Positions 1 through 64,000 of a stretch of DNA of 64,000 nt are shown here, piece after piece (positions within the stretch are counted from its first letter, which is position 1; every line of letters starts with the position of its first letter). Position numbers and translations under genes: made by a program. Under the pieces are notes generated by a model. That model worked only from the letters and a program-made list of their open reading frames with translations, was not told the DNA's origin and did no database searches. The stretch covers positions 1-64,000 of the forward strand of contig JAALKD010000013.1 of the NCBI GenBank assembly GCA_011088215.1. The letters run 5' to 3'. The stretch comes from Sphingomonadales bacterium (lineage in GTDB: Bacteria; Pseudomonadota; Alphaproteobacteria; Sphingomonadales; Kordiimonadaceae).

Positions 1-150
1 TTGGGAAAAACCATATTGCCGAGGCGCTAAGTTACCGCCGGGTAGATGTGCGACAGGGTTTGCGTCAAACCGGTTGAAACACCCAATGTTTTGTCAATTT
101 CTCAATTGCCTATACGTCACTCCTGCACAGCAACAATAGAAAGTTTCCTA

Positions 151-819
151 ATGGATATTCATCTTTTCAGTGGTAGTGGCTTTGCTTGGCGGGTGCTGCT
201 TGCATGTGCGGTTAAGGGCGTTGATTTCAGGCAGGTTTTTTTGCAGCCTACCCAAGAGGAATTAAAGTCTCCCGCTTTTCTTGGGCTTAACCCCAGGGGG
301 AAAGTGCCGGTGATGCAGGATGGTAAATTGGTTCTTGCAGAATCGATGGCGATCATAGCGTACCTTGACCAAAAGATACCCGAACCAAAATTGTTTGGTA
401 CGACACCCGAAGAGACAGGGTTGATATGGCAGAAAACTCTCGATTTTGATCTCTATGTCTCAGCTGGCTGGGTCGATAACATTATTGCGCCAATTGTGCG
501 CGGTATGACAGAGCAGGCGGCGGACGAAATCAAACAAGCTTGTGATAACGCACATACCGAGATTTCAGCCCTTGAAGAGGACCTTTTCGATAAGGAATGG
601 TTTGTTGGAGGTACAGTTTCAGCCGCGGATATTGCCATTTATCCAATGCTTGAGGCGCTTATCCGCTTTACTAGTAAAACGCAAATCGAGCAGCTTGATC
701 TTGGTTTTGATTTGTTTGCTGAGCGGTACCCACAGCTCGATGCTTGGCGCACACGAGTTCAGGAGCATCCGGAGTACCAGAAAACTTATCCTGATTTTTG
801 GCGAGAGCTTGATGGGTAG
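151..819 (+). CDS. Glutathione S-transferase family protein
   Basis: MDIHLFSGSGFAWRVLLACAVKGVDF...NPRGKVPVMQDGKLVLAESMAIIAYLDQ is a GST N-domain pattern; ATG at 151 preferred over the longer ORF start at 46. Confidence 0.85.
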   Translation: MDIHLFSGSGFAWRVLLACAVKGVDFRQVFLQPTQEELKSPAFLGLNPRGKVPVMQDGKLVLAESMAIIAYLDQKIPEPKLFGTTPEETGLIWQKTLDFDLYVSAGWVDNIIAPIVRGMTEQAADEIKQACDNAHTEISALEEDLFDKEWFVGGTVSAADIAIYPMLEALIRFTSKTQIEQLDLGFDLFAERYPQLDAWRTRVQEHPEYQKTYPDFWRELDG

Positions 820-890
820 CAAGATGTTTCCGTTTTGCTTAATAAAGTGAACATGGTATCAGGGCGGCAAACCTAAGAAAGGCGCTGACC

Positions 891-1637
891 ATGATACCAG
901 AAGCCCTCACAGCTTTCTCCTTTTGGATTCTAGTCGGCACAAGTTTCTTCGGTTCTTTTATTTCAACAGCTGCGGGCATTGGCGGCGGTGTTACCATGTT
1001 GGCGGTAATGGCGCAGGTGATGCCGCCGCTCGCACTTATCCCCACCCACGGCCTCGTACAGTTGGGCTCAAACGCCAGCAGACTGACGGTCATGTTCAAG
1101 CATATAGACTGGCGTTTTCTAGGCTGGTTTTTTGTTGGCGGGTTGGTTGGTGCGGTTATCGGTGTTGAGGTGGTAACTGCGTTGCCCACGTCGGTATTGC
1201 AATTAGTATTGGCGTTTTTCATCCTTTATTCCATATGGGGCCCGATGCCGGCCAAAATGCGCCCGTCGCGTTTTGGCCTTGTGGCTGGTGGTGGCGCGAC
1301 TACTCTTGCGAGCATGTTTGTCGGTGCCAGCGGCCCGCTCGCGATGGTTATTGTAAAAGCTTTTGAATATGACCGCTTTGCCAAGGTTGGCACTTTTTCA
1401 GGGGTTATGGTTATACAGCACGGGCTGAAGGCAATTGTTTTTGGCATTATCGGTTTTACCTTCACGCCCTATTTACCGCTTGTTGCATTTATGGTTGTTG
1501 CCGGATTTGTTGGCACGCTGGTCGGCAAGAGGGTTTTGCTTAAGCAAAATGAAAATAATTTCGGTAAGATTTTAAATGTGATTCTTACCCTGTTGGCGCT
1601 TCGCCTTTTATGGCAAGCGGGCGATGGTTACCTCTAG
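891..1637 (+). CDS. TSUP/TauE-SafE family membrane permease
   Basis: 248 aa hydrophobic protein with glycine-rich FISTAAGIGGG and repeated half pattern. Confidence 0.8.
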   Translation: MIPEALTAFSFWILVGTSFFGSFISTAAGIGGGVTMLAVMAQVMPPLALIPTHGLVQLGSNASRLTVMFKHIDWRFLGWFFVGGLVGAVIGVEVVTALPTSVLQLVLAFFILYSIWGPMPAKMRPSRFGLVAGGGATTLASMFVGASGPLAMVIVKAFEYDRFAKVGTFSGVMVIQHGLKAIVFGIIGFTFTPYLPLVAFMVVAGFVGTLVGKRVLLKQNENNFGKILNVILTLLALRLLWQAGDGYL

Positions 1638-1652
1638 GCTTGTTCCGGGTCG

Positions 1653-2651
1653 TTATTCGACAATCACGTTTGTCGTTTGTTTTCCCATACTAATGTCGCC
1701 GCGTATCAGTTCAACGACCGCTTGCCAAGGGCCGGATGCGAATCCTCGGCGGGGGCTTTTGAAGTTTGCATTGGCTTCAACCAACTGCCTTTGTCTGGTT
1801 TGTTTAACGTCATGGGTGAACTGCAATTCGCCATCAGGCCCGACCAGCGAAAATCGCCATATGTCGTTCGGTAATGTGTGAAATCCCCGAGCTTGTATGA
1901 ATAGTGTTAAAGGTTTGGTTGAAAATTTGCTTGGCTGTGCCTGCCATAGCATCTGCCGAGTGATTTGAACGTCTGAAACCAGGGGCGGTATGATTATCGG
2001 TCCCGCATATTTGATCGGTTCAATCCAAAGAGGTTTCTGCTCTGGCGTCTTCTCGGCTTTACAGCCACTTTCAAACACCCCGCCATCGAACGGATCGTAG
2101 TGTTGGGCCGGCTTTCCCTTTTCGGCGCGCTGCACCATAAAATGCAGGTGAGGATATTCGGTGATTCCTGAAAGGCCAACTTGTCCGATAATCTGGCCGG
2201 GCGAGACCACGTCACCTCTTTTAACCAGAAGGCTGTCATTTTTCAGGTGACAGTAGCGGGTTTGCCAACCATTGGTGTGGCCAACAATCAGTACATTACC
2301 GCAGCCTTGTTTTTGAATTAATTTGGCGCGCTCGGCGGTGACTGTGACATCGGGCATGCCGTCTCGAAGTGCGAGAACGCGCCCCGCTGCTGCAGCACGA
2401 ACTGCAACCCCTGCTGCCATTACGCCCGTGTCTGCAAGCGCAATGTCGGTTCCATTGTGCTTGTCCTCGGTTTGGGCTTTGCAGTTATAGTCGGTTTTGG
2501 CCTGTCCCGGCGCGCGGTCCATGTATCGCGCGATCCAGCAGTTTTCGCCCAGGGTGCAGTCCACCGGGAACATAAACTTAGGCGGTTCACTCTGTGGGCT
2601 TGCGGGCGCGGCCAAGCCGAAAGCCAAACCAGCAAAAATCAGTAATTTCAT
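1653..2651 (-). CDS. Secreted M23-family peptidase (LytM-like)
   Basis: Signal peptide; HNGTDIAL...GNVLIVGHTNGWQTRYCHL...HLHFMVQ metal-binding motifs. Confidence 0.85.
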   Translation of the reverse strand: MKLLIFAGLAFGLAAPASPQSEPPKFMFPVDCTLGENCWIARYMDRAPGQAKTDYNCKAQTEDKHNGTDIALADTGVMAAGVAVRAAAAGRVLALRDGMPDVTVTAERAKLIQKQGCGNVLIVGHTNGWQTRYCHLKNDSLLVKRGDVVSPGQIIGQVGLSGITEYPHLHFMVQRAEKGKPAQHYDPFDGGVFESGCKAEKTPEQKPLWIEPIKYAGPIIIPPLVSDVQITRQMLWQAQPSKFSTKPLTLFIQARGFHTLPNDIWRFSLVGPDGELQFTHDVKQTRQRQLVEANANFKSPRRGFASGPWQAVVELIRGDISMGKQTTNVIVE

Positions 2652-2721
2652 GTTCCAGTCCCATCAGGGGCAACACTATTCAGCATGATTTAGTCACCAA
2701 AATAAGGCCAATTTAAGCAGA

Positions 2722-2784
2722 ATTCAGAGTCGAATCAGGCAATTTCAGTGTCAAACTCAACAGATTCAGAGTCGAAAAGCTAAA
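2722..2784. repeat. Three-unit 21-bp imperfect tandem repeat
   Basis: attcagagtcgaatcaggcaa / tttcagtgtcaaactcaacag / attcagagtcgaaaagctaaa at exact 21-bp period. Confidence 0.7.
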
Positions 2785-2789
2785 AATAG

Positions 2790-3113
2790 TTATTTTCTGG
2801 ACGCTTTTTCGTCGAGTCCGGACAGGCCTTCGCGCCTATCCAGCTCAGCGACCACATCAGCGAGGCTTAACTCTCTTGCCTCCAAAAGTACCATCAGGTG
2901 AAACAACAAATCAGCTGATTCCTTGACGACCTCATCGTTATCATCGGCGGCCACCGCCATCGCGGTTTCTAATGCCTCTTCACCCACCTTCTGGGCAATC
3001 TTGCGGTCACCTTTTGTGTATAGTTTTGCCACATAACTTGCAGACGGATCAGCCTGCTTGCGCGCGCGCAGAGTTGTTTCCAGCCTTGTCAGTATATCTG
3101 CTGTCGATACCAT
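2790..3113 (-). CDS. hisE: Phosphoribosyl-ATP pyrophosphatase
   Basis: KVGEEALETAMAVAADD...ESADLLFHLMVLL; his cluster context. Confidence 0.95.
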   Translation of the reverse strand: MVSTADILTRLETTLRARKQADPSASYVAKLYTKGDRKIAQKVGEEALETAMAVAADDNDEVVKESADLLFHLMVLLEARELSLADVVAELDRREGLSGLDEKASRK

Positions 3114-3877
3114 CAGGTTGTCTCCCTTACCGCAATGCCAGCGTTTCTCATATGGGCTTTGGCCTCGGCGATTGTATGCTCACCGAAATGAAAAATCGAG
3201 GCTGCAAGTATTGCTGACGCATGGCCTTTACTTACCCCCGCAACCAAATGGTCAAGCGTGCCGCCGCCGCCGGAGGCAATAACCGGCACTGACACACGGT
3301 CTGCAATGGTGCGGGTCAACTCAATGTCAAAGCCTTCGCGTGTGCCGTCACGGTCCATACTGGTTAGCAAAATCTCTCCTGCGCCCAACTCAGCAGCCTG
3401 AGTCGCGTAATCAACGGCATCCAGTCCGGTTGGGGTACGACCACCGTGGGTGAAAACTTCCCACCTGCCCGCGGACACCTGTTTGGCATCAACGGCCACA
3501 ACGATACATTGTGATCCAAATTTTTCTGCGAGCTCGCTGATGATGGGCGGGTTTTTAACCGCCGCCGTCATGACAGACACTTTGTCAGCCCCGGCAAGTA
3601 AAAGCTTGCGCACATCATCCGCGCCGCGCACGCCGCCGCCAACCGTTAGCGGCATGAAACATTGTTCTGCGGTGCGCTTTACCACATCAAACAGAATTTC
3701 GCGCCGGTCAGAACTGGCGGTGATATCAAGGAATGTCAGTTCGTCGGCACCGGCTTTATCGTAGACGCGCGCCTGTTCAACCGGGTCGCCAGCATCAATC
3801 AGATCAACGAAATTAACACCTTTGACAACGCGGCCGTCTTTCACATCGAGGCAAGGTATGATGCGGGATTTCAGCAC
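3113..3877 (-). CDS. hisF: Imidazole glycerol phosphate synthase cyclase subunit
   Basis: [34 protein letters not shown]. Confidence 0.98.
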
Positions 3878-4614
3878 GCCGTCTCTCCAGCCGCTATTGC
3901 CAGCGCGACTTTCAGGTCCATGCCGCCATCGTATATGGCACGACCGGTGATAACCCCTTCCAGGTTGCCTGCAGCTGCAACACGCGAGATGTCTGACAGG
4001 TCTTTAACGCCGCCAGAAGCGATGACGGGAATAGCAACCGCTGCCGCTAATTCAGACGATGCTTCTGCTTTCACGCCGGTTAATGTGCCGTCACGATCAA
4101 TATCGGTGTGGATGATCGCTGCCACGCCAGCGTCTTCAAATTTTTTGGCCAGCTCGATCACTCCAAGCTCGCTGGCTTCGGCCCAGCCTTCGACAGCAAC
4201 TTTGCCGCCCAGCGCATCGATACCAACCGCAATTTTCCCGGGAAATAGCTTGCAGGCCTCTTTCACAAGTGCCGGGTTTTTCACCGCGAGCGTACCCAAA
4301 ATCAATCGGGAAAGACCCTTGTCAATCCAGCGTTCCATGGTGGCAATGTCGCGGATGCCGCCGCCCAACTGCACTGGCACGTCTGTTGCGCCTAAAATGG
4401 CATCTACCGCAGCGCCGTTTACGGGCTCGCCCGCGAAAGCACCGTTAAGGTCTACTAGGTGCAGCCACTTGCAACCTGCATCGACAAAAGCTTTTGCCTG
4501 CGCCGCCGGGTTGTCATTGAACACGGTTGCAGCGTTCATATCGCCCTTAAAAAGGCGGACGCAGTTGCCGTCCTTAAGGTCAATGGCCGGGTAAAGGGTA
4601 ATCATGGTCGCCAC
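3871..4614 (-). CDS. hisA: Phosphoribosylformimino-5-aminoimidazole carboxamide ribotide isomerase
   Basis: [20 protein letters not shown]...QLGGGIRD. Confidence 0.97.
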
Positions 4615-5258
4615 TCCAGAAATGCGGATATTAACTTAAGGCCAACTGCCTGGCTTTTTTCCGGGTGGAACTGGGTGCCAACCATATTGTCCCGGCTCAC
4701 AATGGCGGTTACCGGTCCGCCGTGGTCAGCGGAGCCAAGCAGTGCATCTGGTTCGTCCAGTAGCATTTGGTAACTATGGACAAAATAAGCGTGGTCGTCT
4801 GCACAGAGTGTCCGTGCAACCGGGTGGGTGCCTCCGGTCTCGGTCAGCTGGACCGTATTCCAGCCCATATGAGGTATTTTAAGTGCCTTGTCGCTGAGTT
4901 TCAGCGGTTTAACCGCGCCCGGTAACCAACCCAACCCAGTGTGTTCGCCGTGCTCATAACCCGTTTCCGCCATCAGGTGCATGCCAACGCATATCCCGAA
5001 AAACGGCACGCCGCGTTTGATCACGGCTTCATCAAGCGCATTCGCCATACCGTCGATGGCTGCGAGGCCAGCCATACAGTCACCGAAGGCACCGACACCG
5101 GGCAGTACGATCCGGTCTGAGGCGCGCACCACATTGGCGTCGCTGGTTACTACGATGGTTGCGAACTGCCCTGTCTCCGCTGCGGCGCGAGCGAAAGCTT
5201 TTTCCGCCGACCGCAGGTTACCAGAGCCATAATCAACAATGGCGACAGTTTCTGGCAT
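4602..5258 (-). CDS. hisH: Imidazole glycerol phosphate synthase glutaminase subunit
   Basis: [13 protein letters not shown]...GICVGMHLM...[10 protein letters not shown]. Confidence 0.97.
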
Positions 5259-5279
5259 GAAAATCTCCGCGTTTAAGAC

Positions 5280-5888
5280 TTAAAGGCTGCCGCCGAGGGT
5301 GCCTTTGGTGGAAGGTACAGCGTCTGCCTTGCGCGCATCAATGGTGGTCGCGTCCCGGAGCGCGCGTGCAGTTGCTTTGAAACAGCTTTCAATAATATGG
5401 TGGCTGTTGACGCCGTATATATTTTCCACATGCAGTGTCATGCCAGCGGCGAAAGCGAACGCACGGAAAAATTCCTCGAACAGTTCCGTGTCCATCTCAC
5501 CGATTTTTTCCCGCGGGAATTTCACTTTCCATACCAGAAACGGCCGGCCGGAGATGTCCATCGCGGCGCGCGACAGGGTTTCGTCCATGGGGATAAGTGC
5601 GGACGCATAGCGAGTGATGCCTGTCATGTCGCCCAGCGCTTTTTTTACCGCCAAGCCGATGACGATGCCGCAGTCTTCAGTGGTGTGGTGTCCGTCAATG
5701 TGCAAGTCGCCTTTGGCGCGCACTTTCAGGTCCATCAATGAATGGCGCGATAGCTGCTCCAGCATATGATCGAGAAAACCAATGCCGGTTTTAACGTCAT
5801 ATTGACCAGTTCCGTCGATGTTCAACTCGACAGAGATCTCGGTTTCCTTGGTTTTTCGTTCCATGGATGCAGTGCGCATATCACTCAC
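5280..5888 (-). CDS. hisB: Imidazoleglycerol-phosphate dehydratase
   Basis: [17 protein letters not shown]...[11 protein letters not shown]...[12 protein letters not shown]. Confidence 0.97.
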
Positions 5889-6033
5889 TCCTACGGGCGG
5901 TCATAATCAGGCGTTCAAAATCGTTAAACGCTTTAATGCCCATGCTAATACGCAGTTTTTATGGGCTCTGCGAGCCTTTTCTTGAGGTTTTTATATGAAA
6001 TAACTGTGAAATGCGGCCAATTGTGCTGGGCAA

Positions 6034-6061
6034 CTTGCAACCCCGACTGGTAACCCATATA
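6034..6061 (+). promoter_or_regulatory. Candidate heat-shock (sigma32/RpoH) promoter for hslVU
   Basis: CTTGCAA (6034-6040) N13 CCCATATA (6054-6061), about 50 bp upstream of the hslV ATG. Confidence 0.6.
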
Positions 6062-6107
6062 TGCAATCATCTGTGTTACGACATCAATTGTTTAGGAATA
6101 TCAGCCC

Positions 6108-6665
6108 ATGACCACCATATGCAGCGTTCGCAAAGGTAAAAATGTTGTCATCGCTGGCGACGGGCAAGTGTCCGCCGGTGACACGGTTATGAAAACCAAC
6201 GCACGCAAAGTGCGCCGTCTGGCGGGCGGTAAGGTAATCGCCGGGTTTGCCGGTGCTACCGCTGACGCCTTCACGCTGTTTGAGAGGCTGGAGGCTAAAC
6301 TGGAGCGCCACCCGGGTCAACTGGCGCGGGCGTGTGTAGAGCTTGCTAAAGACTGGCGAACCGACAAGTATTTGCGACAATTGCAGGCCATTCTGATTGT
6401 AGTGGACAAAGACACAAGTTTGGTGGTCACCGGCAACGGCGACGTTATTGAGCCTGAACACGGAGTTGTCGCCATTGGCTCTGGCGGTAATTTCGCCCTT
6501 GCTGCGGCTCGGGCCTTGTATGACCTCGAGCTGAGCGCAGAGGAAATTGCCAAGAAAGCCATGTCGATTGCGTCGGATATCTGTGTTTACACCAACGGCA
6601 CAGTTGTGTTGGAGGCATTAGATTCTGACGGCTCATCTGCCGATGACATCGCTAAAGACGTATAG
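6108..6665 (+). CDS. hslV: ATP-dependent protease subunit HslV
   Basis: [37 protein letters not shown]; followed by hslU. Confidence 0.97.
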
Positions 6666-6693
6666 TCCAGAAGTTCGAAGTTAGGAGTATCCC

Positions 6694-8001
6694 ATGACCA
6701 GTTTTTCCCCGCGCGAGATTGTTTCGGAACTTGACCGCTACATTATCGGCCAGTCCGATGCCAAGCGCGCTGTTTCGGTAGCGTTGCGTAACCGTTGGCG
6801 TCGCCAACAGCTGGAAGGTGACATGCGGGACGAGGTGTTGCCGAAAAATATTCTGATGGTTGGCCCTACCGGGGTCGGCAAGACTGAAATTTCACGCCGG
6901 TTAGCCAAACTGGCCCAGGCGCCATTTATCAAAGTTGAGGCCACTAAATTCACGGAAGTTGGCTATGTAGGCCGTGACGTGGAGCAGATTGTACGTGATC
7001 TGGTGGAAACCGCTATCCTCATGGTTAAGGAAAAAAAGCGCGGCGAAGTGGGCGCAAAAGCTGAATTGCACGCCGAAGAACGAGTGATTGACGCACTGGT
7101 CGGTGAAGACGCCGGTGAAGCCACTCGCCAGAAATTCCGAAAAATGCTGCGCGAAGGTGAATTGGCTGACAAAGAAATAGAGCTGGATGTGGCAGACACC
7201 GCAACTGGCATGCCGCAATTTGATATTCCCGGCATGCCGGGTGCCAGCATGGGTATGGTTAACCTGGGCGATATGTTCGGCAAGGCCATGGGCAACCGGA
7301 CGGTTAAGAAGAAGCTTTCTGTTGCGGAAGCTTATGAAATTTTGATGGGGGAAGAAGCTGACAAGCTGGTAGACGATGATGTGTCAAACCGTGAAGCACT
7401 CAGCCTTGTCGAGCAAAGCGGCATCGTGTTTCTGGACGAAGTAGATAAGATTTGTGCTCGTCAGGACGCGCGCGGCGGTGATGTTAGCCGCGAGGGTGTG
7501 CAGCGGGACTTGTTACCGCTGATTGAAGGCACAACCGTATCCACCAAGTACGGTGCGGTAAAAACCGATCATATTTTGTTTATTGCGTCGGGTGCTTTTC
7601 ATCTGGCCAAACCATCAGATTTGCTGCCTGAACTTCAGGGCCGTTTGCCGATCCGAGTGGAACTGCGCGACCTGACCGAGGCCGACTTCCGGCGAATTCT
7701 CACTGAACCAGATTTTAGCCTTATCCGGCAATATGTGGCGCTTTTGGGCACCGAGGATGTGACCCTTGATTTTACTGATGATGGTATCGATGAAGTGGCA
7801 AAGATATCTGCGCATTTCAATGAAACTGTCGAAAACATTGGTGCTCGGCGACTTCATACCGTGTTGGAAAAAGTGCTTGAGGAAATTTCCTTTACTGCCA
7901 GCGACAAAAGCGGAACAACCGTGACTATTGACGCTGCTTTCGTGCAGGAACATATGGGCGATTTGGCTAATGGTAGCGATCTCTCCAAATTTATTCTTTA
8001 G
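6694..8001 (+). CDS. hslU: ATP-dependent protease ATPase subunit HslU
   Basis: [51 protein letters not shown]. Confidence 0.98.
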
Positions 8002-8009
8002 GATGCGCC

Positions 8010-8441
8010 GTGGAACGTAAGCCTTTTGCATTTTTCTACGGTGGCTACATGGACCCGGAAGTCCTTAGGGCTGCGGGTACTTCGCCTGAGGAATGCATGG
8101 CTGGGTATGTGGATGGTTTGGCGCTGACGATCGGGCCGATCGCTAACCTCGAAGACCAGCCGGATGCGCGCGCATACGGGCTGTTGGCACGGCTAAGCCA
8201 CAGGGACCTAGATACCTTGTACGGCGGAGACCCGGCAGCATTGCGGGGTGTGGTTTATTTGCCTGAGGCTGTGTTGGTGCAGACAGACGGCGGACGCCGT
8301 GTGCCTGCTATAACCTACATAACATCTATGCTTTCGGGCGCGGCGGCTGATCCCGCATATGTAGCCAAACTTGCAGCTGCCGCAGAGGTGTCCGGACTTC
8401 CTGGTAGTTATATCTCCTACATTCGCTCATTCGTTTCATAG
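8010..8441 (+). CDS. Gamma-glutamylcyclotransferase-like small protein
   Basis: FAFFYGGYMDPEVL start resembles the YGSN/YGG GGCT-like fold; weak. Confidence 0.45.
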   Translation: MERKPFAFFYGGYMDPEVLRAAGTSPEECMAGYVDGLALTIGPIANLEDQPDARAYGLLARLSHRDLDTLYGGDPAALRGVVYLPEAVLVQTDGGRRVPAITYITSMLSGAAADPAYVAKLAAAAEVSGLPGSYISYIRSFVS

Positions 8442-8509
8442 AAAAGCCAGCTAGAAATACAGCGCTATCTGAGTTAGCGTCTGGGCGGTAATGTTAGCTA
8501 TGGAGACGG

Positions 8510-8884
8510 TTGGTGGCATATGATCCGAACAATATATTCGCGAAAATACTGCGCGGTGAGATACCCTGTAATAAAGTTTATGAGGATGAGTTTGCGCTCG
8601 CGTTTCATGACATTAATCCGCAGGCGCCGGTGCATGTGCTGGTGATCCCCAAAGGCGAATATATATCGATGGCTGATTTCACCAAGTCTGCGCCAGCGGA
8701 ACTGGTAACGGGTTTTATGCGGGCCGTGGGCGCAGTTGCGGATCAGCTAGGGTTGGTGGAACCCGGTTACCGCACACTTGCCAATGCTGGCGACAACGCA
8801 CACCAGGAAGTGCCGCATCTGCATATTCATATTTTTGGGGGCGCACCGCTTGGTCCTATGCTTGACAAGCGCTTTTCAGGTTAG
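8510..8884 (+). CDS. HIT-family nucleotide-binding protein
   Basis: [20 protein letters not shown]...[14 protein letters not shown] histidine triad. Confidence 0.95.
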
Positions 8885-9078
8885 CTTTCCAGTTCACGCG
8901 CTTCGTCGGTCAGCAATATTGGAATGCCGTCCCGGATCGGGAAAGCTAGACCAGCCGACCGGCTGATCAACTCTTGTGCTGCGGCGTCATACTCGAGTGT
9001 ATTTCGTGTTACCGGACACACCAATATTTCAAGAAATTGCCGAGCGGTACGTTGTTTGGTGTTATCTGGTTGGGTCAT
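8881..9078 (-). CDS. Trm112-like / UPF0434 protein
   Basis: [17 protein letters not shown]...[20 protein letters not shown]. Confidence 0.9.
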
Positions 9079-9102
9079 TTTAGGCTCTCGTCAAAACTTA
9101 AG

Positions 9103-9762
9103 TTAGTGAAATTGCGGTGGCTCTGTAGCGCCGCTCTCAATCACAGACATTTTAAGCAACGTTTCCAAAGTTGCGGCGCGCTTGTCAATCGACGCAGCCT
9201 CCAACAGCGCTTGCTTTTCCGGTGCGCCCATTGGAATTATCATCGACAGGGAATTGACCAAAATATCGTTTGGTGCATCGGCGATGGTATCAAAGTCCGC
9301 ATCCAGCCCGCGCACGTCAAGATAATTTGACAGCGCCGCTAACAGCGTGCGCCGATCAATAGAATCAGGTGTGTTTTCTGCGTGCAGGTCATTGTAACGT
9401 GACCAGTCAGCATGAATTTGCCGATAAGGCGTGGTGGTGCTGAGTTCACTGGCGATTTCAAACCGTGCAACGCCCCTGAGGCGAATGGTGAATCTGTTGT
9501 CACCAGTATCTACCAGGTCATCAATTTTACCGACGCCGCCAACCGAATATACCTCTGGCTCTGCGTCATTGTTGTCTGAGGACTTGGGCTGAACCATGCC
9601 AATCAGGCCATCAGAGGTAACGGCATCGCGGATCATTTGCAGGTACCGTGGTTCGAATATATTTAAGGGCAGATTGCTACCAGGAATTAAGATGACGCCC
9701 GTCAACGGAAAGATCGGAATCTTTATCGGTAATTGGGATATGGCGGCAGCGGGCGAAACCAC
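9103..9762 (-). CDS. Lon substrate-binding (LON N) domain protein
   Basis: IPIFPLTGVILIPGSNLPLNIFEPRYLQMI. Confidence 0.9.
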   Translation of the reverse strand: MVSPAAAISQLPIKIPIFPLTGVILIPGSNLPLNIFEPRYLQMIRDAVTSDGLIGMVQPKSSDNNDAEPEVYSVGGVGKIDDLVDTGDNRFTIRLRGVARFEIASELSTTTPYRQIHADWSRYNDLHAENTPDSIDRRTLLAALSNYLDVRGLDADFDTIADAPNDILVNSLSMIIPMGAPEKQALLEAASIDKRAATLETLLKMSVIESGATEPPQFH

Positions 9763-9771
9763 CGAATTGCC

Positions 9772-10719
9772 CTAACTAAACAAAACCGAGGACAAACGTC
9801 GACGGTATTTTTGAGTGAAAGGATCAGAGGGCCCGGCGGCGTCAAACAGTTTTACCAGGTGTTCGCGCGCGCCGTCATCGTTCCAGCTACGGTCTCGCAT
9901 GATAATGGCAAGCAGAGCATCTGCAGCGGCGTTCATATCACCTGCGGCCTGGTACGCCAGCGCCAGATCAAACCGGGCTTGATAGTTTTGTGGGTCTGCC
10001 TCTACCGCTTTGAGCAGGGGCTCGATGTCGCCGGCATTCTCTGCTTGGGCTGCCAATTCCAGGCCGGTCTCTATCCGCTCGATCCTGTCTTTTAGTGCCT
10101 GATCATTGCGATTTTCTTCGCTGAGCATTGCAGTTATCTCGCGCGCCTGGTCGATCTCATCCATTTTCAGGGCGGCTTCGGCCATACCAACAATTGCACT
10201 GCCGTTTGTTGGGTCGTGTCCCAGAATTTGCTGGTAAAGCTGTGCGGCGGCCACAGTCTCGCCCGCTGTCATTAACTCGTCGGCCTGCCCTAGTGCGGCG
10301 GCAACCGGGTCGCCTGCGTTGTCCGTTCCGCTAAGGGCAACAAGTTTGTCGATAAATTCTTTCAGCTGGGACGGCGGCACCGCGCCCTGAAACCCATCAA
10401 CCGGCTGTCCTTGCCAAAAGGCCAGAACTGTTGGCAGGCTTTTAATCTGTAACTGTGCGCAAATTTGCTGGTTTTGGTCTGCATTGACCATTGCTAGTGC
10501 AACCGCGCCGCCTGCTGCTGTAACGGCGGCCTTAAGCGCAGGCGTTAACTGTTTGCACGGGCCGCACCAGTCAGCCCAAAAGTCAACAATCACCGGTCGG
10601 GTTTGAGACGCCTCGATAACTTCTGCACCAAAGGTCTGCATGGTTGTTTCGGTAATAAGGCTGTCGCCTCCGCTCGGCGTTGCTGGCGGCGGTGTGCCTG
10701 TCATCATTGTATCCATCAA
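9772..10719 (-). CDS. Thioredoxin-domain TPR protein (YbbN/CnoX-like)
   Basis: VIVDFWADWCGPCKQLTP with C-terminal TPR-like repeats. Confidence 0.88.
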   Translation of the reverse strand: MMDTMMTGTPPPATPSGGDSLITETTMQTFGAEVIEASQTRPVIVDFWADWCGPCKQLTPALKAAVTAAGGAVALAMVNADQNQQICAQLQIKSLPTVLAFWQGQPVDGFQGAVPPSQLKEFIDKLVALSGTDNAGDPVAAALGQADELMTAGETVAAAQLYQQILGHDPTNGSAIVGMAEAALKMDEIDQAREITAMLSEENRNDQALKDRIERIETGLELAAQAENAGDIEPLLKAVEADPQNYQARFDLALAYQAAGDMNAAADALLAIIMRDRSWNDDGAREHLVKLFDAAGPSDPFTQKYRRRLSSVLFS

Positions 10720-10871
10720 TCAAACTCAATTACGTGTGGGCGTGTCGTTCTGGGCTATACTTGTGGTTCAGGGTTAGCACAGGGCTCAGGCGTTGTTTTT
10801 ATAGCATACCGCCTGTCTTGCCGCCGCGCCAGTATCCTTTGTTGGTACGATGAAATATTAGTTCATTTCTC

Positions 10872-11384
10872 TCATAGTGGTAGAATGAAAGGCTCAAACC
10901 CGCAGGCCCGGGTGAATTTAATCAGGCCCTCTGGGCTAATGGCGGTTGTTGCCGCGTTGTGAAGTGGGTGAAAATACACCAGTTGATGCACGAGCAGGCC
11001 CTCGTCAAGAATTACCTGAATTGCCGGTCCATCAGGGCCTGGCTGCCTGAGGGTGTTCAACAGGGAAAAGGGCGATACAGCGCAGGGAGTTACACCCAGG
11101 TGGGTCATCAATCGATCCGGGCTGGCAAATGACAAGCGTCCCATTTCTATTTGGTCAGCCAGGCACTTCAGGTTAATCTTGCGTTCTTCCGTGGCAACGA
11201 TTAGCGCATGATTTTTCTTCTTATCGCGCACAAACAGGTTTTTGCTGTGGCCGCCCGGCATGCCTGCGCGAACCGTTTGCGCCTCCTTCACGGTGAAAAC
11301 CGGGCTGTGGCGGTGGGTTTTATGGGTAATCTGCTGCTTGTCCAGGAAAGCGAAAAGCTCAGTTTCAGTTGCGGGTGATTCCAT
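10872..11384 (-). CDS. YbaK/ProX-like aminoacyl-tRNA deacylase domain protein
   Basis: HSPVFTVKEAQTVRAGMPGGHSKNLFVRDKKKNHALIV; ATG at 11384 preferred. Confidence 0.85.
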   Translation of the reverse strand: MESPATETELFAFLDKQQITHKTHRHSPVFTVKEAQTVRAGMPGGHSKNLFVRDKKKNHALIVATEERKINLKCLADQIEMGRLSFASPDRLMTHLGVTPCAVSPFSLLNTLRQPGPDGPAIQVILDEGLLVHQLVYFHPLHNAATTAISPEGLIKFTRACGFEPFILPL

Positions 11385-11576
11385 TTTTGTCTCTTTTTTC
11401 AGTGGGCTGTGTTTGACCACGTACCTTGCGAAAAGGCTTGTTTTTCTTACCCTTACGCCAATTTTTAGTAAATGTGAAAATAACTGTTGCAAAGGCAATG
11501 CGTATGGCTATTATCCCGCCTCGCAAGCGGCATAGCCGTGATCCCTGCAGGTGTTTGATACATCTGAACGTTTTGA

Positions 11577-11651
11577 GCGGGCGTAGCTCAGGGGTAGAGC
11601 ATAACCTTGCCAAGGTTAGGGTCGTGAGTTCGAATCTCATCGCCCGCTCCA
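11577..11651 (+). tRNA. tRNA-Gly (GCC anticodon)
   Basis: GCGGGCG...CGCCCGC acceptor stem, TTGCCAA anticodon loop, GTTCGAATC T-loop, encoded CCA. Confidence 0.97.
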
Positions 11652-11656
11652 AAAAC

Positions 11657-11682
11657 AACCGGCCCTTGTGGCCGGTTTTTTT
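11657..11682 (+). terminator. Rho-independent terminator after tRNA-Gly
   Basis: AACCGGCC CTTGT GGCCGGTT followed by a T run. Confidence 0.9.
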
Positions 11683-11752
11683 ATGTTTATCCTCCCCCAA
11701 ATTTATTTTTAGCCTAAGTTAAAATCTGTAAATGACAGTTTGGGAGGACGTG

Positions 11753-12952
11753 GTGAAGTTTGGACTTATTAAAATTATTGCTGGTGCGGTGATGCTGTCG
11801 GCGTGCAGCGGCCTGTCTGATCCGGCGGTTGACCCTGAGACCGGCGACAATATATACGCGAACGGCGACAAGTGGCTATGTTTGCCAGGCCGCCCAGATG
11901 CCAAGGCAGATGCTTGTGTCGGTGATTGGTCGGCAACCATAATTAATGCCGACGGCAGCGCCACCGTCGAGCCTTTTATCGCCGACCCCAACGCACCAAT
12001 CGACTGCTTTTATGTCTATCCAACTGTTTCCACCGACCTTAGCGGTAACAGTGACTGGGACGTGGATATTCAGGAAACCGGCGTTGCCGCCATTCAACTT
12101 GCGCGTTTTGGCGGGGTTTGCAAATTGTATGCGCCAATTTATCGGCAAGTAACTCTTACGGCGCTGGCATCTGATAGTGCGGGCTTTTCCATAGACCGTG
12201 ATGTGCCGCTTGCGGATGCAGACGTTAAGGCTGCGTGGGATTATTATCTGGAGCATTATAATGCCGGGCGCGGCGTTGTGTTGCTTGGCCACTCGCAGGG
12301 ATCCTACCGTCTGGGCACGCTCATCCAAAAACATATTGACGGCCAGCCTATCCAAAATCAGATTGTTGGCGCGCATTTGCTAGGTGCCAACGCGCCAGTG
12401 AAAAAAGATGGTGGTGTCGGCGGAACTTTTGAAACTTTCCCGCTATGCCGCGCTAGCAGCGAAATTGGTTGTTTCACTGGTCTTGTTTCATTTCGTGAAA
12501 CGTCGCCGCCTCCCGCTGGTGGCTATTTTGGCTTTGCCGAAAAAGACGATGAAGTTAACGCCTGCGTTAACCCAGCAGCGCCGGGCGGCGGCAAGACACC
12601 GCTCGATGTTCTGGTGCCTACGCGAAAACTTTTGGGTGACCGAACAGCGCGTGCCGAAAACACCATCAGATGGAGTGAGCAACACCCAACCGTTGACACA
12701 AACTTCGTTTCTTTGCCCGGTTTGATTTCCGGACAATGTCTGGAGCGTGACGGCGCATCTTATTTGGCCGTAAGCATAAATGCAGACCCCACCGACCCTC
12801 GTACAGACGAGATATCCGGTGATCTAGTTGTTGATGGTGAACTGTATGCAGATTGGGGCCTGCATTTGCTGGATGTGAATTTGGTGCTCGGCGATTTGGT
12901 CGAAATGGTTAGCCTGCAGGGCGAAGTCTACCTGCAGAATGTTACCCAATAG
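11753..12952 (+). CDS. DUF3089-like lipoprotein (lysophospholipase-like)
   Basis: Lipobox LSAC; CFYVYPTVSTDLSGNSD; VVLLGHSQGSY; GTG 11753 with GGAGG upstream. Confidence 0.75.
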   Translation: MKFGLIKIIAGAVMLSACSGLSDPAVDPETGDNIYANGDKWLCLPGRPDAKADACVGDWSATIINADGSATVEPFIADPNAPIDCFYVYPTVSTDLSGNSDWDVDIQETGVAAIQLARFGGVCKLYAPIYRQVTLTALASDSAGFSIDRDVPLADADVKAAWDYYLEHYNAGRGVVLLGHSQGSYRLGTLIQKHIDGQPIQNQIVGAHLLGANAPVKKDGGVGGTFETFPLCRASSEIGCFTGLVSFRETSPPPAGGYFGFAEKDDEVNACVNPAAPGGGKTPLDVLVPTRKLLGDRTARAENTIRWSEQHPTVDTNFVSLPGLISGQCLERDGASYLAVSINADPTDPRTDEISGDLVVDGELYADWGLHLLDVNLVLGDLVEMVSLQGEVYLQNVTQ

Positions 12953-13062
12953 ATCACAGCTGTTTGGTGAAGGGTTGAGTTGCTTTATTTCGCCAGCTAT
13001 GAAGTCTGAATCAACTGCTCGCGTTGGCTGGCAACGGGCGTATGGAAATTGGGGAATCCGTG

Positions 13063-15642
13063 GTGAAGTATTTGGCTGTACCTTTATTGTTGTTGGCAGC
13101 ATGCACCGAGCAAGTTGCGGACGACCCAATAGTTCAAGGTGTAACTGTTGAACCCGGAGTGTCGTGGCAGTTGGCGGAAAGCCGGGCGGCCATACTCTCA
13201 AACATCAATTACGCCCTGACATTCAGGGTTCCCGAACAGGAATCGGAGCAGATTACCGCCCATGAAACTGCAAGCTTCGCGCTTGCCGAAGTGAGAGACG
13301 ACCTGCAATTTGATTTTCGAGAAAGTGCAGCCAACATTCACAGCGTAACCGTAAACGGGACAAAACAGGCCGTTGATCACCGCGCTGAGCATCTGGTTAT
13401 TCCTGCCTCCAGTTTGCAGGTTGGAAGCAATACAGTTGAGATAGATTTCATTGCTGGTAACAGTTCGCTGAACCGGTCAGCTGATTTTCTTTATACGCTT
13501 TTTGTGCCGGACCGGGCGCGTACCGCCTTTCCGGTTTTTGATCAACCCAACCTTAAAGCCACCTACAATCTGACCCTTGAATTGCCGTCTGACTGGCAGG
13601 CGCTTGCTAATGCCCCGATTTCCGGAACTTTTGAAAAAGGCGATAGGCGCACGCATATTTTTAAAACATCGGACCGGCTCAGCACCTACTTGTTCTCATT
13701 TGTTGCCGGCAAATTTGACACGGTAACTCGCATGGTGGGTGGGCGTGAAATGACCTTGCTACACCGGGAGACCGATACCGATAAAATCACACGCAATATG
13801 GATGCTATTTTCCAATTACATGCGGAGGCGCTGGCATGGCTGGAGGATTACACCGGTATCGTCTATCCGTTTCAAAAATTTGACTTTGCTGCAATCCCGG
13901 CGTTCCAGTACGGCGGCATGGAGCACGCCGGAGCGATACAGTACCGATCGTCAAGCTTGTTTTTGGAAAAAGACCCTTCTGAGGCGCAACTTTTAAACCG
14001 CGCTAGTCTGATTGCTCATGAAACTGCTCATATGTGGTTTGGTGATTTGGTGACCATGAATTGGTTTGATGATGTTTGGACCAAAGAAGTTTTTGCAAAC
14101 TTTATGGCTTCAAAAATTGTTAATCCCAGCTTTCCCGATATTGACCATGATCTGAATTTCCTTCTCAGTCGTTATCCAGCAGCCTATTCGGTGGACCGCA
14201 CCGAAGGCGCGAACGCTATTCGCCAGCATTTGCCTAATCTGAATGAGGCGGGCACGCTGTATGGGGCCATTATTTACAATAAAGCGCCAATTATGATGCG
14301 TCAGCTTGAGGCGTTGTTGGGCGAAGGCGCGTTCCGGGACGGCATGCGGGACTATTTGACTAAATTTGCCGATGCGAACGCCACTTGGCCTGACCTCATC
14401 GCTATTCTTGATAAAAAAACGGACTCTGACTTGAATGCATGGAGCGAAACCTGGGTAAATACATCTGGACGTCCCGACTTTCGTTTTGATCGCATCGAAG
14501 AACAGCAATCGGCAGGTTCCTTGCGATTGAGTCAATATGACCGGAGCGGTCAAAATCGCTTTTGGCCGCAGCAGTTTTCGGTTTTAAATGCCAGTAGATC
14601 AAATGCCAGTGAACTTCGCCCTGAAGTCTCGGTGTCCTTTGTGTCGCCAAAGGTTGAAATTGATCAGGGGGCCGAAGAAGAGCTGTTGTTGAATGCCAAC
14701 GGTATGGGGTACGGCCTGTTCCCGGCCTCTATCGAGTTTGCAGAGAAAAACTGGGCGACCCTTAGTGATGTGCAAAAAGGGGTTGTCACGCTCGCTCTCT
14801 TCGAAGCTTTGCAGGAAAATGATCCAGCGGTTCGTCCGAATGAATATGTCCGATTTTTGATAGGGGTCAGCGAGCGAGAGCAGAACGAGCTATTGCTGGA
14901 TGCCATGTTGCGTCAATTGGATACAATATTTTGGTCGTTTTTAGACGTCAGCGAACGAATGAATGTTGCAGATAAGATAGAGGAACTGTTGTGGGTCGGT
15001 GCCAACAATGACCAACGGTCGATTAGCACCCGAAAAGTGTTTTTTAACCGATTCAGCGCTGCCGCGTATACAACGTCCGGGCTTGAGAAACTGCATGACG
15101 TTTGGGCCGAGACGGTGCCTTTGGAGGGGATATCGTTTTCGCCGCGAGAACAAACAACACTGGCGGCGCTTCTGGCGGTTAAAACTCCACAAATAGCTGG
15201 CAGGGTTTTGACCGAACAGCTGGGCCGTATCAAAAACCCAGACGACCGCGCCCGTTTTGAGTTTTTGATGCCCGCGCTCTCGGCGGACGAAGCAGTGCGC
15301 GATAATTTTTTTGCAACACTTATGCGGGAAGAAAATCGCCAGCAGGAAAACTGGGTTCTGGCCGCTCTAGGTTACTTACATCATCCGCTCAGGGTTGAGA
15401 GTTCAGAAAAATATATTTTGCCAAGCCTTGAGTTGTTGCAGGATATTCAGCGCACCGGGGATATTTTCTTTCCCGCCGGATGGACAGCACGCACGCTTGC
15501 AAGCCATAACAGCGATGCTGCTGTGCGAACAGTTCGGCAGTTTTTGGATGATAGGCCGGACTATAATCATCAGCTTCGACTTAAAATTTTGCAGGCGGCA
15601 GACCGCCTTTTTCGAGCAAACCGGATTCTTGCCTCTAAATAA
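13063..15642 (+). CDS. M1-family metallopeptidase (aminopeptidase N-like lipoprotein)
   Basis: GGMEHAGAI and HETAHMWFGDLVTMNWFDDVWTKEVFANF; lipobox LLAAC. Confidence 0.93.
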   Translation: MKYLAVPLLLLAACTEQVADDPIVQGVTVEPGVSWQLAESRAAILSNINYALTFRVPEQESEQITAHETASFALAEVRDDLQFDFRESAANIHSVTVNGTKQAVDHRAEHLVIPASSLQVGSNTVEIDFIAGNSSLNRSADFLYTLFVPDRARTAFPVFDQPNLKATYNLTLELPSDWQALANAPISGTFEKGDRRTHIFKTSDRLSTYLFSFVAGKFDTVTRMVGGREMTLLHRETDTDKITRNMDAIFQLHAEALAWLEDYTGIVYPFQKFDFAAIPAFQYGGMEHAGAIQYRSSSLFLEKDPSEAQLLNRASLIAHETAHMWFGDLVTMNWFDDVWTKEVFANFMASKIVNPSFPDIDHDLNFLLSRYPAAYSVDRTEGANAIRQHLPNLNEAGTLYGAIIYNKAPIMMRQLEALLGEGAFRDGMRDYLTKFADANATWPDLIAILDKKTDSDLNAWSETWVNTSGRPDFRFDRIEEQQSAGSLRLSQYDRSGQNRFWPQQFSVLNASRSNASELRPEVSVSFVSPKVEIDQGAEEELLLNANGMGYGLFPASIEFAEKNWATLSDVQKGVVTLALFEALQENDPAVRPNEYVRFLIGVSEREQNELLLDAMLRQLDTIFWSFLDVSERMNVADKIEELLWVGANNDQRSISTRKVFFNRFSAAAYTTSGLEKLHDVWAETVPLEGISFSPREQTTLAALLAVKTPQIAGRVLTEQLGRIKNPDDRARFEFLMPALSADEAVRDNFFATLMREENRQQENWVLAALGYLHHPLRVESSEKYILPSLELLQDIQRTGDIFFPAGWTARTLASHNSDAAVRTVRQFLDDRPDYNHQLRLKILQAADRLFRANRILASK

Positions 15643-15661
15643 CGCGCCTTGAGCGGGTAGC

Positions 15662-17965
15662 TTGAGGAAGGCGAATGCATTCCTGATGTTGTGCTGTCCG
15701 CCGCCTGCTTTACAGGTGTTGGCACTGCCCCTATGCTGTCGGCCAGAATTGGGTATTCGTTTATCTTTGATATCTTTGGGGGCATTTGATGCGGTATTTT
15801 TTCTATTTCTTGTTGCGGCGTGCGATAGCGAGCCTCGCGAACAAACCGAATTGGAACGCTGGCAGGCGATGGCCGAGCGCGTGTCAATTACGCGCGACAA
15901 ATGGGGCATCCCGCATGTTTATGGGCCGACCGATGCAGATGCGGTGTTCGGCATGCTCTATGCTCAGGCCGAGGATGACTTTAACCGTATTGAGATGAAC
16001 TTTCTAACCGCAATGGGCCGTGCTGCAGAGGCGGAAGGCGAAGGGAAGCTGTACCAAGACCTGCGCATGCGTTTGTTTATCGATCCGGATGTCATTAAAG
16101 CGGAATATGCATCCAGCCCCGACTGGTTGAAAGCCCTGATGAACGCCTGGGCGGACGGTCTCAACTATTATTTGGCAACCCACCCTGAGGTGCGCCCGAA
16201 AGTGTTGACTCGCTTTGAGCCCTGGATGGCGCTTACCTTCAGTGAAGGCAGCATCGGCGGCGATATTGAGCGGGTGAACCTGCGCAGGCTTGAAGCTTTT
16301 TATGGCGGCACACCGGTTGATATGCTGGCGGCTCGGGTTGATGTCCTGCCACCTGAGCCTCGTGGCTCCAACGGTTTTGCCATCGCACCCGCCAATAGCG
16401 CAAGCGGCAACGCCCTTTTGCTAATTAACCCGCACACCAGTTTCTATTTCCGCGCGGAAATGCATGTTCGTAGCGACGAAGGCCTGAACGCATATGGTGC
16501 GGTTACCTGGGGCCAATTTTTCATCTATCAGGGCTTTAACGAGAATACCGGCTGGATGCACACCTCCAGCGGCGCAGACACCATTGACTGGTACGACGAA
16601 AGTATCCTGCGCAAGGATGACGGCGTTTATTACCGCTACGGCAGCGAAGAACTGAAACTTAAAGAAAGCGATATAACGCTGGCGTATAAATCAGACAAGG
16701 GCATGGCTGAACGCACGGTTAGAGTTTACCATAGCCACCATGGGCCTATCATTGCGGGCGAAGGCGGCGCCTGGCAATCAATTCGGTTGATGAACGAACC
16801 CAAGAAAGCGCTGATGCAATCATATCTGCGCACTAAATCGGCAGATTATGCAGGCTATGTTGAAAGCATGCGCTATCACACCAATTCGTCGAATAATACT
16901 GTGTTTGCCGACAGCAGCGGCAATATCGCTTATTTTCACGGCAACCATATTCCGAAGCGCGATACGTCGTTTGACTGGTCGAAACCGGTTGACGGAAGTA
17001 ACCCGGCAACCGAGTGGGGCGAGTTGCACACTCTTGAGGAGACTGTCGGCGTTTTAAACCCTGCAACCGGGTGGTTACAAAATACCAACAACACGCCCTA
17101 TTCGGTAATAGGTGCCACTAGCCCAAAGGCAGAAGACTTTCCGCCTTACATGGCAACTTTCCCGGAAAATTACCGCGGCATCAATGCGGTCAAAGTGCTG
17201 GAAGGCAAAAAAGGTTTCACGCTGGATAGTCTGATTGCAGCAGCTTACGACCCTTATTTGGCGGCCTTCGACGATCTTTTACCGCCTTTATTGTCCGATT
17301 ATGACGCGCTTGGCGCCAGTGATCCGACGCGAAATGCGCTTGCGGATCAAATTGAAACTCTGCGGACCTGGAATCGCAGGTCGACCAAAGACAGTGCCGC
17401 GACAACCTTGGCAATATATTGGGGCCGCGACATATGGCGAACAGCGTTCGGTGACGACGTGGCCGTGGCTGATTACCGTGCTCGCGGCATTACACGGGAT
17501 GCCTACATTGCAGAAACAGCGGGTCGAGTTGGGCTTGCTGCTTTGGCGCGGGCGACCGAAAAACTGGTTGCTGACTTTGGCGCCTGGCAAACCCCTTGGG
17601 GCGAAGTGAACCGTTTTCAGCGCTTGACCGGTGACATTGTTCAGCCTTTTGATGATAGTGCCCCAAGTGTACCTGTGGGTTTTGCATCGTCGCGCTGGGG
17701 CTCGCTCGCGGCCTATGGTCAGCGCACCTTCAACGATACCAAAAAAATATACGGCACCCGCGGCAACAGTTTTGTTGCGGTGGTTGAGTTTGGTGAGCGA
17801 GTAAAGGCGAAGGCCGTTACTGCAGGTGGTCAAAGCGGCGACCCGGCGTCAAAGCATTTTGATGATCAGATCGAGCTTTATGCGAGCGGCCAAATGCGCC
17901 CGGTGTATTTCTACCCCGAAGACATTAAAGCGGTGGCAGAGCGGACATATCACCCGGGTCAATAG
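15662..17965 (+). CDS. Penicillin acylase / acyl-homoserine-lactone acylase family protein
   Basis: RDKWGIPHVYGPTDADAVFGMLYAQAEDDFNRIE; GSNGFAIAP nucleophile region. Correct 5' end uncertain (see finding). Confidence 0.88.
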   Translation: MRKANAFLMLCCPPPALQVLALPLCCRPELGIRLSLISLGAFDAVFFLFLVAACDSEPREQTELERWQAMAERVSITRDKWGIPHVYGPTDADAVFGMLYAQAEDDFNRIEMNFLTAMGRAAEAEGEGKLYQDLRMRLFIDPDVIKAEYASSPDWLKALMNAWADGLNYYLATHPEVRPKVLTRFEPWMALTFSEGSIGGDIERVNLRRLEAFYGGTPVDMLAARVDVLPPEPRGSNGFAIAPANSASGNALLLINPHTSFYFRAEMHVRSDEGLNAYGAVTWGQFFIYQGFNENTGWMHTSSGADTIDWYDESILRKDDGVYYRYGSEELKLKESDITLAYKSDKGMAERTVRVYHSHHGPIIAGEGGAWQSIRLMNEPKKALMQSYLRTKSADYAGYVESMRYHTNSSNNTVFADSSGNIAYFHGNHIPKRDTSFDWSKPVDGSNPATEWGELHTLEETVGVLNPATGWLQNTNNTPYSVIGATSPKAEDFPPYMATFPENYRGINAVKVLEGKKGFTLDSLIAAAYDPYLAAFDDLLPPLLSDYDALGASDPTRNALADQIETLRTWNRRSTKDSAATTLAIYWGRDIWRTAFGDDVAVADYRARGITRDAYIAETAGRVGLAALARATEKLVADFGAWQTPWGEVNRFQRLTGDIVQPFDDSAPSVPVGFASSRWGSLAAYGQRTFNDTKKIYGTRGNSFVAVVEFGERVKAKAVTAGGQSGDPASKHFDDQIELYASGQMRPVYFYPEDIKAVAERTYHPGQ

Positions 17966-17990
17966 CCTGAATGTGGCTGCAGCCGGTGAT

Positions 17991-18383
17991 CTATTTTTCA
18001 GCTGACTTCACTGAATAGTAGATCACCAGGCAGACAAACGCTGTGGGAAGGATAACCGTTACCAAGTCTGAGGCGACTTGCATGCTGGCGAGTTGACCGG
18101 TCACCATCTCAGTAATATGAATGAGACTGTGCAGACCAAGAAATAAAACAGCGGAAACCGCGAACGGCACCCGCCATTTCGCAATGTAAGCCGCAAGTAA
18201 AAGCGCCGTTCCAGCGGTAAGATATGCAGCGCCTACATCGCCAAGAAAATGTTCGTTCAAGGGCCCTGTATGAGCGGTAAAACGCTCATAGAAAAAGCCC
18301 GTCATGAAATAGGCCATAATGCCTGTGGCAAAGTGATAGGCACCCAGAATATAGAGCATGAGCGTCATCGTTTTCGACTTCAT
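17991..18383 (-). CDS. Small integral membrane protein
   Basis: 130 aa with about four hydrophobic segments. Confidence 0.5.
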   Translation of the reverse strand: MKSKTMTLMLYILGAYHFATGIMAYFMTGFFYERFTAHTGPLNEHFLGDVGAAYLTAGTALLLAAYIAKWRVPFAVSAVLFLGLHSLIHITEMVTGQLASMQVASDLVTVILPTAFVCLVIYYSVKSAEK

Positions 18384-18404
18384 AATAACGTCCTTCCTGA
18401 AAGC

Positions 18405-20144
18405 TTACTCTTGCCTGGCATATACCTCGCGACCGGCGAAATAAGTGGCATCCACGGCCAGGTTGCGGAAGCTCTCATTCATGGGTGAGGGAACGATACC
18501 ATCCAGCAATACAAAGTCTGCCCATTTGCCCACTGTGATAGAGCCGACTTCGTCTTTCCACGCCGTGATGTTGGCCCCCGATTGTGTATAGGCCATTAGA
18601 GCCTCTTCAAAGCTAACGGCTTGTTCCAGGTGAAATGGCTTGCTGTCATTAAAGCCAAAAGGACTGACCCGAAAAACGGAATCGGCAATTTGCACAAGCG
18701 GGTTAAGCGGCGAGGTGAAATAGTCGGCGCCGAACACCACTGGCACCCCAGCATTAAGCATGGATTTCCACACATATGCGCGCCGGGTTCTGTGTTCACC
18801 GAGGCGTTCCGGCACATAGACGATTGAGTTGGTGGCATGGTTGGGCTGCATGGAGGCAATCACGCCCAGCTCCTTGAAGCGTTGGATGTCTTCGTCGTGC
18901 ACAACTTCGATATGTTCGATCCGGTTCGGGAACGGTACGGTGTTGTCTTTAGCCGCTTCAAAGGCATCAAGGGTTGCTTTTACCGCGGCGTCACCGATTG
19001 AGTGAACGGCAACCGGTAATCCGGCAGCGGTTATCGCTTCCACCTGCATTTTCAGTTTTTCCGGGCTTGCAATATATTCGCCTTTCCAGCCGTCACGGTC
19101 GCTGTAGGCTTCGGTTAGCACTGCGGTATGGGCCGATAATACCCCGTCATTGATAAGTTTTACAAATGCGAGGTTAAGCAATGGCCCTGCGGCTTCTTCC
19201 CTGTTGGTTGCAGAGACGCGTTCGCTGACCTCAGCCTTTTTGGCGACAATTCTATCAACTACATTTTCGATTGGTTCATTGATCCCGCCACGGTTCCATG
19301 TGCCGTACCAAACCCGGATAGTTGGATCGCCGTTTTCCACGATATGGAGATAGTCATCAAGACCGCCCATTTGGTGTAGACCAGTAATGCCAAAGCTATT
19401 GGCATAATTGTACATTTTTGCCAGACCTTCCTGGCGTTGGGCGTCGCTGCGGGCGGGCACTATATTGGCCACCAGATTTTGCGCACCCTCAAGAAGGATA
19501 CCGGTAGTGTCACCGGTTGCAGGGTCTACGACAACTTCACCGCCCGGGGGAGCGGCTGTTTCGGCGGTTACACCGGCCATTTCCAGTGCTTTGGAGTTCA
19601 CCCAGGCATAATGGCCGTCGATATGGCGCAGAATTGCGGGCCGGTCTGGCAGAACTTCGTCCAGCATTTGTTTGGTTGGGTAGTTACCGTCAGACAGGGT
19701 ATGGTCCCAGTTGCCGCCAATAAGCCACTCGCCTGCAGGCAAGCGTTTGTCGGTTGCTGCAATCATTTCCAGCCATTCGCTTTTGTCGGCAACATAGGAA
19801 AGGTCAACGCCTGCAACATAAGGCGAATCACCGCTTACATGGGAGTGCGCATCAATCAGGCCCGGCGTAACTGTATTGCCCATTGCGTCGATCACTCGTG
19901 TGCTTTCGCCTGCCAGCGCTTGCATTTGTTCGTTGGTGCCCACCGCGCTGAACTTACCGCCGGTGACCGCAAAGGCCTGAATGCGCGCTGCGGCCGGGTC
20001 ACTGGTATAGACATCCCCGTTTATGACAATCAGATCCGGTGCGGAGATACCCGCCTTGTCAGGGGCGGCCTCGTCAGCTGAACAGCCTGCGAGCATCAGT
20101 GCCGCCGCGCCGATGAAAGTGGAAGTTATCTGTTTGAACGTCAT
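18405..20144 (-). CDS. Amidohydrolase family lipoprotein (YtcJ/NfdA-like)
   Basis: TPGLIDAHSHVSGDSP...VAVHSIGDAAVKATLDAFE; signal MTFKQITSTFIGAAALMLAGC. Confidence 0.9.
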   Translation of the reverse strand: MTFKQITSTFIGAAALMLAGCSADEAAPDKAGISAPDLIVINGDVYTSDPAAARIQAFAVTGGKFSAVGTNEQMQALAGESTRVIDAMGNTVTPGLIDAHSHVSGDSPYVAGVDLSYVADKSEWLEMIAATDKRLPAGEWLIGGNWDHTLSDGNYPTKQMLDEVLPDRPAILRHIDGHYAWVNSKALEMAGVTAETAAPPGGEVVVDPATGDTTGILLEGAQNLVANIVPARSDAQRQEGLAKMYNYANSFGITGLHQMGGLDDYLHIVENGDPTIRVWYGTWNRGGINEPIENVVDRIVAKKAEVSERVSATNREEAAGPLLNLAFVKLINDGVLSAHTAVLTEAYSDRDGWKGEYIASPEKLKMQVEAITAAGLPVAVHSIGDAAVKATLDAFEAAKDNTVPFPNRIEHIEVVHDEDIQRFKELGVIASMQPNHATNSIVYVPERLGEHRTRRAYVWKSMLNAGVPVVFGADYFTSPLNPLVQIADSVFRVSPFGFNDSKPFHLEQAVSFEEALMAYTQSGANITAWKDEVGSITVGKWADFVLLDGIVPSPMNESFRNLAVDATYFAGREVYARQE

Positions 20145-20263
20145 GTCTATTTCCCCTACGGATACGATCGTCGGACCAATTTGCAGCATTTGGGCTTTAG
20201 TTTAGGACTAGTGGGCGTAAACGCCAACCCCTGGGAAAAAATTGACACAAAGGTCCCCGAAAA

Positions 20264-20923
20264 TCAGTGGTTGGATTGGGAAAGTGACTGGATAGTTTTC
20301 TCTAAGCGCTTTTTCTTTGACGGGCTCATAGGCTCACACATGCGACTTTCCAGCGTGCTGATAATTATAGCGGCATGCGTGTGGTCCAGCGTAAGGCGAG
20401 CAACTTTCTCCGCATACATCGGTAACTGGTTTACCGCGCTGGTTTGCAGTCGGGCGACAATGATAGGCATGATTTCATTCGAATAGGCTGTCACTCCAGT
20501 TAGTGCTACCAGAATATCGATTAACCGGTCTTTTGCGATCACCGAGCCAGCATCTGCCGCCGCTAAAATTCTGTTCAGGTGTGGGAAAATCTTGTCTGGA
20601 AATGGCTCACTTAATGTAGCTACAGCAGCCATGCCGCCCCAAACCAGGCGGTTATTTTTGCTGGTGAGTATATTAAGAAGCACAGGTAACTGGCTCAATA
20701 TCAAGGGCGGGTTGCGCGTGCCTATCTCATAGAAAACTTTGATCGCGTCCTGACGGACGGCCTTTGCACCATTTTGCAAAACCGTTGCAAGCGATGTGAC
20801 AGAGGCTGCATCATTTGCTTGTGCGATTTGTTTGGCCAACTCGACGTTGGGTACTTCGTCGCGGCGGCCAAGCGCGCTTGCCAACTGGGCCTCAATGTCG
20901 GGTTTGATCAGGGGTTTCTGCAC
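20264..20923 (-). CDS. HEAT-like repeat protein
   Basis: Helical repeat pattern; start uncertain because the longer ORF overlaps the zinc-ribbon gene. Confidence 0.4.
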   Translation of the reverse strand: MQKPLIKPDIEAQLASALGRRDEVPNVELAKQIAQANDAASVTSLATVLQNGAKAVRQDAIKVFYEIGTRNPPLILSQLPVLLNILTSKNNRLVWGGMAAVATLSEPFPDKIFPHLNRILAAADAGSVIAKDRLIDILVALTGVTAYSNEIMPIIVARLQTSAVNQLPMYAEKVARLTLDHTHAAIIISTLESRMCEPMSPSKKKRLEKTIQSLSQSNH

Positions 20924-21170
20924 GCCATCGGTCCAGTTTTGGTATGCCGCGGGTAAATAGCCAGCCCATGAAGGCAGGCATGCCTTTGTTTTTGAGCTGT
21001 TCGACGCAGTGTGTTTGCATTTGGGCGGCGTTGAAGTTTGGGTGTAGAAAGGCGCCGCCATCGTAGCATAGTGAGCAATATGTCGCGCTGAGGCTGCCGT
21101 CTGCTTCCAGTCCGCCGCCTTGCGGATCCTTGCTCAGCGGCATGCCGCAACTTTGGCAAATTTTGGCCAT
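20892..21170 (-). CDS. Putative zinc-ribbon domain protein
   Basis: ICQSCGMPLSKDPQGGGLEADGSLSATYCSLCYDGG. Confidence 0.85.
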   Translation of the reverse strand: MAKICQSCGMPLSKDPQGGGLEADGSLSATYCSLCYDGGAFLHPNFNAAQMQTHCVEQLKNKGMPAFMGWLFTRGIPKLDRWRAETPDQTRH

Positions 21171-21249
21171 GTCAGTCCCCTCTTAAAATCAAAGGTGTCT
21201 GGCAAAAATACACTCTGGCGCGCTCTTGATTTCTTTTATGAATATGTTA

Positions 21250-21264
21250 ACAATGGACCATTGT
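21250..21264. promoter_or_regulatory. Perfect 15-bp palindrome, candidate MerR-family operator
   Basis: ACAATGG A CCATTGT between divergent zinc-ribbon and merR genes. Confidence 0.65.
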
Positions 21265-21293
21265 CAATGGTTTTGAAACTCAGGTGTTGGTTG

Positions 21294-21653
21294 ATGCGTA
21301 TTGGTGAGTTAGTAAAACAGTCGGGTATCAGCCCGGACACAGTCAGGTTTTACGAGCGCAATGGATTGATCCGCTCTTTGCCCAGTGCGACAGAGACAAA
21401 CAGCTACCGCAACTACCCCGAAGAAGCGCTGGAGCGACTGGCTATGATAAAGCAAGCCCAGCAGGCTGGCTTTTCAATTGCCGAATTTTCCCAGTTGATC
21501 GAACGGATTGAAGGTCCATCGGTTGATTTTTTTGATGCTGACCAGTTTTTGCAGCAGAAAATCGATGAAATTCAAGAGCGAATGAAGCAGGCCAAGGCAT
21601 TTTTGAAAATGTTAAAGGCCACCAAAGCCGCTCTTTCAGCGCACATGGACTGA
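21294..21653 (+). CDS. MerR-family transcriptional regulator
   Basis: MRIGELVKQSGISPDTVRFYERNGLIRSLPSATETNSYRNYPEEALERLAMI. Confidence 0.95.
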   Translation: MRIGELVKQSGISPDTVRFYERNGLIRSLPSATETNSYRNYPEEALERLAMIKQAQQAGFSIAEFSQLIERIEGPSVDFFDADQFLQQKIDEIQERMKQAKAFLKMLKATKAALSAHMD

Positions 21654-21665
21654 CAGTGCGGGTAC

Positions 21666-22535
21666 TTAGTTAGCTTTTGGGACTGGTCGGTAAGCCTTGC
21701 CCGCAGCGATTTGTTCCCATTGGTGTACATGGGGCGGCCTGTCATCCAGCCAGCGGGCCTTGCCGTTTTCGATTACCAGTATTTCTTCCCATTTGGCACC
21801 CACGGGACCCTTACCTGCGTGCGGCTCCACCAGCCAAAGTCCGTCGTGCGGCCCGTGGTCAGATGCCTTGCTGCTGTTCCACAAAGGCGAGCGCCTGCCA
21901 ACGCCGCTGGTGGCCAACTTGTCCTTGATGCCGAACCAGGTTAGCGATAGGCCGTCAAACCCACTGATACGCCAAGTAAATGGCAGGGTTGCGGTTTTAA
22001 CCGCGCGGTGGCCCAGCACTGCGCCGGGGTGTTTGGTGTGCGCGGGTTCATAGCCCAGCTTGCCAAAGGTTTCCAGCACCCGATCAGAGATTTGTTTGAA
22101 GCCGTTCCCCGCATTGATGTCGTCGCACACTTGCACGCGAAACTGGGCCAGGTCTGCCATCATTTTTTTGTGGGTGTCATTCTCACCGAAGCAAAAGCTG
22201 TAAGACGTGTCGACAAGATAGCCTTTGAACAAGGGCGCAGCGTCCAGAATGACACTGTCTCCGGGTTCCAGTATTTTGGATTTGGGAAAAAACTTGCCCA
22301 CCGGCCACTTGCCCGGCAGCGCCGTGCGCTCTCCGAACAGGGCGACGGGCAGGTGAAAAAACGCTGAAGCCCCGGCGTCCCGGTAAGCGCGAACCAGCGC
22401 ACGGGTCACTTCCTTTTCGGTTTGCCCTTCATGCAGACTGGCGGCCATTGTTTCCAGAATTGAAAAGGAAAGCCGTTGAAGGTCGCGGAAATGGTCAAGC
22501 GCTTGCGCAGAAAAGTTCCTGGTTTTTACCAGCAT
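21666..22535 (-). CDS. M24-family metallopeptidase (Xaa-Pro aminopeptidase-like)
   Basis: SVILDAAPLFKGYLVDTSYSFCFG...HTKHPGAVLGHR. Confidence 0.75.
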   Translation of the reverse strand: MLVKTRNFSAQALDHFRDLQRLSFSILETMAASLHEGQTEKEVTRALVRAYRDAGASAFFHLPVALFGERTALPGKWPVGKFFPKSKILEPGDSVILDAAPLFKGYLVDTSYSFCFGENDTHKKMMADLAQFRVQVCDDINAGNGFKQISDRVLETFGKLGYEPAHTKHPGAVLGHRAVKTATLPFTWRISGFDGLSLTWFGIKDKLATSGVGRRSPLWNSSKASDHGPHDGLWLVEPHAGKGPVGAKWEEILVIENGKARWLDDRPPHVHQWEQIAAGKAYRPVPKAN

Positions 22536-22558
22536 AAAATCTCTCCGACATGGGCAGG

Positions 22559-23104
22559 TCAGGCTGGAAAGCGTGCGCCAAACGGCTCCAGTTCCAACTC
22601 AGTGGTGTTTGCGATGAAGCTGACAGTATGATAGGCGCCGCATAATGCCAATAGTTCCAATTGCTGTTCTTTGTTCAAATGGTCGCAGAGACTGCCGTAT
22701 GTATCAGGCTGAATACGTTGATGGTTGCAGATATCATCAATCGCCGCCAATAAAATGCTTTCCTCTTCCGGCCAGCAATTGGCCCCGGCCGGCTGGCTTT
22801 TGGTCGCCGCAATTTGTTCATCGGTCAGGCCCACATGGGCCGCAAAAGCAGTGATATGTATGCCCCATTCATATTCGCACCCTAGGTTGGCGGTAATACG
22901 CAGGATGACTATCTCCCGTTGTCGCATGGAAAGCGGGCTGTCCTTGTCCAGCAGGTTGGGCATGCCCTTAACCAGGAAGCGTTTGCTGTTGGCAAACAGG
23001 CGGAACAACTTGAGAAGATAGCCATTTTGCTGCGGATAGTTGGCCAAAATGGCGGCAACGTCGTCTGAGTAGGGTTCATCAATTGGTTCTAATTTGTTGG
23101 ACAT
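22559..23104 (-). CDS. Carboxymuconolactone decarboxylase (AhpD-like) family protein
   Basis: LSMRQREIVILRITANLGCEYEWGIHITAFAAHVGLTDEQI. Confidence 0.88.
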   Translation of the reverse strand: MSNKLEPIDEPYSDDVAAILANYPQQNGYLLKLFRLFANSKRFLVKGMPNLLDKDSPLSMRQREIVILRITANLGCEYEWGIHITAFAAHVGLTDEQIAATKSQPAGANCWPEEESILLAAIDDICNHQRIQPDTYGSLCDHLNKEQQLELLALCGAYHTVSFIANTTELELEPFGARFPA

Positions 23105-23272
23105 TTTGCCTCGCCTTTACGGTTGCTTTCGGGGATACCCTCTAGGCAGAGACATAGCGCTATTTCTCGCCATGGCCACAACGCGGCTATTCTGGTTGCT
23201 ATTTTGAAGAAGCTCACTGGCGCTGGTTTTTGGCAACGCACTTGCGGGGTCAGCCAAAAGGGACAGCGGCAA

Positions 23273-24040
23273 TTATTCGGCGGGTTGAGCGGGAAAGAAA
23301 TGCACCAAAATATCGTCCAACAGCGGCTTCCAATTGCCCCAGTTGTGACCACCTCTCACCTCTCGGTAGTGCAGATCATAGCCTTTCTTCTTGAGGATAT
23401 TTCTGAAGGCCCTGCCCTCTGCTATTCCGTCTCGCTGATTGCCGATACTGAAAAAAATCTTTATTGGCTGGACCGGCTCGCTGGCATAAAGGTCTCCTAT
23501 AATTGGCACCGGCCAAATCGCTGGTGATTGCATGGCAATGCCCGCAAAAGTTTCAGACGCTAGTAACCCAAAACAGGCTGCATTTAGCCCGCCGAATGAC
23601 AGGCCTAGAATGACCCGATCCTCACGGGATTGACTGACGGCGTATTCGCTTGAAATGCGCGGCACCAGTTCGCCGACAAAAAATTTGGCATAGGCGACAT
23701 TGCACATAAACTCACTATTACGGCGGTTTTTTCGTGAGTGGTCAGGGTTGCTGGAATCCACAAAAACAAAAACGACGGGTTTTATCTTGCCGCGCCGTAC
23801 CTCCCTGTCGACGATTTTTGGCATTCTTCCTGAGCGAATATACCACTGACCATCGGTGACAAAGAGCACCGGCAAATCGGTCAATGTGTCCGCGCCGGGC
23901 GGCGTGTAGACACGGTACTGAAGGTCATAACCCAGATGAGTGCTGGTGATGCGCTGATTGTCAGATAGTGTTCCGTCGATCGCCCGCGCTGGCACTATAG
24001 GCGCTGCTAATAGAATGACGATGATCAGCCAGGGTTTCAT
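23273..24040 (-). CDS. Putative esterase (alpha/beta hydrolase, Fes-like)
   Basis: LPVLFVTDGQWYIRSGRM...EDRVILGLSFGGLNAACFGL...GGHNWGNWKPLL. Confidence 0.85.
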   Translation of the reverse strand: MKPWLIIVILLAAPIVPARAIDGTLSDNQRITSTHLGYDLQYRVYTPPGADTLTDLPVLFVTDGQWYIRSGRMPKIVDREVRRGKIKPVVFVFVDSSNPDHSRKNRRNSEFMCNVAYAKFFVGELVPRISSEYAVSQSREDRVILGLSFGGLNAACFGLLASETFAGIAMQSPAIWPVPIIGDLYASEPVQPIKIFFSIGNQRDGIAEGRAFRNILKKKGYDLHYREVRGGHNWGNWKPLLDDILVHFFPAQPAE

Positions 24041-24056
24041 TTGTTCGCGTTTCCGT

Positions 24057-24824
24057 CTAGTCGGCGTCTGCCGCAAAGAAGTATACCAGAATGTCATCTA
24101 GCAATGGCTTCCAATTCTTCCAATTGTGGCCATATGGCACTTCTTTATACAGCATTTCATATCCTTTTTCCTCCAGCACCGACTTAAAGCGCCTTCCGGC
24201 GGCGGTGTTGTCGTTTTTATCACCTATGCTGAAGAATATCTTGATCGGGCGACGTTCCTCGCTTTCGTATAGCTCAAACAGCTTTGGTACCGGGTGCATG
24301 GCGGGTGATTGCATTGCCACGCCCCCAAATGTGGGGTGGGCAGTCAAGCCAAAACAAGCCGAGTTTAGGCCACCGAAAGAAAGGCCAAGGATCACACGGT
24401 CATTCCTGCTGAAGCTAACCGGATAGTCTTGAGTGATTTTAGGCACCAGTTCGCGGGTGAAAAAGTTAGCGTAGTTGACGTTGCAGAAAAATTGACTGTT
24501 GCGGCGGTTGTTGCGCAGGTTGTCCGGGTCTCTGTTGTCGACAAAAACAACAACCACCGGCTTGATTGCTCCTTTTTTAATTTCGCGGTCCAGCAGCTTT
24601 CTCATCTAGCCGCTGCTGATATACCATTGGCCGTCGGTTACATACAGCACAGGTAAATTCTTCAGATTTTCAGCGCCAGCGGGCGTGTATACCCTATATT
24701 GCAGGGCATAACCCAGTGCACTGCTTTCGATGCGTTGGTTCGCCGACAGGTTTCCAGATTCAGCGTGCACTGCACCGTTGAATGCAAGCCACATCGCCGC
24801 GATAACATATATGTATTTACTCAT
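24057..24824 (-). pseudogene. Tandem paralog of the esterase interrupted by in-frame TAG
   Basis: ...DGQWYISSG*MRKLLDREIKKGAIKPVV... co-linear with neighbour DGQWYIRSGRMPKIVDREVRRGKIKPVV; TAG at 24606-24608. Confidence 0.88.
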
Positions 24825-24940
24825 TGAACCGACGCTCCTGTTAAACCCTGTGACAGCGTCACATTAACCGTTCCGCTGGCGCAACATTGATGCGACCAAG
24901 CGTATGCACGCACGGGACAAAACACCGGGGTCCGGATTGC

Positions 24941-26098
24941 TCAATCCGGTTCTGCGCTTTTCAGGAAGGCTTTAAAGCGTTTGGCAACACTGGAAGGCGC
25001 CACAGCTGGGCGGGCGAGCTTTTCAATTGAACCGGGTTTTATGCGGCAATGCAGCAAATGCGGGCCTGGGGTCCTCAAACAGTTCTGGAGCGCCGCGACA
25101 ATAGTGCCTGTATCATCACAACTGGTAGCAGTTTCGTAGCCGCAGGCTGCAGCAACCGCGCAAAAATCCACCGTGTCTGAGCCGGTCGGCTGTCCGCCCG
25201 TGGAATCGTGTGCTTCGTTGTCCAGCAACAGATGGATGTAATTAGCTGGTTGCAATGTTCCGGCGGTGGCCATAGTGCCCAGCCGCATAAGCGCAGCCCC
25301 GTCACCGTCCACCACCACCACGGGCTGATCGGTATTGACGGCAACACCCAACCCGATTGCGCTGGCGGAACCCATTGAGCCAACCATGTAAAAATGTTGG
25401 TCTTTGTCAGCGATCGAATAAAGCTCGCGGCCACATTTCCCGGTAGTGGCAATAACCGCTGCCTCAGTCGGTACATTCTCTACCAAAGCCTCCAGAACAG
25501 CATAGCGCGTGGGCAGGTCGTTGCCGGTTTTCAGGTCGGATACGGCAGTATGTTGCTTGGTTTTACATGCATTGATCTCGGCAGCTTTCATCGTTGGTTG
25601 TAATGTTTCGAATGTGTCCGGCCCAACCAGCAGCGCAGCGGATTTGCCAGTATTGTCAATAACGGCCATCGCCTCGCCCAGCGTCTGGTTTGCCGTATCA
25701 GGGCACGTTGGTAATTCGAAACTGACCACATTCATTGCTGCCAGCATCTGCTGCGTTGTTTCGCCCATCACTGAGTGTTGAGGTTCGTCTCGTTTGCCCG
25801 GTTTGCCGCGCCAGCCGATCACTAACAGTGTTGGGATCGCAAAAGGCGCATTCAATGAACTTAACGGGCTTATCATGTTGCCCAGTCCTGAGTTTTGACA
25901 AAACACCGCGGTTTTTCGCCCTGCTAGCCACGCGCCGGCACACAGTGCCAGTGCATCGGTCTCAATCACTGCGCCCACATATCCGGGTCGATCAGCCAAA
26001 AGGCGCATGGGTTCTTTCAAAAAGGAGCAGGGCACGCCAGCATAAAAAGATATGCCGTGGCTATCAAGCGCATGGATAAATTCTATCGGGTCCAACAT
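24941..26098 (-). CDS. Phosphonopyruvate decarboxylase
   Basis: FYAGVPCSFLKEP...FCQNSGLGNMISPLSSLN; ThDP domain VVVVDGDGAALMRLGTMATAG; adjacent to pepM. Confidence 0.9.
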   Translation of the reverse strand: MLDPIEFIHALDSHGISFYAGVPCSFLKEPMRLLADRPGYVGAVIETDALALCAGAWLAGRKTAVFCQNSGLGNMISPLSSLNAPFAIPTLLVIGWRGKPGKRDEPQHSVMGETTQQMLAAMNVVSFELPTCPDTANQTLGEAMAVIDNTGKSAALLVGPDTFETLQPTMKAAEINACKTKQHTAVSDLKTGNDLPTRYAVLEALVENVPTEAAVIATTGKCGRELYSIADKDQHFYMVGSMGSASAIGLGVAVNTDQPVVVVDGDGAALMRLGTMATAGTLQPANYIHLLLDNEAHDSTGGQPTGSDTVDFCAVAAACGYETATSCDDTGTIVAALQNCLRTPGPHLLHCRIKPGSIEKLARPAVAPSSVAKRFKAFLKSAEPD

Positions 26099-26104
26099 TG
26101 GCGA

Positions 26105-27065
26105 TTACCGCGCTTTTGGCTCAGTGAGGGCGTATTTTTGCTCGGCTTCCAAAAGCTCTTTGGTTTGGGTTAAGGCAAGTAGATCTTGCACTGGCGTTAT
26201 ACGGCCTTCCAGCCCGACGACTGACCGCGCGGCGAATATTTCGCCGTAGGCTTGCTCCATGCTTGCCGTAGCGGCGCGTAGGGCGTGATTGGCCCAGATA
26301 ATCGCAGAAACACCCATCGCTTCGAAGTCTGCTGTCGGTGTTGCCGCGTAAGTTGTTGGTGCAATGACAAGCGGGACAGACCCATGCCATTGCCGGGTAA
26401 ACTCTTGTATCTCGGTGGCTGTAGGTTGTTTTGAATGAACGAACAGGGCATCTGCACCAGCTGCTTCATAAGCATCGGCGCGCGCAAGTGCTTCGTCCAT
26501 CGGTGCACCAGCTACCAATGCTTCGGTGCGGGCAACCACACAAAAGTCTCGGTCAACTTGCCCATCTTTAGCTGCCCGAATTTTCGTGGTGAAACTGTCG
26601 ATGTCTTCCAGCGCATGCCGGGTATTAGCAAATGAGTTTCGCTTGGGAAAATCCTTGTCTTCAATGCAAACCCCGGCAATACCGAGCGCCTCTGCCTTTT
26701 TGGTGAAACGGGCGAATATGTTGAAGTCGCCGTAGCCGCTGTTGGCGTCGAGCAAAATAGGTGTTTGGGCAAAATCTGTCATTGGCTCGACAAGATCCAG
26801 CACTTGCGTCCAGGTCAACTCGTTGGCATCGCGTAGCCCCATCGTCGCTGAAAGCGTCAGGCTTGAAGCCCAAATAGCTTCAAACCCTGCCCGCTCGGCT
26901 AGTTTTGCCGCCAGTGCATTATGGGCTTCTACAATGTAAGGACAATTTCCTTGTTTGCAGCAGGTGCTTTAACCGGCTGGAAACCGTTCCATCCGAGGGA
27001 GTATTTTCGTTTTTTCTAAGCAAGGAATACCACCAGTTAGTTGATCTATCGACTATATTGCGCAT
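26105..27065 (-). pseudogene. pepM: Phosphoenolpyruvate mutase, apparent N-terminal frameshift
   Basis: EDKDFPKRNSF signature; N-terminus RLKHLLQTRKLSL in one frame and IVEAHNALAAKLAERAGFEAIWASSLTLSATMGLRDANE in another; junction about 26936. Confidence 0.82.
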
Positions 27066-27086
27066 ACTGCGTTTATGACTATGCGC
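27060..27086. promoter_or_regulatory. Inverted repeat GCGCATA-N13-TATGCGC
   Basis: Perfect 7-bp arms, 20-bp spacing, between pepM and the divergent aminotransferase. Confidence 0.5.
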
Positions 27087-27158
27087 ACTCTTTCTAGCGC
27101 AGTCATGGCAACAATGTCATGGCAAAAGAAATAGACGGAGCCACCAAGTCGCCCGTCA

Positions 27159-28426
27159 GTGTTTACTGGCCACAACATGGCGGCGATTAAACCAAAGCAG
27201 GACAAAGACATCGGTATGCGCACTCCTCCCCTGAGCGAAGATTTACTGAAGCTTGACGGTTATGCCACCAAGGCCACAGCGGCCAAGGCAAGAGGCATTC
27301 CCGGTGCGATAAACCTTGCGTTCGGCGAGCCCGACTTTGGACCGCCGCCTGGTACGCGGCAGCTGATTGAAGGTAAGGACCTGACATGGGATGCCTTCAT
27401 GCAATCCAGCAAATCTTACGAAAAAAGTCGCGGCATGCTGGAGCTAAGGGTTGCGATCGCTGATTATTATGCTCGCCGTTACGGTCTTCAAGTTACCCAG
27501 AGCGAGAGGTACTGATCACCCACGGCGGCGTGGAGGCTATTAGCTTAGCGGCGCTTGTAACCAGTTCACCTGGCGAAAATATTTTAATCACTGACCCTAC
27601 CTACATGCTGTATCAGCGTGCGGTTCGCACGTTGGGGCGCAATCCTGTTTGTCTTTCCCGTAGGTGTGGGGGGCATGAATACGCTGCGCTCGACGAACTG
27701 GAAAAGTCCGCAAAAACCGCGCGGGCTCTAATTGTTAATTCGCCGGAAAACCCCAGCGGTTACGTGGCCAGCAAAACAGATTTCGATGCGCTTGCTGGCG
27801 TGGCGGAGAAAAACGACCTGTGGGTTATCCACGATGAAGTATATGATAGTATGGCCTTTGCCCGACCGCATATTCCCGCAAGGTGCGTGCCGGGCCTTGA
27901 GGACCGTTCTATATTGATCAACAGTTTTTCAAAAAAATACGGCGTGCCGGGCCTGCGAATTGGCTGGTTGTGTGCGCCGCCTGCGGTTATTGATCTGGCT
28001 GCCAAACTTCATGACTATCTTTATCTGGGTGTGAACAGTCTTTCTGAGCGCTTTGCCTTGCGCATGATTTCCGATGTCTCCGCTGACCCGTGGATGGACG
28101 GCGTGGCCGCTATGCTGCAAAAGCGGGCACAAATTTTGGAGGGCGTGTTGACGCCGGAGAAAGGCTTCTCGTGGCCGCGCTTGCCACAAGGTGGAATGTT
28201 TGCCTTTCCAGCTGCCACTGACCTGAGCAGCAGGTTACCAGCGGGAAATGTCGGTGGTGCGGGTGCGCGAGCAGCTGATTACCTGTTGGCAGAGAAGAAG
28301 GTTGTCTCAATCCCCGGCCATGTTTATGGGCCAACGTCTGCCGCCAGTATCCGCTTGATTTTATGCTCAAGCGACGAGGTTTTCCAACCAGGGGTTCAGG
28401 CGCTAAAAGACTTGCCAGCCGTTTAG
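27159..28426 (+). pseudogene. Class I/II PLP aminotransferase, apparent 1-nt frameshift
   Basis: ...YYARRYGLQVT / PEREVLITHGGVEAISLAAL... in adjacent frames; C run at 27496-27498; SFSKKYGVPGLRIGW PLP-lysine motif. Confidence 0.88.
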
Positions 28427-28450
28427 CCAAAACTGTTTAGTTAGAGTTGT

Positions 28451-29954
28451 TTATGTTGCGGCAATCTTCCGCTCTACCATGGCCTGAAAAGCGTTAGAAA
28501 TTGCCTCCAGATGCGGGCGCATATAGGGCGATTTTTTCGCATGATTGAAACTGTGGCGCATTGCCGGATTCAGTTCGAAAATCAGCACTGTCCCATCTTC
28601 AAGTAAGGTAAAATCAATACCGAAGAAATCGAGACCAATAAAGCCGGGAAGCTTTTGCAATGTTGCCGTGGCCTTCGCGCCAATAACAGACGCTGGGTCG
28701 GTAAGGAACTGTTTTTCTTTTTCAACCATCCAGGGATGGCTGTTCATGAATGTTTTGCGATTGCCGCCGTGAACGTTCCACACTTCATCCACGTGCCTGA
28801 CAACCGGATATAAGGCACCGTCGATGGCGAAAAAGCGCATTTTGGTATAGTGACCGTCCACCGAGGCATTTTCGATAAATTCAATCACATAGACACTGTC
28901 GCCGCTAACGCTGGTTAGATATTTCTCAAGCTCTGCTTTTTCCTCAACAAGCTTTGTCGTGACTGCCGTGTGTGTACCGGTTTCCCGAATGATCAGTGGC
29001 ATCGAAAAGCCAGCTGTTTCTATGTCGGTCACTATTGCCGATACCGATTTGTCGCCAACAGGAAAGCGCTCTGTTCTGGGAAATCGGATGCCGGGAAGTG
29101 CATTTAGCCGCTGATAGTTCCGGTCTCTTGTGGTTTTCAGCACATTGGTTGGATGGTTTATAATCGATGTCTTCCGGTGGTTGCCTGCATATGCTTCCAG
29201 CGACTTCAGCGAGCGATATTCGGTGTCCGCGTCCGCGATGGTGTTGAGCAACAAGTCATGCCCCACTTCTGGCGCACACTGGACAATGTTATCCGACATA
29301 CAGTATAGGAATATAAATCATAGGGGTCTGTATCGAGCAGATGCCTGAGCATAAAATGCCCACCGCGCCGGTAGCGCTGAAACGTACCATTCTCTCGTGT
29401 GCCGATTTTATAGTAACTTTTGTCGTAACCGGACATCTGCAGCAGCGTGCCTTTTTTCCCCCGTCGGTGTCCGCAGGGGTTAGCTCTATCGGTTGCCGAC
29501 TAAAAAAATCGACCAAAAGGTTGTCGGCGTCTATTCGCCGGTCCAACGCAAAATAGAGGGCCGCCAGATTCAGGTGAACCTCTTGATTGTCTGGCGCGGC
29601 CGCGGCTAGCGTTTCAAATACAGTGGCAGCAACCACAAAACGCCCGTTGGCCATCAGGTATTGCGCTTGGTTTTCCAGACCTGCAAAGTCGGCCTCCGTC
29701 TTCGCTTTTTCTAACTGGTTGCCGGATAAGTGCATGGCAAACTCGAACAAGGTTGCGGATTGCTGTTTCTGGCCCTCTTTGGCAAGCAGGTCTGCATGTT
29801 GAAACAAAAGTGAAATCAGGGTTTCCCTGGCCAAACCCGCTTTGATCGGTGCACTGCCGTCGCGGGTGCCCATTTCGACAAAAGCTCTTGCCACCTCCAG
29901 GTCCAGATCAGACGGATTGTCTGTGTTTGTTTTTGCTTTATTGAATAAGGTCAT
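28451..29954 (-). pseudogene. TPR + ATP-grasp-like protein split over three frames
   Basis: TPR-like N-part to TPADTDGGKK; middle GTLLQMSGYDKSYYKIGTRENGTFQRYRRGGHFMLRHLLDTDPYDLYSYTV in -1 frame; then SDNIVQCAPEVGHDLLLNTIADADTEYRSL...GFIGLDFFGIDFTLLEDGTVLIFELNPAMRHS. Confidence 0.72.
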
Positions 29955-30121
29955 TATTTGTCCGTCGTTTAATATATCTTAGCATTAACCCATTAGGCAG
30001 GTTAGGCCAATTTCTTTGAACAAGTCGGGTGCATAATGAACTTTCTAGCGGAAAATACGCTGCATGATTGCAGGTGGCCGATGATAGGTTTACAAGAACG
30101 GTTGGGGCTTCGGAGCCATAT

Positions 30122-31843
30122 ATGCGATTGATATCATTGGTGTTAACGGTTGGTTTGGGCGTATCAGCGCAGTCTGGCATGGCCCGCGATGAGCCCGCAG
30201 GTGTTAAAAGGTTTGACGCCGTTGACCGTAGTTTTTCCATATCGAAAGAATTGGGCGTCAGTGACAAACGCAAGCGGTTGGACCAGTGGCTGGAAACCGC
30301 TCCCCCGGAAAATATTCCGCTCAAAAAAGAGCTGGCACGGCAATATAATATTTTGCCGCCGCCCTATTTGTTTGATCTGGCCGAACGGAGCTTTTCCGCA
30401 GATGTAAGGGCTGCTCTGGAATGGTATTGGCTTGGCCATATTCGAGCGAGAATGGATGCCGTGCTGTGCGCAGATGCCAGTGCGGTAGATGCGGTTGCTT
30501 ACTTACCGGCTCGGGCAAGAACAGTTACCAAATATATACGTACCAACCCCAATTTGGCGGGTGAAGTGGGTGAGAAAACTCTCGCGCGAACGGATCTGCG
30601 CGATAGTCAGGCTTCACCCTGGTGGATTTGTTCTCGCGGCAGCGACGCCCAGCCGAACACAGATCCGCTGTCCTGGCTGGTGCCTCAGGATGAAATGTCG
30701 AACCGTTATGCGGGATTGATGGCAGAGACCAAACAGATGTTCGATGAAATGCGTCGTCCGATGGATGATCAAATAGCCGCTCTGACGCCAGCTATTGCGC
30801 CCATTGTTGTTGCCACGCGCCGCAGCATCACCAACGTGCTTTGGTCGCGCTCGCGTGGCTTGCTTATGAGCGAAGCGATGCAGCGAAAAGCAGGCAGGTT
30901 ATTGCTTTGGGACGGTGGCAGGCCACTGGCAATTGCGAACGATGTTGGCGGCTCCAATCTGTATGTTGCTGGTGATTTTGTTTCATACCGAACCCGGGCA
31001 CCCAACGGTGCGCGCCGCGCCCTTGATTCAGGAGCACCAAGAACACTGCGCTATAAGGGCGGCTTGTTGGGCCAAGACCTGCGGCAATATTCCCACAGTT
31101 ATAGTAGCGCTCGGCTTTCACCGGGTGGTTTTCAGCGTGCCCGGGCGGACAAACTTGGTTTTGCGCCCTGGAGTCAAAACTCCCTGACCTGTGAATGGAC
31201 GAACGCTGATCAGGCGGAGAAAGCCAGTTTTGATGCCGTAAAAACTGTCGAGTTGGGATCGGCCGCGTTGGGTCAGCCACATGGGTTTCTGGAATCCACA
31301 TCACACGGCACGTTTTTTTACGCCTCCCGCAATGCAAAGCCTGTTCAGGTTTCTGACAAGCAGTTCCCGTTAAAATGTATGAAGTTCATTCGGTTTCTGA
31401 ATGCTATTCACATGGTTGCTTGCCCGATTTCTTATGTGACATTTTCCGGTGATCCGGTGAATCATGATTTGATGGCTGTATCGTTATTGAAATTGGGTGA
31501 AGATAAGCCAGCTCTGGAACAGCGCGACCTACCACCTATTCCCGGTGAGCGCGGCGAGACCCAAACGTTGATCACAAAGACCGGTATCGTTCGGTTGATG
31601 AAGAGCCGATATACGCCTGTGCAAAAACGGCCAGGCGGCCTCTATTGGTTTGGCTGGCCTGGCGACGACCCGGGCGATGACGAGCCCAAAAAAATCTGGG
31701 AAGGATATCCGGATCAGGCCGATGTTAGTGACGATGGCTGCAAAATTGCGCTCTCGACGATCAAAAGTGCCGCCAGCATTGGCCGCGACCGTAGTGTTTT
31801 GGTGCTTGATATTTGTGAGGCAACGCTAAAGCCAGCCGAATAG
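30122..31843 (+). CDS. Secreted protein of unknown function
   Basis: Signal-like MRLISLVLTVGLGVSAQSGMA; no family recognised. Confidence 0.6.
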   Translation: MRLISLVLTVGLGVSAQSGMARDEPAGVKRFDAVDRSFSISKELGVSDKRKRLDQWLETAPPENIPLKKELARQYNILPPPYLFDLAERSFSADVRAALEWYWLGHIRARMDAVLCADASAVDAVAYLPARARTVTKYIRTNPNLAGEVGEKTLARTDLRDSQASPWWICSRGSDAQPNTDPLSWLVPQDEMSNRYAGLMAETKQMFDEMRRPMDDQIAALTPAIAPIVVATRRSITNVLWSRSRGLLMSEAMQRKAGRLLLWDGGRPLAIANDVGGSNLYVAGDFVSYRTRAPNGARRALDSGAPRTLRYKGGLLGQDLRQYSHSYSSARLSPGGFQRARADKLGFAPWSQNSLTCEWTNADQAEKASFDAVKTVELGSAALGQPHGFLESTSHGTFFYASRNAKPVQVSDKQFPLKCMKFIRFLNAIHMVACPISYVTFSGDPVNHDLMAVSLLKLGEDKPALEQRDLPPIPGERGETQTLITKTGIVRLMKSRYTPVQKRPGGLYWFGWPGDDPGDDEPKKIWEGYPDQADVSDDGCKIALSTIKSAASIGRDRSVLVLDICEATLKPAE

Positions 31844-31860
31844 CTTCAACGCACTCGTTG

Positions 31861-32733
31861 TTAGCAAAAATTTTCAGTGAACAAATTGACCAATAGATCA
31901 GCGGTACGACGGATGTGGGGGCGGCGGTTTATATCGTCCGGTAGCACCAGCCAAATTTGACTATTTCCAGGCACAAACGGTTCGCTAACACGCGTAAGTG
32001 CTGGGTCTACATCACCCGCAAAGCAGGGTATTACTGCCAGAACACCACCACTTTTAACTGCATCCAACAGGTTAACTGATGCAGAACAGCGAACAATAGG
32101 GCTGCGAACACCCTGGTCTATTAACCATTTGGATGTGGCAAAGTGGTCCAATTCCTGAGCCAGCATCGCCCAGTTGAAATTGTTGAACCGCTGGTTGCCA
32201 AAAGCATCTTGCCGGTCGGCTACCAGCGTGTCGGCGCCGTAGACTGCGTATGTCTAACTGGGCAAGCGCTTTACTCGCATTCGGCCCTTGTCTGGCCGCA
32301 TGGTTCTAATGGCAATGTCGGCCTCGCGGCACGGGATATCAGCAAAGAGGGCACTTGAGACAATATCGATATGGCGCTCAACCGGATCACCGACAATGGA
32401 ACCGATGCGACGCGATAGAAAGCTGGCAACCCAAGGGCCGCAGGCAATGCGCACCGTTGGTGTTGCAACCGTTTGCTCCGTTGGACGGCGAATTTGCTCC
32501 GCGGCATGCATCATTTCATCTAGCACCGGGTTAAGGCGCAACGCGGCTGGGGTGGCCATGACACCGTCCGGGGTTACATCAAATAAGGTTTCGCCCAGTT
32601 CGTCCTCAAGTGATTTGATTTGCCGGCTAACCGTTGGTTGACTGATACGTAGCTGACGCGCGGCACCAGAGAAGCTTTCGCTTTCAAGTACAGCTTTCAA
32701 CACCCTGAGTTTTTGCCAGTTGACAGTATTCAT
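31861..32733 (-). pseudogene. LysR-family regulator with in-frame TAG
   Basis: VLKAVLESESFSGAARQLRISQPTVSRQIKSLEDELG; frame continues past TAG (32254-32256): KRLPS*TYAVYGADTLVADRQDAF... Confidence 0.85.
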
Positions 32734-32763
32734 AATTGTTTAGGTATCGTCATTATTGATGAT

Positions 32764-32795
32764 TGTCATTCAATATTTTTTATCAGTAAATGACA
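32764..32795. promoter_or_regulatory. Inverted repeat TGTCATT-N18-AATGACA upstream of lysR
   Basis: Perfect 7-bp arms in the divergent intergenic region. Confidence 0.45.
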
Positions 32796-32906
32796 GTCTA
32801 AGGCAAGCAACAGGGTGCAGGTTGGAATTGCGACCATTGCGGCTGCCCGCAGCCTTGTGTCATAGCCAATGGGTTAATTGTTTTTGGGATAATTTGGGAG
32901 AACACT

Positions 32907-33234
32907 ATGTCACGGAACTTCAAACACTTACTGGTAGGAGTTGCTGGTCTGACAGCAGCGTGGTCGTCGGCGAGCAGCGCACAGGAGATGCGGCCCGCAC
33001 TCACAGCGGCCTCGGCCAAAGCCATTGTCGCTGGCTGCGAGGCATTTCCCGGCGATTGGCCACGCTCCCAACATCGCGATTTTTGAAGGTGGCGAAGCTA
33101 TTTTCACCGCAGACGGCACACATATCGGCGGTGTCGGTGTGTCGGGTGCCCGTGGTTCTGAAGATGCCGAATGTGCAAGGGCCGGACTGGATGCGGCTGG
33201 GCTAATGTATGCCACGCCGCCAGCAGCTAACTAA
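32907..33234 (+). pseudogene. GlcG/HbpS-like (heme-binding family) secreted protein, internal deletion plus frameshift
   Basis: MSRNFKHLLVGVAGLTAAWSSASSAQEMRPALTAASAKAIVAGCEAF then, in another frame, GHAPNIAIFEGGEAIFTADGTHIGGVGVSGARGSEDAECARAGLDA. Confidence 0.68.
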
Positions 33235-33272
33235 CGTCTATCCATAGCTATAAATCATCAAGGGAAGTCCAA

Positions 33273-34190
33273 ATGAAAATACTCAATATACTGTTTGCTG
33301 TATGTGTTTCCGCGCTTGGACTTTCCGCTTCGCTCGCTGCTCAGGCTGAAAATGGGTGGCGTCAACTGCAGGCGATCAGTGCTGACGGAACCGCTATCGC
33401 CTATTATGTTAAAGGCAATAGCGGCGGTGTGCCGCTATTGGTGATATCTGGTGGCCCCGGCAGCAATCACCGCTATATGCGGGTGGGTGGGAGTTTTGAT
33501 GCGCTTAGCAAGTCGCGCCGTGTGGTTATGTTTGACCAGCGGGGCACGTCAAATTCTGGCGCGGTAACCGGGTTGCCCCGCTTGATACAATGGGCGGACG
33601 ATGTTGAGGCAATCAGAACCGCGCTTGGGGTTTCACACCTAGACCTTTTGGGGCATTCGTTTGGCGGCATAGTGTCGATGGCCTACGCGGACAAATATCG
33701 AGCACAGGTAAATTCCATCATGTTTGTCAACTCCACAGCGGCGTCGATTAAGGCAACCGGCAGTATTCTCGCACAGGTGTTTCCTGATAGAATAGAAGAG
33801 TGGCAGCAGACGAGACAAGCGCTAAGCTCCCGCTTTAAGGCTAGTGAAATTGAAGTGTTTACCTCGATGGAATTTGTTGACCTGCCAAAGGGCGAAGCCT
33901 TTATCGAAGCAATTAAAGATTACACCTATAATATTGAAGTGAATAATGCGCTGAGGTTGGATATGGCCGAGCTGGATTACTCACAGTCAGTTAGCGGTTA
34001 CACCTTTCCGGTTTTGGTGCTTCATGGCCGCTATGATCCGGTTATTACGCCAGCAACAGCTTGGCAACTTCACAAATTGATACCGGGCTCAGAGATAGAA
34101 ATTCTGGCCGCTACAGGGCATTTGCCTTTTGCTGAGCGCTCAGATGCTTTTGTCCTTAGCATTGAACGGTTTTTGAACGACCAAAACTGA
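33273..34190 (+). CDS. Alpha/beta hydrolase (proline iminopeptidase-like), secreted
   Basis: PLLVISGGPGSNHRYM...LLGHSFGGIVSMAYA...HGRYDPVITP. Confidence 0.88.
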   Translation: MKILNILFAVCVSALGLSASLAAQAENGWRQLQAISADGTAIAYYVKGNSGGVPLLVISGGPGSNHRYMRVGGSFDALSKSRRVVMFDQRGTSNSGAVTGLPRLIQWADDVEAIRTALGVSHLDLLGHSFGGIVSMAYADKYRAQVNSIMFVNSTAASIKATGSILAQVFPDRIEEWQQTRQALSSRFKASEIEVFTSMEFVDLPKGEAFIEAIKDYTYNIEVNNALRLDMAELDYSQSVSGYTFPVLVLHGRYDPVITPATAWQLHKLIPGSEIEILAATGHLPFAERSDAFVLSIERFLNDQN

Positions 34191-34236
34191 TCGCTCACGC
34201 CTTTTTTCGGGCTCAGGACCTTTTGTGGCTTTGGCT

Positions 34237-34992
34237 CTACTTCCTTGCGGGTTTCTTGTGGATAGGCTCTCGTACTACGCCGTATTCGCCGCCCCATTTA
34301 TCAGTCATGGCGCTGCGGATATCCCACAATTCCGGGAAAAACCGATGTTTCGCACCCGACTGCAGCAAGTCAACTGGTCTGCCCTTCAGCGACTTGGAAC
34401 TGAGCCCGATTGAGCGATGTATCAAAAACAAATGGTTCCAACGGAACTTTTGGAACTGTTCGTCAAATTCGATCAGGGCCTCGGCAATTGCGTAGCGTCC
34501 ATCGTGACTGTATTTTTCGTCGTAAATGTCGGCGATCGTTAAACCGTCCGGCACCAGATAGGTGTCGCTGTATGCTTTCCACATATCCGGTGGCATTTTT
34601 AACAGCATGCGAAAACCGGGCGATTCCTGCCCGCTGCCATTGCCCAGCTGTAACCGGATTTCCTGATATTCTTTCGGCGACATCGTTTCCAGAACGTCCA
34701 GCTGGCTGGTCATCAACCGCTGCAGCATCGCAACCCGCGTCATCAGAGTTAATACCCGGTGCGTTTCGCCCTGCTCCAGATAGTCGATCACCTCAACCAG
34801 TGTGAAGGTCATCAACTTCATCCACAATTCTTCAACTTGGTGAACGATCTGAAACTGCAGCTCATCAGTGTTGCAAAGCTGGTTCAGTGGTTTTTGACAC
34901 GTCAATAGCTGATCGCATTTCAGGTAAACACCATAGTCGAGCATTTCAGGGTTTTCGATCCGGGCATAATATTTGTCACGGTTCATTTTCAA
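34237..34992 (-). CDS. kynA: Tryptophan 2,3-dioxygenase
   Basis: YGVYLKCDQLLTCQKPLN...DELQFQIVHQVEELWMKL...FRWNHLFLIHRSIG. Confidence 0.9.
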   Translation of the reverse strand: MKMNRDKYYARIENPEMLDYGVYLKCDQLLTCQKPLNQLCNTDELQFQIVHQVEELWMKLMTFTLVEVIDYLEQGETHRVLTLMTRVAMLQRLMTSQLDVLETMSPKEYQEIRLQLGNGSGQESPGFRMLLKMPPDMWKAYSDTYLVPDGLTIADIYDEKYSHDGRYAIAEALIEFDEQFQKFRWNHLFLIHRSIGLSSKSLKGRPVDLLQSGAKHRFFPELWDIRSAMTDKWGGEYGVVREPIHKKPARK

Positions 34993-35039
34993 TCCTCATG
35001 TAGGCGAGTGGAAAATAGGAATATAGGCTCTATCTCGGC

Positions 35040-35083
35040 GAACATTGTTCTTTTTATTTTGTGTTATACTTTCTATAAAGAAC
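35040..35083. promoter_or_regulatory. Palindrome GAACATTGTTC and inverted repeat GTTCTTT...AAAGAAC
   Basis: Dyads in the kynA/Lrp-family divergent promoter region. Confidence 0.5.
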
Positions 35084-35118
35084 GATAGTCTTCAAAATAG
35101 CAGATTATTGGAACAATT

Positions 35119-35574
35119 ATGGATGCAACAGACTTGAAAATCCTGGCAGCATTGGAGGGCAATGGCCGGATTTCCTTTACTGAGCTGGGTGAAAAAATAG
35201 GCCTGAGCAAAACACCCTGCTGGACTCGCGTGAAGGAGCTGGAGGCATCCGGCGTGATCGAGGGTTACAGCGCACGGTTATCGCCTCAGGAACTGGATTT
35301 GGGCATTCGTGCGCTTGTGCATGTGGTTGTTGGCTTTGACCGTTATCAGGCATTCGAGGACGCAATCATTCAGCACCGGTCGGTCAGATGTTGCCACGCA
35401 GTGACCGGAGAATATGACTATATTTTGGAGGTGTTGGCACCGGACATCTCGGCGCTGGATGAATTGTTGCGGCTAGAACTGAGCCGCCTGCCGGGTGTAT
35501 CGCGGTTCAACACGTCGATAACCACCCGCATGATCAAGGAAGCGGGCAGCTATTGCAGCATGTTGCCGCCGTGA
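35119..35574 (+). CDS. Lrp/AsnC-family transcriptional regulator
   Basis: MDATDLKILAALEGNGRISFTELGEKIGLSKTPCWTRVKELEASGVIEGY. Confidence 0.95.
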   Translation: MDATDLKILAALEGNGRISFTELGEKIGLSKTPCWTRVKELEASGVIEGYSARLSPQELDLGIRALVHVVVGFDRYQAFEDAIIQHRSVRCCHAVTGEYDYILEVLAPDISALDELLRLELSRLPGVSRFNTSITTRMIKEAGSYCSMLPP

Positions 35575-35586
35575 TGGTCTGCCACA

Positions 35587-36939
35587 TTAAAAAGTCAGTG
35601 AAAATGCGGCCCCGCCGCCTTCCCTTTCCGACAGGCTAACCGCGCCGCCGTGTGAAATCATAACCTGCCGAGTGAGCGCCAATCCAACCCCGCTACCTGC
35701 ACGCTTGGTGGTGAAAAAAGGTACAAATATCTGTTTGGCAATATCGACCGGAATACCGGGACCGTTGTCAGCAATTTCTATTGCCACTCTGCCGCGTTTA
35801 TTCAGCCGGGCAAACAGCCATACGGTTGCATCTTTCTTGCCTGCCAGTGCCTGCCCGGCATTTTTTAGCATGTTGATCAATATTTGCTCCAACATATCGC
35901 TGTCAGCAGAGACATCCAGTTCTGCCGGTTCAACTGACGTCAGCAATTTAATACCTTCAGTTTGCCATTCTTCACGGAATAGCCGTTCCATAGTGTCGAA
36001 TAAGTCCTGCAGGCGAACCAAAGTGCGCTCAGGCGGTGGCAGACGGGTTAAGCTGCGATAGCTGGAGACAAACTGATTGAGCCGGTCGGAACGGCGGGCG
36101 ACGGTGTTTACCGCGTCTTTAACGTCGCCCAGTTCTGCAACAACTTCGGGGTTGTTTTCAACCTTGCTTGCGGCATCATCTACCAGGTCAACCGCCGTTT
36201 TTGCCAGCGACGCCACCGGCGTGATCGAATTCATAATCTCATGGGTCAAAACACGCACAAGGTCTTGCCACGCTTGCAGTTGGGCCAGGTCCAGCTCGGA
36301 CTGGATATTTTGCAGGCTAAATAGTTTTTCCGGCGTACTGTCGATGATGATTTTTGATGCGGCCAGCATCATTTGCTGTTCCACACCGTCGGCATCAAAG
36401 GCAACCAATCGCCTTTCCCCGGGCTCAATAGCGGCAACCTCTTTCTGGAACTCTTCGCCGAACTGTGCCAGTTGGTTCAGGTGCGTTGCCGGCGTTGTGC
36501 CAAACAGCCGCCGCGCCGCGTTGTTCCATATATTCAGCGAGCCATTGGAGTGCAGCGACAGAAGTGGTACTGGCACATGCTCGATTAGGGCTTTCAGGTG
36601 GCGCAGTTCCTTTTCTTTGGTTGCCCGGACTTCCTGAAAACGGGTAAGAATATCGGTGAAGGTGTCGCCCAGTTCGCCGAAACCTGCACCCAAATCCCGC
36701 ATGCGAAATCGTTGGCTGAAATCGGCGTAGCGCGCCGCGTCGAGAAACCGCGAAATTTCTGCATTTGTGCGTTTAACAAACTGAAATACTTCAGCCGTCA
36801 AAAATACCAGTACGCAAAAGGTCAGAAATGTCGCTGCGTGGTAGCCGGGCACGGAAAACAGATAACTCAGCCCCATCAGGGTGAGCATGATAAGCACCAG
36901 CCGTCCGGCCAGCAGAAAGCTGAAACGCCTAAAGCCCAT
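35587..36939 (-). CDS. Sensor histidine kinase (NtrY-like)
   Basis: Two TM segments; HEIMNSITPVASL H-box; EQILINMLKNAGQAL; DNGPGIP; GSGVGLALTRQ. Confidence 0.93.
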   Translation of the reverse strand: MGFRRFSFLLAGRLVLIMLTLMGLSYLFSVPGYHAATFLTFCVLVFLTAEVFQFVKRTNAEISRFLDAARYADFSQRFRMRDLGAGFGELGDTFTDILTRFQEVRATKEKELRHLKALIEHVPVPLLSLHSNGSLNIWNNAARRLFGTTPATHLNQLAQFGEEFQKEVAAIEPGERRLVAFDADGVEQQMMLAASKIIIDSTPEKLFSLQNIQSELDLAQLQAWQDLVRVLTHEIMNSITPVASLAKTAVDLVDDAASKVENNPEVVAELGDVKDAVNTVARRSDRLNQFVSSYRSLTRLPPPERTLVRLQDLFDTMERLFREEWQTEGIKLLTSVEPAELDVSADSDMLEQILINMLKNAGQALAGKKDATVWLFARLNKRGRVAIEIADNGPGIPVDIAKQIFVPFFTTKRAGSGVGLALTRQVMISHGGAVSLSEREGGGAAFSLTF

Positions 36940-38353
36940 GTTTTTCCATCCTGCGATACAGTGCCGCCCGGGTAATTCCCAGCTCTTTTGCAGCGTGGCT
37001 AATATTGTAGCGGTGTTTCTTCAGTGCACCGGCGATAGCACCTTTCTCAATGCGCTCCAAATTGAGGTCATCGCTCTCAGTTGGTTTCGCAGTAGCGTGG
37101 TTGTTATCGCCTGACAGCGATCGTTCGGTCGGTGGCGGGCTCACGCCGGATGGGCCCATCTGGAAATCCTCGGCCGCGAAGGCGTCGTTGTCTGAAAGAA
37201 TAACCGCCCGCTCAATGGCGTGGCGCAGTGCGCGAACATTGCCGGGCCAGTTATAGTGGGTCATCGCTGACAGCGCGTCCGGCGCAAATTCTTTCTCGGG
37301 CTTGTCATATTTTCGGCAGTATAGCTCGCTATAGTGGCGGGCAATCTCTGGAATATCCTGCTGTCGGTCCCGAAGCGGGGGCACATGTACTTCCACAGTA
37401 TTGAGGCGGAACAACAAGTCCTGGCGAAAAATAGCTTCATCTTTGAGTTTGCCGAGGGCAACGTTTGTTGCGGCAATGACTCGAATGTCAATATCAATAG
37501 GCGTTCCTGAGCCCACTGGTACCACCTGCCGTGTTTCCAGAACAGTCAACAGTTTTGCCTGTAGATGCAGTGGCAGATTGCCAATCTCGTCCAAGAATAA
37601 GGTGCCGCCATCTGCTGCTTGCAACCGGCCGATCCGGTCCTCCCGCGCGTCGGTAAAAGCGCCTTTTTTGTGGCCGAACAGTTCGGACTCGAACAGTGAT
37701 TCCGGCACTGCGCCTAAGTCGACCGCCATGAATATATTTTCTGCCCGTTTGGACAGACGGTGCAGCTCACGGGCGACCAGTTCCTTGCCAGTGCCGTTTT
37801 CTCCCAAAATAAGTACGTTGGCATCGGTGGGAGCTGTGCGCGCGATAATTGACAATACTTCTGCAATTGCCGGGCTATTACCAAGTATGGGCTGTTTGGG
37901 TTCACTGGCCACAGCAGCAAGCGCCCGGTTGGTCTTTTTTAACTTGTCGGCTTCACTGCGGGTTCGCCGCAGTTTCACACTGGTGGACAAAGTGGCCACC
38001 AGCTTCTCGTTTTGCCATGGCTTGGCGACAAAATCGGTTGCGCCCTGTTTCATTGCTTCGACCGCAACATTCACGCCGCCGTGCGCGGTGATCATGATAA
38101 CAATTGACCGCGGATCGATCTTGAGAATTTCTCCTAACCAGTGAAATCCCTGTTCGCCCGAAGATTCGCCGGGCCCAAAGTTCATATCGAGCAGGATTGC
38201 GTCAAACACATGGGCTTTCATCAGCACCGGAATGTCTTCTGGATTGCTGCAGGTAATGACAGTGTCAAAATGGCGTTTGAGCAGCAGTTTAACTGCAACG
38301 AGAATATCCTCATCGTCGTCAACAATTAAAATAGAGCCAGTTTGTTGCAGCAT
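36929..38353 (-). CDS. Sigma54-dependent NtrC-family response regulator
   Basis: REC domain ILIVDDDEDI; AAA+ GENGTGKELVAR; GAFTDA loop; Fis-type HTH. Start ATG 38353 (MLQQTGSILIVDDDE) preferred. Confidence 0.95.
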   Translation of the reverse strand: MLQQTGSILIVDDDEDILVAVKLLLKRHFDTVITCSNPEDIPVLMKAHVFDAILLDMNFGPGESSGEQGFHWLGEILKIDPRSIVIMITAHGGVNVAVEAMKQGATDFVAKPWQNEKLVATLSTSVKLRRTRSEADKLKKTNRALAAVASEPKQPILGNSPAIAEVLSIIARTAPTDANVLILGENGTGKELVARELHRLSKRAENIFMAVDLGAVPESLFESELFGHKKGAFTDAREDRIGRLQAADGGTLFLDEIGNLPLHLQAKLLTVLETRQVVPVGSGTPIDIDIRVIAATNVALGKLKDEAIFRQDLLFRLNTVEVHVPPLRDRQQDIPEIARHYSELYCRKYDKPEKEFAPDALSAMTHYNWPGNVRALRHAIERAVILSDNDAFAAEDFQMGPSGVSPPPTERSLSGDNNHATAKPTESDDLNLERIEKGAIAGALKKHRYNISHAAKELGITRAALYRRMEKHGL

Positions 38354-38381
38354 ATATCGCCCTTTATACCATTTTCCTGTA

Positions 38382-38442
38382 TGTTCGGAACCGTACACAA
38401 AGTGTTCGAAATCGTACAGAGCTTTATGTTCAAAATCGAACA
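38382..38442. promoter_or_regulatory. Three 16-bp palindromic sites, candidate enhancer sites
   Basis: TGTTCGGAACCGTACA (38382-38397), TGTTCGAAATCGTACA (38403-38418), TGTTCAAAATCGAACA (38427-38442). Confidence 0.82.
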
Positions 38443-38446
38443 TTGG

Positions 38447-38465
38447 AGTATAAAGTCTTTATACT
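38447..38465. promoter_or_regulatory. Perfect 19-bp palindrome
   Basis: AGTATAAAG T CTTTATACT between enhancer sites and sigma54 promoter. Confidence 0.7.
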
Positions 38466-38480
38466 TCATATGCTTAATAA

Positions 38481-38496
38481 TTGGCATAGCCTTTGC
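38481..38496 (+). promoter_or_regulatory. Sigma54 -24/-12 promoter
   Basis: TTGGCATAGCCTTTGC: GG-N10-GC spacing, immediately upstream of the transporter operon. Confidence 0.82.
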
Positions 38497-38550
38497 TCCT
38501 GTGGGGGTAAGAACAGAAACCGCCTTAAGGTGGAAGAGAAAGAAAAAGCA

Positions 38551-39900
38551 GTGACGGAAAAAAAACAAACATCTGGAAATCCTATCCCTATGTACGGTGG
38601 CAAAACCGCGGGAACTGACAGGCCTGCATCTGGTGCTGGTATGGACCGTATAGTTGAAAAGAAGAAAAACCACTGGAAATCAGCGGGTATAATCGTGGTG
38701 GTTCTTGCTGTTGCCGGTGTCGCCTGGATGCTGATTAATGACGCCGCTGGTGGACGTACTTTCAGGGTTAATGAAAGTCGAATTGTCATATCAACAGTGA
38801 GCGAAGGCACCTTCGAGGATTTTATACCCGTACGTGGCCGTGTCACGCCGCTGAAAACGCTTTTTCTTGATGCAATAGAAGGCGGTCGGGTGGAGCGTAT
38901 CCTCGTTGAGGACGGGACAATGCTCAAAAAGGGCGACCTGATCGTTGAGCTGTCCAATAGTAATCTGCAAGTTAGTTTCACCGCCAACGAAACCCGCGTA
39001 ACCGAACAGCTGAACAATATGAGATCGCAGGAATTGCAGCTTGAACAAAACCGCTTGGGTCACAAGCGCAATTTGGTGGACTTCAATTATCAGATCAAAA
39101 CCTTGACCCGTAAGGTGGAGCGCGAGCGGGAGTTGGTGAAAACCAACGCTATTCCGATGCGTCAGCTCGAAGATAGCGAAGATGATCTGGAATATAATAT
39201 TAACCGCCGGGAATTGACTCTCGAAAGTCAGGCGACGGATGCGCGCCTGCAGGAAAGCCAACTGGTTTTCCTGCGCGCTGCGGCAGTTCGGCTTGAAGAA
39301 AGCCTCGTTGTTGCCCGCAGAAATCTTGATAACCTGAATGTACGTGCGCCGGTGGACGGCAAATTGTCTGGTTTTAATGTTGAGATCGGCGAGAATATTC
39401 CGCGCGGTAATAGGCTTGGCCAAATAGATGATCCGGATAATTACAAGCTGACAGCCAATATCGACGAGTTTTATTTGGGCCGCGTAGATATTGGTCAGGA
39501 GGCAGTGTTTGAACGAGATGGCACAAGTTATCGTATGACCATTTCAAAAATTTACCCACAGGTGACCAACGGCCAGTTTGAAGTTGATTTTGTTTTCGCT
39601 GACACGCAGCCCGCTGATATACGCCGCGGCCAGACATTGCAAACCAAACTGACGCTGGGTGACGCGACAAAGGCGGCGCTTATCCCCAACGGCGCTTTTT
39701 ACCAGGATACCGGCGGCAATTGGGTGTTTGTTGTAACCGCAGACGGGTCGCAAGCAGTGAAACGAACCGTGCGATTGGGACGGCGGAATTCACGCTTTAT
39801 CGAGGTGCTGGAAGGGTTGGAAATTGATGAGCGTGTTGTCACGTCGCCCTACAGCAGCTTTCTGGAAATGGATAGGTTGCGTCTGTCCGGAGATGACTAA
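38551..39900 (+). CDS. Periplasmic adaptor / membrane fusion protein (HlyD/MacA-like)
   Basis: Single N-terminal TM, coiled coil, RAPVDGKLSGFNVEIGENIPRGNRLGQI. GTG 38551 (or 38530) preferred because the sigma54 promoter lies inside the longer ORF. Confidence 0.88.
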   Translation: MTEKKQTSGNPIPMYGGKTAGTDRPASGAGMDRIVEKKKNHWKSAGIIVVVLAVAGVAWMLINDAAGGRTFRVNESRIVISTVSEGTFEDFIPVRGRVTPLKTLFLDAIEGGRVERILVEDGTMLKKGDLIVELSNSNLQVSFTANETRVTEQLNNMRSQELQLEQNRLGHKRNLVDFNYQIKTLTRKVERERELVKTNAIPMRQLEDSEDDLEYNINRRELTLESQATDARLQESQLVFLRAAAVRLEESLVVARRNLDNLNVRAPVDGKLSGFNVEIGENIPRGNRLGQIDDPDNYKLTANIDEFYLGRVDIGQEAVFERDGTSYRMTISKIYPQVTNGQFEVDFVFADTQPADIRRGQTLQTKLTLGDATKAALIPNGAFYQDTGGNWVFVVTADGSQAVKRTVRLGRRNSRFIEVLEGLEIDERVVTSPYSSFLEMDRLRLSGDD

Positions 39901-39982
39901 ACAACAGGTTATAGAATTGGGCCGATTAAAACAGCCCGGGACACGACAAGAGGAAACGCTCTGCAGCTAGTAACAGGGCAAA

Positions 39983-40693
39983 ATGAAAAAAGAAAGAAAG
40001 GAACACGGCATGCTTAAATTGCACAATCTCTCCAAATATTATCGGACTGATGAGGTTGAAACCGTGGCGCTGGATAATGTGAATATCGAAATTGAAAGCG
40101 GTGAGTTTGTCGCGATCATGGGTCCTTCCGGTTGTGGGAAATCAACGTTGTTGAACATCGTTGGCATGCTCGATAGCCCCTCGGAAGGCGATTATATTTT
40201 CATGGGTGAAAATGTTGCGGGTTACCCGGAATCGAAACTGTCCAATATTCGCAAGCAAAATATTGGCTTCATTTTTCAGTCGTTCAATTTGATCGATGAA
40301 CTGACGGTTGAGGAAAATATCGAACTGGCCCTTCTCTATCACAATATTCCCGCGAGCGAACGGCGCGAACGGGTCGCCAAGGTAATGGACAAAGTCGGCA
40401 TTGCCCACCGTGCCAAACATATGCCCAGCCAGCTTTCAGGTGGCCAGCAGCAGCGTGTTGCTGTTGCGCGCGCGGTTGTCGGTGATCAGGCAATGATCCT
40501 GGCTGATGAGCCAACCGGTAATCTTGACAGTGCCCACGGTCAGGAAGTGATGGAAATGCTTCAGTCGTTGAATGCGGAAGGCACCACCATTGTGATGGTA
40601 ACTCACAGCCCGGCCCACGCTGATTATGCTCGCCGCACCATCAACCTGTTTGATGGTCATGTTGTAACAGAGGACCTGAGGGCTGCAGTTTAA
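39983..40693 (+). CDS. ABC transporter ATP-binding protein (MacB/LolD type)
   Basis: [45 protein letters not shown]. Confidence 0.97.
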
Positions 40694-40777
40694 AAAGAAC
40701 GACCAAAAAAGAACCCGGAAAACGGGCACGACGGCACTAACGCTCAATAAAAAAATAATAGAGCAGAGGATGCGAGG

Positions 40778-43210
40778 ATGCTGAAAAACTACATAACAAT
40801 TGCGCTTAGAAATATTCTGAAAAACCGCTTGTATGCCTTCATCAATATTATTGGTCTGGCCATCGGCCTGACCGTATATGTATTTGGGTCTGTGCTTGTT
40901 GATTACGAGAAAAACCATGACCAGTATTTTGCCAATACGGACCGTATTTATACGATAAATTCGATTTTTTCACCGGCGGCTAATATAGGCATAAAAAGAG
41001 CCGATACTACATACGCTGCTTTTGGGGAATTTTTGAAAACCGGTATGCCCCAGTTAGAGGCGACGGCGCGGATAAAGCGCCAGGAATTTCTGGTTACCAT
41101 TGGTGATGATGATTATTACCAGGAAATTCGTTTTACTGATCCTGATTTCACCAAGATATTTGATCTGGACTATATTGTCGGCGACGCGTCAGCCCTTGAT
41201 GATCCTTCCTCTGTTATTTTTACTCGGTCAGCTGCTGAAAAATTTTTCGGCGACGCCAATGCCGTCAACGACGCCATCGGGCGGACAATTTTATTGGACC
41301 ATCAGAACAGCTTAACGGTTGCCGCGGTGGTGGAAGACTTGCCAGCGAACACTCATTTCAATTCTTCCGTTTTGGGTGAGGATGATATGACGGTTTTGGC
41401 GCCTATGTCTGCCTTGAAACAACTTATCGATTATGACCCGGCCTTAGACTGGGGAAATATCTCTCTCGGTAATCGTATGTATCTGCTGGCGCCAGCCAAT
41501 CATGTTGTTGCCGAGTTGGAGACAAGCCTAGCAGTCACCTATGAACAACATTTTCCTGAAGACCAAAAAGAATTTATAATTGAGGTCAAACTTGAACCAC
41601 TTACTCAAGCGAATACAGCTTTTTGGGATGGTATAGGTTTACCCGTAATCGATAGTATCTCGATCCTGGCAGTGCTCGTGCTAGTAGTAGCGTGTGTGAA
41701 CTATACAAATCTTGCGACGGCTCAAAACATGGGCCGCGCGCGCGAAGTAGGGCTTCGGCGCACCTTGGGTGCCGGCCGCAGGCAGCTTTTGATCCAGTTT
41801 TTGACTGAAAGTTTGATCGTTGCGCTGATTGCTTTGCTGATCGCCCTTGTTCTTCTTGAATGGATTATTCCCTTTTTCAATCAAAGCCTAGGTAAAGTGG
41901 TGGCACTTGATCATTTGGCCATACTTCCTTGGCTCGCCCTCACCACAGTTGCTGTTGGACTGATTTCAGGTGGTTACCCGGCCTATCTGATAACCAGAAC
42001 CACACCGATTGATAGCCTGAAGGACGGCAACAGTGGCGGCGCGCGTAAGTCACTTGTGCGGGCAATAATGATAGGGCTTCAATTTGTCATCGCTATCTTC
42101 ATGCTGGCAATGGTGATGGTGATGTATTTTCAGAACCAAAAAGTGAAGCAGACAATTGATTTGTTTCCGACGGACCAGATTTTGGTGCTGGAACGCTTGG
42201 ACGTAGACGAAATTGCCCAGCAAACAGAAACGCTGCGCAACGAGTTAATACGCCTGCCGAACGTTGAGAATGTTTCCTTTATGTCTCAAGTGCCTTTTGA
42301 GCAAAACAACAGCTCATTTGAAGCAAATATTAATCCAGGTGATGAGGCTGCAGGTTTTTCCATGAATAGGCTTGCTATTGACTATGAATTTTTGTCGACC
42401 CTGGATGTGGCCTTGATCGCGGGGCGTAATGTGTCGCGAGAAATCGCCTTGGATGGCCCTGTCGAGGGAGCGGAGCAAACCAATGTTCTGGTCAATGAAT
42501 TGGCAGCGGAAAAACTGGGGTTTGCATCGCCCGAAACGGCTATTGGCCAGTCATTCTACCAAATAGGTGATGACAGCTCTCGTCAACTCACCATTGTTGG
42601 TGTGGTTGAAAATCAGAACATTCTTGGGTTTCATAATAATGTGAAACCTTTCACTTTTAATGTTCAAAGCGGCCAGCGTGTCGGCACGGTTCGTTTTACA
42701 CCGATAGGTGTACAGCAAACGCTGCAAGACATAGAAGCGGTTTGGGACCGGGTAATCCCCAATTACCCCATGCAGAGTAAGTTTCTCGACGAAACTTTTG
42801 AAGATGTCTACACCATATACCGGTCCATTAATATCGCTTTAGCCGCGTTTGCCGTGCTTGCTTTGTCGCTTGCGTTGATTGGGCTTTTTGGGCTTGCAGC
42901 CTTCATGGCCGAGCAGCGCACAAAAGAGATTGGTATTCGTAAAATAATGGGTGCCAGTGTGCCGCAGGTGGTGCGTCTGCTGATATGGCAATTTTCCAAA
43001 CCGGTATTATGGGCGCTTTTGGTTGCCCTGCCGTTGGCCTATTTCAGTATGAATTTATACCTGAATTTCTTCTCAGACAGAATTGGTTTGCCAGCAGGCA
43101 TTATCATGATTGCCGGCATGATCGGCGTGATCGCCGCATGGGGCATTGTTGCCATGCATGCCGCTGCTGTCGCACGTGCCAATCCCATTAATGCACTTCG
43201 ATATGAATGA
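40778..43210 (+). CDS. FtsX/MacB-like ABC permease, paralog 1
   Basis: MLKNYITIALRNILKNRLYAFINIIGLAIGL...RTKEIGIRKIMGAS...NPINALRYE. Confidence 0.95.
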   Translation: MLKNYITIALRNILKNRLYAFINIIGLAIGLTVYVFGSVLVDYEKNHDQYFANTDRIYTINSIFSPAANIGIKRADTTYAAFGEFLKTGMPQLEATARIKRQEFLVTIGDDDYYQEIRFTDPDFTKIFDLDYIVGDASALDDPSSVIFTRSAAEKFFGDANAVNDAIGRTILLDHQNSLTVAAVVEDLPANTHFNSSVLGEDDMTVLAPMSALKQLIDYDPALDWGNISLGNRMYLLAPANHVVAELETSLAVTYEQHFPEDQKEFIIEVKLEPLTQANTAFWDGIGLPVIDSISILAVLVLVVACVNYTNLATAQNMGRAREVGLRRTLGAGRRQLLIQFLTESLIVALIALLIALVLLEWIIPFFNQSLGKVVALDHLAILPWLALTTVAVGLISGGYPAYLITRTTPIDSLKDGNSGGARKSLVRAIMIGLQFVIAIFMLAMVMVMYFQNQKVKQTIDLFPTDQILVLERLDVDEIAQQTETLRNELIRLPNVENVSFMSQVPFEQNNSSFEANINPGDEAAGFSMNRLAIDYEFLSTLDVALIAGRNVSREIALDGPVEGAEQTNVLVNELAAEKLGFASPETAIGQSFYQIGDDSSRQLTIVGVVENQNILGFHNNVKPFTFNVQSGQRVGTVRFTPIGVQQTLQDIEAVWDRVIPNYPMQSKFLDETFEDVYTIYRSINIALAAFAVLALSLALIGLFGLAAFMAEQRTKEIGIRKIMGASVPQVVRLLIWQFSKPVLWALLVALPLAYFSMNLYLNFFSDRIGLPAGIIMIAGMIGVIAAWGIVAMHAAAVARANPINALRYE

Positions 43211-43242
43211 TTTTTTAATCAACATGAAAAGAGTTATTGCCG

Positions 43243-45723
43243 ATGTTTGAAAATTACGTGAAGACAGCCTTCCGCAATTTGATGCGGCAAAAACTTTTTT
43301 CGACCATCAACATAGTTGGCTTGGCGATTGGTTTGGCCGCTTCAATATTGATCCTGCTCTTTGTTCGTGACGAGCTGAGTTACGATAATTTCTGGGCAAA
43401 AAAAGACCAAGTATACCGCATGCAAGGCACGATTCACCTCCCGGGGCGTGCGCCGGGCGCTGGCTCGCCCAGCGCTATGGCACCTGCGGCACCAGCGCTG
43501 CTAGCCGATTTCGATGACGTGGCCAGTATCACGCGCATTACCTATGTGAACGGAGCAGGCGTATAGGTAGGGAATAATCAGTTTCTCGAAAACCTGATGA
43601 TCGCAGACCCGGCATTGTTGACCATGTTTGATTTTCAGGTGCTTGAGGGAAGTCTGGATAACGCTTTAAGTCGCCCGACAAACGTCATTCTGTCCCGCTC
43701 TTTGGCGCAGAAATATTTTGGAAACACACCCGCTGTTGGGCAAACGGTTTTCTTAACGCAAGGCGGTGATGAAACATTTAATGTGGTTGCGGTTGTAGAA
43801 GATATTCCGGCAACCAGTCATTTGGATTTTGATCTGGCTGTCCCCATGGCGCCACGGTATTTCGTGCCAACAGCACCGGGCCGGGCAAATGGCCTTGAAA
43901 ATTGGGGATCACTCAGCTTTCTGACATATATTGAGTTTAAGCAAGGCGTAAACGTTGCTGCTTTTGCGCAACAAATGCCGGCATTTCTAGACCGACATGT
44001 ACCGGACACTATTCGGGAAATTGTCAAGATTGCGCCAAGCGAACTTTTTCGTATGCAATTCATTCCCTTGCCCGACATTCATCTGGAGAGCCCAGCAAGC
44101 GGAACCACGCGCCCCAGCGGTGACATTGAATCTATCTATGCTTTTTTGGGAATCGCCATTTTGATTATGGCAATTGCAATTATCAATTTTATCAACCTTT
44201 CAACGGCATACGCTTCCAGACGCGGCAAGGAAGTTGCCGTGCGTAAAGTTGTAGGCGCAAAGAAAAGCGATCTTATGGTGCAATTTCTCGGCGAAGCCGG
44301 GTTGATGGTGGTTCTGGCTTTGCTGCTTGGGCTTGTGCTCGTTGAAGTAACTCTACCATGGTATGGCACTTTAACTGCTAAGATACTGCAAATTGATTTT
44401 GCAAATGATCCATTGTTGTTGATGGGTCTAGCGGGCCTTGCTGTAGTCGTGGGACTTGGTGCAGGCTTGTACCCTGCGTTTGTATTGTCGCATTTCAAAC
44501 CCGTTGTCATGTTGAAATCCAGCAGTGGGTCTGTGGAGGGCAACAAAGGGGGTCTTCGCTGGTTTTTGGTTGTTGTGCAATTCGCTATTTCCATTGGTCT
44601 GATTGCAGCGACCGCCATTCTTTATGCGCAAACACGCTATGCGCAAACTAAAGAATTAGGGTTTGACAAAGAGAATGTTCTTGTCGTTATGCCTAACGGC
44701 GACGCTCGCTTTTCGCAGACATCAGAACAGTTGATGGAACGATTAAAGCGATACCCAGATGTTATTGATGTAACAAAATCATCCGCTGTGCCCGGCGGCG
44801 GCGGTCAGGCAAACACAACGGTCAGGCTTTCTGACGCTGAAACTTCGGAACCGATCCCGCTCAGAACAGTGAATGTAGATTTCAATTTCTTTGAAACACT
44901 AAAGATGCCTATTGTCGCCGGTCGATCTTTCTCGGAAGAATATAGCGGCGACATCACCGTTGATTTTGGTGAAAATGACAGGCGCGAGCAATCCAATGCC
45001 ATTATCAATGTGCGGGCGGTTCGTATGCTTGGTTTTGCATCTGCGGAAGATGCTATCGGCAAGACAATTCTTCACAGCCGAAACCCTGTCTCAGCCCTAA
45101 CAATTGTTGGTGTTGTTGCCGACGCTCATTTCCAGTCACTGCGAACCGAGATAGACCCGGACCTATACCGAATAGACCGGCGCAACCTGATATTTCCTTC
45201 ACTGCGTGTGAAAGCAGGAAGAGATACGCAAGTATTGGCCGCGATTAAGAATGACTGGAAAGAGTTGTTTCCAAACGCCCCGCTGCAAACCCTTTACATG
45301 GATGAAGGACTGGACCAGCTTTATGCGCAGGATAAACTACGCGGCATGATGCTCGGTACATTTGCTTCGCTTGCCGTGCTTGTATCGTGCCTTGGACTTT
45401 TGGGACTGTCTTCCTTCACAATTGAGCAACGCACCAAAGAAATTGGTTTGCGTAAAGTCATGGGCGCAAGCATGCCCAATATTATGCGCCTTTTGCTGTG
45501 GCAGTTCACCAAACCAGTGTTGATTGCCAATGTAATCGCATGGCCGATTGTTTGGTATTTCATGGGCGAATGGTTGTCAGGCTTCGCTTACCGCATAGAC
45601 ATGGATCTATTGCCTTTTGCTTTGGCAGGGGTGTTTGCGCTTGTAATCGCGTGGTTCACGGTTGGCCTTCATGTTCTGAAAACAGCGAAATCCAGTCCGA
45701 TTAATGCACTTCGATATGAATAA
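43243..45723 (+). pseudogene. FtsX/MacB-like ABC permease, paralog 2, interrupted by TAG
   Basis: ...YVNGAGV*VGNNQFLENLMIADP... continuous frame; TAG at 43564-43566. Confidence 0.87.
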
Positions 45724-45751
45724 AAGTAACCGATAGGAACAGGAGTAAACA

Positions 45752-46620
45752 ATGTCGCAGCTGATGATCGGATTAAGGGTGCTGAAGCGCCAGGGCCTAT
45801 ACGGCCTGATGGCCGTGTTTTTGACGAAGATTTTGGCGTGGATCGAGGCCAGTGGGACCTGGAAACTCGCGGATCGTTGGTGATGCCCCTGGTGATCAAC
45901 GAGCGCGCAGCCGCGTCGCTCGGATTTGTGTCCGCCGGTGATGCCGTTGGCGAGCAGATACAGTTCACAGTGTCATCAGAAGACGACCGAGTGGCCCAAA
46001 TTGTTGGAGTGGTGGAAAACATCCACTTTAAGTCGCTGAAAAATGCCATTCAGCCGATGATCTATTACCCTGACCCTGCAGTGTTTAACGTGGTGATGGT
46101 GCGAATAGACCCCAATCAGCGGGAAACCGCTTTGCAGTCGATCGAGCAAGGTTGGAACAAAATTATGCCGAACCAGCCCATAAGCAGCGATTTTCTCGCT
46201 GCGGCGCTTGCCGAGCAATATGACCGTGAAGCGCAGGAGTTGAAAACAGTTAGTGTTTTGGCGGGCCTGGGCATTCTTATTGCCATATTTGGTCAATACG
46301 GCCTAGCGGCATATAGCGCGCAGTCGCGTCGCCGCGAAATTAGCATCCGAAAGGTACTGGGTGCACGGGTACGCGATATCCTGCAGCTGTTCATGTGGCA
46401 ATTCTCCAAACCGGTTTTTCTGGCGATGATTGTGGCTTGGCCCGTTGCGTTTTTGGCCATGACGATGTGGCTGGAAAACTTTGTATACCGGGTGACACCA
46501 AATCCGCTTTGGTTTGTTCTTGCGGGTGTTTTTGCCCTGACGGTTGCCTTGCTAACTGTGGCCGGTCACGCGCTTAGAGCGGCGCGTACAGCACCAGTTG
46601 AGGCGCTTAGGTATGAATAA
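45752..46620 (+). pseudogene. FtsX/MacB-like ABC permease, paralog 3, 5'-truncated remnant
   Basis: Only the C-terminal third remains: ...VFDEDFGVDRGQWDLETRGSLVMPLVINERAAASLGF...RREISIRKVLGAR...APVEALRYE. Confidence 0.82.
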
Positions 46621-46653
46621 AAACAATAAAAAAACCGACACCGGGAGTAGTTG

Positions 46654-49140
46654 ATGTTTCAGAATTATGTCCAGGTAGCGATCAGAAACCTGATCAATAA
46701 TAAACTATACGGCGCCATCAATATTATTGGACTGGCGGTTGGGCTTGCCGCTTGCATTATGATTGCTCTCTTTGTCCAGTATGAGTTTTCATACGATAAA
46801 CAATGGGCCAAATCGGACAGCCTTTACCGTTTGCACACAACTTTCAACCTGCCTGGTCGCGAACCAATGAAGACAACACGCTCACCTGGTCCCGCTAAAG
46901 CCGCGTTTGACAGGTATTTCGTCAACGAAGTAGTGGCGTCTGCGCGTATTCGCAGCCTTAATCCGGTCATTCGGTACAAGGGCCAGGTTGCCAGTGAGCA
47001 GATTCACTGGACGGACCCCGAAACGGCTGAATTGTTCGATCTTAAAATTGTAGCAGGTAATTTTGCTGAGGCGCTCGGCGACAACGCAAGTCTTGCGGTC
47101 GACCAGTCTTTTGCTACCCGGTATTTCGGCGCGGAAAACCCAATTGGCAAGGTTGTAACGCTTAATCAGTATGAGATTGAACGTGATTATAAAATCACAG
47201 CTGTTTTTGAAGACCTCCCGGACAATACCATTCTGGATATTCAGGCGTTTGTGCGGATCGATGAAGCTGATTTCGAAAACCAGAGCTGGGAGTTTGCCCA
47301 GTGGTATAGCACCAATGCCTATTTGTTCTATGAGCTGAAAGAGGGCGTAAATGTTGCGGATATTGATGCCCGCATGCCCAATTTTCTAGATAATTCGCTT
47401 GAGATTGATCCAGACGCTGGCGCTTTTTCCAAAGCGTCTGATTTCATGGAATTATACTCTCAGGCTCTCACCGACATCCAGTTGAACCCGCAGGGCCGCA
47501 ATGGGTCTGAGATGAAGCCAACCGGCAGCATGACCAATGTGATCATCTTTGTCGCGATTGCAGGGCTTATCCTGATGATTGCCTGTATCAATTTCATGAA
47601 TTTGGCGACAGCGAAATCAACCCAGCGCGCCCGCGAAGTGGCACTCAGGAAAGTGCTTGGTGCGCACCGCGGCCAATTGATTGCTCAGTTTATGGGCGAA
47701 TCTATCCTGTTGGCACTGATTGGCCTGTGCCTAGGCATCGTTCTTGTGGAATTGATGATCACCCCGTTTGGTGATTTTATCGGCAAAGCGCTGACGATTG
47801 ATTATACCGATGGTCTGACCATGGGTATTTTGGTGGGACTGGTCGCTTTTGTGGGCATGATCGGCGGTGTATATCCAGCGCTTGTACTTTCAGGTTTTTT
47901 ACCAGCGCATGTCTTGAAGGCGAACAAGTCAGCCGAAACGAGCGGTTCTGCGGCACTTCGTAATATTTTGGTGATTGCCCAATTCTCAATTTCGATTGGC
48001 TTGATTATCGCTACAAGTGCCGTATACGGTCAGCGGCTTTATGCAACATCTAAGGACCCTGGTTTTGAAAAAGAAAATATTCTCGTCGTGCATAATCTGG
48101 GTCGCACCGACATGCAGGGCAAAGGTGAAATTCTCCGTCAACGCTTGGCGCAAATCCCGGGTGTTACAAAAACAAGCCTGGCGGCTGATACACCCGCAAA
48201 TGGCAATGAAAGCAATAGCAATGTTACCAAAGAAGGCGATGACCCAAGCCTGACCATGCTCATTGGCCGGCAGTCAATCGATTACGACTTCTTTGACCTT
48301 TACGATGTTGATGTCATTGCTGGCCGTGTCTACAGCCGCGACCGTGAAACAGACGGCATACCATCAGCTGAGGGCGTGCCAGAGGAGCAACTGTTAAGCG
48401 GTACACTCGTGATCAACGAAGCTGCCGTACGCCGCCTTGGTTACGCGTCTGCTGCTGAAGCTGTCGGCCAGCGCTTGATGATGGGAGTGTCGCAAGGCAG
48501 AGAAGCAGCGATGGAAATCATCGGTGTGATTCGCGATATGCAGTTCCAGTCTTTGCGCCGGCCTATGCGCGCTGAAATGTACCAGCTACGGCCTGCCGAT
48601 GTGCGTAACTTGTCGGTAAAATTTGAGGGGGATGCGGCACCAATACTGGCACAGATTGAAGCGATCTGGTCTGAAATGGCACCGACGGTGCCATATCGTC
48701 ATACCTTTATTGATGACCGTTTGAAGGAAGAATTCGCGCAGGAAGAGCAGCAGTCTGTATTGCTGGCTGTGTTCGCAAGCCTTGCAATATTGATTGCCTG
48801 TCTTGGCCTGTACGGTCTGGCCTCTTTCACAGCGGAGCGCCGCACCAAAGAAATTGGCATTCGAAAAGTGATGGGCGCGTCCGTGATTGATATCGTGCGC
48901 CTGTTGATCTGGCAATTCTCCAAACCTGTTTTGATAGCAAATATAATTGCTTGGCCGGTCGTGGTTTACGGCCTGATGACTTGGCTGGAGACATTTCCTT
49001 ACCGGATAGAAATATGGTGGCTGGGTATATTCTGTGTGGCTTCGGGCATCATTGCCTTGTCGATTGCCTGGGCCACCGTCGGCGGCAACGCCGCCAAAGT
49101 TGCACGAACAAACCCGATAAAAGCACTCAGGTATGAATAA
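46654..49140 (+). CDS. FtsX/MacB-like ABC permease, paralog 4
   Basis: MFQNYVQVAIRNLINNKLYGAINIIGLAVGL...TNPIKALRYE. Confidence 0.95.
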   Translation: MFQNYVQVAIRNLINNKLYGAINIIGLAVGLAACIMIALFVQYEFSYDKQWAKSDSLYRLHTTFNLPGREPMKTTRSPGPAKAAFDRYFVNEVVASARIRSLNPVIRYKGQVASEQIHWTDPETAELFDLKIVAGNFAEALGDNASLAVDQSFATRYFGAENPIGKVVTLNQYEIERDYKITAVFEDLPDNTILDIQAFVRIDEADFENQSWEFAQWYSTNAYLFYELKEGVNVADIDARMPNFLDNSLEIDPDAGAFSKASDFMELYSQALTDIQLNPQGRNGSEMKPTGSMTNVIIFVAIAGLILMIACINFMNLATAKSTQRAREVALRKVLGAHRGQLIAQFMGESILLALIGLCLGIVLVELMITPFGDFIGKALTIDYTDGLTMGILVGLVAFVGMIGGVYPALVLSGFLPAHVLKANKSAETSGSAALRNILVIAQFSISIGLIIATSAVYGQRLYATSKDPGFEKENILVVHNLGRTDMQGKGEILRQRLAQIPGVTKTSLAADTPANGNESNSNVTKEGDDPSLTMLIGRQSIDYDFFDLYDVDVIAGRVYSRDRETDGIPSAEGVPEEQLLSGTLVINEAAVRRLGYASAAEAVGQRLMMGVSQGREAAMEIIGVIRDMQFQSLRRPMRAEMYQLRPADVRNLSVKFEGDAAPILAQIEAIWSEMAPTVPYRHTFIDDRLKEEFAQEEQQSVLLAVFASLAILIACLGLYGLASFTAERRTKEIGIRKVMGASVIDIVRLLIWQFSKPVLIANIIAWPVVVYGLMTWLETFPYRIEIWWLGIFCVASGIIALSIAWATVGGNAAKVARTNPIKALRYE

Positions 49141-49167
49141 GAAAAATTGTGACCGCAGGAGCTCGTG

Positions 49168-51660
49168 ATGTTTCAAAATTACTTTCAGGCGATGTTTCGG
49201 AATATTATGGCCAACAAGGTATATGGCTTCATTAATATTGTTGGCCTTGCCATTGGGTTGACAGCTTGCATTTTGATTATGCTTTTTGTCCGCGACGAGC
49301 TTTCTTTTGACCGCTTTTGGGCAAAGTCTGACGGTATTTACCGCCTGCATACCACCTTCAACGTGCCGGGGCGTCAACCCTTTGTTACGGCCAGTGCACA
49401 AGGTCCCACGAAAGAAGCTCTGAAAGGCTATTTCCCTGAGGAAATAGCGCACACCACTCGTTTTGCTCAGATGCAGCCTGTGGTTAAATATCAGGACAAG
49501 GTTTTTTATGAGCGAGTCCATTGGACCGACCCTGACACAGTTAAAGTGTTTGACTTTGATGTTGTTGAAGGTGACCTGGCTGCAGCCCTCAGCGACAACA
49601 GCAGCATCGCGCTAAATCAGACTTTCGCACAAAAATATTTCGGCGATGAAGTGGCGGTTGGCAAGGTTTTGACCATGACCACCTTCGGCGTGGTGCGGGA
49701 CTATCAGGTTGCTGCGGTGTTCCGTGACCTGCCCCACAACACTGTACTTTCCTTTCAAGCGCTGACTATGATTGACGAGCAAGACTTTACTCATCAGCCG
49801 GCCATATTTTCCGAATGGTTTTCGTTAAACAATTGGGTCTATTTCACCTTGAAGCCCGGCGTGGACATTTCAAGAATTCAGGCTCAACTCGGCAGCTTTG
49901 CTGACGCTGTAATTATTGCACCCGGCGCCTTTGACGACGACACCAAACCGTCGGACTTTGTTACTTATAGCGCGATGCCGTTAACCGAGCTTCAACTCAA
50001 CAGCCCGGGTGGTCGTGAAATGAAGCCGGTAGGTAACGCCGGGATCGTGGCGACATTCACCGCCATTGCCGGGCTTGTCTTGTTGATTGCCTGCATCAAT
50101 TTTACCAATCTGGCCACAGCCAGATCGACTCAGCGCGCCCGCGAGGTTGCGCTCAGGAAAGTACTCGGCGCAAAACGCAAGCAATTGATCCTGCAGTTTA
50201 TCAGCGAGTCGCTTTTGCTTGCGACAGTTGGGCTGTTGTTGGCCATCGTTTTTGTTGAATTGCTGTTGCCCTTTTACGAGCAATTTCTGGATCGCAACTT
50301 AACCTTTAATTATACGGGCACATTTGGCCTGACCATGTTTGCTGGGCTGATAGGGCTTGTCGGGTTGATCGCAGGTTTTTACCCTGCGCTTGTGTTGTCC
50401 GGTTTTCGACCTGCGCGGGTATTGAAAGCCAATCGGTCAACTGAAACAAAAGGCTCGTCCCGGTTGCGTAGCGGACTGGTTATCCTTCAGTTTTCTATTT
50501 CCATAGCTCTTATAATTGCCACTGGTGTTGTCTTTGGCCAGATGGTCTATGCCAACTCAAAAGATCCAGGGTTTAATAAAGAAAACCTGTTGATAGTGCG
50601 CAATGTGTCGCGTGAAGGCATTGTAGGCAAGCAGCAAACTTTGAAGGATGAAATTCTACGACTTCCCGGCGTTGTATCAGCGACCTATGTCGCCGATGCA
50701 CCCGCCAGCGGCAATGAAAGTAATTCATCTGTTCGTATCCCCAGTAACCCCGAAGCGGGTGATATTTTAATCGGCCGCCAGTTGGTCGATGAAGATTTTT
50801 TCCCGAGCTACCAAATTCCCATTGTTGCCGGCCGAAACTACAACCGTGATTTTGCCCAGGACGGCATGCCAGATTTTTCAAATGCTGAGCCTGGCCAAAC
50901 GCTTAACGGTACTTTGATCGTCAATCAGGCAGCGCTTAAAAGTCTTGGCTTTGGTGCCGCGGAAGAAGCGGTTGGGCAGATTGTTCAGGTTCAAACCGGT
51001 AGCGCCGGTTCAGATGCCATTTTTGCCAACCTGGAAATTATCGGCGTGTCGGCGAATACGCATTTTAAATCGCTTCGGCAGCTGGTACGGCCTGAAATGT
51101 ATTATTTTGTCAAAGATGGTTTCAGGAATTTAACGGTTCGTTATTCCGGTGACCCTACCGCTCTTTTGGCACAAATCGGGACCACGTGGCGCACCCTTGC
51201 AGCAGATGTTCCTTTCAGTCACTCGTTCGTCGACGAAGCCATGGCACAGCAATATCTGCAGGAACAAAATCTGGCGACCATGTTGGGTACTTTTGCTTCG
51301 CTTGCGGTGTTGGTTGCCTGTATGGGCCTATACGGGCTTGCATCTTTTACCGCTGAGCGTCGCACGCGAGAAATTGGTATTCGCAAAGTTATGGGCGCGC
51401 GAGTGATGGACATTGTCCGCCTATTGGTCTGGCAATTTTCGAAACCGGTTTTGGTAGCCAACCTCATCGCCTGGCCAGTGGCCGCATGGGGCATGATGAT
51501 GTGGCTGGAAAGTTTCCCTTACCGGCTGGATAGCTGGGTGTTGGCACCCTTATGCATGATCGCTGGGGCAATCGCGCTTGCCATTGCATGGGCAACTGTT
51601 GGCGGTAACGCCGCGCGTGTGGCCCGAGCCAACCCTATCAACGCCCTTCGTTACGAATAA
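49168..51660 (+). CDS. FtsX/MacB-like ABC permease, paralog 5
   Basis: MFQNYFQAMFRNIMANKVYGFINIVGLAIGL...ANPINALRYE. Confidence 0.95.
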   Translation: MFQNYFQAMFRNIMANKVYGFINIVGLAIGLTACILIMLFVRDELSFDRFWAKSDGIYRLHTTFNVPGRQPFVTASAQGPTKEALKGYFPEEIAHTTRFAQMQPVVKYQDKVFYERVHWTDPDTVKVFDFDVVEGDLAAALSDNSSIALNQTFAQKYFGDEVAVGKVLTMTTFGVVRDYQVAAVFRDLPHNTVLSFQALTMIDEQDFTHQPAIFSEWFSLNNWVYFTLKPGVDISRIQAQLGSFADAVIIAPGAFDDDTKPSDFVTYSAMPLTELQLNSPGGREMKPVGNAGIVATFTAIAGLVLLIACINFTNLATARSTQRAREVALRKVLGAKRKQLILQFISESLLLATVGLLLAIVFVELLLPFYEQFLDRNLTFNYTGTFGLTMFAGLIGLVGLIAGFYPALVLSGFRPARVLKANRSTETKGSSRLRSGLVILQFSISIALIIATGVVFGQMVYANSKDPGFNKENLLIVRNVSREGIVGKQQTLKDEILRLPGVVSATYVADAPASGNESNSSVRIPSNPEAGDILIGRQLVDEDFFPSYQIPIVAGRNYNRDFAQDGMPDFSNAEPGQTLNGTLIVNQAALKSLGFGAAEEAVGQIVQVQTGSAGSDAIFANLEIIGVSANTHFKSLRQLVRPEMYYFVKDGFRNLTVRYSGDPTALLAQIGTTWRTLAADVPFSHSFVDEAMAQQYLQEQNLATMLGTFASLAVLVACMGLYGLASFTAERRTREIGIRKVMGARVMDIVRLLVWQFSKPVLVANLIAWPVAAWGMMMWLESFPYRLDSWVLAPLCMIAGAIALAIAWATVGGNAARVARANPINALRYE

Positions 51661-51670
51661 GGAAACAGCC

Positions 51671-54100
51671 GTGTTTGCAAATTATTTGAAAACCGCGCTG
51701 CGTAACATTATGCGGCAAAAGTTGTTTTCCTTTATCAATATTGTCGGGTTGGCCATCGGGCTTGCCGCTTTCATTCTCATTGTGCTTTTTGTCCGTGATG
51801 AAATGTCCTGGGATCAGCACTGGGACCGCGCTGACGACATTTACCGGTTAGAAACAACATTGCAGTATCCGAGAGGATCAGATCGTTTCAGCCCATCTGC
51901 AGCGGCACCGCTCAAGGAAATTCTCCTTGATACAATTCAGGAAGTTGAAGCTGTAACACGCTTTGTCGATGTGAATGTAACAGTACGCCACGGTGCTGAT
52001 GTTAATGCCCAAATTATGCTTTTCGTTGACAATAATTTTATTGAGTTTTTTGACTTCCCGTTTATGGAAGGCAGTAGGGAAACCGCTTTTGCGACCATCA
52101 ATAGTATTGTTATCAGCCAATCAACGGCGCAGCGTTATTTCGGTGAGAATACGGCACTGGGGCGCATTATTTCGGCAAGATTGGGCGGCGAATTCCGTGA
52201 CTTCACTGTTGGTGGCGTGATCGAGAATCCACGCAGTGATACGCATTTGCGCCATGATTTTCTGGTGCCGATGAACCGAGAGTATTTTGCAAATGCTCGC
52301 TGGTTTACGGAAGACTGGCGGTTTTTGGTTCACGACACCTATATTCGCTTTGCCCCCGAAACAAATATAAGTGCAATGAGAGCAGCACTACCTGCTGTTG
52401 TCTCACAGCATAAGCCAACCATATTCAGCAACGGACAAGAAGACAGGCGCAACGTGATGCTACATCTGGTGCCTATTCAGGATACCCATCTTCATTCGCA
52501 TATTGCAGCTGCGGATCCGGATGTGTTGTTTGGGTTTTTAGCCGTCGCATTTCTTATTTTGATGATTGCAGTTGCTAATTTTCTCAATCTGTCAATGGCG
52601 CGCACAGCATACCGGGCAAGGGAGGTTGCATTACGCAAAGTTGTTGGTGCTCGACGTGCGCAAATTATCCAGCAGTTTTTAGGTGAGTCCGTTATTCTTG
52701 TATTTGTATCAATGTTGATCGCATTGGTGCTAGTTGAAGTGAGTTTGCCTTACTATAATGAATTCCTTTCAGCCTTTGTGACTCTTGACTTTATTAATCA
52801 AACCAGTGTTTTGATGGGTTTATTACTGCTGTGTATAAGTATTGGTTTGGCAGCTGGAAGCTTTCAAGCATTTTATTTTGCAGTCCTGAAACCGCGCGAT
52901 GTTCTGTATAGCAATACAGCGGCAGATAATGGCACCAGTATGCTTCGAACAGGCTTGGTCGTTGCCCAGTTCGCGATTTCTATCGCTTTGATGACATTTG
53001 CTTTCTTTGTAACACAGCAAACCAAGTATGCCCGCACATTGGATATTGGATTTAATGCCGAAGAGGTCATCATTGTGGGCGGGACCAATAATGACCGATC
53101 CGAGATATTCAAAACCAGATTACTTGAAAGCCCGCATATTACCGCCGTCGGACGTTCTTCGGATGTACCAACTGAGGGCAGTGAAGATCGTGTTTCAATC
53201 ATACGAGCATTGGATGGTGAAGCGTTAACCATGGATGGCTTAACGATTGGGCCAGACTTCTTCAATGCCTATGAAATACCATTGCTTGCGGGAAGGTACT
53301 TAACACAAAACGAGGCAGACGCAGCACGCTTGCGTGAGGATGACGGTGATTATAAACCTGCAATCAATATTGTTGTTAACGCCAGTGGTGCCGAGTTACT
53401 AGGATACTCCGTACCAGACGCAGCTATCAATCAAACAATAACAACCGATTTATATGCAAATTGGCGTGTGGATGCCACAATTGTGGGTGTCGTTGACGAT
53501 TTCCACTTCGATAGTGCGCGTGCTGTTATTCGCCCGGGCCTTTATTATGTATTTGAACCGCGTCAATCTGTGATGAGCGTTCGTGCCGAGACTGGAGCGC
53601 GGGCAGAAGCCATTGAGGAGATTGAAGAAATATGGCGGGAGATATATCCGGAGAATTTCCTCTATTATCGCACCATGCTGGAAATGGTTGAGCAGCAATA
53701 CCAGAACGACGAACAATTGGCTGTAATGGTTTCTGCCTTCACCTTACTGGCAGTAGTCATTTCTTGTCTTGGTTTGTACGGCCTTGCGTCTTTCACCGTA
53801 GAGCGCCGCACCAGAGAAATCGGATTGCGGAAAATTTTAGGTGCGTCCGTGAAGGATGTTATTGGCTTGCTGCTGTGGCAATTTGCAAAGCCGATATTGG
53901 TCGCCAACCTGATTGCATGGCCGGTCGCATTTTATTTCATCAGCGATTGGCTAAACAGCTTTGCCTATAGGATTGATCTGGACCCAGCACCCTTTGTTTT
54001 AACTGGCGGTTTGGCATTGATCATTGGCTGGTTGACGGTGGCAGGCCATGCATTTTTGGTGGCACGGGCAAATCCGATCAATGCGCTTCGATACGAATGA
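51671..54100 (+). CDS. FtsX/MacB-like ABC permease, paralog 6
   Basis: GTG start VFANYLKTALRNIMRQKLFSFINIVGLAIGL...ANPINALRYE. Confidence 0.93.
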   Translation: MFANYLKTALRNIMRQKLFSFINIVGLAIGLAAFILIVLFVRDEMSWDQHWDRADDIYRLETTLQYPRGSDRFSPSAAAPLKEILLDTIQEVEAVTRFVDVNVTVRHGADVNAQIMLFVDNNFIEFFDFPFMEGSRETAFATINSIVISQSTAQRYFGENTALGRIISARLGGEFRDFTVGGVIENPRSDTHLRHDFLVPMNREYFANARWFTEDWRFLVHDTYIRFAPETNISAMRAALPAVVSQHKPTIFSNGQEDRRNVMLHLVPIQDTHLHSHIAAADPDVLFGFLAVAFLILMIAVANFLNLSMARTAYRAREVALRKVVGARRAQIIQQFLGESVILVFVSMLIALVLVEVSLPYYNEFLSAFVTLDFINQTSVLMGLLLLCISIGLAAGSFQAFYFAVLKPRDVLYSNTAADNGTSMLRTGLVVAQFAISIALMTFAFFVTQQTKYARTLDIGFNAEEVIIVGGTNNDRSEIFKTRLLESPHITAVGRSSDVPTEGSEDRVSIIRALDGEALTMDGLTIGPDFFNAYEIPLLAGRYLTQNEADAARLREDDGDYKPAINIVVNASGAELLGYSVPDAAINQTITTDLYANWRVDATIVGVVDDFHFDSARAVIRPGLYYVFEPRQSVMSVRAETGARAEAIEEIEEIWREIYPENFLYYRTMLEMVEQQYQNDEQLAVMVSAFTLLAVVISCLGLYGLASFTVERRTREIGLRKILGASVKDVIGLLLWQFAKPILVANLIAWPVAFYFISDWLNSFAYRIDLDPAPFVLTGGLALIIGWLTVAGHAFLVARANPINALRYE

Positions 54101-54122
54101 TGACAGCTTTAGGAGAGACCGC

Positions 54123-56543
54123 TTGTTCCAGACTTACATAAGTATCGCACTTAGAAACCTGATAAAAAACAGGTTCTATAATGCCGTCAATATTGGCGGC
54201 CTAGCAGTGGGTCTGGCTGCGTGCATTATGATTCTGTTGTTTGTCGATCACGAACTTTCATACGATCAATGGATTCCGGAGCACAACCGAACTGTTCGAG
54301 CCGAGACTATTACCCGGTTTGAAGGGGCGCCAGAGGGTGATTCCGAAAGTATCCAGCCAGTCGTTGGCCCGTTAATCGCGGAACAATTAAGCGACATCGA
54401 ACTAACTGTTCGCCTGAACGGAAATACCATTGCGCTGTCGACCGGTCTTGCCGCCTTTGAGCAGAGAGTCACCTTAACAGACCCTGATATTTTTGAGATG
54501 TTTGGTATCAAGCTTATTGAAGGTAGCGCCGATACCGCTCTTGATGACCCAGAGAGCATTGTGCTTAGTCGGAAAGATGCGGTCAGGATTTTTGGCCCGG
54601 GTTCGGTGGTTGGCAAAACTGTGAAAGTGGATGGCCAGCATACAATGAAAGTTACCGGTGTCATGCCCGACTGGCCGGTATTGTCAGACCTCACAATAGA
54701 GGCTCTTGTGCCTTTTTCGTCGCCAATTATCGATGACCAGCCATGGCTGCGGGAAAATTGGGGATCGTTTTCCGGTGTTACCTATATGCGTCTGGCCAAA
54801 GGTGTTGACCAAATAAATTTTACCGAACAATTCAATGAAATAGCCCAAAGAATAGCGCCTGACTGGGCCTACAAATCCAAAATTGAGCGCGGTCTTCCAC
54901 CAACATTCACGTATCATTTCACACCGGTTGTCGACGCTCATTTGAAATCCGATAGCGAACTTGGCTCTCGCGGTAGTATAGAGGCATTGTGGTCGGCCGC
55001 CATTGTCGCAGTGCTGATTTTGGCGATTGCAGTTATGAATGTTACCAACCGTGGTACCATGCTGGCGTTAAAGCGGGTCCGCGAAGTTACCATTCGTAAG
55101 GCGCTCGGTGCTAAAGCCAAACATCTGGTTGCTCAAATTCTAATAGAAGCGATTGTACTTTCCCTGATCGCAATGCTGGCAGGTATTGTGATGGTGGAGC
55201 TGTTGCTGCCGATATTTGGTACAATGATGGATCGCCCGCTTTCGAGCGCACCACTATATAAAATTACTGTTGCTGGGCCATTGCTGATCTTCGCCGTTGT
55301 CATCGGTTCGATTAGTGGTCTCTATCCAGCCTTGGTTGCAGCACGTTTCCGGCCAATTGACCATCTGAACGGAGTGTCACCGACGGTGGGGATTCGCTTT
55401 AGAAACTTCCTGATGATTGCACAGTTCGCAGCCACTATCGGGCTTCTGGTTACCTGTTTTGTTGTTTTTCAACAGGCTAATTATGCCCAAAGTCGCAATC
55501 CGGGGTTTAATAGTGCGCAATTGGTACAAATTAGCGGCATAAGCCGCCCGGCGGTATTGGACCAAGAACAGTCCTTCAGAGAGCGTCTAGCCCGCATTCC
55601 TGGAGTTGAGGCGGTAGCCGCAAGCCACGTGGCGCCAGGCCATGACTATAATAATTTCAATTCAGGTTCCGTGGAGGGCGGCCCAACCGTAAACATACGC
55701 CGAATTTCCGTCTCAGAAGATTTTTTTGAAACCATGAAAATTCAGGCAATTGCCGGCAGAGTGTTTTCTTCTGACAGAGTCGGTGACCGCGAGGTTAGAG
55801 ATGACAACGGCAGTATTGCACCGATCATTCTCAATCACACGGCGGTCAGGCAACTTGGGCTGGAAAACCCCGAAAGCGCCATTGGTCGGGTTGTTCAGTT
55901 GAGTGCTGGCAATCAACGAACTATTGTCGGCGTGACTAATGATTTGTTTTTGGGATCGGTCAGAAATGATGTGGCGCCCAGCTATTTCTGGATCGATCCA
56001 CGGGATTTCCGTCATATCATTATGCGGGTTTCTCCGCTTAATATGGCGGCCACCCTCGCAGAAATTGATCAGGCCTGGCGCCAGCAGTTCCCCGACATAC
56101 CGGTTCAGCGCCAGTTTTTGGACGAAGCGTTTGCTTCATATTATGATACCGAACGCCGCCGCGGCTGGCTGTTGTTTGGCAGTGCCATTGTAATGATTGT
56201 AATTGCAACTGTGGGGCTGTTCGCTCTGTCTGCATTGACAACCGAACGCCGTGCCCGCGAGATTGTTATTCGTAAGGTGCTGGGTGCGCGCACCTCAAAT
56301 ATTGTCAATTTGCTATTGTGGCAGTTTTCCACCCCAATCCTTGTGGCAAACATCATAGCCTGGCCAATTGCCTGGTATGTTTTGCACAGTTGGCTTGAAG
56401 CCTTCGTCGATCGGGTTGCCTTGTCCCCATTACCATTCCTGGGTGCAGGGTTGCTGGTTTTGGGGATTGCAGGGGTCACAATAATTGGTCAGTCAATCGT
56501 TTTGGCGCTGTCCAACCCCGCACGAATTTTACGCTACGAATAA
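54123..56543 (+). CDS. FtsX/MacB-like ABC permease, paralog 7
   Basis: TTG start LFQTYISIALRNLIKNRFYNAVNIGGLAVGL...SNPARILRYE. Confidence 0.92.
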   Translation: MFQTYISIALRNLIKNRFYNAVNIGGLAVGLAACIMILLFVDHELSYDQWIPEHNRTVRAETITRFEGAPEGDSESIQPVVGPLIAEQLSDIELTVRLNGNTIALSTGLAAFEQRVTLTDPDIFEMFGIKLIEGSADTALDDPESIVLSRKDAVRIFGPGSVVGKTVKVDGQHTMKVTGVMPDWPVLSDLTIEALVPFSSPIIDDQPWLRENWGSFSGVTYMRLAKGVDQINFTEQFNEIAQRIAPDWAYKSKIERGLPPTFTYHFTPVVDAHLKSDSELGSRGSIEALWSAAIVAVLILAIAVMNVTNRGTMLALKRVREVTIRKALGAKAKHLVAQILIEAIVLSLIAMLAGIVMVELLLPIFGTMMDRPLSSAPLYKITVAGPLLIFAVVIGSISGLYPALVAARFRPIDHLNGVSPTVGIRFRNFLMIAQFAATIGLLVTCFVVFQQANYAQSRNPGFNSAQLVQISGISRPAVLDQEQSFRERLARIPGVEAVAASHVAPGHDYNNFNSGSVEGGPTVNIRRISVSEDFFETMKIQAIAGRVFSSDRVGDREVRDDNGSIAPIILNHTAVRQLGLENPESAIGRVVQLSAGNQRTIVGVTNDLFLGSVRNDVAPSYFWIDPRDFRHIIMRVSPLNMAATLAEIDQAWRQQFPDIPVQRQFLDEAFASYYDTERRRGWLLFGSAIVMIVIATVGLFALSALTTERRAREIVIRKVLGARTSNIVNLLLWQFSTPILVANIIAWPIAWYVLHSWLEAFVDRVALSPLPFLGAGLLVLGIAGVTIIGQSIVLALSNPARILRYE

Positions 56544-56612
56544 AAAATGAATAATACCCAAAAAGGGGCCAATGCCACCAAAGCAGAAAACGGCAAGAGA
56601 GGATGACAGATC

Positions 56613-59120
56613 ATGTTTAGAAACTACTTGAGAACGGCCCTGGGCCATATATTTAAGAACCGCTTGTTTACAGCGATTAATGTATTTGGCCTGGCCATCG
56701 GGTTGATGAGCTGCATATTGATCATCCTGTTTGTTCGCGATGAAATGTCATACGACGCTTTCGTGCCCGAGGGCGAGCGTGTCGTGCGTCTGCATTCGGG
56801 CTTTTATCCCCCCGGTCGGCCGCCTTTTGAAACAGTGCGATCTCCGGGGCGCTTTAAGGATGCACTTACAGCCTATGCCAGCGGTGAAGTTGAAGCCGGA
56901 GTTCGCCTCTTTTTCAATGGCACTACTATCATCCGTGACGCAGATGCGTTTACCGAAATGATGACCTTTGCGGACAATAGTTTTTTTGATGTGCTGAACC
57001 TGCCGTTCGCGCATGGTTCGCCGGAAACATCGTTTCGTAACAACAATGATTTTCTCGTTACCGAAGAGATTGCACTGAAGTATTTCGGCCGCACGGACGT
57101 GGTTGGTGAAACTTTGGTTAGCTGCTGCATTGGGCCAGATTCCATGCCCCTGAAAATTACCGGCGTGCTCAAGGATATTCCTGAAGCGTCCCATCTGAAT
57201 ATTGACATGTTGTTTGTGATAGACCCGGCTTTGTTCGCGCCCTTTCCTAACATTCTGGATACCTGGACCAGCGTGAATGTCTTCACCTATTTTAAATTGC
57301 GCGAAGGTGCGACCGCCGAACAGTTGCAAGAGCGGGTGATAACCTGGCTGGATACGGAAAGTGTTTTTGTTGACGATCCGCGCATTCCTGGCAAGCCATC
57401 TGAGTTTTCCAAGCCTCGGATTATGAAGCTTGAGGATATCCACCTTCGCGCCCGTGAGCATGCGGGCAGTATCGGCGATATGGGCCCCATGGGTGACCAA
57501 ACCCTAGTGACAACTTTTATCTCGGTCGCCATTCTTATCCTGGTCATTGCATCGATTAACTTTATGAACCTGTCAACTGCCAAGGCCGCAAATCGTGCCC
57601 GTGAAGTTGCGCTACGCAAAGTCATGGGAGCCACCCGCAAGCAGGTCGCGTTTCAGTTTCTGGCTGAGGCAGTTGCGATTGCGTTTGCTGCGCTTGTTTT
57701 TGCCATTGTCGGCGTAGAGCTTGCCCTGCCCATATATAACGAAGCCATCGGCAAACAGCTGGAGCTGAACTTGCTTGGCGATTTGCCACTTTTTGCGGCG
57801 TTGATGGGCGGTGCGGTTTTAACTGGCCTCGTTTCAGGTTGTTACCCTGCGCTCTATCTGTCCCGGTTCCTGCCTGCCAGAATTTTACGGTCCAACAAAT
57901 CGTCTGACGGTGCCGGACAAGTCAGTTTCCGGTCGGTTCTGGTGGTTTTTCAATTCGCCATTTCAATCGGTTTGGTCATATGTACGGCGGTTGTCTACGG
58001 CCAGACCATTTATGCTCGTTCGCTTGATTTGGGTTACAGTCAGGAAGGCAAAATCGCCATACCGAGCTTCAACAGCCTGCAGACGCCTGAACAAGGCGAG
58101 ACAATTCGTCAGGCCATTAGCCAGCTACCAGGGGTCGAAAGCGTGACGCTGTCTTCTGAGGTGCCCAGTCAGGACAACGAAAACAATACCGGTTTTACGG
58201 TATTGTCCGGTGAAACAGTTTCAGACGGTCAGGCAACGGTTCTTAATTATCATGGATTTGGATATGGTTTTCTGGAGGCCTACGATATTAAACCGCTTGT
58301 TGGTCGCACATTCGATGAAGCATATGGGACAGACGCGATTGTCCCTATTCCAGAAGAGGAAGACCGGATCGGGTCAGCCAGTGTTGTTCTCAACGTCTCC
58401 GCCATCCAGCGGCTGGGATTTGGCACCCCCGAGGAAGCGCTCGGCAAAGTTCTTCGCGCAGATGTTTTCCGCGCTGGTAATTACGACCTGACTATAATCG
58501 GTGTTGTGCCAGACATGTACTTCCGGTCGGTAAAATTCGGTGTGCGCGCAAGTGTGTATTGGGTTCACCCTATGTCGTTCAGGGTCGCGACGGTTAGTTA
58601 TAATACTAATAATACAGCATCGCTGATCAATGACGTCGAAGCGATTTGGAAACAACATGCGCCGCAAGTTCCGCTTTCCCATGAATTTGTATCAGAGATG
58701 CTGGCAGCTCAGTATGATCAGGAAAACAGGCAAGCTGAATTGTTTGCCGCCTTTTCGGTTCTCGCTGTTTTGGTTGCCTGTCTCGGCTTGTTTGGTTTGG
58801 CGTCTTTCAGCGCAGAGCAGCGCACTAAGGAAATTGGCATTCGCAAGGTTCTTGGGGCGACGATACGAGACATTGTTCAGCTGCTGGTTTGGCAATTTTC
58901 TCGGCCAGTTCTTGTCGCCAATCTGATTGCTTGGCCCGCTGCATGGTATTTTATGTCAGACTGGCTCGATGGTTTTCGTTACAGTCTGGGCAACAGTTAT
59001 ATTTTAATGGTGGCAGTGGCGGCGGGCACCATTGCTTTGCTAATCGCCTGGGTCACTGTCGCTGGCCGGGCATACCGGGTGGCGCAAACCAACCCTATCT
59101 CAGCGCTTAGGTATGAATAA
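56613..59120 (+). CDS. FtsX/MacB-like ABC permease, paralog 8
   Basis: MFRNYLRTALGHIFKNRLFTAINVFGLAIGL...TNPISALRYE. Confidence 0.95.
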   Translation: MFRNYLRTALGHIFKNRLFTAINVFGLAIGLMSCILIILFVRDEMSYDAFVPEGERVVRLHSGFYPPGRPPFETVRSPGRFKDALTAYASGEVEAGVRLFFNGTTIIRDADAFTEMMTFADNSFFDVLNLPFAHGSPETSFRNNNDFLVTEEIALKYFGRTDVVGETLVSCCIGPDSMPLKITGVLKDIPEASHLNIDMLFVIDPALFAPFPNILDTWTSVNVFTYFKLREGATAEQLQERVITWLDTESVFVDDPRIPGKPSEFSKPRIMKLEDIHLRAREHAGSIGDMGPMGDQTLVTTFISVAILILVIASINFMNLSTAKAANRAREVALRKVMGATRKQVAFQFLAEAVAIAFAALVFAIVGVELALPIYNEAIGKQLELNLLGDLPLFAALMGGAVLTGLVSGCYPALYLSRFLPARILRSNKSSDGAGQVSFRSVLVVFQFAISIGLVICTAVVYGQTIYARSLDLGYSQEGKIAIPSFNSLQTPEQGETIRQAISQLPGVESVTLSSEVPSQDNENNTGFTVLSGETVSDGQATVLNYHGFGYGFLEAYDIKPLVGRTFDEAYGTDAIVPIPEEEDRIGSASVVLNVSAIQRLGFGTPEEALGKVLRADVFRAGNYDLTIIGVVPDMYFRSVKFGVRASVYWVHPMSFRVATVSYNTNNTASLINDVEAIWKQHAPQVPLSHEFVSEMLAAQYDQENRQAELFAAFSVLAVLVACLGLFGLASFSAEQRTKEIGIRKVLGATIRDIVQLLVWQFSRPVLVANLIAWPAAWYFMSDWLDGFRYSLGNSYILMVAVAAGTIALLIAWVTVAGRAYRVAQTNPISALRYE

Positions 59121-59168
59121 TGATGCCGCACCTAAAGCGCTAGCAAACAGAAACCATCAACAAATAGG

Positions 59169-59198
59169 AAAAGGCCTGGAAACTATCCGGGCCTTTTT
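59169..59198. terminator. Bidirectional rho-independent terminator
   Basis: AAAAGGCCTGGA AACTA TCCGGGCCTTTTT between convergent permease 8 and acyl-CoA synthetase. Confidence 0.85.
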
Positions 59199-59215
59199 CT
59201 GTCGTTAGCCTTGGC

Positions 59216-61003
59216 TTAATACATGCCCTCAAGCGTGTCTTTGTAAACTTCTTTGACCACATGGCGTCGAAGTTTCAGGCTCGGGGTCATCTGCTCGTTT
59301 TCGATGGTGAAGGCTTCGGTTGCGATAGCAAATTTTCGTACTTTTTCAATGTTGGATAAGCGCTTGTTAATACGGCTAACTGCCGTATCTATTGCCTTAT
59401 GCAGGTCTTTGTCGTTTGCTAGCTTCTCCAGCCGCGCGGCTGACTTTCCGCACTCTTTGGCCCAACTTACCAGCCATTCCGCATCGGGTACAATCAGCGC
59501 TACCATATGGGGCCGGCTATTGCCGTAAATCATCGCTTGAGCGATTTCGTCCTCCAGCGCCAACAGGCCTTCCACTCGCTGAGGCGAGACATTGTCGCCT
59601 TTGTCATTGACTATAATATCTTTCTTACGGTCGGTTAGTTCCAGATAACCGTCTTAGTCGATTTGACCGATGTCGCCGGTATGCAGCCATCCGTCGACGA
59701 TGGTCTCGTTGGTGGCTTTTTCGTTGCGCCAATAGCCTTTCATCACCAATTCGCCCTTGAGCAAAATTTCACCGTCGTCGGCCACCTTTGCATCGATATT
59801 CTTGAATATTTTACCAACAGTATGCATTTTTGTTGCCCAGGGTGGATTCGCGGAAACAACTGGGCCAGCCTCGGTTTGTCCGTAGCCCTGCAAAAGTGGT
59901 AGACCAAGTGCCGCGAAGAAATAGCCCACATCCGGTGACAGGGGCGCGCCGCCCGATACCAGTGCCTTCAGCCGCCCGCCGAACTGTTTTTGCACCTTTC
60001 GCCGCACCGTAAGTGACAGGAACCAGTCTTGTAATTTCTCAACCAGCGTCAGGGGTTGATTGTGTTGCAGCTGCTTGACCCCAAGCGCAATTGCCCGGTC
60101 AAACATCCTGGCTTTTGTGCCACCTTCATTATGCACTGTGCGGGTGATTCGGGTGCGCAGCATTTCAAACAGTCGCGGCACAACAACCATTATGGTTGGT
60201 TTGGCCTCGGCCATGTTGGCGGCAAGTTTTTCGATGCTTTCTGCATACCAGATCTCTGCGCCGAGGGTTAGCGGCCAGCACAAGCCCGCTGTGTGCTCAT
60301 AGGCGTGACTGAGCGGCAGGAACGACAGGAAGGCGTTTCCGTCCAGTCCCAAACGTTCGATAATGTCCGAAGCGCCGTCGCAGTTATGCAGCAATGATCC
60401 GTGATGCAGCATCACGCCCTTTGGCGCGCCGCCGGTGCCGCTAGTATAAATCAGACAGGCGATATCATCGCGGGTCACGTCTGCGCACTGCGCCTGAAAC
60501 CCAGCCACATCGGCTTCCTGCGCGTTGATAACTGTGTCCCAATTATAAATGGTTACATTCAGCTGCTGCTCAACTGTATAGGGCTGCATAACAATACAAT
60601 GCTGAAGTTCGTCGCACTGATGCGCCGCGCGAAGGAAAGTGCGCGCCAGGTTTTTGGTGGAAACAATGGCGGCCTTCGCACCACTATTTTCAATGATATG
60701 CAGGTGGTCCCGCACCGTGTTGGTGGTGTATGTGGGCACGGAAACAGCGCCGATCGACATAACGGCGAAATCGGCAATCATCCATTCGGGGCGGTTTTCG
60801 CTAACCACAACCACACGGTCCCCGGCTGCGACACCCATCGCCCTGAGTGCGGCACCAAGCTGGGTAACTTTCTCTGCTACATGCGTCCAGCTGATTGATC
60901 GCCACTCGCCAGCGTGTTTGGAGAAAAGCAATGGTTTGTCCCCAAGCGTACTGGCCTGGTCGAAGAACATCTGTGTCAGACTATTCCATTGTTTGATTGG
61001 CAT
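59216..61003 (-). pseudogene. Long-chain acyl-CoA synthetase (AMP-forming) with in-frame TAA
   Basis: YTSGTGGAPKGVMLHHGS...GYGQTEAGPVVS...[39 protein letters not shown]; TAA at 59654-59656. Confidence 0.88.
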
Positions 61004-61266
61004 ATGCCGACTCTCCCATGCGACTGTTATTGCTGGTTGGCGGCGTGAGCCAACGCTGTAATTTCCCCCTTCATGAAGGTTGCCCCTGTGGTCGCCAGTG
61101 TCAAGCCCCGCGGTCTCACTTTTCCCGTTAACTATTTATCCACAATAAAGTTGTCTAATTCTGAGGGAATCGGCTTGCGGGAGGGTTAGCCTGGTGCCAT
61201 AGTCGGCGCGAGACAGCCTATGCCCGTCGGCGTTAATGACGAGAGCAAACCTTTGTAGTTCATGCG

Positions 61267-62475
61267 ATGAGCATCGAAGACCAAAAAGACAAGGGCCCCA
61301 AGCCCAACAAGAACGCATCTACCGTGCGGGCAGAAGACGACTTTGTTCTGCGTGGTCAAATTGACCGACCGATCCAACCAGAAGCCACGCCGGAAAGACG
61401 CATGCATTTGCGGGCTTTCGATTATTGGCACGGGCTAAATGCTGGTCGTCAGTTTCCGCAATTTGAAGATTTGACGCCGGAAGGGCTGACGCCGTTCAAG
61501 CAAAATTGTTTGCTGCTGGAATATCACCGGGGCGACATGATGGTGCGTTTCTGCGGCGCTGAAATGGTGGTTCTTTTTGGTGAAATCTTGTCGCCGGGAA
61601 GCCAGCTTAGTGGATCGCCGGCGACAGCCTTCTCTATGGCCTTGCAACAGCGGTTGGCTTTATCAGACGGCAGGCAGGAAGCCGCTGAATTCGAATTTAT
61701 TGACGGGCCGGTAGAATGCCGGGGCACGCTATTGCCGTTCAGCGCACGCGGCGAGCTGGCCGAATTTATTATGGTGGTGGTGAACCACCGGCGAAAAAGC
61801 ACAACCGATACGGTGACACTTGTTGATCCAAAGTCTACAGCGGTTCGTGCTAATGAAGCGGCAGATAAAATAGCGGCTTTGGCAACGCTCGCTGTTGAAT
61901 GCGCCGATGCTGGCAGCACTGTTGTGCACCCCGGAATTGGCACGCGTGAAGGATTGTACTTGGCGCTTGCTCAGGCCTACAGGTTACATATCGCCGCCGC
62001 GCGAGATCCGGCGAGCTACAAGAAATTTTTGCGCTCCCACGGCATGAGACAGCAGCAGCGCGCACCATACACACCAGCACTGAAGCTTACCTTCGGTGCG
62101 ACTTATGACAAAACACGGTTGACCGAATATGCCGCTGCGCTTTCCTGCGCCGCACGTAATGAAGTTGGGCCCGATGGGCTGGCTGATTTTTTGAAAAATC
62201 ACCCCGGTGGTATCAAAGGCTGTGTGCAGGAAGAAAGAGCCGTGCGCCAAGGCAAGGGCAGCAGCAATCAGCAAGTGCGACTTGAAGATGCTCAAACCAA
62301 AGCCCGGCAGATAGCAGCGGTTTCACTTGAAAAAGTTTCGCTGTCTCAGGAATTTGGACTGGCGCTTGTTCGCCGCAACAGTGACGGTAGCACCGAGCTT
62401 TTGTCAGCTGTGCAGACACCAAAACATATTGTTGATAGGGCAATCATTCAGGTTGCTTCGAAAGATGAAAACTAG
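61267..62475 (+). CDS. PAS-like domain protein of unknown function
   Basis: HLRAFDYWHGLNAGRQFPQFEDLTPEGLTPFKQNCLLLEY...VRFCGAEM resembles alphaproteobacterial PAS_5-type proteins. Confidence 0.5.
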   Translation: MSIEDQKDKGPKPNKNASTVRAEDDFVLRGQIDRPIQPEATPERRMHLRAFDYWHGLNAGRQFPQFEDLTPEGLTPFKQNCLLLEYHRGDMMVRFCGAEMVVLFGEILSPGSQLSGSPATAFSMALQQRLALSDGRQEAAEFEFIDGPVECRGTLLPFSARGELAEFIMVVVNHRRKSTTDTVTLVDPKSTAVRANEAADKIAALATLAVECADAGSTVVHPGIGTREGLYLALAQAYRLHIAAARDPASYKKFLRSHGMRQQQRAPYTPALKLTFGATYDKTRLTEYAAALSCAARNEVGPDGLADFLKNHPGGIKGCVQEERAVRQGKGSSNQQVRLEDAQTKARQIAAVSLEKVSLSQEFGLALVRRNSDGSTELLSAVQTPKHIVDRAIIQVASKDEN

Positions 62476-62538
62476 CAGTGACCAACCATTGTATACTAGC
62501 TATGACCAAATATTGGGGCCAAAACACAGGGGCTTTTT

Positions 62539-64000
62539 GTGAGCAATAAATCTATATGTAAATACTTAAACACTTCCTTTGCCGATATGATCAAAAAGGA
62601 AGAAAAGGGTAAAGCAGCGAAAGAATTGGCGACATTTCTTGAAGAGTTTTTTGTACCTGATGCCCCCGCTGATTTGCTAACACGTGAACCAGATGAACTG
62701 TTTGCAGCTGGGTATGCACTTTGGCAGGCGGCAGCGACACGGAAAAAAGGTGCTGCGGTGGTCAAGGTAATGGGGCCGCGCGGTACCGAATCTGCGGATT
62801 CCAACCAAACCAGGCATACAGCCATATTAATTGTGAATGACGATATGCCGTTCCTTGTGGATTCGATCACTGGCAGTATGGCGTCCACGTTGCATTACCG
62901 TATTCACATGATGCACCATCCGATTATCGATGTCGCTCGCGACAGCGCTGGAAACCGGTCAAGTGGCAAGGGTACCGTACGAGTACGCGAGAGCTTCATG
63001 TATATGGAGGTTGACGCGCAGTCAGACAAGGTCGCGTTGCAGGAACTGCATGAAACCCTGGAGAAAACCCTCAAGGATGTGCGCGACGCAGTAACCGACT
63101 GGCGCGCTATGCTAGCAAAAATTGATGAAACAGTTGCCTCGCTAACCGTTAACCCCCCGCCGATTTCCGAGGCAGATGTTGACGAAACAATCCAGTTTTT
63201 ACGCTGGCTTGGCGCTGATCATTTTACCTTCTTGGGTTTTCGCGAATATCGTTTCGATGATAATCCGGCGACCTTTGATTTTAGCCATGTAGATGGTACA
63301 GCGCTTGGTATTTTGCGCGACCCGGACCGTTATGTTCTACGGGACAAAGATGGTTTGACCCCGATGTCGCCAGAGATACGGGATTTCCTCGCCCGACCAG
63401 ATCCGGTGATTATCACCAAAGCCAATGTTAAATCCACAGTGCACCGGCCGTCGCATCTGGATTATATCGGCGTGAAGATTTTTGATGCTGAGGGTAACGC
63501 GGTTGGCGAGCGGCGCTTTGTCGGACTGTTTACATCGCTGTCCTACAGCCAGTTTGCCCATGATGTGCCACTTGTTCGCGGTAAAGTTGCCAATATTCAG
63601 AAGCGGGCACGTTTGGGCCACAAGTCTTTTGCAGGTAAGGCGCTCACTCATATTTTAGAGAATTTCCCGCGCGACGAGCTATTTCAAGTTAACGAAGACT
63701 GGCTTTTCGAAACCGCCTTTGGTGTTCTGCAACTGACCGAGCGCCCGCGTCCGCGCGCCTTCATTCGGCCTGACCAGTTCGAGCGGTTCGTATCAGCGCT
63801 GGTTTATGTGCCGCGCGACAATTACCACTCTGGCCTGCGGTCAGCGATCACTGAAATTTTATGCCGTAACTATAACGGCGAAATGTCAGTTTATTACGCC
63901 AAATTAAGCGAAGAACCGTTGGCGCGCTGGCATTTCATCATTCGTACCAAACCGGGCAATGTTCCGGTTGTTGAAGAAGAAGATATTCAGCAGCAAATTG
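62539..64000 (+). CDS. NAD-glutamate dehydrogenase (large type), truncated by window end
   Basis: Open frame from GTG 62539; LIVNDDMPFLVDSITGSM...FLRWLGADHFTFLGFREY...FTSLSYSQFAHDVPLVRGKV; no stop before window end. Confidence 0.9.
   Translation, partial: MSNKSICKYLNTSFADMIKKEEKGKAAKELATFLEEFFVPDAPADLLTREPDELFAAGYALWQAAATRKKGAAVVKVMGPRGTESADSNQTRHTAILIVNDDMPFLVDSITGSMASTLHYRIHMMHHPIIDVARDSAGNRSSGKGTVRVRESFMYMEVDAQSDKVALQELHETLEKTLKDVRDAVTDWRAMLAKIDETVASLTVNPPPISEADVDETIQFLRWLGADHFTFLGFREYRFDDNPATFDFSHVDGTALGILRDPDRYVLRDKDGLTPMSPEIRDFLARPDPVIITKANVKSTVHRPSHLDYIGVKIFDAEGNAVGERRFVGLFTSLSYSQFAHDVPLVRGKVANIQKRARLGHKSFAGKALTHILENFPRDELFQVNEDWLFETAFGVLQLTERPRPRAFIRPDQFERFVSALVYVPRDNYHSGLRSAITEILCRNYNGEMSVYYAKLSEEPLARWHFIIRTKPGNVPVVEEEDIQQQI

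Follow-up and report, generated by a model that had tools for sequence, protein, structure and literature searches.

We analyzed a 64,000-nucleotide stretch of DNA (hereafter the window) in which a two-component system faces a large transporter operon. An NtrC-type response regulator of 474 aa (36929-38353, minus strand), the proposed activator, combines a receiver, a sigma-54 AAA+ domain with a GAFTDA loop and a Fis-type HTH. The gene of its partner sensor histidine kinase (35587-36939, minus strand; HATPase_c and a weak PAS match) overlaps the 3' end of the regulator gene. On the plus strand, the operon begins with an HlyD/RND-type periplasmic adaptor (membrane fusion protein, 38533-39900) and an ABC ATPase (MacB/LolD/DarD-like, 39983-40693). 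Seven tandem MacB_PCD/FtsX permeases follow, reaching about 59.1 kb: permease 1 (ADOP-like, 40778-43210), permease 2 (43237-45723) and five more at 46651-49140, 49165-51660, 51578-54100, 54048-56543 and 56613-59120. The frame of permease 2 is open apart from a TAG at 43564-43566, which may reflect a pseudogene, a sequencing error or readthrough. Since the window permeases score 262 and 296 bits with the ADOP model (TIGR03434), under its subfamily cut-off of 622 bits, we name them ADOP-like. The darobactin exporter models likewise score under their equivalog cut-offs (DarC 214 of 450 bits, DarD 274 of 375 and DarB 110 of 700).

All three domains of the regulator (PF00158, PF00072 and PF02954) score above cut-off. 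The protein falls under the equivalog cut-offs both for PrsR, the PEP-CTERM response regulator (TIGR02915; 363 versus 502.6 bits), and for NtrC, NR(I) (TIGR01818; 344 versus 558.6 bits). Its start codon is likely the one at 38353. A longer reading frame starting at 38443 was rejected because the added residues merely translate the palindromes described below and because orthologues align from near 38353. In the receiver, Asp56 (the phospho-Asp) and Lys111 are invariant wherever aligned. From Alpha- to Gammaproteobacteria the recognition-helix segment TRAALYRRMEK hardly varies, in keeping with the constancy of the predicted binding site. At the loop that contacts sigma-54, the window regulator and 23 others have GAFTDA, and 46 orthologues have GAFTGA. 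GAFTDA is among the variants listed as expected to keep activity (PMC4641369), and the window regulator carries a presumably functional variant of the GAFTGA signature of NtrC-family activators (bEBPs). The genome to which the window belongs also encodes rpoN (TIGR02395, 431 bits).

Between the regulator and the operon lie three palindromes that had been described as fitting TGTWCR-N4-YGWACA, and each of them does so without mismatch: the distal site 1, TGTTCGGAACCGTACA (38382-38397), the middle site 2, TGTTCGAAATCGTACA (38403-38418), and the promoter-proximal site 3, TGTTCAAAATCGAACA (38427-38442). The start-to-start spacings of 21 and 24 bp are exact. The preliminary description equated both with about two helical turns; this holds for 21 bp, whereas 24 bp corresponds to about 2.3 turns. 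The -24/-12 element of the transporter operon, TGGCATAGCCTTTGCT (38482-38497, plus strand), has its GG at 38483-84 and its GC at 38495-96. The palindromes span about 41-101 bp upstream of the -24 GG, in agreement with the 40-100 bp given previously, and the nearest of them ends 29 bp from the ATG of the regulator. The window contains no further exact match to the pattern, for which base frequencies predict about 0.06 occurrences per 64 kb. In the whole genome (4.0 Mb), which its named relatives put within or beside Kordiimonas (Alphaproteobacteria), there are 11 exact matches versus 2 for the reversed control pattern.

We then compared the intergenic region with 78 orthologous loci from Alpha- and Gammaproteobacteria for which upstream sequence was available. 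Conservation of the sites wherever the regulator and operon are conserved was a consequence of the enhancer reading put forward earlier, and it is what we found: allowing at most one mismatch, at least one site is present between regulator and operon in 76 of the 78 regions and at least two in 72. The spacing between sites is mostly exactly 21 bp, and sites 1 and 2 are kept at this distance in most loci. Site 3 is the least conserved, with a third site (at most one mismatch) in about 16 of the 78. In an alignment of the genus, the palindromes, a short CA...TT block and the -24/-12 box stand out as conserved islands in otherwise diverged DNA. The gene order is widely kept: the histidine kinase adjoins the regulator in 80 of 80 loci and the adaptor is divergent to it in 76; in most of the remaining four, a contig end truncates the locus. 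Regulator orthologues are likewise frequent in Gammaproteobacteria (Colwellia, Thalassotalea, Halieaceae and Woeseiaceae).

In many loci, across two classes, the two distal core sites are asymmetric (TGTTC...GTACA on the operon strand, as in the window at 38382-38418). Sites at dispersed permease genes are mostly symmetric (TGTTC...GAACA). The asymmetric form may hint at a second role for the two core sites.

A scan of 151 genomes of the order detected site pairs spaced 20-22 bp apart in 50 of them; the reversed control pattern gave no hit in any genome. In 61 genomes searched for both pairs and regulator, with orthology of the latter assigned by a gap in E-values, pairs accompany the regulator in 33 of the 37 genomes that encode it and occur in 0 of the 24 that do not (Fisher p = 3e-13; neither counts nor test take the kinship of the genomes into account). 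The other four regulator-bearing genomes have sites that are 24 bp apart or weaker. The palindromes are genuine conserved sites, and the protein that docks on them is almost certainly the neighboring sigma-54 activator.

Same-face placement and bending of the intervening DNA by IHF are established features of the sigma-54 enhancer mechanism. We found the distance between site and promoter to be quantized. Over 85 non-redundant promoters, the proximal member of the 21-bp pair lies about 68, 78-79, 88 or 100 bp from the TGG of the -24 element, with a peak period of 10.5 bp and a Rayleigh R of 0.77. In the window, site 2 starts 79 bp upstream of this TGG, which is the commonest phase class. IHF-like sequences, scored as at least 8 matches to the 9 fixed positions of WATCARNNNNTTR, occur in either orientation in 67 of 86 spacers, compared with about 10% per orientation in shuffled spacers. 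Their offsets are fixed at 18-19 bp (forward) and at 30-31 and 39-41 bp (reverse). The window match (8 of 9, reverse) has its far end 31 bp from the TGG. Same-face placement together with the IHF-like sites fits the established mechanism.

The position of the IHF-like site in the window is overlapped by a 17-bp palindrome, GTATAAAGtCTTTATAC (38448-38464). The IHF-like match at that offset recurs across the promoter set; the exact palindrome GTATAAAGtCTTTATAC does not. We considered this palindrome (GTATAAAG) as a separate operator and rejected it, its conservation being confined to the nearest relatives, although its position overlaps the IHF-like one.

A genome scan for the pattern had been suggested in the preliminary description. 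In ours, 10 of the 11 exact sites precede genes for ADOP-like permeases of the MacB/FtsX type, with sigma-54 boxes; one of these genes is a relic. The eleventh site lies inside a 579-aa reading frame. The permease loci are the window operon, C60, C42, C120 and two promoters at C103, and C89 holds a further permease behind a site pair with one mismatch per site. In the immediate neighborhood of these own-genome loci, the dispersed permeases are orphans that have no ATPase gene of their own. A -24/-12 promoter is present at the window operon and at nearly all dispersed targets. The same genome carries a membrane-anchored M61-like HEIGH peptidase gene behind an upstream activating sequence (UAS) pair and a sigma-54 box (G000:C39 = L273 758-2323, minus strand). 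The relic at C103 (G000:C103 = L043 4352-4680) retains only the N-terminal part of a permease, with UAS pair and sigma-54 promoter intact, and adjoins a full-length permease carrying the same UAS/sigma-54 cassette.

In ten other genomes of the order, a search for single sites placed 20 non-core site regions upstream of permeases. Inspection of 40 pair loci yielded 12 core operons, 25 dispersed permeases, 2 micropeptide genes and 1 other secreted protein, to which no family was assigned. In one relative (G056), the gene of a TolC-type outer-membrane protein lies behind a UAS pair and a sigma-54 box (L225, around 2000-2300), which would bring the outer-membrane partner into the regulon there; no site pair was found upstream of the TolC gene of the window's own genome. 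In six gammaproteobacterial genomes, 0 of 29 non-core exact sites precede a permease, which suggests that the dispersed regulon arose by expansion among Alphaproteobacteria. Within Kordiimonas and related genomes, the cassette of enhancer, IHF-like site and sigma-54 promoter appears to drive dispersed orphan permeases together with an M61-like peptidase, a TolC and an Arg-rich micropeptide, and the regulon looks like a means of feeding extra permeases to the ATPase/adaptor pair of the window operon. One sensor system thus appears to switch on dispersed export genes, probably for peptide defense, in marine bacteria.

The sequence features of a bEBP regulon are found together here: activator domains, -24/-12 promoters, phased tandem inverted-repeat UAS and rpoN. 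Site conservation, phasing, sigma-54 boxes, IHF-like sites, regulon membership and co-occurrence with the regulator are properties of the sequences themselves. The preliminary description had read the palindromes as enhancer sites bound cooperatively by the adjacent regulator. This reading is strongly supported by conservation in orthologues, by co-occurrence with the regulator, by the 10.5-bp quantized distance to sigma-54 promoters, dispersed ones included, and by the IHF-like sites, with binding itself a prediction. The dispersed regulon and the IHF-like site go beyond what that reading contained. Points against it include the GAFTDA rather than GAFTGA loop, the degenerate -12 boxes of Colwelliaceae and Alteromonadaceae, the four regulator-bearing genomes that have no pair spaced 20-22 bp, and the chance that another Fis-type activator reads the sites. 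Weighing these, we regard an enhancer array and a dispersed permease regulon under the adjacent regulator as very probably the best explanation of the whole.

Alternatively, the main effect of the regulator at these sites could be repression or autoregulation of its own promoter, with activation of the operon being secondary. The sites are located 29-90 bp upstream of its start codon and are similarly close to it in most orthologues. Moreover, each of the two sites on the regulator side retains an asymmetric GTACA half that points to the regulator and is mostly missing from the dispersed permease sites. However, the sites and sigma-54 boxes recur at dispersed targets, where there is no regulator gene, the helical phasing is relative to the sigma-54 box, and a search for a sigma-70-like promoter of the regulator gene detected none, so that we judge a mainly autoregulatory role improbable. 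It is less probable still that another Fis-type activator encoded elsewhere binds the sites and that the adjacent regulator is a bystander. Such candidates exist, with 13 matches related to the regulator in the same genome (G000), and the motif similarity of EBPs does not always track the similarity of their DNA-binding domains (PMC4641369). Against this stand the restriction of pairs to genomes with this regulator orthologue in the 61-genome test, the persistence of the core sites beside the regulator across two classes and the near-invariance of its recognition-helix residues. That the palindromes are chance occurrences or a spurious repeat with no regulatory role, as the window count at two mismatches (24, equal to the shuffled expectation of 21) might suggest, is ruled out for practical purposes by their conservation and by the excess of exact matches and pairs far above the reversed-pattern controls.

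Under the enhancer reading, the Fis-type HTH of the adjacent regulator would bind the palindromes as UAS. The kinase would sense a signal, probably envelope or antimicrobial-peptide stress, and the phosphorylated activator would assemble, presumably cooperatively, on the 21-bp-spaced pair. Bending of the spacer by IHF would allow the activator to meet the sigma-54 polymerase at the phased -24/-12 promoter and switch on the adaptor-ATPase-permease operon, and the regulator may in addition control its own gene. In Kordiimonas and related alphaproteobacteria, we infer that it also drives the dispersed orphan permeases and a few helper genes through copies of the cassette. The orphan permeases would presumably use the ATPase and adaptor of the window operon.

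The arrangement resembles QseF/GlrR at glmY, where three QseF sites and two IHF sites accompany a sigma-54 promoter (PMC8745638). Both systems pair a response-regulator bEBP with a sigma-54 promoter that has IHF or IHF-like sites and, upstream, three inverted repeats of the TGT...ACA type. Unlike the QseF/GlrR consensus TGTC-N10-GACA (PMC8745638), which the window sites do not match, the latter read TGTWC-N6-GWACA within TGTWCR-N4-YGWACA, and the target is an ABC exporter regulon rather than a small RNA. In Desulfovibrio, EBP regulons defined by comparative genomics likewise feature TGT and ACA half sites ahead of sigma-54 promoters, with the halves 9, 11 or 12 bp apart there and 10 here (PMC4641369); we found no mention of MacB, HlyD or efflux in the text of that paper. 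A 2025 survey presents sigma-54 enrichment at COG0577 permease genes as a new link, and in it ABC-type antimicrobial-peptide permeases of Gammaproteobacteria, Opitutia and Bacteroidia are predicted to be under sigma-54 control (PMC12316311). Its passages on these permeases give no activator, enhancer site or phasing, and this lineage is absent from them. The darobactin exporter DarBCD, MacAB and ADOP permeases share the composition of adaptor, ATPase and MacB/FtsX permease, but here seven tandem and several dispersed permeases surround one adaptor/ATPase operon. Our search of the open-licence literature found no paper on this regulator or site. The mechanism, a sigma-54 enhancer array, is ordinary; the regulator is undescribed and the dispersed permease regulon unusual.

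For duplicated orphan ABC permeases, until now tied to regulation only through a statistical sigma-54 enrichment, the analysis names a predicted activator, its binding site and a set of targets. It also suggests how permeases lacking an ATPase may be expressed in concert with the operon from which they would draw one. Paralogous promoters that fall into four helical phase classes amount to an experiment of nature on the geometry of sigma-54 enhancers. The predicted co-regulation of a peptidase, a TolC and a micropeptide offers leads to a physiology that can be tested. More speculatively, the two-component system might command a modular, expandable arsenal, in which one adaptor/ATPase operon is joined by scattered permeases with ready-made cassettes and by a co-induced Arg-rich micropeptide acting as exported product, inducer or assembly factor; we hold this broader picture to be possible and rather doubtful.

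Two further observations concern individual loci. In the Colwelliaceae and Alteromonadaceae orthologues, the -12 boxes read TTGG, TTGT or TTGA, not TTGC, with the UAS pair kept (for example TTGGAACGATTATTGGAT); loci with such a degenerate -12 upstream of the adaptor are L095-L114, L118, L122, L138-L141 and L151. The Arg-rich micropeptide is encoded by an open reading frame of 31-39 aa with a strong RBS behind a UAS pair and sigma-54 box in four Kordiimonas genomes (for example MAFLNEVIRPDTTEKKKPAAASQTGFCRRRTRRYK; L195 (G011) 2216-2335, L327, L332 and L348 (G005)). A search for it in the window's own genome found none. In several of the loci a terminator-like hairpin lies 3' of the micropeptide reading frame.
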